From IMG/VR virus record IMGVR_UViG_3300046171_000009, positions 1-27,898 of that record: a DNA stretch of 27,898 bases, one strand, 5' to 3'. Numbering within the stretch: the stretch's first letter is position 1; every line of letters begins with the position of its first letter. Under the pieces are notes generated by a model. It had not been told where the DNA came from. It saw only the letters and a list, made by a program, of their open reading frames with translations, and searched no databases. Of the stretch, positions 1 through 27,898 are shown piece by piece. A program made the position numbers and the translations under genes. Source of the DNA: a virus.

Positions 1-124
1 CATTATGTTTATTTTCGCATTGGCTTAGCCTTACTTTAAAAGCTTCTATCTTAAGATACATTTGAGTAAATAGTTTTTCTAACCTAGCTATTCTTTGTAT
101 CTGTGTGTGTTTCTTTGGTTTCAT
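1..124 (-). CDS. Small coiled-coil protein, 3' end beyond window
   Basis: An ATG at 124-122 overlaps the TGA of the upstream Mom-like gene (TGATG), and the frame stays open for 41 codons to the window edge, so the end is missing. The peptide begins MKPKKHTQIQRIARLEKL and is rich in Lys, Arg, Leu and Glu with heptad-like spacing, as expected of a short coiled coil. Small coiled-coil proteins starting this way occur in flavobacterial phages, but I know of no function. The overlap suggests translational coupling to the modification gene. That it is coding is inferred from the overlap and open frame only. Confidence 0.5.
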   Translation of the reverse strand, partial: MKPKKHTQIQRIARLEKLFTQMYLKIEAFKVRLSQCENKHN

Positions 125-831
125 CAAAATAATTTAATTTGTGTTTGAGGCTTGTAACTTGCATCATATCTTTTATTTGTTTCTTTTGGATAATTTTTAA
201 TTTTAAAAAGTTTACTTTTCATTATAATTTTTTTTTGTTTTCTTGTTCCATTTATAAATACATATCTATTTTTTGGGGGTCTTTCAACTTGGTATAAATC
301 ATCTCCATATTTTTCTTTTAGTTTTTTTACTCTGTCTTTTGAGTAAGCAAATTCATCAAATAATGTTCTTGTGTGTATATTTGGTCTTGATTTTAACTTC
401 CAATCTTTTTGAGTGTGGCTTTGACCTGTGTAATAAAAATTTGTAGCTTGATAAATATATCCATTATGACCAAAAGATTTATCAGCATAACTAACTATTA
501 TAATTGGTTTAGGTAATTTTTTTATACTATTAGAAACAAAAAAAGAAGTTGCATTTTTATCTAAATCATCATTAGTAATTAATCTATTTAATTCATATAC
601 CAAGTGCATATATTCAACACCAAATAAAGATTTTTTCATTTGCATTGGTACAGCATTACCAAAAGTAATGATACCTACTAAACATAAATCTTTGTACAAA
701 CCAAAAGAATATGTAAAAGAAGTCATTCTTTTTAAATAATGCTTTTTTAATATCCATTCTTTACAATCTTGCGTTGATATGCTTTTTACTTTATATTTTT
801 CTTTAATACTCAAAGTTCCCCTGTTAAACAA
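124..831 (-). CDS. mom: Mom-like DNA adenine modification protein (GNAT-fold)
   Basis: The protein (up to 235 aa) looks like the phage Mu Mom family, GNAT-fold enzymes that convert adenine in DNA to a carbamoylmethyl form and so block restriction. Supporting signatures are the N-terminal KHYLKRMTSFTYSFGLY block, VGIITFG, then YELNRL, VSYADKSFGHNGYIYQATNF and YYTG. The Lys/Arg-rich C-terminus could bind DNA. The start is uncertain: there is no ATG before residue 36, which is already inside the conserved region, and an in-frame TAA lies just upstream, so TTG at 831 or at 813 must be used unless a base is wrong. It lies last in the early block and overlaps the next ORF. It appears to use GAA and TTA codons more than the structural genes do, hinting at separate acquisition. 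Family assignment is fairly firm; activity is inferred. Confidence 0.8.
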   Translation of the reverse strand: MFNRGTLSIKEKYKVKSISTQDCKEWILKKHYLKRMTSFTYSFGLYKDLCLVGIITFGNAVPMQMKKSLFGVEYMHLVYELNRLITNDDLDKNATSFFVSNSIKKLPKPIIIVSYADKSFGHNGYIYQATNFYYTGQSHTQKDWKLKSRPNIHTRTLFDEFAYSKDRVKKLKEKYGDDLYQVERPPKNRYVFINGTRKQKKIIMKSKLFKIKNYPKETNKRYDASYKPQTQIKLF

Positions 832-857
832 TAGTTATCTAAGTAGGTTTAATATCT

Positions 858-1028
858 TCATACTATTGCGTTGTCTAATTGTTGTATTAAGTGTCTTAAC
901 TCGCTTCTCTCAAACTTACCAGTTATCTCTGCATTATAAGTCTTAAAAGTTAGATGATACATATCCTTCTCTGCTTCGTGTTTATTTTCTACTTTACCTA
1001 AGTACTCTATCTTTAAATTGAATTTCAT
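858..1028 (-). CDS. Hypothetical 56-aa protein
   Basis: The ATG at 1028-1026 overlaps the TGA of the upstream DUF5664-like gene (ATGA), a coupling pattern repeated through this phage. The product starts MKFNLKIEYLGKVENK and ends in RHLIQQLDNAIV. It has no membrane segment or Cys. Predicted character is a beta-rich N-terminal half followed by a short helix. I do not recognise a family. Existence rests on the tight overlap, a full-length open frame and its position in a string of small early genes. Confidence 0.55.
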   Translation of the reverse strand: MKFNLKIEYLGKVENKHEAEKDMYHLTFKTYNAEITGKFERSELRHLIQQLDNAIV

Positions 1029-1333
1029 ATTGATTTATTGTATTTACTTAAAGGTGCTTTACCTTCTCTTTCTAATTCTTTTTGTAGATTCGCTAAAGCT
1101 CTCCAGGCTACTTTAGCTGAGTGTTTTTGACCATCTGTATCTGTTGTACCACATTCCATTAAATGTCTAGCTAAAGCATCTAATTCGTCTGAGGACTTAG
1201 ATCTATCCCAGTGCAAAGGCAAATCTGGATGATGCTGAATATTACCAGAGTAAGATACTTTAGATACTTCTCTTATAGCATCTGGAAAGTATTTTAATAC
1301 TCCACTATATACAGGCATTTTCTTCCTACTCAT
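1025..1333 (-). CDS. DUF5664-type dATP/dGTP diphosphohydrolase-like protein (MazZ-like domain)
   Basis: The 102-aa protein carries the signatures of the DUF5664 / dGTP_diPhyd_N family: LHWDRSKSSDELDALARHLM near residues 40-60, then DTDGQKHSAKVAWRALANLQ. Family knowledge: these helical proteins are related to the MazG-like phage enzymes that hydrolyse dATP or dGTP, and in 2-aminoadenine phages the MazZ member supplies precursor. The Asp/Glu and His residues needed for metal and nucleotide binding appear present but I cannot map them to a structure. No PurZ is visible here, so a Z-genome is not shown; a general role in shaping nucleotide pools is equally possible. It is coupled to the 56-aa ORF downstream by ATGA. 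Confidence 0.75.
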   Translation of the reverse strand: MSRKKMPVYSGVLKYFPDAIREVSKVSYSGNIQHHPDLPLHWDRSKSSDELDALARHLMECGTTDTDGQKHSAKVAWRALANLQKELEREGKAPLSKYNKSI

Positions 1334-1335
1334 TT

Positions 1336-1503
1336 TTAATAATTTACTTCTATAAAATTAGCTATTTCTTTACAATCTTTACATCTACTTGTTTCTCTCC
1401 ATCTCTCAGCTCCACAACACTCTGACACTTCTCTCCATTTATCTGGAGGAAGATTCTTAGATCTTATCCAGTCTCTAATAGGTTTAGGTAGCCTAAAAGT
1501 CAT
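1336..1503 (-). CDS. Small Cys-rich protein, possible zinc ribbon (55 aa)
   Basis: The open frame starts at ATG 1503-1501 and stops 2 nt before the DUF5664-like gene. It encodes MTFRLPKPIRDWIRSKNLPP followed by a Cys-Cys pair at 29-30 and a CKDC pair at 41-44, a spacing that could bind zinc. It overlaps the preceding 43-aa ORF by 11 nt. The tight packing and Cys arrangement support it being real. The function is unknown; a small DNA- or protein-binding accessory is a guess. Confidence 0.55.
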   Translation of the reverse strand: MTFRLPKPIRDWIRSKNLPPDKWREVSECCGAERWRETSRCKDCKEIANFIEVNY

Positions 1504-1624
1504 ACTTCATTCTAACTACTTGCCACCATTTAAGATGCTCATATTCTTCTTCTGTAAAGACAAATACTCTTCCCTTACTATTTATTATACAGTGTAAACC
1601 AGTTTCTAAAATTCTATGTTCCAT
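1493..1624 (-). CDS. Hypothetical 43-aa protein
   Basis: The ATG at 1624-1622 shares a base with the TAA of the preceding gene (TAATG). The product starts MEHRILETGLHCIINSKGRV and ends VVRMKYDF, with an aromatic EYEHLKWW stretch. I do not recognise a family. The shared stop/start with the gene before and the 11-nt overlap with the gene after fit the layout of this block, which is the main reason to accept it. Confidence 0.5.
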   Translation of the reverse strand: MEHRILETGLHCIINSKGRVFVFTEEEYEHLKWWQVVRMKYDF

Positions 1625-1830
1625 TATTCGTTATGTTTAATTAATAATTCTTTTATTTCTTCTAATTGATTCGCATCAAAGAGATTATAGATATCTACCC
1701 CTCTGACAAAAACAGAGTACAGATACACTTCTGGAGCAGATCCTATATAGTCATAGGTTTGCTCTTCTCCTTCTTCATAATCATACTCTATCCAGAGCTC
1801 TATATCGTTATACTCAATCTCTGTTTGCAT
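1624..1830 (-). CDS. Acidic hypothetical phage protein (68 aa)
   Basis: I chose ATG at 1830, not the TTG one codon upstream. The protein is strongly acidic and Tyr-rich: MQTEIEYNDIELWIEYDYEE, then QTYDYIGSAPEV, VFVRGVDIYNLF and a final QLEEIKELL helix. Small proteins with this pattern (two beta strands, a YDYxG turn and a terminal helix) are frequent in phage early regions, without known function. The high negative charge is reminiscent of DNA mimics, but that is speculation. Its start overlaps the previous gene by 17 nt. Confidence 0.65.
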   Translation of the reverse strand: MQTEIEYNDIELWIEYDYEEGEEQTYDYIGSAPEVYLYSVFVRGVDIYNLFDANQLEEIKELLIKHNE

Positions 1831-2050
1831 CAATTCTTAGTTTTAAATTTTCATCTCTAAACTTTTTAAGCTGCTTATCTTTAACCATTAGATTAATCTC
1901 TAAGGAATTAGTGTAAGTATACATCTCATAAAGACATTTAGCTAAACTATCTAAGATTTTTGTATCTGGCTTAGCCTCTTTCCATTTGACAAACTGCTCA
2001 GCTAGTGCAGAAAAATTAGCTTCAAACAGTTGTTTATCTAATAAGTTCAT
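1814..2050 (-). CDS. Hypothetical helical protein (78 aa)
   Basis: Starting at ATG 2050, the protein begins MNLLDKQLFEANFSALAEQF and ends in a charged helix with DKQLKKFRDENLKLR that looks like a coiled coil. It has no Cys and no membrane segment. It is the first gene after a 57-nt gap whose final bases (TTAATGATAACAA before the ATG) closely match the leader of the gene at 5434-5640, and both proteins begin MNLL. This suggests shared regulation or a duplicated leader. The function is unknown. Confidence 0.65.
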   Translation of the reverse strand: MNLLDKQLFEANFSALAEQFVKWKEAKPDTKILDSLAKCLYEMYTYTNSLEINLMVKDKQLKKFRDENLKLRIDANRD

Positions 2051-2107
2051 TTGTTATCATTAATAAATTATATACAATAATACAAAATTGTTCACTATTT
2101 ACCAAAT
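2051..2107 (-). promoter_or_regulatory. Leader with conserved TGATAACAA box; weak promoter candidate
   Basis: This 57-nt gap contains no gene. Directly before the ATG at 2050 lies TTAATGATAACAA, nearly the same as the leader before the ATG at 5640 (TTAATTGATAACAAT). A TAAATTTG at its upstream edge fits the Bacteroidetes -7 form TAnnTTTG, but I see no convincing TTTG about 20 nt further upstream. An operator or translational leader is as likely as a promoter. Confidence 0.3.
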
Positions 2108-2560
2108 TTATGAACACTTATCTTTAAAGTAGTCATCCCACACTCCATCCTCATCCTCTTGATATCTATTGATAATAGAGGCTTGAGATTCCTTTAGCAT
2201 ATAAACTTCCTTAGATACTTTAGTCTTATCCCACATTGTAGTTTTAGGACAGGCTTTATCATCTATAGTAGGCATTTCTATTTTATTTAACCAGTAGAGA
2301 TAATTACCTTTAGGATCATTAACAAAGTATAACTTAACCACATCCTCATCTAAACTCATTAGCCTATCGTATTTAGCTTTCTCTAGCATTTTAGTTTCAT
2401 AGTACTTATTTCTAGCCTTGATCTCTACAACAGCTCGGAATCCTTTTGGTGTATATCCTCTAGCATCATAGAAGGTGTTTTCATTTCCACACCATTCTAA
2501 ATTCCATCCACATAAATTTAGTAGATGTATTAAAGCTTTCTCGTACTTTTCTATATTCAT
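2108..2560 (-). CDS. Putative PD-(D/E)XK nuclease
   Basis: The 150-aa protein shows a nuclease-like core: an N-terminal helix (EKYEKALIHLL), D32 in YDARG, then VVEIKAR with E46 and K48. That gives the D...ExK spacing of the PD-(D/E)XK fold seen in Holliday-junction resolvases and restriction-like enzymes. A following YYE and a downstream beta region (VVKLYFVNDP) also fit. The later half (residues 90-150) I cannot place. Its position beside sigma and recombination genes suits a role in DNA processing. The superfamily call rests on the motif alone; a non-catalytic relative is possible. Confidence 0.5.
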   Translation of the reverse strand: MNIEKYEKALIHLLNLCGWNLEWCGNENTFYDARGYTPKGFRAVVEIKARNKYYETKMLEKAKYDRLMSLDEDVVKLYFVNDPKGNYLYWLNKIEMPTIDDKACPKTTMWDKTKVSKEVYMLKESQASIINRYQEDEDGVWDDYFKDKCS

Positions 2561-2769
2561 TCTTTTGGTTTTTCTATAGAACTCCAGTGATTATTTAGTT
2601 CTTTTATCCATTGCTGGTATCTGCTTTTATTACAGGTACAAGGCTTCCAATATTTTCTATTAAATACATCTGAATAGTATTCTGCTATCATCTTTACTTC
2701 TTTTGCAGATATCTCTTTAGAAGTAGATTCTCTAAACTTTTTCCAGTTAGTGTATTGTTCTAAATTCAT
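2557..2769 (-). CDS. Hypothetical protein with CTCN motif (70 aa)
   Basis: The protein begins MNLEQYTNWKKFRES and holds the segment AEYYSDVFNRKYWKPCTCN followed by a Gln/Trp-rich helix. A single CxC pair flanked by aromatic residues recurs in small proteins of flavobacterial phages that I recall, without known function. The ATG overlaps the TGA of the preceding 44-aa ORF (ATGA), and its own stop overlaps the start of the nuclease-like gene by 4 nt, so the three are likely translated together. Confidence 0.65.
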   Translation of the reverse strand: MNLEQYTNWKKFRESTSKEISAKEVKMIAEYYSDVFNRKYWKPCTCNKSRYQQWIKELNNHWSSIEKPKE

Positions 2770-2900
2770 TTTCTATCAAAATAATTATCCAGGTAATCTC
2801 TTCTTTCACTACATCCACAATCATCTCCCCAAATCTTTTTTACGATCCACTGAATACCTACAGCTTTAAAGATCTTCTCTAGTAAAGTCCCTACTTTCAT
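2766..2900 (-). CDS. Small DCGC-motif protein (44 aa)
   Basis: The ATG at 2900-2898 lies inside the last 35 nt of the sigma-like gene in another frame. The product starts MKVGTLLEKIFKAVGIQWIV and then carries DDCGCSERRDYLD. A hydrophobic helix followed by DCGC and a basic patch is a recurring small protein in Bacteroidetes phages as I remember it; function unknown. The ATGA overlap with the next gene supports translation. Confidence 0.6.
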   Translation of the reverse strand: MKVGTLLEKIFKAVGIQWIVKKIWGDDCGCSERRDYLDNYFDRK

Positions 2901-3402
2901 TAATTTGTTTTTTAATATGTTTTATTGTGTTGTATAAAGAATAATAGCTAATTCCTGTCTCTCTAGATAATTGAGTAATCTTTTTCCCATTCTCAAATAT
3001 CTCTTCATATATAGTTTTATAGTATAGCTTTTTTAGTACTTGATTATCATAATCTAAGTCATCATCTTGATAATTAATAGAATTAGATTCTAGCCATTTA
3101 GTAATAGCTCTTACTTTATCATATTTATTATCCTCTATATACTCTTCATCCTCTATCTCTGGTAGGTATTCTAAATCAACTAACTCTATATTCTTTTCTT
3201 TTCTCTTAATATCAAATACCATATTTCTTAATATAACGTAGCAGCCATAAAAATTAGGACTATTCTCGTCATAAGAATAATCCTTATCTTTCATTTTTAT
3301 ATAAAACTCCTGAACTATGTCTTTTGCTGTGTCAATATTACATCCTAACTCTAAGACATAACCTATCCATAATCTATGATACTTAAAAACTCTGCTAAGC
3401 AT
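2866..3402 (-). CDS. Sigma-70-family-like RNA polymerase sigma factor
   Basis: The 178-aa protein has a region-2-like N-terminus (residues 5-70) with AKDIVQEFYIKM, close to the core-binding helix of ECF-type sigma factors, and NFYGCYVILRNMVFDIKRK. An acidic linker covers roughly 71-95. A C-terminal helix-turn-helix (about 134-170, KKITQLSRETGISYYSLYNTIKHI) resembles region 4. It would redirect host RNA polymerase to phage promoters; the ACGTTATATTA boxes before late genes are the obvious candidate targets. Its start overlaps the stop of the membrane-protein gene by 8 nt. Many helix-turn-helix phage regulators look alike, so a sigma-like regulator without true sigma activity is the alternative. 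Confidence 0.75.
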   Translation of the reverse strand: MLSRVFKYHRLWIGYVLELGCNIDTAKDIVQEFYIKMKDKDYSYDENSPNFYGCYVILRNMVFDIKRKEKNIELVDLEYLPEIEDEEYIEDNKYDKVRAITKWLESNSINYQDDDLDYDNQVLKKLYYKTIYEEIFENGKKITQLSRETGISYYSLYNTIKHIKKQINESRDFTREDL

Positions 3403-3610
3403 CTTTAATATATGTAATAGAGATTAGTATAATACCAAACATAACCTGGAATATTACTCTAGTACCTTCTTCTACTTCTTCTTCATCATATAGGAATAAA
3501 AGACCGAAGCCAGTTATGATATGGAATTGTATAGCTGGATTATATTTGTCGGTTATTACTATAAGAAATATAAGTAGTAATATAAAAGCTCCAATAGTAT
3601 ATATAATCAT
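3395..3610 (-). CDS. Small membrane protein (71 aa)
   Basis: There are two clear hydrophobic segments: IGAFILLLIFLIVI at residues 6-19 and VIFQVMFGIILISITYI near the C-terminus, with a third weaker one (IITGFGLLFLY) in the middle. An acidic DEEEVEEG lies between them. It sits in the cell membrane by prediction. It is placed between the helicase and the sigma-like gene and overlaps the latter. No family is recognised; superinfection exclusion or host takeover are possible roles but nothing in the sequence shows them. Confidence 0.6.
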   Translation of the reverse strand: MIIYTIGAFILLLIFLIVITDKYNPAIQFHIITGFGLLFLYDEEEVEEGTRVIFQVMFGIILISITYIKDA

Positions 3611-3643
3611 AACCTTAATTTTATCTTAAAGTTACAATTTTTT

Positions 3644-4570
3644 TTATACTTTTTTTAAGAACTCATTAGCCTTGACATCTTCACTTATTAATTTTACTAT
3701 AGATTTACCATCTATTTCAAAGCCTACATTATTAATCATTGACTTTAATTTTATAGGCTCATCTAAGCTTGTAGGCTTACCTCCTGTCTCTACCTCTTTT
3801 ACTTTCCTAACGTGGATATGAGTATACATCCAATCGCTAGGATGCTGAATATATCTATGTACTACCCAAAAGTCATCTGCTCTGTTTACAAACTTACCTC
3901 CCCCTTCTACATCACTAGCCATAGGAGGAATAGGATAACCACCATACTGATGATCTATTCTATGTAGCATTCTTATAGCTCCAGTATTAGCGTGGACATT
4001 CAACCAAATAGTAATGTTATTGTTTTTGCAGAATAATCTGAATTCAGTTGTAGCCTGGTAATCGTATTCGTGTCCCCCTAAGCTCTTCATAAGCTTCTCA
4101 TCCTTTGCTAGTGAGTTGTAAGGATCAATCATAAATCCGTGATAGTCCCAAGCATTTTTATATTGTAATCCTAAATTAAGTAAATCTCTATAAGTATAAA
4201 GCTTTTCTGAATCTATTATCTTGAAGTAGTTTGCTATAAAGTCTGTGCATTTAATAAATGTTTCTTCACTTATTTGCTCCAGTGGTTTTCTTGTTAGGTA
4301 CTCTACCAGCTTTCTTATAATACTATGTGGTTGATTCTCGCTGGAAAATATTAACCATCTCTTTCCGTATTTAAGAGTGTAGCATAACATTAAAAAAAGT
4401 ACTGCAGAAGTTTTACCTACATTAGCCTGTCCCAGTATTACATTAAAACCATTAGGTTTAAATCTTAAGTAATCATCTATCTCTGGTATATCTAATCTTA
4501 ATCCTTCTTTTACACTACCATTTCTTATCTGTCTTAGTTTCTCTAGTTGTTCGTTATAATTTATTATCAT
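3644..4570 (-). CDS. RecA-fold replicative helicase / DnaB-like ATPase
   Basis: The 308-aa protein is a single RecA-like domain. Walker A is GQANVGKTS (47-55), the catalytic-type Glu lies in FSSENQ (E78), Walker B is GFMIDPYNSL with D149, and a sensor-like NVHAN follows at 191-195. This order matches the C-terminal domain of DnaB / T7 gp4-type ring helicases. No N-terminal primase or DnaG-binding domain is present, so it is a short form needing partners. It would unwind DNA at the fork, or act as a recombination ATPase. The ATG follows directly after a terminator hairpin, which suggests reduced or separate expression from the genes before it. Confidence 0.8.
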   Translation of the reverse strand: MIINYNEQLEKLRQIRNGSVKEGLRLDIPEIDDYLRFKPNGFNVILGQANVGKTSAVLFLMLCYTLKYGKRWLIFSSENQPHSIIRKLVEYLTRKPLEQISEETFIKCTDFIANYFKIIDSEKLYTYRDLLNLGLQYKNAWDYHGFMIDPYNSLAKDEKLMKSLGGHEYDYQATTEFRLFCKNNNITIWLNVHANTGAIRMLHRIDHQYGGYPIPPMASDVEGGGKFVNRADDFWVVHRYIQHPSDWMYTHIHVRKVKEVETGGKPTSLDEPIKLKSMINNVGFEIDGKSIVKLISEDVKANEFLKKV

Positions 4571-4575
4571 AGTTC

Positions 4576-4604
4576 AAAAAAAAGGCTACCCATATAGAGT
4601 AGCC
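4576..4604 (-). terminator. Rho-independent terminator between ssDNA-binding-like gene and helicase
   Basis: On the minus strand GGCTAC (4604-4599) and GTAGCC (4589-4584) form a perfect 6-bp stem around a 9-nt loop, followed by eight T. It lies 18 nt after the stop of the 93-aa gene and ends 5 nt before the helicase ATG, so it could attenuate helicase expression. Confidence 0.8.
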
Positions 4605-4622
4605 AAATAAACAAAATATATA

Positions 4623-4904
4623 TTAGAAAGGCAAATCTGCTGTTTCTCTATCTGGCATATGTTCTTTAGAAGATACAGGATCTTTCTTAGGAGAATCATA
4701 CACTCTAGCATAATACTTGTTAGGATCTTTACCAGATCTTAATACATCAAAAGTTAAATATCCTTTATTAGCTTCTGCTTTGTCTTTGTTTTTCTCTATC
4801 CATTCAGACATCTCTTTAGCATTAAAAGAAATATTAGTTACTATGAAATCTAGCTTAGAGCTTCTTGGGAATAGGAAGTTTAAAAATTCTATATTATTAT
4901 CCAT
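4623..4904 (-). CDS. Putative ssDNA-binding accessory protein with SSB-like tail (93 aa)
   Basis: The protein ends RETADLPF, recalling the acidic DDDIPF tip with which bacterial SSB recruits replication partners. The body includes FIVTNISFNAKEMSEWIEKN and then a beta-rich GYLTFDVLRSGKDPNKYYARV, which could be part of an OB fold, and a low-complexity linker (SPKKDPVSSKEH) before the tip, as in SSB. It lies two bases after a second OB-like protein and before the helicase. A role in replication is inferred from this context; no close family is recognised. Confidence 0.5.
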   Translation of the reverse strand: MDNNIEFLNFLFPRSSKLDFIVTNISFNAKEMSEWIEKNKDKAEANKGYLTFDVLRSGKDPNKYYARVYDSPKKDPVSSKEHMPDRETADLPF

Positions 4905-4906
4905 TG

Positions 4907-5287
4907 TTATTTAGTTATCCAATTAAACATTATCTCAGCATCTTCTATTACAGATTGTACATCACTTGAAGCCCTACCAGCGTGAAGCTCTGAGGATGCT
5001 TTAATACAAGTCTGTTTAATAATAGATGTTTGTATATCATCTCTAGAGGTATTAGGTCTAGAGTTGTTTGAGCTATAGTTTTTATTAGAGTAATCGTCTC
5101 TAACTAACTTAGCATTTTTCATCTCTGCATTACTGACAGTATATTTTATACTATCTCCTACAGATGCTTTAAAATCTCCTTTAGCAAAAAAAGTAAAAGC
5201 TTCTCCATCTGCAAAGGTTACTAGGTATTTATTCATACCATTCCATTGACCATTAGTGTCTATGTACTTGATTCTTCCGTTTTTCAT
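4907..5287 (-). CDS. OB-fold-like protein, possible ssDNA-binding (126 aa)
   Basis: The first 60 residues look like an OB-fold barrel: GRIKYIDTNGQWNGMNKYLV, then FADGEAFTFFAKGDFKASVG and DSIKYTV. After this comes a Ser/Asn-rich linker (SNKNYSSNNSRPNTSRDD) and a helical C-terminus (SIIKQTCIKASSELHAGR onward). An N-terminal barrel plus flexible linker is typical of ssDNA-binding proteins. It sits upstream of the SSB-tailed protein and the helicase, so the three may work at the fork. This is an inference from pattern and order; I cannot name a family. Confidence 0.5.
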   Translation of the reverse strand: MKNGRIKYIDTNGQWNGMNKYLVTFADGEAFTFFAKGDFKASVGDSIKYTVSNAEMKNAKLVRDDYSNKNYSSNNSRPNTSRDDIQTSIIKQTCIKASSELHAGRASSDVQSVIEDAEIMFNWITK

Positions 5288-5297
5288 TTAGTTAAAT

Positions 5298-5444
5298 TTA
5301 GTTATTATATAGGTTATTATGTTTCTCTCTTTCTAGCTGAATCTCAAGATACTCTATTCTTTTCTCTAAAGCTTGTATCCTAGCAAACAGATAGTTTTCC
5401 ATCTCTAAAGATGAAACTCTTATTATATCTTCACTATGAGTCAT
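5298..5444 (-). CDS. Small coiled-coil protein (48 aa)
   Basis: The ATG at 5444-5442 overlaps the end of the gene before by 11 nt, and the stop lies 10 nt before the next ATG. The product starts MTHSEDIIRVSSLEMENYLF and continues as a regular heptad coil (RIQALEKRIEYLEIQLEREK). It probably self-associates. No function is known. Confidence 0.55.
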   Translation of the reverse strand: MTHSEDIIRVSSLEMENYLFARIQALEKRIEYLEIQLEREKHNNLYNN

Positions 5445-5640
5445 ATTCTTGAAAAAATTTAAAAGCATCTAAACTATTAAATATAAAGTCCATTTGAACT
5501 ATAGTTCCATAAGTTAGATCTGTAATAAACTTATTTTCTTCTAGTTGTGAAGTAATACTCCCTACTAATAGAGGATATTTAGTATTAGATTCTTGGAGTT
5601 TTTGCCTATAGTGAGGCTTTAGTCTTTGTAGTAAATTCAT
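5434..5640 (-). CDS. Hypothetical protein, first gene of the early transcript (68 aa)
   Basis: Starting MNLLQRLKPHYRQKLQESNT, this protein ends in TIVQMDFIFNSLDAFKFFQE. It has no clear domain. It is the first gene after a terminator and a good Bacteroidetes-type promoter (5663-5694), so it should be the promoter-proximal product of the replication block. The leader TTGATAACAAT just before the ATG recurs before the gene at 1814-2050, whose protein also begins MNLL. Confidence 0.65.
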   Translation of the reverse strand: MNLLQRLKPHYRQKLQESNTKYPLLVGSITSQLEENKFITDLTYGTIVQMDFIFNSLDAFKFFQEYDS

Positions 5641-5662
5641 ATTGTTATCAATTAATTCATTC

Positions 5663-5694
5663 CAAAAGTATATAAAATTTTGTTAATAAACAAA
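5663..5694 (-). promoter_or_regulatory. Bacteroidetes-type promoter (TTTG-N20-TAnnTTTG)
   Basis: On the minus strand TTTG (5694-5691) is followed after 20 nt by TACTTTTG (5670-5663), matching the known Bacteroidetes consensus TTTG ... TAnnTTTG. Transcription would begin near 5655, giving a short leader to the ATG at 5640. It lies just after a terminator, as expected for the promoter of a new operon using the host sigma factor. An inverted copy of the leader box TGATAACAA occurs at 5742-5750 on the plus strand. Confidence 0.7.
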
Positions 5695-5702
5695 TAGTAA
5701 AC

Positions 5703-5731
5703 AAAAAAAAGAGCATCCCTAAGGACACTCT
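5703..5731 (-). terminator. Rho-independent terminator after NinG-like gene
   Basis: On the minus strand AGAGTGTCC and GGATGCTCT pair over 9 bp (including G-U pairs) around a TTAG loop, followed by eight T. It closes the transcript coming from the lysis and NinG-like genes just before the promoter at 5663-5694. Confidence 0.8.
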
Positions 5732-5779
5732 TCTCTGAACAATGATAACAAACTTAAACTAAGTTTACGCAAAAATAAC

Positions 5780-6181
5780 CTATATTAACTTCTTAACCAA
5801 ACTTTCATAGTGTTTTATTAGTTCTATTAACTCAAAATCTGCTTGTTTTATTGTCTCTCTAGACTTCTGCAGCAATTCATCAGCTTTATCATATCCAAAC
5901 TCTTTGTTTAAATTCATAGCAAATATATAATTCTGCCCATATCTCATACAATTACAAGCATAACACTGTGGTCTACAATTATCCTCATCCCATCTTAAGA
6001 TCCTAGAAGCTCTACTAATAAAATGACCATTTTGCATACCCTCTCCTTTCCAATAAGCTTTCTTATCACAAGTATAGCATTTTACTATACCATTTTTATC
6101 TGCATATTTTCTCCTAATATACTCACTAAATATAGTATCTAGTTTCTTTATGAGATTCTTTCTGGATATCTTTCTAGGCAT
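5780..6181 (-). CDS. ninG: NinG/Rap-like recombination nuclease
   Basis: The protein (133 aa from ATG 6181; a TTG two codons upstream is possible but unnecessary) matches the lambda NinG (Rap) family. It has a basic N-terminus (MPRKISRKNLIKKLD), a zinc pair CYTCDK, the hallmark NGHFISRAS, and NCRPQCYACN with a second Cys pair. NinG/Rap promotes recombination and resolves branched DNA; this shorter form keeps the zinc core and a C-terminal helix. It follows the repeat array at 6247-6350 and ends the lysis-side transcript with a terminator. Its high match to the family core makes the call reliable; function is by family. Confidence 0.85.
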   Translation of the reverse strand: MPRKISRKNLIKKLDTIFSEYIRRKYADKNGIVKCYTCDKKAYWKGEGMQNGHFISRASRILRWDEDNCRPQCYACNCMRYGQNYIFAMNLNKEFGYDKADELLQKSRETIKQADFELIELIKHYESLVKKLI

Positions 6182-6246
6182 AAACAAATATAATTCTAAA
6201 GTTTTAAAAAATAAATTTGGAAATTAAAAAGTATTTCTTTTTTTTA

Positions 6247-6350
6247 TACTATATAGTACTATATGGTAGATACTATATAGATATTACTATATAGAAAATA
6301 ATATATATATATATACTAAATAGTATTACTATAAAGTAGATACTATATAG
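6247..6350. repeat. AT-rich tandem array of about eight 14-bp units
   Basis: The gene-free stretch 6188-6353 contains copies of TACTATATAG or close variants starting at 6247, 6257, 6271, 6285, 6299 (degenerate), 6314, 6327 and 6341. Steps are mostly 13-15 bp. Extended by two bases, TACTATATAGTA is a perfect palindrome, so each unit could bind a dimeric protein. The array lies between the holin-like gene and the NinG-like gene, next to the replication block, so an origin with iterons or an operator cluster is plausible. There are no spacers of CRISPR type. Confidence 0.8.
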
Positions 6351-6353
6351 TAA

Positions 6354-6806
6354 CTACTTTTTCCAATTTTTTGTAATTTTCTCTGCAGATCTCATACCAA
6401 AGTATCCACCATAAACGAGAAGTAATAATGAAGATAGTAAGTCTATCCAGTTAGAGTCTATTTTAAAGCCTTCTAAGGAACTATCTAGTATGATGTATAT
6501 AAAAAGTGTAAGAGTTAAAAAAGCGAGTGTTAGAGGTCTTATATTGCGTGTTAAATAACTGCTAGTTTCATTATCAGATATCCACCTTTTAGTGGTCTCC
6601 TCCATTTCTTTATTTTGTTGATCGTGGATTAATTGTTGAAGCTTTATTTTGTCTTCTGTAGATATACTAGATTTTGTGATTTCGCTTATCGCTTCTTTAG
6701 GAGATACTACACCTTCTAGAATTTCCCCTAAAGCTGGATTAATAACTTTAGCAGCTCCTAATAGTAGCTTTCCTACTGTGGTATCTTTAAACTTTTTTTT
6801 AGGCAT
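6354..6806 (-). CDS. Holin-like membrane protein (3TM / GTA-type holin)
   Basis: The 150-aa protein has a soluble N-terminal half (MPKKKFKDTTVGKLLLGAAK, then a charged helix IKLQQLIHDQQNKEMEETTK) and two membrane segments near residues 91-108 (RPLTLAFLTLTLFIYIIL) and 121-138 (WIDLLSSLLLLVYGGYFG). This arrangement, with NIRPLTL before the first helix and a short basic tail, resembles the phage/GTA 'holin of 3TMs' family. It directly follows the endolysin gene. It would form the membrane lesion or control lysis timing. The family match is from memory of the layout, so moderate confidence. Confidence 0.7.
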   Translation of the reverse strand: MPKKKFKDTTVGKLLLGAAKVINPALGEILEGVVSPKEAISEITKSSISTEDKIKLQQLIHDQQNKEMEETTKRWISDNETSSYLTRNIRPLTLAFLTLTLFIYIILDSSLEGFKIDSNWIDLLSSLLLLVYGGYFGMRSAEKITKNWKK

Positions 6807-6807
6807 A

Positions 6808-7200
6808 TTATTTTCTTTTATCCCATCTAATCATAAGACCTCTTATGTCATAGTGAGTAAAGCTATTGTATCTACCTAAACCACCAGATTTTATAAATCC
6901 ACCCTCTTGAAGTTTGTCTATTGCAGTAGCTACCTCATCTGGAGTTAAGTTTTTTACTCTTATATCTGCTGCTTTACCTAAAATATGTTGGCTTCGCTTT
7001 GCTCCTTTAATTTTACGATTGTAATTTTCGCATCTCCATCCACTATTTATTTTAATAGGCTCTTGTAACTCATCTCTAATTATTTGTAAATTCTCTGCAA
7101 GTTCTTGTATGTTGTTATACACTTCCTCTGGCATTTGACACTTACATCCTTTAAAGTTGCCCTTGCATTGAAATTCTTCTATGTTAAAGTTTTTTGTCAT
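6808..7200 (-). CDS. Endolysin, M15-family D-Ala-D-Ala carboxypeptidase-like
   Basis: The 130-aa protein is a compact zinc peptidase of the M15_3 type: an N-terminal Cys-rich EFQCKGNFKGCKCQMP, then INSGWRCENYN, SQHILGKAADI and THYDIRG. H72, D79 and H116 are the expected zinc ligands, with D118 near the active site. It would cut peptide cross-links or stems of host peptidoglycan at lysis. No signal peptide is seen, so it needs a holin. The small membrane ORF before it overlaps its start by 17 nt and the holin-like gene follows after 1 nt, which supports a lysis cassette. Confidence 0.9.
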   Translation of the reverse strand: MTKNFNIEEFQCKGNFKGCKCQMPEEVYNNIQELAENLQIIRDELQEPIKINSGWRCENYNRKIKGAKRSQHILGKAADIRVKNLTPDEVATAIDKLQEGGFIKSGGLGRYNSFTHYDIRGLMIRWDKRK

Positions 7201-7351
7201 TCTTGGCTTTATGTGTATCGTATATCTTTTGTAAAGTATATATAATAGAAGCTAATAGTAAAATAATTTTTAAACTATTTTCTACTGCAGTAAAACTTAT
7301 CCCTAAAGAGATAGCGTTAAAACAAGCTAATCTCAAATCACTTACGCTCAT
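7184..7351 (-). CDS. Small one-helix membrane protein, possible holin partner (55 aa)
   Basis: The ATG at 7351-7349 overlaps the TGA of the 32-aa ORF (ATGA), and the stop lies 16 nt inside the endolysin gene. The product begins MSVSDLRLACFNAISLGISF, then a hydrophobic segment SLKIILLLASIIYTL (residues 27-41) and a basic tail HKAKNDKK. This build is usual for small holin-like proteins encoded next to lysins in flavobacterial phages. It could be a holin, antiholin or pinholin. Confidence 0.65.
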   Translation of the reverse strand: MSVSDLRLACFNAISLGISFTAVENSLKIILLLASIIYTLQKIYDTHKAKNDKKL

Positions 7352-7446
7352 ATCATTAAAGACTTTAAAAAGTTATTCCATTTTGCAATTAACCAAAATT
7401 TAAACTGCTCTAACTTGTCTGCTAAATACCTTAGTCCTTTAATCAT
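7348..7446 (-). CDS. Amphipathic 32-aa peptide in the lysis cassette
   Basis: An ATG at 7446-7444, 4 nt after the preceding stop codon, opens a 32-codon frame coupled by ATGA to the next ORF. The peptide (MIKGLRYLADKLEQFKFWLI, then AKWNNFLKSLMI) is rich in Trp, Phe, Leu and Lys and would form an amphipathic helix. Its small size leaves doubt that it is a gene; the two-sided tight spacing supports it. Confidence 0.4.
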   Translation of the reverse strand: MIKGLRYLADKLEQFKFWLIAKWNNFLKSLMI

Positions 7447-7450
7447 TTTA

Positions 7451-7756
7451 TTACATTTTATTTGTTTGATAATCCACCCCATAAAAGCTATGTACTCCAT
7501 TACCATCTGCTACTGCAACTGCATATGACTTCCAACCATAAGGATGATCTTCTATTCCTTTCCACATAACGTCTATGTGATATTTTTCACTAAATACATT
7601 TGGTTTTATTTCATTACCCTCTGCATCTATTTCGCTTTGTTCTAAAACTATATGACCAAGTTTTACTATAGCGTGTGGATGATTTTCTTCTAAAGCATCT
7701 ATTTTAGTATTTGCTTGTGCCTCATCTACAAACTCGTATTTACCTATCTTTATCAT
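7451..7756 (-). CDS. Hypothetical protein downstream of tail fibre (101 aa)
   Basis: The protein begins MIKIGKYEFVDEAQANTKID and continues with HPHAIVKLGHIVL and a closing YHIDVMWKGIEDHPYGWKSY, then GVHSFYGVDY. It looks like a compact alpha/beta protein. I recall proteins with this pattern next to tail-fibre genes in Bacteroidetes phages, but know no function; a fibre-assembly or virion accessory role fits the place. Its ATG overlaps the TGA of the fibre gene (ATGA). Confidence 0.65.
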   Translation of the reverse strand: MIKIGKYEFVDEAQANTKIDALEENHPHAIVKLGHIVLEQSEIDAEGNEIKPNVFSEKYHIDVMWKGIEDHPYGWKSYAVAVADGNGVHSFYGVDYQTNKM

Positions 7757-9024
7757 AATGTTGTTAGTGTTTCTAATTCGCTATCAGTTAAGTATGTGTC
7801 GTAGATTCTGGCATCATATACTTTACCCTCAAAGTATCTATCTGCACCAGTTTGACTTGCAAAATTAAATCTGTTAAAACCAGTAGGAACAACAACATTT
7901 GTAGTGATAGACCTTACTGCACCATTAATAAATACCTTAAATTCATTTTCTTTAAATTTTAAAGCTACTTTGTTTCTTTGGTTTATATTAAATTCTGAAG
8001 TTATAATTAAATTCAGCTGATTTGAGCCATTGTAAACTTTAACTCTTAAACTATTAAGCTCATAAGTAAACGTGATATAATTATTAGTTGTGCCATCACT
8101 TAGACTAATAATATTATAATCTAAATAAGGAGGATTAAAGCTATTTACATCAACAAAAAATGTACCCTCTGTAATATTAAATAAATTAACATCTCCAGCA
8201 TCAGTACAAACATCTGCGTTTCTTGTTACAATTGAATTTGCTGGTGTTTCTATATAGCTTGATAAGGTTTTGCCTTCTTCTACTTGACAACCCCACAAAT
8301 AAACAAAAGCACTTGTAGAAGTATCTGAAGCATCTATTTGACCAGTTGTAGCTCTTGGACTAAAATAACTTCCAATAGTAGCAGCAGCATCTGTATTGTA
8401 AACAACAGAAAGTCTGTACCAACCATTACCATAATTTTCTACTTTAGAACTTGTTATTGTGAAATCTGCACCAGCCACACTTGTTGTTAAAGTTGTATTG
8501 CTAAATTGAAAAATAGCATCAGCTCTATTTGGGTAAGTGCCTTGCATCCTAAAAGCAAAAAAATCGCCCTCGCCCTGTTTGACGAAAACAGAAGTACAAA
8601 TGTCTAACTGTGCAGATGATGACTTAGAAGCAGCATCAGAAAGGTAATTGTTTGTACCACTTGTTGAGCCTCTTTTTATTTTATCAGCATTTAATTCTCC
8701 AGTAGGAGATATTATTTGATTTGCAGTAACAGTTAAGTCTGCTTGTTTAGTCCAAGCTGCATTGTCAAACTGCTCAGAATAAACTTGTCTGTTTGTTCTA
8801 AGTGCTTCTAATAGTAAACTCGGACAGTTGCTATTTAACCAATCAAGTCTTGGTATATCGTTTGTTGAAGCACCTATAGTTTCTATAAGCCCATCTTTAT
8901 TAACTCTTGTACCAGCACCAACTCTAACAAAGTCAAAATCTCCTGTACCATCATTTGGCAATACAGAATAAACTTTATCTTCATTATATCCACTTGGTAT
9001 AAGTGCTAAAATAGGGTTATTCAT
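7753..9024 (-). CDS. Tail fibre / receptor-binding protein with carbohydrate-binding and LamG-like domains
   Basis: The 423-aa protein has three parts. Residues 1-75 form a likely attachment region with LIPSGYNEDKVYSVLPNDG and IPRLDWLNSNCPSLLLE. Residues about 80-265 look like a carbohydrate-binding beta sandwich (YSEQFDNAAWTKQADLTVTA, later YGNGWYRLSVVY and GCQVEEG). Residues about 275-410 resemble a laminin-G / concanavalin-like domain (LKFKENEFKVFINGAVR, FEGKVYDARIYDTYLTDSE). It probably binds host surface glycans. Such modules are commonly exchanged between phages, and its codon choice seems to lean to GAA and TTA compared with the portal gene. Confidence 0.75.
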   Translation of the reverse strand: MNNPILALIPSGYNEDKVYSVLPNDGTGDFDFVRVGAGTRVNKDGLIETIGASTNDIPRLDWLNSNCPSLLLEALRTNRQVYSEQFDNAAWTKQADLTVTANQIISPTGELNADKIKRGSTSGTNNYLSDAASKSSSAQLDICTSVFVKQGEGDFFAFRMQGTYPNRADAIFQFSNTTLTTSVAGADFTITSSKVENYGNGWYRLSVVYNTDAAATIGSYFSPRATTGQIDASDTSTSAFVYLWGCQVEEGKTLSSYIETPANSIVTRNADVCTDAGDVNLFNITEGTFFVDVNSFNPPYLDYNIISLSDGTTNNYITFTYELNSLRVKVYNGSNQLNLIITSEFNINQRNKVALKFKENEFKVFINGAVRSITTNVVVPTGFNRFNFASQTGADRYFEGKVYDARIYDTYLTDSELETLTTL

Positions 9025-9148
9025 CTTCTTCTTTTGGTAGCGATTCGTTTAGTATTTTTACAATCTCTTGAGCTTGTGCTAATACAGCGATAGGCATATT
9101 ATTAATAACTTGATTTACTCTTGCAATTTGTTCTTTTGTAATTTCCAT
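9017..9148 (-). CDS. Small helical protein (43 aa)
   Basis: The ATG is at 9148-9146 and the stop overlaps the fibre gene start by 8 nt. The product starts MEITKEQIARVNQVINNMPI and ends in acidic LPKEEDE, forming two helices by eye. Small proteins opening with M(E/N)ITKEQ recur near tail-fibre genes of Bacteroidetes phages as I recall. Its role is unknown. Confidence 0.6.
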   Translation of the reverse strand: MEITKEQIARVNQVINNMPIAVLAQAQEIVKILNESLPKEEDE

Positions 9149-9174
9149 AATTGTTTTTTATGTAAATATAGAAA

Positions 9175-9420
9175 TTATTCTGGTAAATCTTCGTACTCGT
9201 CTTGGTAATCACTTGGCAAATAAGACTCCATTTCTGTTATCTGTTCTGCACTTAACTCATCTTTATAAAAGTCATTTGCTAAAACCCACTTAAAATGGTC
9301 TTTAATTGCTTCTACATTTTCATTAGAACTTATTTGACTTAATTGGTCTGGTATCTGTGAAGTAATTACCTCTTTATGGCTTTCCTCTGTGTTTTCAGAT
9401 GTTATTGTGTTTCTATACAT
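9175..9420 (-). CDS. Acidic hypothetical protein (81 aa)
   Basis: Starting MYRNTITSENTEESHKEVIT, the protein is acidic and polar with a helical middle (NVEAIKDHFKWVLANDFYKD) and ends SDYQDEYEDLPE. It lies 3 nt after the S74 fibre gene, so it is likely co-expressed with it. A fibre accessory or chaperone is possible; no family is recognised. Confidence 0.6.
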   Translation of the reverse strand: MYRNTITSENTEESHKEVITSQIPDQLSQISSNENVEAIKDHFKWVLANDFYKDELSAEQITEMESYLPSDYQDEYEDLPE

Positions 9421-9423
9421 TAT

Positions 9424-10911
9424 TTATGATTTTAATAATTCTACTTCTGCCTTTAATTCTTTAATTGCTTGTACTAATATTGGAACAAGTTTTCCATAGC
9501 TTAACTCAAGTTTATCTGGGTTGCTATCATATACAAGTCTTAAAGTATCGTTGTCTAATTCTTGTACTTCTTGAGCTATAAATCCAAAGTCTTTTTTACC
9601 TTTATTAGCAGAATAAAATTCTTCTCCGTCAGCATCTGTTTCTGGTCTATTATCCCATACAAATTCTCTTGGTTGTAAAGCATCTATAAAAGCAAGTCCA
9701 TAACCTAAATCTTTTATTTCAGATTTATCTCTTTCGTCTGATAATGAAGTTATAGAAGTAACTGCACAACGTAAAGTTGCTACACTTGAATTTCCTAAAG
9801 TAACCTCGTTTGAAGCAGAGCTTGAACTTTCAATGGCAGAATAACCAATATTAGTAATGTTTGCACCTGTTGCTGAACCTCTACCCGTTGATGCACCTAT
9901 ATTTGTTCTATAATATCCGTTTGTGTTTCCGTCATCAGCTTGCCAACCAACAGCAGTATTGTGTGAAGCAGCAGTTTGGTCTTGTGAGCCTAACGCTTCA
10001 TAACCTATGGCAGTATTTCTTTGCCCTGTTGTTTCAGCATCTAAAGCTCTAAAACCAACTACAGTATTATCATTACCACTTGTTTTAGCTCTACCAGCTT
10101 CAAAACCAAGATAAGTGTTATGGCTACCAGTATTATTTCTTCCAGCTTCATATCCAAGCGTAACATTAAAACCACCAGTAGTATTAGCATATCCAGACTT
10201 ATAACCTACATTTGTATTATTACTTCCAGAAGTTTGAGAAAAACCAGCTTGGTAACCTATTGAAATATGACCATTTGCAGTAGAACTTCTTGCAGCATTA
10301 TCTCCTATCGCTATGTTTGTGGTAGCAGTTGTTAAAAATTGACTTGCTTCGTGTCCTATTGCTATATTATCAGCTCCATTAGTGTCTATTCTATAAAGAG
10401 CGTGATACCCTATTGCGGTGTTTCTGTTTACTGCGCTTTTACCAAGTCCAAAACTCATAGCACCAGAGCCTACAGCAACAGTTCTGTATCCGCTTCTACC
10501 AAATCCAGCATTATCTCCAATAAGAACCGCATTCAGTTGTAAGTTAGTTCCAGCAGAAGCACCAGCATTGTAACCAATAGCAGTAGAGCGTTCTGAAGTT
10601 GTACTATTGTTCAACGCTTGTTTACCTATTGCAGTATTATAATCTCCGCTTGTTAGACTGTTTAAAGCTTCTTTACCTATACCTATATTACCAACTGCTC
10701 CAGATATTCCACTTGGTATGTTAATGAAGAAAGCGTTGTCGTTTGTTAAATCTATACTTACATCACTCAATCCATTTAAGTCTGAAGCACCACCACCTCC
10801 TAAATTAGAGGGTGCGATTCTTACGTTATCCGTACCATTATAACCAACGACAAATTGAACATCTGCCGAGTTTGTTTTTAAGTCAAATTGACTAAATTTC
10901 TTGTTTGCCAT
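9424..10911 (-). CDS. Tail fibre with YadA-like repeats and S74 intramolecular chaperone
   Basis: The 495-aa protein opens with MANKKFSQFDLKTNSADVQF, a usual virion-attachment start. Residues about 65-365 hold many copies of a NTAIGYxA / NTxxGYxAG repeat, which folds as a left-handed beta roll in trimeric adhesin heads. From about residue 388 comes a Peptidase_S74 domain (SLSDERDKSEIKDL, PREFVWDNRP, FGFIAQEVQEL) with the Ser-Asp pair near 391-392 used for self-cleavage after trimer folding. A coiled-coil end follows (VQAIKELKAEVELL). It is probably a host-range fibre or spike. Confidence 0.85.
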   Translation of the reverse strand: MANKKFSQFDLKTNSADVQFVVGYNGTDNVRIAPSNLGGGGASDLNGLSDVSIDLTNDNAFFINIPSGISGAVGNIGIGKEALNSLTSGDYNTAIGKQALNNSTTSERSTAIGYNAGASAGTNLQLNAVLIGDNAGFGRSGYRTVAVGSGAMSFGLGKSAVNRNTAIGYHALYRIDTNGADNIAIGHEASQFLTTATTNIAIGDNAARSSTANGHISIGYQAGFSQTSGSNNTNVGYKSGYANTTGGFNVTLGYEAGRNNTGSHNTYLGFEAGRAKTSGNDNTVVGFRALDAETTGQRNTAIGYEALGSQDQTAASHNTAVGWQADDGNTNGYYRTNIGASTGRGSATGANITNIGYSAIESSSSASNEVTLGNSSVATLRCAVTSITSLSDERDKSEIKDLGYGLAFIDALQPREFVWDNRPETDADGEEFYSANKGKKDFGFIAQEVQELDNDTLRLVYDSNPDKLELSYGKLVPILVQAIKELKAEVELLKS

Positions 10912-10921
10912 TTTTTATTTT

Positions 10922-11095
10922 TTATTCTATTATTATATATTCGTTTTGTTCAGTTTGTAAAAAAGCACCATCCTCTGCTAATACTTCAAAGAAAGGAGTA
11001 GGGGTTGGATCTGTATAAGGATAATAAATTTCTCCCCAACCTGTTTGTTTTGGATTTCCCCACCAAGTAACATCATATATTTTTCCCCAACTCAT
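10922..11095 (-). CDS. Trp/Tyr-rich small virion-associated protein (57 aa)
   Basis: The ATG at 11095-11093 overlaps the TGA of the 29-aa ORF before it. The product starts MSWGKIYDVTWWGNPKQTGW, has a Pro/Thr turn (DPTPTP) and ends LAEDGAFLQTEQNEYIIIE. This tail closely matches the end of the 867-aa tail protein (LAENGDTLITEQNDNIILE), which suggests a shared docking or folding motif. It lies just upstream of the S74 fibre gene, so a fibre or baseplate accessory is likely. The function is not known. Confidence 0.65.
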   Translation of the reverse strand: MSWGKIYDVTWWGNPKQTGWGEIYYPYTDPTPTPFFEVLAEDGAFLQTEQNEYIIIE

Positions 11096-11181
11096 TTTTT
11101 ACTTTTTTTAATTATTATTTTATTAGAACTTAAGTATTTTATTATTTTCTTTAGATTCTCTTTTTTTATTTTATATTCCAT
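11092..11181 (-). CDS. Lysine-rich 29-aa peptide
   Basis: The open frame starts at ATG 11181-11179, 9 nt after the connector gene, and ends with a TGA that overlaps the next ATG. About 12 of the 29 residues are Lys (MEYKIKKENLKKIIKY, then NKIIIKKSKK). It lies in an A-rich stretch, so a chance frame is possible; coupling on its downstream side favours a real gene. Confidence 0.4.
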   Translation of the reverse strand: MEYKIKKENLKKIIKYLSSNKIIIKKSKK

Positions 11182-11190
11182 AAAAATTAG

Positions 11191-11691
11191 TTAAAGTACT
11201 ATTCCTACCCAGTTTGCATCTTTATCTGGATACATATCCTCATTTTGATTCTGGTTATACTCTGGTATTAAATTGCTGTTAAAACTCATATAGTCTATAA
11301 ATCTTCTAGTATAAAAATCTGCAAAGTTTCTATGCTTTTGTACTAGAAAATCTACCTCTTCTTTTGTGGCATTTTGACTGCTTTCTGCAGTATGCTTAAC
11401 TAAACCACCATTTTTAAGCTCATAACTGCTAAATGGTAAGAAATCTACCATAGCGAAGTGAATAAGCATAGGCTGTATATATTCATTTACTATATTTAGA
11501 TAATTACCAGCTAAACTATCACTTAATATATCATTAGTAATTTTATCATATAGTTTAGTTCCTATATAATTTTGAATGTGCATCTCTTGAGCGATTTTGA
11601 TAAAGTAAATAAACTTATCCACATCAGTTGATCCATCAATTATGCTGTTTTTTACTATGTCTGATCTTTTTATAAATAGTACTGTAGCCAT
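11191..11691 (-). CDS. Head-tail connector / adaptor protein (DUF6712-like)
   Basis: The 166-aa protein has the pattern of a phage head-tail adaptor found in Bacteroidetes phages (I recall the label DUF6712). It has FIKRSDIVKNSIIDGSTDVD, then IQNYIGTKLYDKI, IQPMLIHFAMVDFLPF and LVQKHRNFADFYTRRFIDYM. These mostly helical proteins form the ring beneath the portal. It starts 1 nt after the portal gene stops, which fits. The family name is from memory. Confidence 0.7.
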   Translation of the reverse strand: MATVLFIKRSDIVKNSIIDGSTDVDKFIYFIKIAQEMHIQNYIGTKLYDKITNDILSDSLAGNYLNIVNEYIQPMLIHFAMVDFLPFSSYELKNGGLVKHTAESSQNATKEEVDFLVQKHRNFADFYTRRFIDYMSFNSNLIPEYNQNQNEDMYPDKDANWVGIVL

Positions 11692-11692
11692 A

Positions 11693-13624
11693 TTATTTTC
11701 TCCAATAGTTATTTTTAGCAGAGGCTATCTGTGCTACCTCTGGCTCATTTACTGGCATCTTTGCCTCACTTCTTAAGCTAGGATCTAGCTCTGCTATTTT
11801 TGCTCTAGCTTCTGATACAGATATTCTCTCATTATTTTTTCTTAAGTATGTTTGTCTCATCCAGTAGTGTGAGCAATTTACTCCTCCTTTATAGAGCCAT
11901 ATATTATATGTAGACTCTCCTTCAGCAGCTAATTCACTGTTAGCACTACTCTCCTTATCTAAATCTTCCTTTCTATATACTTTTGCAGCAGACATCATCT
12001 TTTGACAAAAGTCTCTACTCTTTCCTTTAGTGCTTCTACCAGCAGTATAGACATATCTCACTTTTAGTATGCTTGTATCTTGCTCACTAGTCTTATTAGG
12101 ACTACTAGAAACGACACTAGCAAACTTTAGCGTTTTATGTATTAAGTCATCATACTCATTAGCTGGTCTTTCATCTATTAACTCATAGTCAGATAGATCC
12201 TCATCTTCTATATCCATAAGAGCCTCGAAAAGATCACTCTTCATTCTATCTATATCCTTTAAAGGGACACAATTTGGTACTTCTCTACCATCTTTTATTT
12301 TAGTGCCTATCATCTCATATCCTGGCTCACAAGGTTTTTTAAGATCGTGAGTCTTACAAGGCATATAGTAAGTATTATCATCTAAAGTATGCTCGTGATA
12401 TCCTTCACATCCCATCTCTTTAGCTACTGCTTCTGCTTCTTCTATAGTTTCATATGCAACTCTACCATCTATTTGAATACTCATTGATAACTTTTGCCCT
12501 GTCTCTTCTTCTACTTGCTCCTTAGTCATAGCATTACCTAAGTCTGTAAACTCAAGTGGCTGAAGCGTTTTAAAGTATAAATTAAGCACTATCTCGTTAA
12601 AAGCTAGTATATCATTAAAAGCATCTATTAAAAGCTCTTGAAAAGGCTTAATTACAGTATTATCCATTAAGATACTAGCGGTCTTTAATTCATCAGCATT
12701 ATTTCCTAGTCCAGTACTATCTTTTATACCTAATAACATAGGAGATATAATTCTATGAGATACCATTACTTTTAATTGGCTCTCTTCTGATAAGAATTGA
12801 TACTGTTGATGAGCATCACTTAATTGCACTGGCTCTATAGAGGCTTCATTATCTTTAGAATCATTAAAAGCTAATATAAACTTACCAGCATTACTAGTTC
12901 CACTAAATTTTTGTTGTATTTTTCTCTCTATTTCTGTTTGAGTCTCTTCATCTGGAACTCCATTGTTAAACGAAATCATCATAGAAGGAGCTAAACCATT
13001 AAGAATATTGTTAAGATGATAATTAGCTATCTCTTCTTCTAGCTCTGCATATTGTAAACCTCCTTGATAATCTACTGGACTATAGTAATAGAAACCAGCT
13101 CTATAAGGTTTAACACAATATATCTCTATTTCATCACTAGAAGTACCAAAAGCACTAAATCTCTCTGGCTCATCACTAGGCTTTTTATCTTGCCAGTCTG
13201 CTAAATAGTAATAAGAGTCTATATCTCCTTCTTCATTTGCCTTCCCTACTCTAAGAGTTTCTATAGGAAAATGAGCTACCTCTATTATTCTAGTATGATT
13301 AGAGTTATAAATAACTTGCATAGCACATTGTCCCATTAATTTTAGATCATAACATAACTTTCTTACACAAGAATCCTTTAATAAAGACTTCATCTGTGCA
13401 TAGTCATTAGGTTTTTTACTACTATCTGTAGCATCTATACCTTTACCAAAGATTAACTGACTAATTCCGTTTATTGCAGCATTATTAGTTGCAGATCCGT
13501 TATATCTATCTATTAAATACTGATAATAGTTATTATCATCTCCATAGGCTACCCAATCCTTATTTTTAAACTCCTTTATCTCTGGAGTAGTATAGGTACT
13601 TAGATTTACTATTTTTATACTCAT
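11693..13624 (-). CDS. Portal protein with C-terminal extension
   Basis: Residues 1-350 fit a portal protein: the N-terminal region with YGDDNNYYQYLIDRYNGSA, a core with KPYRAGFYYYSPVDYQGGLQ, FNDSKD, and the wing/stem helix region SQLKVMVSHRIISPMLLG. Portals form the dodecameric DNA gate in the capsid. At 643 aa it is long. Residues about 380-455 (ETIEEAEAVAKEMGCEGYHE, CEPGYEMIG..VPNCVPL) and 520-600 (VRYVYTAGRSTKGKSRDFC, NIWLYKGGVNCSHYWMR) look like extra domains seen in head proteins of Bacteroidetes phages, of unknown role. The start overlaps the previous stop (ATGA). Unusually, the gene lies far downstream of the terminase. Confidence 0.85.
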   Translation of the reverse strand: MSIKIVNLSTYTTPEIKEFKNKDWVAYGDDNNYYQYLIDRYNGSATNNAAINGISQLIFGKGIDATDSSKKPNDYAQMKSLLKDSCVRKLCYDLKLMGQCAMQVIYNSNHTRIIEVAHFPIETLRVGKANEEGDIDSYYYLADWQDKKPSDEPERFSAFGTSSDEIEIYCVKPYRAGFYYYSPVDYQGGLQYAELEEEIANYHLNNILNGLAPSMMISFNNGVPDEETQTEIERKIQQKFSGTSNAGKFILAFNDSKDNEASIEPVQLSDAHQQYQFLSEESQLKVMVSHRIISPMLLGIKDSTGLGNNADELKTASILMDNTVIKPFQELLIDAFNDILAFNEIVLNLYFKTLQPLEFTDLGNAMTKEQVEEETGQKLSMSIQIDGRVAYETIEEAEAVAKEMGCEGYHEHTLDDNTYYMPCKTHDLKKPCEPGYEMIGTKIKDGREVPNCVPLKDIDRMKSDLFEALMDIEDEDLSDYELIDERPANEYDDLIHKTLKFASVVSSSPNKTSEQDTSILKVRYVYTAGRSTKGKSRDFCQKMMSAAKVYRKEDLDKESSANSELAAEGESTYNIWLYKGGVNCSHYWMRQTYLRKNNERISVSEARAKIAELDPSLRSEAKMPVNEPEVAQIASAKNNYWRK

Positions 13625-13971
13625 ATTATTATATAATCATTATCATAACTATCCTCTGTAGTGTACTCATTTTCATTTATAGTATAGTAGTCATTGCTAG
13701 ATTGATCTATAGTTTGATCTGTACAAAACACTTTATCTTTATAAACTACTACTCCAGAAATTAAAACATCCATATTATAGAATACATCTTTTTTTAATGT
13801 ACCAAACACAGCATTAAAACTCATATAATCTCTTATAGTAGAAGCTGTTGCTGTTACAGTTACAACTGCTCTAGTACTTTCATTAGTAAGTTTTAGAGTA
13901 ACTTCTCCATCTACATATTGTCTAGGAATTACTTTAAAAGTTTTAGTTCCACTAGTTCCTATAATCTTCAT
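13621..13971 (-). CDS. Putative virion structural protein (116 aa)
   Basis: I use ATG 13971 (MKIIGTSGTKTFKVIPRQYV), since an upstream in-frame start would run into the terminator and promoter-like box. The protein is beta-rich (VVTVTATAS, VYKDKVFCTDQ) and ends in an acidic, Tyr-rich tail (YTTEDSYDNDYIII). Similar short proteins precede portal or tail genes in flavobacterial phages in my memory. It is the first gene after the box at 13974-13984 and is coupled to the portal gene by ATGA. Confidence 0.65.
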   Translation of the reverse strand: MKIIGTSGTKTFKVIPRQYVDGEVTLKLTNESTRAVVTVTATASTIRDYMSFNAVFGTLKKDVFYNMDVLISGVVVYKDKVFCTDQTIDQSSNDYYTINENEYTTEDSYDNDYIII

Positions 13972-13973
13972 AC

Positions 13974-13984
13974 TAATATAACGT
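13974..13984 (-). promoter_or_regulatory. ACGTTATATTA box, candidate late promoter
   Basis: This exact 11-mer ends 2 nt before the ATG of the gene at 13621-13971 and lies just after a terminator, where a new transcript must start. The same or a one-base variant box occurs before three other structural genes. An A-rich patch (CAAAA) about 12 nt upstream recurs. With so short a distance to the ATG, transcripts may be leaderless. Confidence 0.6.
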
Positions 13985-14008
13985 ACTAAAACTAAATTTT
14001 GTAGTATC

Positions 14009-14038
14009 AAAAAAAGGGATACCTAAAGATACCCCTTT
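14009..14038 (-). terminator. Rho-independent terminator after major tail protein
   Basis: On the minus strand AAAGGGGTATC and GGTATCCCTTT pair over 11 bp (with two G-U pairs) around a TTTA loop, then a run of T. It lies about 22 nt after the stop of the major tail protein and immediately before the box at 13974-13984. Confidence 0.85.
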
Positions 14039-14060
14039 CTTATATAAAACCAACTAAAAA

Positions 14061-14582
14061 TTACGGATTAATTTGTGTAGTGCTAATTTCTGCCTCAAAA
14101 GCAGTTGCATCTACAAAATAAGCTGGTAGCGTTTCTTGAGCAGCCATAGTTAAAGTGAATCCACTTAAATCTGCCATTCCAGCTCCAGTTACTATTGTAC
14201 CTCCAGAGCAGTCTGCTCCGTGAGAAGCACCTACCATAAGGTAATTACCATTATAATCTTTTATTACTATATGCGGTCTAGCCTTTACTATAAGAATTAG
14301 TTCCTCTTGAGTAGCTTTATCTAATTTAGTTAAAGTTAAATTTAGAGTCTGCTCATAAAAAGCAGTTCCATTTTCTCTAGATGCTGTGATAGTTTGTTCT
14401 AAGCTAGAATTACCTTTTACATCAAACTCAAAGAAATCTGGACTTCCTGCAAAAGCAGTAACTTCTCCAGCAGTAACTGTTAAAGCTCCCATAGTTCCAA
14501 AGTCTGCAAAGTAAACCGCTTGAATACCACCAACGCTATCCTTGCAAGGTACTGTTCTTCCTGTTGTTAAATTACAAGCCAT
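14061..14582 (-). CDS. Major tail (tube) protein
   Basis: The 173-aa protein begins MACNLTTGRTVPCKDSVGGI and contains FFEFDVKGNSSLEQTI, SRENGTAFYEQTLNLTLTKL and ARPHIVIKDYNGN, then GTIVTGAGMADLSGFTLTM. These match the tail-tube protein family I know in Bacteroidetes siphoviruses. It would stack in hexameric rings around the tape measure to form the tail. It sits alone between two strong terminators directly after the capsid gene, as expected for a highly expressed gene. I find no ACGTTATATTA box before it, so it may rely on read-through or an unseen promoter. Confidence 0.85.
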   Translation of the reverse strand: MACNLTTGRTVPCKDSVGGIQAVYFADFGTMGALTVTAGEVTAFAGSPDFFEFDVKGNSSLEQTITASRENGTAFYEQTLNLTLTKLDKATQEELILIVKARPHIVIKDYNGNYLMVGASHGADCSGGTIVTGAGMADLSGFTLTMAAQETLPAYFVDATAFEAEISTTQINP

Positions 14583-14596
14583 TATTTATTTTTTTT

Positions 14597-14638
14597 AAAA
14601 AAAAAAGGTAGGTAAGACTATTGCAAACCTACCCTTTT
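14597..14638 (-). terminator. Rho-independent terminator after major capsid gene
   Basis: On the minus strand GGTAGGT and ACCTACC form a perfect 7-bp stem, extended by flanking A-T and G-U pairs, around a 13-nt loop, followed by ten T. It lies 21 nt after the capsid stop codon and 14 nt before the start of the major tail protein, so it probably tunes the ratio of the two. Confidence 0.85.
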
Positions 14639-14659
14639 AATATGTTAAACTATTTTTTA

Positions 14660-15640
14660 TTATGCTAAAGTAAGTAGTGTACAATCAGATCCAATTCCGT
14701 ATTGTACTCCAGAAGTAAATCGCATTACGACTCTAACATTTTGATCTCCTAATACTGCAGAAGTATCAATCAACTTAACTTCATTATGATCTGATAATAA
14801 ACCAGTACCAAAATATAAGTTAGAAGCCTCAGCAGCTACAATATGATCTGAAGGCATACCTGGACATTGCTGTATTTTGATTCCTTCAAAAGCTAAAGCA
14901 TTACCTTGATTATACCATTGTGATCCTTTGTTGTCTGTACCAGCAGCTCCTAATCCTTGAGCACCAAATCCACCTAAAGCTCTAACGTAAGCTTGTAAAG
15001 CTACAGTAGGTACATATAAAGTTAAATCTTCTTTACCATATACAGCAGAAGGAATAGCATCTACTACATTTCCTAATAATGTTACTATATTATCTGAAGT
15101 AAAGGAAGTTGCAGAAGCATTAGCAGCATCATTTACATCTCCATCTGCAGCCATAAGCACAGTAAAGCCATCAAATTCTCCAGCATTAGCGTTTACACCA
15201 CCCCAAATATTTTGCTCAGTTTTCTCAGCTACTTTAGCAGCTACCTGTCCGATTAAGTAATCAGAGAAAGCTGGAGGTAAGTTATCAAATGTACTCATAC
15301 CCATAGAAATAGCTTCCCAGTCGCTTCTGTAATCTTTTTTACATAATTGTAAATTTACTTGAAATTCCTCTGGTTGTAGGATTCTTTCAGTAAGAGTTAA
15401 TGTATCAGCATCAAAATCGAAATCGCAAGTAGCATCTGCAATAATACTTCCTACTGCTAATTTCTTAACGACTTCTTTGTACTTTACATTAGGCTTAATA
15501 GTGATAGCTCCATCATTAAGAGTCTTACCACTTAATAAAGCTGCAGAGATGTACTTTCCAGCAAATTCCCCAGCGTAAGTTGTTGTGATCGGATCAGTCA
15601 TTGAATTGTCTGCATCCGCAAAATTAAATCTTTTTTTCAT
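14660..15640 (-). CDS. Major capsid protein (HK97-fold type)
   Basis: The 326-aa protein has the features of Bacteroidetes phage capsid proteins: a short N-terminus (MKKRFNFADADNSMTDPITT), a middle block with DYRSDWEAISMGMSTFDNLP and AFSDYLIGQVAAKVAEKTEQ, and a C-terminal block with GIKIQQCPGMPSDHIVAAE, NLYFGTG and VRVVMRFTSGVQYGIG. Length and order fit the HK97 fold without a long scaffold domain. A separate acidic coiled-coil protein precedes it and probably acts as scaffold. A strong terminator follows. The call is firm by context and pattern. Confidence 0.9.
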   Translation of the reverse strand: MKKRFNFADADNSMTDPITTTYAGEFAGKYISAALLSGKTLNDGAITIKPNVKYKEVVKKLAVGSIIADATCDFDFDADTLTLTERILQPEEFQVNLQLCKKDYRSDWEAISMGMSTFDNLPPAFSDYLIGQVAAKVAEKTEQNIWGGVNANAGEFDGFTVLMAADGDVNDAANASATSFTSDNIVTLLGNVVDAIPSAVYGKEDLTLYVPTVALQAYVRALGGFGAQGLGAAGTDNKGSQWYNQGNALAFEGIKIQQCPGMPSDHIVAAEASNLYFGTGLLSDHNEVKLIDTSAVLGDQNVRVVMRFTSGVQYGIGSDCTLLTLA

Positions 15641-15647
15641 TTTATTA

Positions 15648-16244
15648 TTATTTGTTTAATTGTCTTAATACTCTATCTAGAGTAGTTTCTTTTCTGTTTT
15701 GTGAGAATTTAATCTCTTGTCTTTTAGAGGCTTTTCTCTCTGGAGAGTGCTTGAACTTTTTGCTCATTTCTTCTTTCTTCTCCTCTTTTTTCTTTTCCTC
15801 TTCTTCTTCTTTTTTCTCGTAAGAATCTTCAAACTTCTTTTTAAGTTTTTTCAATTCCTCTTTTACTTCCTCTAAAGCTGGTGCTACCACCTCTACTACT
15901 GCTTCTACAATAGCTTCTACTTCTGGAGCTACTTCTTCTGGTACTTCAGTTTCGATAACTTCTTCTTCAGCTTCTACTGCTACTGGCTCTTCTGCTGGAG
16001 CTTCTGATTCTCCGATAGAAGCAATTACCCCTTCTTCCTCTACAATTAAAGAACGTCCATCCTCTAATTTGTATTCTCCGATAGGTAAAGCTACTCGCTC
16101 ATCATCAGTAACAATAAAAACAGACTGACCAGCCTCAAAAGACTCAGCCTCGATAACTGTACCATTGTCTAAAGTCTGCTGAGCTAATTTTACACTAGCA
16201 TTCAATAGAGCTTTAATCTTAGATAACATCTCTGTCGTTTTCAT
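15648..16244 (-). CDS. Putative capsid scaffold / head assembly protein
   Basis: The 198-aa protein lies 7 nt before the capsid gene, the usual place for a scaffold. Residues 1-78 look like a small beta domain (TLDNGTVIEAESFEAGQSVF, ERVALPIGEYKLEDGRSL). Residues about 80-160 are highly acidic and then alternately charged, with runs of Glu and Lys (EEVKEELKKLKKKFED, KKEEEEEKKKEEKKEE) forming a long coiled coil. The C-terminus is basic (RKASKRQEIKFSQNRK). Charged coiled coil plus basic end is common in scaffolds. The protease upstream would remove it. Confidence 0.65.
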   Translation of the reverse strand: MKTTEMLSKIKALLNASVKLAQQTLDNGTVIEAESFEAGQSVFIVTDDERVALPIGEYKLEDGRSLIVEEEGVIASIGESEAPAEEPVAVEAEEEVIETEVPEEVAPEVEAIVEAVVEVVAPALEEVKEELKKLKKKFEDSYEKKEEEEEKKKEEKKEEMSKKFKHSPERKASKRQEIKFSQNRKETTLDRVLRQLNK

Positions 16245-16269
16245 ATATTTATTATTTATTAATTAATTT

Positions 16270-16710
16270 TTATAAAAAATCGTTATTCCCAGTTACGTTT
16301 ATAGTATCTCTGTATTTTCTTATAAAATCTTGATACATCTCTTTATAGTTACTAAGCATATTTACTATTTCTTCATAACTTGCTATTGATTCAGAAGGAT
16401 CTATACCTAATTCATCTGCCTTAGTTTGAAACTCTGCAACTAAAGATTCCATTCTTTCTCCATATTCTTCTAAACTTCCAGCAGAGCTATTTATAGCCAT
16501 TTCATCTATTTCTAATCTTATATCATTAGTAGCATCATAGTATTTATTTTCTAATTCTTCTAATCTTTCATAACCATAATAAGAAACTAAACTATAAGCT
16601 TCTTCTAAAGAATCATACTCAGACTCTATATCATCTACTATAGATAAATTTACTTTTTTCTTAGTCATTCCCTTAGCAATTCTGCTAAATACTGTTTTTT
16701 TAGTGTTCAT
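16270..16710 (-). CDS. Tandem paralogue 3: coiled-coil head-region protein (146 aa)
   Basis: The protein opens MNTKKTVFSRIAKGMTKKKV and has a long helical body with the motif ADELGIDPSES near residue 97-107. The two genes before it share the same start pattern (T...VFSRL), similar length and a (A)xDLGI(D/N) motif at the same place, so the three are clearly related copies. All are acidic and helical. The place between protease and scaffold suggests a head component or assembly factor. I know similar single proteins in Bacteroidetes phages but no function. Confidence 0.7.
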   Translation of the reverse strand: MNTKKTVFSRIAKGMTKKKVNLSIVDDIESEYDSLEEAYSLVSYYGYERLEELENKYYDATNDIRLEIDEMAINSSAGSLEEYGERMESLVAEFQTKADELGIDPSESIASYEEIVNMLSNYKEMYQDFIRKYRDTINVTGNNDFL

Positions 16711-16712
16711 TT

Positions 16713-17156
16713 TTATCTATTTAATTCGTTTGCTAATTCGTATAACTCGTATAATTCGTTTTGTAGACCTACTACATCAGTAGCAGTATTTTCTGCTTCT
16801 GTAAATTTTTCCTGTCCTAATCTATATGCTTCGCTTTGATCTGCATCTATACCTAAATCACTAGCCATACCTTCAAAAGAACTTAAAGCTTGTTCTAGTC
16901 TATCTCTATTGTCAATGTAGTTTTGTAGTTTTTCTTCTAAAGAATCAAAGTTAGATATAAAAGAATTTGCTGCATCTCTAGCTTGAGATATAATACTTTT
17001 TAACTCAGATTCATTATTTCTTAAATCACTTAAACCAGAATCTAATTCTGAAGCATTTAGACCATCTATTGCAGATTGAATGTCATCAGAAGCTGAAAGC
17101 TCTGACTTAAACTGCTTACCAAATAGTCTACTAAATACTGTGTTTCTAGTACTCAT
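16713..17156 (-). CDS. Tandem paralogue 2: coiled-coil head-region protein (147 aa)
   Basis: The second of three related genes. It starts MSTRNTVFSRLFGKQFKSEL, is almost wholly helical and acidic (SDLRNNESELKSIISQARDA), and carries MASDLGIDADQSEAYR at the position where the others have ADELGIDPSES or AEDLGINPFQF. It stops 2 nt before paralogue 3 and follows paralogue 1 after 1 nt, so the three are one unit. They may form a shared helical assembly. Function is unknown. Confidence 0.7.
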   Translation of the reverse strand: MSTRNTVFSRLFGKQFKSELSASDDIQSAIDGLNASELDSGLSDLRNNESELKSIISQARDAANSFISNFDSLEEKLQNYIDNRDRLEQALSSFEGMASDLGIDADQSEAYRLGQEKFTEAENTATDVVGLQNELYELYELANELNR

Positions 17157-17157
17157 A

Positions 17158-17568
17158 TTATAGTTGTTTCATTGTTTTAGCAACTTCTAAAATTTCATTT
17201 ATATTATCTAAATTACTTTGATAACTTCCAACTGTTACTGTTGCATTAGTATATTCATCAAATTGAAAAGGGTTAATACCTAAATCCTCAGCACTTTGAC
17301 CAAATTCATCTAAAGAATACTCTAAATCTGAAATACTATTTGAAGCAATATCTGCCATATTGATTAAGCCGCTAACTTCATTTTGTAAATCTATATATCT
17401 ATTAACCCAATCAGTCAACATATCATCAAACACTTTAAAGTCCGACTCAGCTCCATTAGTTCTAGTTTCTAAATCTCTAACACCAGCTAAATCTACTTTT
17501 TTCTGCTTACTTAACTTCTTTTTGCTATTCTTAGATAGCTGTGCGTAAATTCTTTCTTGTGTAGTCAT
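17158..17568 (-). CDS. Tandem paralogue 1: coiled-coil head-region protein (136 aa)
   Basis: The first and most diverged of three related genes. It begins MTTQERIYAQLSKNSKKKLS and has a basic N-terminus, then a helical, acidic body with SAEDLGINPFQFDEYTN. An ACGTTATATTA box lies 14 nt before its ATG, so it heads a transcript that should include the other two copies, the scaffold-like gene and the capsid gene. Function is unknown. Confidence 0.7.
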   Translation of the reverse strand: MTTQERIYAQLSKNSKKKLSKQKKVDLAGVRDLETRTNGAESDFKVFDDMLTDWVNRYIDLQNEVSGLINMADIASNSISDLEYSLDEFGQSAEDLGINPFQFDEYTNATVTVGSYQSNLDNINEILEVAKTMKQL

Positions 17569-17582
17569 AATTAGATTTATAA

Positions 17583-17593
17583 TAATATAACGT
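17583..17593 (-). promoter_or_regulatory. ACGTTATATTA box, candidate late promoter
   Basis: An exact copy of the 11-mer lies 14 nt before the ATG of paralogue 1 and is thus the box with the longest leader. A CAAAA patch occurs about 12 nt upstream. It would drive the paralogues, scaffold and capsid. Confidence 0.6.
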
Positions 17594-17615
17594 CTCTATA
17601 ATTTTTTTTGCATTT

Positions 17616-18092
17616 TTAAGCCTTAGCTTGTATAATAAACCACTCAGTTCCATTACACCAGATCTTTAATCCTTCATAAGCTTTATTAATTCTAAAAGCA
17701 CTAGAGCTACCATCTAAATTTTGACCACCTCTAGGAGTTAGATCTGCGTGGGTAGCAGTACTAAATGTACTATCTGATATTATACGCTTAGTTCTATTAA
17801 GGTTTTTAGCTGCAGTTGCATCTGGTAAAGTTAATTCTACTGTACCATTACCGCCACTCCAACTCAATACAATAAGCTCTGCTTCATCATATACACTATT
17901 GTTTAAATCAATAGTACCACCAGCTACACTTACAGTTAGTGCTGTAGGATCTAAGTGATTTACTACAAAACTTTGTACATTAGTTAAATTAGCTTTTTTA
18001 GTTTCTGAACTTTGAACTATTGCTATCTCTTCAGCACCTGTTATATTTGCTGCTGTTACATTAGTTAAATCTGATATTTTTTTATCTGCCAT
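17616..18092 (-). CDS. Putative capsid decoration / head fibre protein (158 aa)
   Basis: The protein starts MADKKISDLTNVTAANITGA, an opening common to phage fibre and decoration proteins, and continues as a beta-rich domain (LTVSVAGGTIDLNNSVYDEA, GGNGTVELTLPDATAAKNL, GLKIWCNGTEWFIIQAKA). The end resembles the small domain found in head-fibre or tail-fibre proteins. It sits among head genes and shares a TAATG overlap with the preceding gene. Decoration is inferred from place and build. Confidence 0.6.
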   Translation of the reverse strand: MADKKISDLTNVTAANITGAEEIAIVQSSETKKANLTNVQSFVVNHLDPTALTVSVAGGTIDLNNSVYDEAELIVLSWSGGNGTVELTLPDATAAKNLNRTKRIISDSTFSTATHADLTPRGGQNLDGSSSAFRINKAYEGLKIWCNGTEWFIIQAKA

Positions 18093-18310
18093 TATAAAAG
18101 TATTTTTCCGTTATTCTCTTGTAATAAAAAGTCTGTATTTTCCTGTAGAAGAGCTTGACTAGTTGTACCAGTTCTACCAATACCTTGAGCCCATAAGCTA
18201 CCATCACAGCACTTTCTATCATAGGTTAATTGATCTTTACATAAACAGCCTCTGCGACTATTTTTTGGACTTGTTCTACTAGGAGTTTTTTCGTATTTAT
18301 TTTTTCTCAT
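18092..18310 (-). CDS. Small Cys-rich head-region protein (72 aa)
   Basis: The protein begins MRKNKYEKTPSRTSPKNSRR and has the Cys cluster GCLCKDQLTYDRKCCDGSLW (CLC and CC), likely metal-binding or disulphide-linked. It ends with LLQENTDFLLQENNGKILL, a repeat close to the terminal motif of two other proteins in this phage. Small proteins with CLC...KCCDG are common next to head genes in flavobacterial phages in my experience. It overlaps the end of the protease gene by 14 nt. Function is unknown. Confidence 0.65.
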   Translation of the reverse strand: MRKNKYEKTPSRTSPKNSRRGCLCKDQLTYDRKCCDGSLWAQGIGRTGTTSQALLQENTDFLLQENNGKILL

Positions 18311-19208
18311 CTAGTTTTTCTAATTTATTAATTGCCCATTCAATACCAGAAGTACCTCCCCAAGCATCCCACATCAATCCTCCACATCCTTCTGAGTATG
18401 GTACATCTTTATTCTGTTGATGTCTTTTAAAACTAGCCATTCTAGAAATAGTATCTCTGCTAATAGGCTCTTTTTTTGCTAGTTGATTAGCTCTTCTTTT
18501 GCCTACATCAGTACCACAGCTACCCCATCCATTTTTTTTTGCCCATTCTAAAGCTCTATTAGCATTGTTACTAGCAGAATCTGGATAGTCTGTATAAGAT
18601 TCTAGATTTGTTTCTGCTTCTAATATCATTTGTTTAATCTTTAGCAACTCTAATCCAGCCTCTATCTCTTTACTTAATTCTTTTTTCTTAGATTTTTCTA
18701 CAAAATACCCCTCTATAGAGAAGCCTTTTACCTTACCTTCCTTTACAAAATCTTGCCAGACCTCTTCATTAGTAACTTTCATAGTTCCTACCCAAGTTCC
18801 TAAAGGTAAATTCATATCATACATTTGACTTTTATCTTTTACCTCATCTTCAACTATCCAAGACTCTACTAAACAGAGACCAGATAGCTCTAATCTATGC
18901 TCAAATGTAGAATTATTTTGATATCCGTTCATTAAAAACATTTCACTAGCTTTTCTTACAGTTTCTCTAGTAAAATATATGTAATATTCATCATCTCCAT
19001 CTTTTCTATAGATAGTTTTATTAGGAACTAGTAAAGCTCCTGTTAAAAGTCTTTTATCAGTATCTGCTTCTGCTAGTTTATATTCTTTTTGTTGATTAAG
19101 AGCTACAAAGTTTTCTTCTATAGCTGGATGCTCTACAATACTTATTGCATCTATACCAGCAAATAAGCTATCATCCTCTTCCTCTATAATAAGTTCTACT
19201 ATTCTCAT
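18297..19208 (-). CDS. XkdF-like prohead serine protease with C-terminal extra domain
   Basis: Residues about 50-170 match the XkdF / Peptidase_S78_2 fold: LLTGALLVPNKTIYRKDGDD, STFEHR with likely catalytic H104, VESWIVED, LPLGTWVGTMKV, and VKGFSIEGYF with likely nucleophile S164. Such enzymes cut scaffold and capsid proteins during head maturation. Residues about 205-300 form a separate region (YPDSASNNANRALEWAKK, GWGSCGTDVGKRRANQLA, GCGGLMWDAWGGTSGIEWA) found in several Bacteroidetes phage head proteins; its role is unknown. An ACGTTATAATA box lies 2 nt before the ATG. The gene follows the tape measure, not the portal, which is atypical. Confidence 0.8.
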   Translation of the reverse strand: MRIVELIIEEEDDSLFAGIDAISIVEHPAIEENFVALNQQKEYKLAEADTDKRLLTGALLVPNKTIYRKDGDDEYYIYFTRETVRKASEMFLMNGYQNNSTFEHRLELSGLCLVESWIVEDEVKDKSQMYDMNLPLGTWVGTMKVTNEEVWQDFVKEGKVKGFSIEGYFVEKSKKKELSKEIEAGLELLKIKQMILEAETNLESYTDYPDSASNNANRALEWAKKNGWGSCGTDVGKRRANQLAKKEPISRDTISRMASFKRHQQNKDVPYSEGCGGLMWDAWGGTSGIEWAINKLEKLDEKK

Positions 19209-19210
19209 AC

Positions 19211-19221
19211 TATTATAACGT
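19211..19221 (-). promoter_or_regulatory. ACGTTATAATA box, candidate late promoter
   Basis: This copy differs by one base from the exact 11-mer and ends 2 nt before the protease ATG, after the tape measure stop. A CAAAA patch lies about 12 nt upstream. It would start the head transcript. Confidence 0.55.
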
Positions 19222-19238
19222 ATTTATTTTATTTTTGG

Positions 19239-21014
19239 TTAAAGTGTAGCACCTTCTACAATATTATTCTGTAAACTCTGAGCAGTTGTAACATCATTAG
19301 CTACTACATAAGCTTGAACTGGCTCTTGTGTTTGTTCCCCTATTGCTTCTGCTAATTGACTTGTTTCTGTAGCTCCTACTATATTAAAACTTGGAGCTTG
19401 TGGAGCTGCTGCTGTTGCAGATCCTACAGATGCTCCTCCACCACCAGAAGATTTTGGAACTTTAGTAGATATAATTTTTTTAACATTAGCAAAACCTACA
19501 GCTCCTGTAGCAATAGCTTGAGCTATAGCATAGCCTGGTATTGATGATTTAGAAAAAGCCTGTAATTGACCAGCAATAGAAGCATAAGTACTAATTAAAG
19601 ATGCAGCTACCGCCATAGCTTTACCAGCAGCAGTTTCTTCTCCTATAATACCACTAACAGACTGTAGCGAATGAGCATATCCCATAGCTGCAGTCATTTT
19701 TTGTTTAAACTCTTCTTCTGATATTTCTACACTTACATCTGCAAGATCTTTTAATAGATCATTCTTTTGCTCAGCAGATAATATTTCATCTGAGTTTATA
19801 GCATCTCTTCTTTGTTGTAGCACTTCTCTTTGCTGATCAAATGTTAAAGTGTCAAACTCTCTATCCAACTCTAGATCCTCAATTTTTTTAGCTTGTGCTT
19901 TTTCTCTGTCTTTTAAAGCGAACTCATCCTTTTTAGCTTGTAATGTTTCATTAAGAGAATCAATAAGCTCTTGACTTAATAGACCATTAGCTAAAGCTTC
20001 AGCCATTAGTTTTTTGTTATGCTCTTCTATTTTTTGTAATTCTAAAGCTCTTGCCTCTTCCTCTGTATTAGCCTCTGCTTCTCTAATTCTATTTTTTAAG
20101 TCTGCTAACCTTTTTTGGTAATCCTCTTCTAGTTTTAACTTTTCATCATTCTCTTTCTTTATCCTATCTTGTTCTTCCTTATTATCTTGCAGAATAAAAC
20201 TATCTCTAGTATTTTTTAGTTTTCTTAATTGTTCCTCAGTTTCATCTATAGTAGCTTGACCTTCTTCTGCAATTTCCTCTGGATCAAATAACATAGATGA
20301 GGTCTTTTCTAAAAACCCTTCTGTTAATGCAGTACCTTCTTCTAAAACTCCTAGTGAAGCTAAACTATTAGTAATACCATCAATTAATCCAGTAATAATT
20401 AATAGAGGTGTAGATAAAAATGCTATTATACCTTTAGCTATACTTTTGTTTCTTTCTGCAGCTTCTATTTGAGATTTTTTCATCTCCTTCTGAGTAAGTA
20501 ACTGAGCTTCTAGGTTTAATATAGTTTCGTTTAATTGTTGCTTCTTAAGATCTCTAATTTCCTTTTCAGTTTTACCTTGAAGCTTTAGAGTATTCTCCAT
20601 TTGACTTATCATCTGTGATTGTTTCTCAGATTCAGCCACAGATTCTTTTTGAGTCTCTAATAGTTTTTTCTGTTCGGAACTTACACCACTTACAAGTCCT
20701 TTAATATCTTCCCAATATGCTACAATCAATCCAAGAGCTACAACTAAAGCACCTATACCAGTTGTTACTAAAGCAGTTCTAAATCCTTTAACACTTTTTA
20801 TTAAACCTCTAAAACCTCCAATACCATCTTTTACTGCTGCCGCTAAATCTTTTACTTTTGTAGCATAACCTCCAGTAGCTTTATCTAAAGCCTTAAATCC
20901 ATCTCTTTGTTTATCCCCAGCAGTAGCAACTTTTCCTAAAGCTATGTTAAGCTCATTAATAGCTTTTACTGCTTTGTCGGTTTTCGCTACTACTTCTACT
21001 TCTGCTGTTTGCAT
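19239..21014 (-). CDS. Tail tape measure protein
   Basis: The 591-aa protein has a tape-measure build: an N-terminal helical region (EVEVVAKTDKAVKAINELNI), hydrophobic segments near 81-100 (ALVTTGIGALVVALGLIVAY) and 194-214, a long charged coiled coil around 270-400 (KKENDEKLKLEEDYQKRLAD and on), and a hydrophobic, Ala/Gly-rich C-terminal part (GKAMAVAASLISTYASIAGQ). It would set tail length and help DNA entry. By the usual rule of about 0.15 nm per residue a tail near 90 nm is expected. The first 19 nt overlap a 47-aa ORF. Confidence 0.9.
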   Translation of the reverse strand: MQTAEVEVVAKTDKAVKAINELNIALGKVATAGDKQRDGFKALDKATGGYATKVKDLAAAVKDGIGGFRGLIKSVKGFRTALVTTGIGALVVALGLIVAYWEDIKGLVSGVSSEQKKLLETQKESVAESEKQSQMISQMENTLKLQGKTEKEIRDLKKQQLNETILNLEAQLLTQKEMKKSQIEAAERNKSIAKGIIAFLSTPLLIITGLIDGITNSLASLGVLEEGTALTEGFLEKTSSMLFDPEEIAEEGQATIDETEEQLRKLKNTRDSFILQDNKEEQDRIKKENDEKLKLEEDYQKRLADLKNRIREAEANTEEEARALELQKIEEHNKKLMAEALANGLLSQELIDSLNETLQAKKDEFALKDREKAQAKKIEDLELDREFDTLTFDQQREVLQQRRDAINSDEILSAEQKNDLLKDLADVSVEISEEEFKQKMTAAMGYAHSLQSVSGIIGEETAAGKAMAVAASLISTYASIAGQLQAFSKSSIPGYAIAQAIATGAVGFANVKKIISTKVPKSSGGGGASVGSATAAAPQAPSFNIVGATETSQLAEAIGEQTQEPVQAYVVANDVTTAQSLQNNIVEGATL

Positions 21015-21139
21015 AATTCTCTTTTAAATTGTTCTATACCTTCTTTAAATGTTTCTGGCATTTTATATTTACCTTTTGCTATGTCTATGTATTTACCTTC
21101 AAAATCATATTCTAAAGCGTATAATATATCTCTTATCAT
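20996..21139 (-). CDS. Small protein upstream of tape measure (47 aa)
   Basis: The ATG at 21139-21137 lies 1 nt after the stop of the large tail protein, and the frame ends within the tape-measure gene. The product begins MIRDILYALEYDFEGKYIDI and continues KYKMPETFKEGIEQFKRE. The place suggests a tail-assembly accessory. Tight spacing on both sides supports it as real. Confidence 0.6.
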   Translation of the reverse strand: MIRDILYALEYDFEGKYIDIAKGKYKMPETFKEGIEQFKRELCKQQK

Positions 21140-21140
21140 C

Positions 21141-23744
21141 TTATTCTAATATTATATTGTCATTTTGCTCTGTTATAAGTGTATCTCCATTTTCTGCTAG
21201 TGCTACAGGATCTTGATCTGTAGTACCATAAACTATAGTATCATTAGAAAATACAATATTACTTCCAATAGTGTACCTTACTCTAATTGCAAACTTATAA
21301 GTTATGTTACTTTCTAAACCTGTTACTTTCTTAGATACAGTTGTATTTGCTAAAGTTTCAGAAAATGTATCATCTATATATAAATCATAGCCTGTAATAT
21401 TATTACCTACAGGATCAGCTAAAGCAGTCCACTCTATAGTGATAAAATCATTACTTTTAACAGTAACACTTAAACTTGCTAATCTAGGTAGACTTGCTGT
21501 CTGATCGTTTTCTACTCCTGTTATAGCCTGTGATAAACTATATAACTCTAAAGAGCTTTTATTGTTTAATAGGTTTGTTTTTATATTATTGATTCTATAT
21601 GTCTTATTACCTATTATAAACTTATCATTTAAATTATACTTTAATATAATATGTAGAGGTAAGTAAGCATCTAGTTTATTTATTCTACCCTGTCTATTAA
21701 ATACACTTGCTATGTAATCTAAATAGTATTTCTCTAGTAAGTTTGTACCTTTAGGCTCTAGAAAAAACTCATCATTTTCTATACCATAGTTTAAAGAACT
21801 AGAAGCATCTAATACTGTACCTCCAGACTGCACTAAAATTTGGCTAGGTCTGTTATAAGCTGATATAGTTTCATCTGATCCTCCATCTGCATTAGCAAAT
21901 AAAAAAGTAGGAGTAGCAGTTTGATTTACTATATACAACAATAAAGGATTACCTATTGTAGGATTAAAATCTTTGTCTAGCATAGCACCTTGACAAATAG
22001 TAGTAGAAGTACCTAAAGCCTCATCCGATAATCTTTCATAAAGCATTTTTTCAAATACAGGCTCTATCTTATAGTCTGTACCATCCCATTCTACATCTCC
22101 ATAATTTTCTCCAGCAAAATTAGATCCCTGTAGCTCATCTGATTTTTCTACTAAAAAACTCTTTTTGCTTGGAAAGTTAAAATCTATGTTTTTATATTGT
22201 AATACTTTGCTTATACTGTTTTTGCTTGTATCTACATATTTAGTAATATCATAATTTAAACCCTCTTCATAGTAATCATTTAAAGGTACTACTCTAATTG
22301 TATTGTCTACCTTGTAAGCTACTAAATTAAACATCTTAAACAAGTTAGTTAAGAAGTCAATAGCTTTCATCTTAGGCATATGTCTACCTATTACTACTGT
22401 ATTAGCTAGTGAGAAAGAATCACTTTCATAAGTACATTGCAAAATTCCGTTTAAACTTGCATCTATTTCGTAATCTACAATATTAAATGTATTTGTTGAT
22501 GTAAGTATTAATCTAACATTAGCCGTAGCATAATAACCTACAGGAACTGTAAATGTATAAGACGTACTGCCTGTATTACCTGTGCTTTCAGTAAGTGTAT
22601 CTCCCCAATATCCGTGTTCAGCTCTAAAATCAAATTCATCAGTTGTTGCTGAGGTTGTAATTCTAATATTTAGTGCTGCAAATTGACCATTTAAACCAAG
22701 TATATCTGGAGGTGTACCTGTTAAAGGTCTGGCCTCATCTCCAGTACCAGGAACAATAGTTAAACCCTCATCAGTAGGCAAGTGAAATAAAGTCTCTAAT
22801 ATAGTTAAACCTCCACCTTCATCTGCATTACTCATAAATCCTTTCTCTCTGTGCATCCACATATAGATACTATTAAAGTCTACACTATTAAAGAACTCCC
22901 CTGTAAAGGTAATCTCATCAAAAGTATTTTGTATAGCATCTATTATCTTTCTTATTTTTATAGCTGGTTTTAAATCTCTGTAGTTTAGCTTCTCTCCAGC
23001 TACTGGAGTATTTGACTCATAAGCACCATTATTATATCTCATATTTTTAGTATGAGTTATTAAAGGAAAACATATATCTCCTAAAGAAGTAAACATAGGA
23101 AATATAGTAGCGTGATCATAAGCAAAGTTTAAACTTGAGTCATAGTTAAGACCACTTAGCATTGTTTCTCCTAATACATCTTTTAGCTCTACAGTTTCTC
23201 CAAAGAATATTAATTTATAAGCGTGAGGTTTATTATTTTTTAGTGATACACTATTTAATCTAATCTTTCCTTTTTTATAGTCTGATCCATTTAGCTTTAT
23301 TAAAGCATCTGCTTTATATCTAGCATCAAAACTATTTAATATATCGCTATCCTCATAATGTCTTATTATTTTAGAATTATGTTTAGAAGCTGGTATATTA
23401 AACTCTTGAGAAAAAGGAGTAAAGATCTTAGCTACATCTTTTACGTTTTTTATAGAATCTGTTATACTTACACTTTCATCCTCAAATAAATCTAACCTAT
23501 TATAATCACTCATAACTAAGTAAGGCTCATTGACTAAAAATATATCATCTGATAAACCTAGAGTAGTAGCAGAAACAGAAGTAACTTTTGCTGAGGTATT
23601 ATTAGCTTCATTAAAAGCTATATAGCCTACCTTTACAGTATTTGTAAAATCTGCATTTGCATCTACTAAGTTATTAGTTGAGCTAGAGGTAGCATTACCA
23701 TAATATCTAATACCATCTCTTATGTATAATTCTATAATTTGCAT
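21141..23744 (-). CDS. Large tail protein with C-terminal fibronectin III domain
   Basis: The 867-aa protein resembles a large minor tail protein that I know from flavobacterial phages: an N-terminal region with LDLFEDESVSITDSIKNVKD and FTPFSQEFNIPASKHN, a middle rich in beta strands, MKAIDFLTNLFKMFNLVAYK near residues 460-480 (a tail-hub-like motif), and LNDKFIIGNKTYRINNIKTN near 720. Residues about 750-845 form a fibronectin type III domain (TIEWTALADP, ITGYDLYIDD, TYKFAIRVRY). The very end, LAENGDTLITEQNDNIILE, recurs in a small fibre-region protein. It is probably the tail hub or central tip. The precise role is inferred. Confidence 0.75.
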   Translation of the reverse strand: MQIIELYIRDGIRYYGNATSSSTNNLVDANADFTNTVKVGYIAFNEANNTSAKVTSVSATTLGLSDDIFLVNEPYLVMSDYNRLDLFEDESVSITDSIKNVKDVAKIFTPFSQEFNIPASKHNSKIIRHYEDSDILNSFDARYKADALIKLNGSDYKKGKIRLNSVSLKNNKPHAYKLIFFGETVELKDVLGETMLSGLNYDSSLNFAYDHATIFPMFTSLGDICFPLITHTKNMRYNNGAYESNTPVAGEKLNYRDLKPAIKIRKIIDAIQNTFDEITFTGEFFNSVDFNSIYMWMHREKGFMSNADEGGGLTILETLFHLPTDEGLTIVPGTGDEARPLTGTPPDILGLNGQFAALNIRITTSATTDEFDFRAEHGYWGDTLTESTGNTGSTSYTFTVPVGYYATANVRLILTSTNTFNIVDYEIDASLNGILQCTYESDSFSLANTVVIGRHMPKMKAIDFLTNLFKMFNLVAYKVDNTIRVVPLNDYYEEGLNYDITKYVDTSKNSISKVLQYKNIDFNFPSKKSFLVEKSDELQGSNFAGENYGDVEWDGTDYKIEPVFEKMLYERLSDEALGTSTTICQGAMLDKDFNPTIGNPLLLYIVNQTATPTFLFANADGGSDETISAYNRPSQILVQSGGTVLDASSSLNYGIENDEFFLEPKGTNLLEKYYLDYIASVFNRQGRINKLDAYLPLHIILKYNLNDKFIIGNKTYRINNIKTNLLNNKSSLELYSLSQAITGVENDQTASLPRLASLSVTVKSNDFITIEWTALADPVGNNITGYDLYIDDTFSETLANTTVSKKVTGLESNITYKFAIRVRYTIGSNIVFSNDTIVYGTTDQDPVALAENGDTLITEQNDNIILE

Positions 23745-24880
23745 TAGCGAATATTGTTTATAGTATCAAAAGCAAAATCTATCTCTATTGTATAGTTTAT
23801 TAATTTGTCGTTTAAGTGAGTTTTATATGTCAAACTGCTTCCACTTACATTTACAGGAAGTGTTTGAGAGTTAATCTCTATCCAACAATCCTCACTAAGT
23901 TGCATCTCTTTAAATACATCATTATAAGACTCTGGATAATAACCAGTGTTTAAAGTTAGTTTCTCATTACCATTTTTAGTAAATATTTTATTTTGATGGT
24001 TACTTATATTGTAAGATCCTCCACTTATTATATTTCTTTTAAAGCTATCTTTTGTAGTAGATAAAACTTCATTAGTTCTTTTAAAAAACCATATATCCTG
24101 GAGGCTGCCAAACTTATTAGTAAATGTAATTTTTAAAGGATCGTATTTACACTCCTCTATATTATCTACAATTAATTTAGTAACTCCTGTTGAGGTCTCT
24201 ACAAAAATAGTATCAAAGTCAAATAAAGTAAATTCATTAGTAAACTCATCTAAACAGCTACTACCCTCAAAAGTGCCTCCATCCTGTATTACTCTATCCT
24301 CATATTCATCTGATCCGTTTATTCCGTTTGTAACGTATTCTATTTGCTCATCACTTTCTGTGCTACTACTTACTGCCTTAGTATATACTTGAGTTCCATT
24401 AAGCTGGTAAGTAACTTGAGTAGTTAGTGATGTATCTACAGCTATAGTAGCTGGAGCATCATCTAGTTTTACTATTTTAGTATTGGTTTGTAATAATCCT
24501 GTATTATTTTCTGGATTAGCTCCTTGCTCAAAAAACCCATAACCATAAAAACCTTTTAGCTGTGTAAAGCTACTTGTAGGCTGTATTGTTACTTGATGTG
24601 TTTCAGTAGTTCTATAATCTACCCATTGTATCTCAGTTGCATAATTTCCATCAAAACTATTAGTAAAGTAATCTTTAACTAATTCTGATATTTCAAAAAC
24701 ACATTCATTATCGACTGCAAATGATTCTAGTATATAGGTAGCTGTAGTAGGTCTATCGTTGTTAGTTGCTCCTACTCCTCTTGTACCTGTATATATAAAC
24801 AATTCTAATTGGCAGCTAGTTAAGTTTGTTACTGTGCCAGTTGTTATATAATATGGACTTCTTACGTTTAATTTGCTCAT
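23744..24880 (-). CDS. Minor tail protein, distal-tail-like (378 aa)
   Basis: The protein is beta-rich with aromatic and Thr/Ser-rich stretches: MSKLNVRSPYYITTGTVTNL, VFEISELVKDYFTNSFDG, FYGYGFFEQGANPE, then DIWFFKRTNEVLSTTKDSF and TLNTGYYPESYNDVFKEMQL. I know this pattern as a structural protein next to the large tail protein in Bacteroidetes phages. A role at the distal tail is inferred from its neighbours; the fold is not clear to me. It shares TAATG with the gene after it and ATGA with the gene before it. Confidence 0.65.
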   Translation of the reverse strand: MSKLNVRSPYYITTGTVTNLTSCQLELFIYTGTRGVGATNNDRPTTATYILESFAVDNECVFEISELVKDYFTNSFDGNYATEIQWVDYRTTETHQVTIQPTSSFTQLKGFYGYGFFEQGANPENNTGLLQTNTKIVKLDDAPATIAVDTSLTTQVTYQLNGTQVYTKAVSSSTESDEQIEYVTNGINGSDEYEDRVIQDGGTFEGSSCLDEFTNEFTLFDFDTIFVETSTGVTKLIVDNIEECKYDPLKITFTNKFGSLQDIWFFKRTNEVLSTTKDSFKRNIISGGSYNISNHQNKIFTKNGNEKLTLNTGYYPESYNDVFKEMQLSEDCWIEINSQTLPVNVSGSSLTYKTHLNDKLINYTIEIDFAFDTINNIR

Positions 24881-25446
24881 TTTTTATTTATACTAATTTC
24901 TATATCTTTTTCTACATCTAATTTTAATCCTTCCTCTAGCTTATATGGTATCTGTTGCTGTGCATACTCAAAAGCATTAGTGAAAAACATAGTAGGTCTC
25001 AAACCTCTGTTATATATGTTACCAGCAATAATCTTACCTATTGTCTCATATGTACCTCTAACAAATCTACCTTGTTCGTCTCTTAATCTATAATTTTTAT
25101 TCTTTGCCCAATCTGCTACACTCAATGCAAAATCATCAAATGTCCCAGCCATATTACCACTACCAAACTCATAAGGACTATTTGGTGCTTGTTGTTCTTT
25201 TATTGCTTTATCTCCTCCTCTTACTTTACTAGGATCTTTACCCTTAACACCTTTATCCTGGAACTTACCATAATCTTCCATTAGGATTTGAAAGTATAAT
25301 CCTCTAGTATCTTTCTCTATAACAGTACCCTGTATGCTATCATATAATTTACCAACAATACCTTCATTAGCTAGATTCTTTTTTGATTCTTGTACAATTA
25401 AGTCTCTAACCTCTTCTAGATATTTTATTAAATTATCGTTAATCAC
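24877..25446 (-). CDS. HK97 gp10-like tail completion protein (189 aa)
   Basis: The signatures of the HK97 gp10 family are present: ILMEDYGKFQDKGVKGK near residue 55-70 and GLRPTMFFTNAFEYAQQQ near 147-164, with a helical N-terminus (YLEEVRDLIVQESKK). Such proteins sit at the neck or tail end and complete head-tail joining. The start is GTG at 25446, which overlaps the previous stop; a TAG lies just upstream in frame and no ATG is available until residue 56, so GTG is well supported. Confidence 0.75.
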   Translation of the reverse strand: MINDNLIKYLEEVRDLIVQESKKNLANEGIVGKLYDSIQGTVIEKDTRGLYFQILMEDYGKFQDKGVKGKDPSKVRGGDKAIKEQQAPNSPYEFGSGNMAGTFDDFALSVADWAKNKNYRLRDEQGRFVRGTYETIGKIIAGNIYNRGLRPTMFFTNAFEYAQQQIPYKLEEGLKLDVEKDIEISINKK

Positions 25447-25921
25447 AGATATCTATATTATTCATTACCACTAAAGAAAACGTAGCAGACCAACCAGCTA
25501 ATTCGTTTTCAAACCTATCTTTAAAAGCTTGTAAGTTAGATGTACCTTCTAATTGATAACCATCTCTATGAGTAGTACCTTTTCTTAGTTCTTGTATAAA
25601 CTTATTAAGTACAGCTAATTGAGTGTTTAATACATCCATCTCATTATTGTTTCCTCTAAAGATATCTTGAGTTTCTTCTTTGTTTATGTCTACTAAATCC
25701 ATAGCTAAGATGCTAAAGTTAAAAGTCATAGTTTGACCATTTTCTGTAACGTTGTTTAGCATTATATGACATAAGGGAAATATATCTTGTTTGTTTAGAT
25801 TTACTTGAGTTATATCTCCTCTAGTTACTGTATTAACATTTACATCTGTTAGTAGTAAATCCTTTAGAGTATCCATTACATCATAGTAAGCTATTGCTCC
25901 TCTGTGTGTTATTGCTGTCAT
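25439..25921 (-). CDS. Tail terminator-like structural protein (160 aa)
   Basis: The protein opens MTAITHRGAIAYYDVMDTLK and has DIFPLCHIMLNNVTENG, TFNFSILAMDLVDINKEET, then GNNNEMDVLNTQLAVLNKFI and NELAGWSATFSLVVMNNIDI. The alpha/beta build with a strand of hydrophobic residues at each end is like tail terminator proteins that cap the tail tube beneath the connector. It is followed by the gp10-like gene, a usual neighbour. The call is by pattern and context. Its ATG overlaps the TGA of the 40-aa membrane ORF. Confidence 0.6.
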   Translation of the reverse strand: MTAITHRGAIAYYDVMDTLKDLLLTDVNVNTVTRGDITQVNLNKQDIFPLCHIMLNNVTENGQTMTFNFSILAMDLVDINKEETQDIFRGNNNEMDVLNTQLAVLNKFIQELRKGTTHRDGYQLEGTSNLQAFKDRFENELAGWSATFSLVVMNNIDICD

Positions 25922-26040
25922 TTAATTCTTTTTTCTTTTAACGTTCCCTTTACTACTAATAAACTAATAAGTATAATAGTGAAGATATTAGGATGTCCCT
26001 CTCCACAGAAACCTAATATGTGATTAATACTATCTATCAT
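25918..26040 (-). CDS. Small membrane protein in tail module (40 aa)
   Basis: The ATG at 26040-26038 overlaps the TGA of the chaperone extension, and the stop overlaps the next ATG. The product begins MIDSINHILGFCGEGHPNIF and then has one hydrophobic helix (FTIILISLLVVKG) with a basic end (TLKEKRIK). I recall similar HILGFCGE...HPN proteins in flavobacterial phages at the same place. Role unknown; a membrane factor made during late infection. Confidence 0.65.
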   Translation of the reverse strand: MIDSINHILGFCGEGHPNIFTIILISLLVVKGTLKEKRIK

Positions 26041-26294
26041 TTAAAATTCTTTTTTATTCTTCTTCTTTCTAATTCTGCTTTCTCTTTCATAAAAGCTAAA
26101 GCATATAAACACTTATGTAGATTTAGTTTAGTAACCTTATCTACCTTCATTATATTAAATCCGCTAAGTGCTTGTATTGATTGATACCATCCCCATTTAT
26201 TAGAGAAGTTTGATTCAGCACTGAGTCCTCCAGAAGATTCTCCTCCTCCAAATATTTCGTCATAGCTATCGACAATTCTTTCCCTAAATTGTAA
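26037..26294 (-). CDS. -1 frame extension of the tail-assembly chaperone (GT-like, 85 codons)
   Basis: This frame is open from just after a TAG at 26309-26307 to a TGA at 26039-26037. Reading on from the T run by a -1 slip gives LQFRERIVDSYDEIFGGGES, then FSNKWGWYQSIQAL and VTKLNLHKCLYALAFMKEKA, ending in a basic KKNFK. The WGWYQSI..L..LNxHxCLYxLxFxKEKxxLE pattern is one I recognise from the C-terminus of Bacteroidetes phage chaperone-like proteins. The fusion product would be about 251 aa. An ATG at 26150 could also start the last 37 codons alone. If the T run is misread, this is simply the true C-terminus of one gene. Confidence 0.65.
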   Translation of the reverse strand, partial: LQFRERIVDSYDEIFGGGESSGGLSAESNFSNKWGWYQSIQALSGFNIMKVDKVTKLNLHKCLYALAFMKEKAELERRRIKKNFK

Positions 26295-26791
26295 AAAAAA
26301 AGCATACTACTTACTACTGCATCCATTGGAGTATGTATCATAGCATCATAATACAGATCCCCTTTATATTCTTCAATTAGATACTTATCTTTTATTTTTT
26401 GTTTAACTGGTCTATATAGAACAGCCATTGCTTTATACATATTGTCCCAGCTTCCTAAATTAGAATCTAGATCTACATACTCTCCAAAGGTCATATCATC
26501 TAGCTTAGGTATAAAACCAAACTCAGTATCTCCTAACTTAAATGTCTTTACTAATTCTGGTTTCTGATTAAGAGTGTTAGTAATTGTTCCTACTACCTTT
26601 CTTACATCACTCATCTTATATTCTACTGCTTCTATTAGTGGAACTCCACAAAAGATATCTAGTGTTTTCTGATGAACAAAGACATCGCTATAGTCATCAT
26701 CTTGATTAACTTCTAATACTTTCAGATACTTAACATAGTCTGATAGCTTTATCTCTCCTAATTCTGTAGGTACATTTAGTTTGATCTTCAT
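26150..26791 (-). CDS. Tail-assembly chaperone, short form (G-like, 213 aa)
   Basis: The 213-aa protein begins MKIKLNVPTELGEIKLSDYV and has FCGVPLIEAVEY, a beta pair (FKLGDTEFGFIPKLDDMTFG), EYVDLDSNLGSWDNMYKAMA, VLYRPVKQK and IEEYKGDLYYDAMIHTPMD. This matches proteins I know as tail-assembly chaperone candidates in Bacteroidetes phages. It ends in frame with FFYNLGKELSIAMTKYLEEE and NGDGINQYKHLADLI. Near codon 165 lies a run of nine T where a -1 slip would produce a longer form. Lambda G/GT-type chaperones use the same trick and coat the tape measure before tail assembly. An ACGTTATATTA box lies 2 nt before the ATG. Confidence 0.7.
   Translation of the reverse strand: MKIKLNVPTELGEIKLSDYVKYLKVLEVNQDDDYSDVFVHQKTLDIFCGVPLIEAVEYKMSDVRKVVGTITNTLNQKPELVKTFKLGDTEFGFIPKLDDMTFGEYVDLDSNLGSWDNMYKAMAVLYRPVKQKIKDKYLIEEYKGDLYYDAMIHTPMDAVVSSMLFFYNLGKELSIAMTKYLEEENLLEDSVLNQTSLINGDGINQYKHLADLI
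26293..26301 (-). other. Poly-T9 slippery site, candidate -1 ribosomal frameshift
   Basis: The chaperone frame reads CTT TTT TTT TAC here, so T TTT TTT is a canonical X XXY YYZ heptamer. Slipping one base back continues as TTA CAA TTT into an 85-codon open frame. A weak inverted repeat (ACAATT / AATTGT, 26292-26287 and 26277-26272) follows directly, closer than the usual spacer, so its role as a stimulator is doubtful. Confidence 0.65.
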
Positions 26792-26793
26792 AA

Positions 26794-26804
26794 TAATATA
26801 ACGT
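26794..26804 (-). promoter_or_regulatory. ACGTTATATTA box, candidate late promoter
   Basis: An exact copy of the 11-mer ends 2 nt before the ATG of the chaperone gene, in the 27-nt gap after the terminase. It would start transcription of the tail module. Confidence 0.6.
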
Positions 26805-26818
26805 AAAATTTATTAGTT

Positions 26819-27400
26819 TTAACGAATTGCATACTTACCAAAGTTTACTTTACTCATAATAGAATAAGTACTATACCTAGTCGCATCAATAAGATGATCG
26901 TTCTTTGGCTCTGGTTGGTTAGTAAGCTTTCCGCTTTTATCTTCTTTCCATTTGTAATCTCTAAACTCCTGTATAGCGTGATGGCTATCTTTAGTTATGT
27001 TTAGTTTATATCTCTTAAGTAAATCTATTCCAGCATTAATAGAGTCTTTACCTTTTACACTAGGTCTTATATTCCAACCCATTCTTCTTAGCTCTTCATT
27101 TAGTCTAGGCTCTGCAGAGTCTGCATAGATTAGCTCTTTGTTAATTCCTAAGTCTTTTAGCTTATGATGGATATCTCTTCCTGTCATCATAGTTTGGTAG
27201 ATACATTCTTTTATGTATAGCTCATAATCTTTTTTCCATACTCCTACCATAGCTGTAGGATCATTAGTATATCCGTAGTCAAGTCCATAACTTACAAGCT
27301 CTGCATCTGCTGGTATGTTATCAGTTTCATAGTATTTGAATATAGTTGCTTTACTATATCCTCTCTGCCCTAGTCCATAGATTCCTCCAGTAGTGCTCAT
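26819..27400 (-). CDS. terL: Terminase large subunit, C-terminal (nuclease) fragment
   Basis: The frame holds the RNase H-like nuclease of TerL with the expected acidic residues: YGLDYGYTNDPTAMVGVW, ELIYADSAEPR and the final LIDATRYSTYS. It also has IYGLGQRGYSKATIFKYY at its start, the linker region that in intact relatives continues from the ATPase domain. Its nominal start (ATG 27400) is not a real start: the codons before it in another frame encode IEEIERLKQTDEHYWR, which clearly belongs to the same protein. Removing one base near 27381-27388 joins the frames. TerL cuts and pumps DNA into the head. Confidence 0.85.
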   Translation of the reverse strand: MSTTGGIYGLGQRGYSKATIFKYYETDNIPADAELVSYGLDYGYTNDPTAMVGVWKKDYELYIKECIYQTMMTGRDIHHKLKDLGINKELIYADSAEPRLNEELRRMGWNIRPSVKGKDSINAGIDLLKRYKLNITKDSHHAIQEFRDYKWKEDKSGKLTNQPEPKNDHLIDATRYSTYSIMSKVNFGKYAIR

Positions 27401-27507
27401 CTGTTTGTTTAAGTCTCTCTATCTCTTCTATTATACTTGTATCTAGAAACTTATTATCTAAGTATGTAGTTTTAAAGAACTCTACATCTTCTCTAGGTAT
27501 TACCTTA

Positions 27508-27898
27508 TCATATATCCAGTGATAGAAAGTCAGAAGGATTAAAGTCTATTACTATCTTTTCTGTTGTTCTAAATACTAACTGCTGCCAGTCCTCATAGTC
27601 TAACTCATTAGCCTCATTAATAAACAGGAACTCTCTTTTACGACCTCTAATCTTTTGTGGCTGATCTACACTAATAAACTCTACTAGATTCCCATTTAGA
27701 TCGTATTCACTATTACTTTTATTGTGATTCCCCTCAGCATACTTATTATGTATTTTAAGTATATCTATAAAGTCTCTCATTACTGAGGATCTTAAAGCTG
27801 GGAATGTCTTTCTACATATAGTGATAGTCTTACCAGTATTTACCTGGCAGTAGTGGAATATAATAAAGAGCAAAATGTTATAAGTCTTTCCAGATCTT
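27508..27898 (-). CDS. terL: Terminase large subunit, N-terminal (ATPase) fragment, 5' partial
   Basis: The frame is open to the window edge and starts inside the Walker A motif (RSGKTYNILL at the edge). It has KTFPALRSSVMRDFIDIL, a Walker B of the form REFLFINEANEL (Asn-Glu in place of Asp-Glu, as usual in this group), and the motif III region IVIDFNPSD. It then hits a TGA after a frame change at the AAA run 27526-27528; removing one base continues FYHWIYDKVIPREDVEFFKT into the middle frame (27401-27530). Packaging ATPase of the terminase. Without the lost base the protein would stop before the nuclease. Confidence 0.85.
   Translation of the reverse strand, partial: RSGKTYNILLFIIFHYCQVNTGKTITICRKTFPALRSSVMRDFIDILKIHNKYAEGNHNKSNSEYDLNGNLVEFISVDQPQKIRGRKREFLFINEANELDYEDWQQLVFRTTEKIVIDFNPSDFLSLDI

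Follow-up and report, generated by a model that had tools for sequence, protein, structure and literature searches.

A conserved two-part motif as the putative late promoter of a marine flavobacterial phage

In this study, we show that the box ACGTTATATTA and a single-base variant of it recur in front of late genes in a viral genome fragment (IMG/VR record IMGVR_UViG_3300046171_000009; "the window" is the whole stretch of 27,898 nucleotides that was analysed), and that, as judged from sequence comparisons, this box is very probably the own late promoter of a marine flavobacterial phage. The boxes form the downstream part of a longer motif, CAAAA-N12-ACGTTATAnnAnn-A(+1), and we propose, with a probability of roughly 0.8 for the reading as a whole, that they are the -10-like half of a bipartite late promoter which would be bound by host core RNA polymerase carrying a phage-encoded ECF-type sigma factor. 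The predicted transcription start is an A, 13 nt downstream of the box's first base; at three of the four window sites the start codon begins with this very A, so that the late mRNAs made there would be leaderless, and the capsid block would have a leader of 12 nt. In the proposed cascade, the host sigma factor would first transcribe the operon that includes the sigma gene from TTTG/TANNTTTG promoters, and the phage sigma factor would then switch on the structural genes. A phage-specific late promoter giving leaderless or nearly leaderless mRNAs had been put forward from the sequence alone, and it is still the best reading in view of the box at orthologous sites, its occurrence in a cultured flavophage, the near-fixed spacing of the A-rich element and the A at +1.

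All evident genes in the window lie on the minus strand, and so do the boxes; the plus strand has zero exact copies. The three exact boxes and the variant lie before late genes where the sequence-only reading had placed them and at the spacings to the ATG that it gave (2 nt in three cases, 14 nt once), and the A-rich patch that it had seen about 12 nt upstream does recur, as CAAAA or TAAAA, 11-12 nt from the box at all four sites:

26794..26804, minus strand: candidate late box, exact ACGTTATATTA, 2 nt before the ATG at 26791; predicted +1 at 26791; orthologous site in L086, L091, L093, L096, L099, L100, L101, L103 and L106
26817..26821, minus strand: upstream A-rich element TAAAA, 12 nt before the box
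19211..19221, minus strand: candidate late box with one mismatch, ACGTTATAATA, 2 nt before the ATG at 19208 (XkdF-like protease); predicted +1 at 19208; orthologous site in L008, L141, L142, L143 and L145
19233..19237, minus strand: upstream element CAAAA, 11 nt before the box
17583..17593, minus strand: candidate late box, exact, 14 nt before the ATG at 17568, at the head of the block with the scaffold-like and capsid genes; predicted +1 at 17580 with a 12-nt leader; orthologous site in L005, L007, L008, L141 and L142
17606..17610, minus strand: upstream element CAAAA, 12 nt before the box
13974..13984, minus strand: candidate late box, exact, 2 nt before the ATG at 13971, at the head of the portal block; predicted +1 at 13971
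13997..14001, minus strand: upstream element CAAAA, 12 nt before the box
14010..14041, minus strand: predicted intrinsic terminator, a hairpin plus T-run (fold -16.1 kcal/mol, z -4.2), just upstream of the candidate promoter at 13974

The ORF that begins the portal block was listed from 14010, which is an upstream TTG, and its true start is likely the ATG at 13971. The terminator, which a simple terminator scan did not pick up, agrees with the earlier remark that one box follows a strong terminator. A single further exact copy falls inside a gene, as had also been remarked; it spells conserved codons and was rejected as a promoter, being a coding coincidence:

3229..3239, minus strand: box copy within the sigma-like gene, encoding Y-V-I-L; not counted as a promoter

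Copies of the box that end the homologs of gene 13971 in L038, L047 and L055 were likewise rejected as promoters, since they too are YVIL codons.

One explanation of such a repeat is that it arose by chance in an AT-rich genome, or that it is a repeat with no part in transcription, for example a replication or packaging signal. On the gene strand the exact box occurs four times against 0.008 expected, with a maximum of one across 1000 dinucleotide shuffles; when two mismatches are allowed there is no excess in the window (22 vs 21.7 expected), and two other 11-mers likewise occur four times, so that the window statistics alone are only suggestive. They were not relied on, and relatives were taken as the deciding evidence. 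A generic sigma70 promoter scan of the window was uninformative (64 found vs 77 expected).

Related viral contigs were gathered by the capsid protein (80) and by the sigma-like protein (44), and the search of related phages that had been suggested as a check found the box at the same late-gene sites. Before gene 13971, just after the terminator, ACGTTATATTAGT-ATG is common to the close relatives, except that one has ACGTTATAATA, and a CAAAA-like element lies some 12 nt further upstream; pairwise identity in this region is 0.98 for the box vs 0.49 for the spacer. Across relatives, the A-rich element and the box are retained while the spacer and flanks diverge, and boxes at orthologous positions also precede XkdF, gene 26791 and the block that begins with 17568. 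An extra site is found before another gene in L086, L091 and L099; it lies upstream of their homolog of the gene at 26791 and thus falls beyond the right end of the window. When the only criteria for choosing CGTTAT sites were a position outside long ORFs and an ORF start 12-44 nt downstream, 61 of 63 such intergenic sites had AAA 12-15 nt upstream vs 31 of 98 other copies, and the +1 base was A in all 26 sites without an adjacent ATG vs 49 of 98 other copies; as motif sites are related by descent, these counts are not independent and p-values were not taken at face value. A few of the selected entries, for example the GCGTTATGCC site in L142, are probably not promoters.

These counts bear on the idea that the box is a start-codon context, that is, a Kozak-like translation signal. 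Its A residues at -3, -6 and -13 match positions favourable to initiation in F. johnsoniae (-3, -6, -12 and -13; PMC6847099), yet we consider such a role very unlikely, because the box sequence and the A at +1 are kept where the ATG lies 2-26 nt further down. Moreover, the C, G and T positions are conserved as strongly as the A positions, the boxes of one class of relatives (class D, below) have no A at -3, and the fixed upstream A-rich element would be left unexplained. An A that stays at a constant distance from a -10-like element, irrespective of the start codon, resembles a transcription start, and from its invariance at sites without an adjacent ATG we infer that transcripts from three of the four window sites are likely to be leaderless.

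The pattern CAAAA-N12-ACGTTATA-nnAnn-ATG was then scanned, with no homology input, over 2.9 million viral contigs. Among the matches listed, 115 of 119 contigs encode homologs of the window's proteins and thus belong to the same phage family, 124 of 127 sites precede an ORF of at least 40 aa, and those same contigs have at least 77 additional intergenic sites; the enrichment is a lower bound (at least 119 contigs). A reversed-box control over the whole collection gave 23 contigs, of which one was related and two had an ORF, with zero additional sites. On this comparison the box is a feature specific to the family of this phage. A chance or non-transcription repeat is extremely improbable, being contradicted by the conservation of orthologous sites and by the family-specific outcome of the scan and its control.

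The candidate reader of the box is encoded in the window itself:

2866..3402, minus strand: sigma-like protein of 178 aa, ECF type (regions 2 and 4), candidate box reader, from PHROG 1740, alignment and Foldseek

This ORF matches PHROG 1740 (RNA polymerase sigma factor) at E 6e-4, and in alignment its relatives share a region-2-like core, GCNIDTAKDxVQE, and a C-terminal helix-turn-helix. Pfam Sigma70_r2 matches six of 19 sigma-family members, weakly (E 0.0044 or weaker), and no Pfam region-4 model is among the matches listed for the 19. An AlphaFold model of moderate confidence (pLDDT 72, pTM 0.38) predicts a fold consisting of sigma regions 2 and 4 without other sigma regions, and a Foldseek search of the PDB places ECF sigma factors at the top, with SigL best (E 3e-4), followed by SigH, RpoE and SigW. 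No relative was found in a search of bacterial genomes, and tblastn with the window sigma as query gave no match at E 0.1 among 50,697 phage records, so none to gp36 of phiEco32 or gp47 of phage 7-11. The assignment as a sigma factor comes from weak sequence matches and a moderate-confidence model; the boxes are most likely read by this small ECF-type phage sigma factor.

The reader of the box could also be another phage factor: an activator that binds DNA, or an RNA polymerase that the phage encodes outside the window. Phages do use activators and polymerases of their own, the window is a fragment, and the sigma-to-box link is inferred. It is in this regard that the cultured Nonlabens phage P12024S, which infects Nonlabens (Persicivirga) sp. 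IMCC12024 and whose capsid protein is 26% identical to that of the window, is informative. In a pattern search, six of its genes were preceded by a AAAACAAA-like element and a CGTTA(A/C)T box with unchanged spacing to the ATG, and the other strand had no such site; a seventh site, before gene 35 (start 21280), was read by eye. The ATGs that follow the seven sites are at 179, 3031, 5412, 21280, 23961, 25201 and 26802. Gene 33 is annotated as sigma70 region 2 and aligns by hhalign to the sigma profile of this family (probability 94.8, E 5e-8). The complete 35.7-kb genome with its seven sites has no annotated RNA polymerase, and a two-part layout at a fixed distance from +1 is typical of a sigma-read promoter; both argue against another factor as the reader, which we regard as hardly likely. 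As P12024S shares the layout proposed here, with seven late sites and one sigma region-2 protein, the idea of a phage sigma factor reading the box is testable now.

Twenty genomes carry both the sigma gene and the late genes, and their boxes form the classes A (CGTTATA), B (TTACTTT), C (TTATTAT) and D (GTTATCC). Across classes, the core TTA usually lies at a constant distance from +1 and the start codon is usually at +1 (one class D site apparently uses GTG); the XkdF sites of class B are a poorer fit. Relatives with the same genes and no such box, named by the sequence-only reading as a case against a promoter, do exist, namely classes B, C and D, yet these have a different box in the same place together with a different sigma clade. 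In a sigma tree of 19 of the 20 genomes and P12024S, every box class is one clade, with four changes in total, the minimum possible. The class A sigma proteins have a basic patch (KR.E) ending region 2 that is absent in classes B-D, and four further phages, found by motif alone, have similar patches (CRKE, KRKE, RKQ) and a ACGTTATA box. Against cultured phages, tblastn of the class C and D sigma proteins gave no match. These sequence patterns suggest sigma-box coevolution. Discordance between capsid and sigma, strong by identity alone (capsid AUC 0.49), was considered as proof of it; that claim is weakened, since the capsid tree is only one change above the minimum and the divergence of portal and XkdF follows the box classes as well as sigma does. 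Because portal and XkdF track the classes equally, the sigma-box link may come from shared descent. It is possible, at somewhat less than an even chance, that sigma and promoter have drifted jointly into at least four specificities, with promoter positions and +1 fixed and structural genes largely leaderless, family-wide in Bacteroidota phages. If true, the family would be a natural series in which changes of ECF sigma factor specificity could be followed.

The late promoter of T4, TATAAATA, which is read with the sigma factor gp55, is a short AT-rich box before late genes that is served by a small phage sigma; it has no upstream element, is coupled to the replication clamp, and is likened here by description. 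Literature searches found no described promoters for flavobacterial phages, nor a late promoter code for flavobacterial siphophages, and gave phiEco32 and 7-11 as precedents. We consider the late sigma factors of these two phages to be the closest known kind, with leaderless placement as the unusual feature of the proposed system. Phage 7-11 has the late sigma factor gp47 and bipartite promoters GTAAtg-(16)-aCTA; like the system proposed here it combines a small phage sigma, a bipartite promoter before late genes and host core polymerase, with the start 6-9 bp from the element, whereas its sequences and spacing are different and its host is enterobacterial (PMC8948821). The same paper makes no mention of leaderless starts (PMC8948821). 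In phiEco32, the ECF-type sigma gp36 uses a short AT-rich element, tAATGTAtA, located 6-8 nt before the start, to activate middle and late genes (PMC4281155, PMC8948821); unlike the motif described here, the gp36 promoter is a single element that works with gp79, and both its sequence and the host phylum are unrelated. The two phages themselves have similar promoter positions and different motifs, and gp36 and gp47 are only 15% identical (PMC8948821). Since sequence homology is not detectable, the likeness of the window's system to either is one of mechanism and not of shown kinship. In F. johnsoniae, 87% of the transcripts with a probable promoter have leaders longer than 10 nt (PMC6847099), so leaderless placement at most late sites would be unusual. 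Flavobacterial siphophages are common marine viruses, and if our reading is right, the rule of CAAAA, 12-14 nt, a CGTTA box and +1 at position 14 (often the start codon) would predict late operons in many uncultured genomes, point to their regulator and be testable in a cultured phage-host pair. Bacteroidota would also gain natural sigma/promoter pairs, and the phages would be an example of systematically leaderless late mRNA.

The primary promoter of Bacteroidota is TTTG/TANNTTTG (PMC6847099), and the cultured relative and the early promoters of the window indicate a host of the same phylum. This raises the question of whether the box might be a late promoter that the host primary sigma reads as a degenerate TANNTTTG, with no phage sigma involved. 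Indeed TATATTAG, inside the box plus GT, is one fixed base off TANNTTTG, and so is TACTTTAG of class B. However, -7 elements in F. johnsoniae end 4-5 nt before the start site (PMC6847099), a register that the late box does not meet: if +1 is placed at the conserved A, the box agrees with one of the six fixed bases, and in the TATATTAG register 1 nt remains. The earlier view that the box does not match the host form therefore holds. Moreover, the CG of the box is invariant in close relatives, yet has no role in the host element, and the exact host promoters of the window are located elsewhere; reading by the host sigma is quite unlikely. The heads of the structural operons in the window have no host-type promoter. 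With a phage late promoter at those heads, the order of events proposed above would agree with the location of the only exact TTTG-N20-TANNTTTG promoters, at 5663 and 5770, before the operon of the sigma gene:

5663..5694, minus strand: host-type promoter TTTG-N20-TACTTTTG, ahead of the sigma-gene operon (from 5640 onward)
5770..5801, minus strand: second host-type promoter, TTTG-N20-TANNTTTG, upstream of the same sigma-gene operon
6185..6215, minus strand: host-type promoter with one mismatch, before the NinG-like gene

A sequence resembling the 5663 promoter is present at the same place in L147.

The stretch from the capsid gene to the gene at 14582 is without a late box (the 11-nt motif, a candidate phage late promoter, that precedes structural genes), and the following feature is placed between these two genes:

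14602-14638, minus strand, strong intrinsic terminator; folding energy -15 kcal/mol, z -3.7

A G/C hairpin followed by a T-run is found at this position in every relative read. It may be that the terminator is leaky and sets the ratio of the capsid protein to the protein of the 14582 gene.

The capsid protein (gene 14660-15640) shares 75-81% identity with phages of box classes B-D, the box variants other than the window's own class A, but only 54-62% with several phages of class A. This closer relationship across classes points to an exchange of the capsid gene.

In the clade in which identity of the phage sigma-like protein, a candidate reader of the boxes, is about 42%, a box with its +1 A, the inferred start base, lies 5-6 nt upstream of an ATG that opens an unrecognised gene whose start sequence is conserved. 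These extra box sites are, by viral contig:

L120, 8893
L113, 6207
L116, 6938
L117, 4323
L122, 9519
L124, 9046
L125, 10963

The window showed no counterpart of this site and gene.

At 27390-27530 (minus strand), reading-frame changes split the terminase large subunit gene in pieces, whereas in the relative L143 it is in a single frame; the breaks may be sequencing error or real damage.

Three neighbouring genes of similar size (17568, 17156 and 16710) occupy 16270-17568. They look like a small tandem family, with similar N-termini (TRNTVFSRL, TKKTVFSRI and TQERIYAQL, respectively), and the first, 17568, is preceded by a late box.
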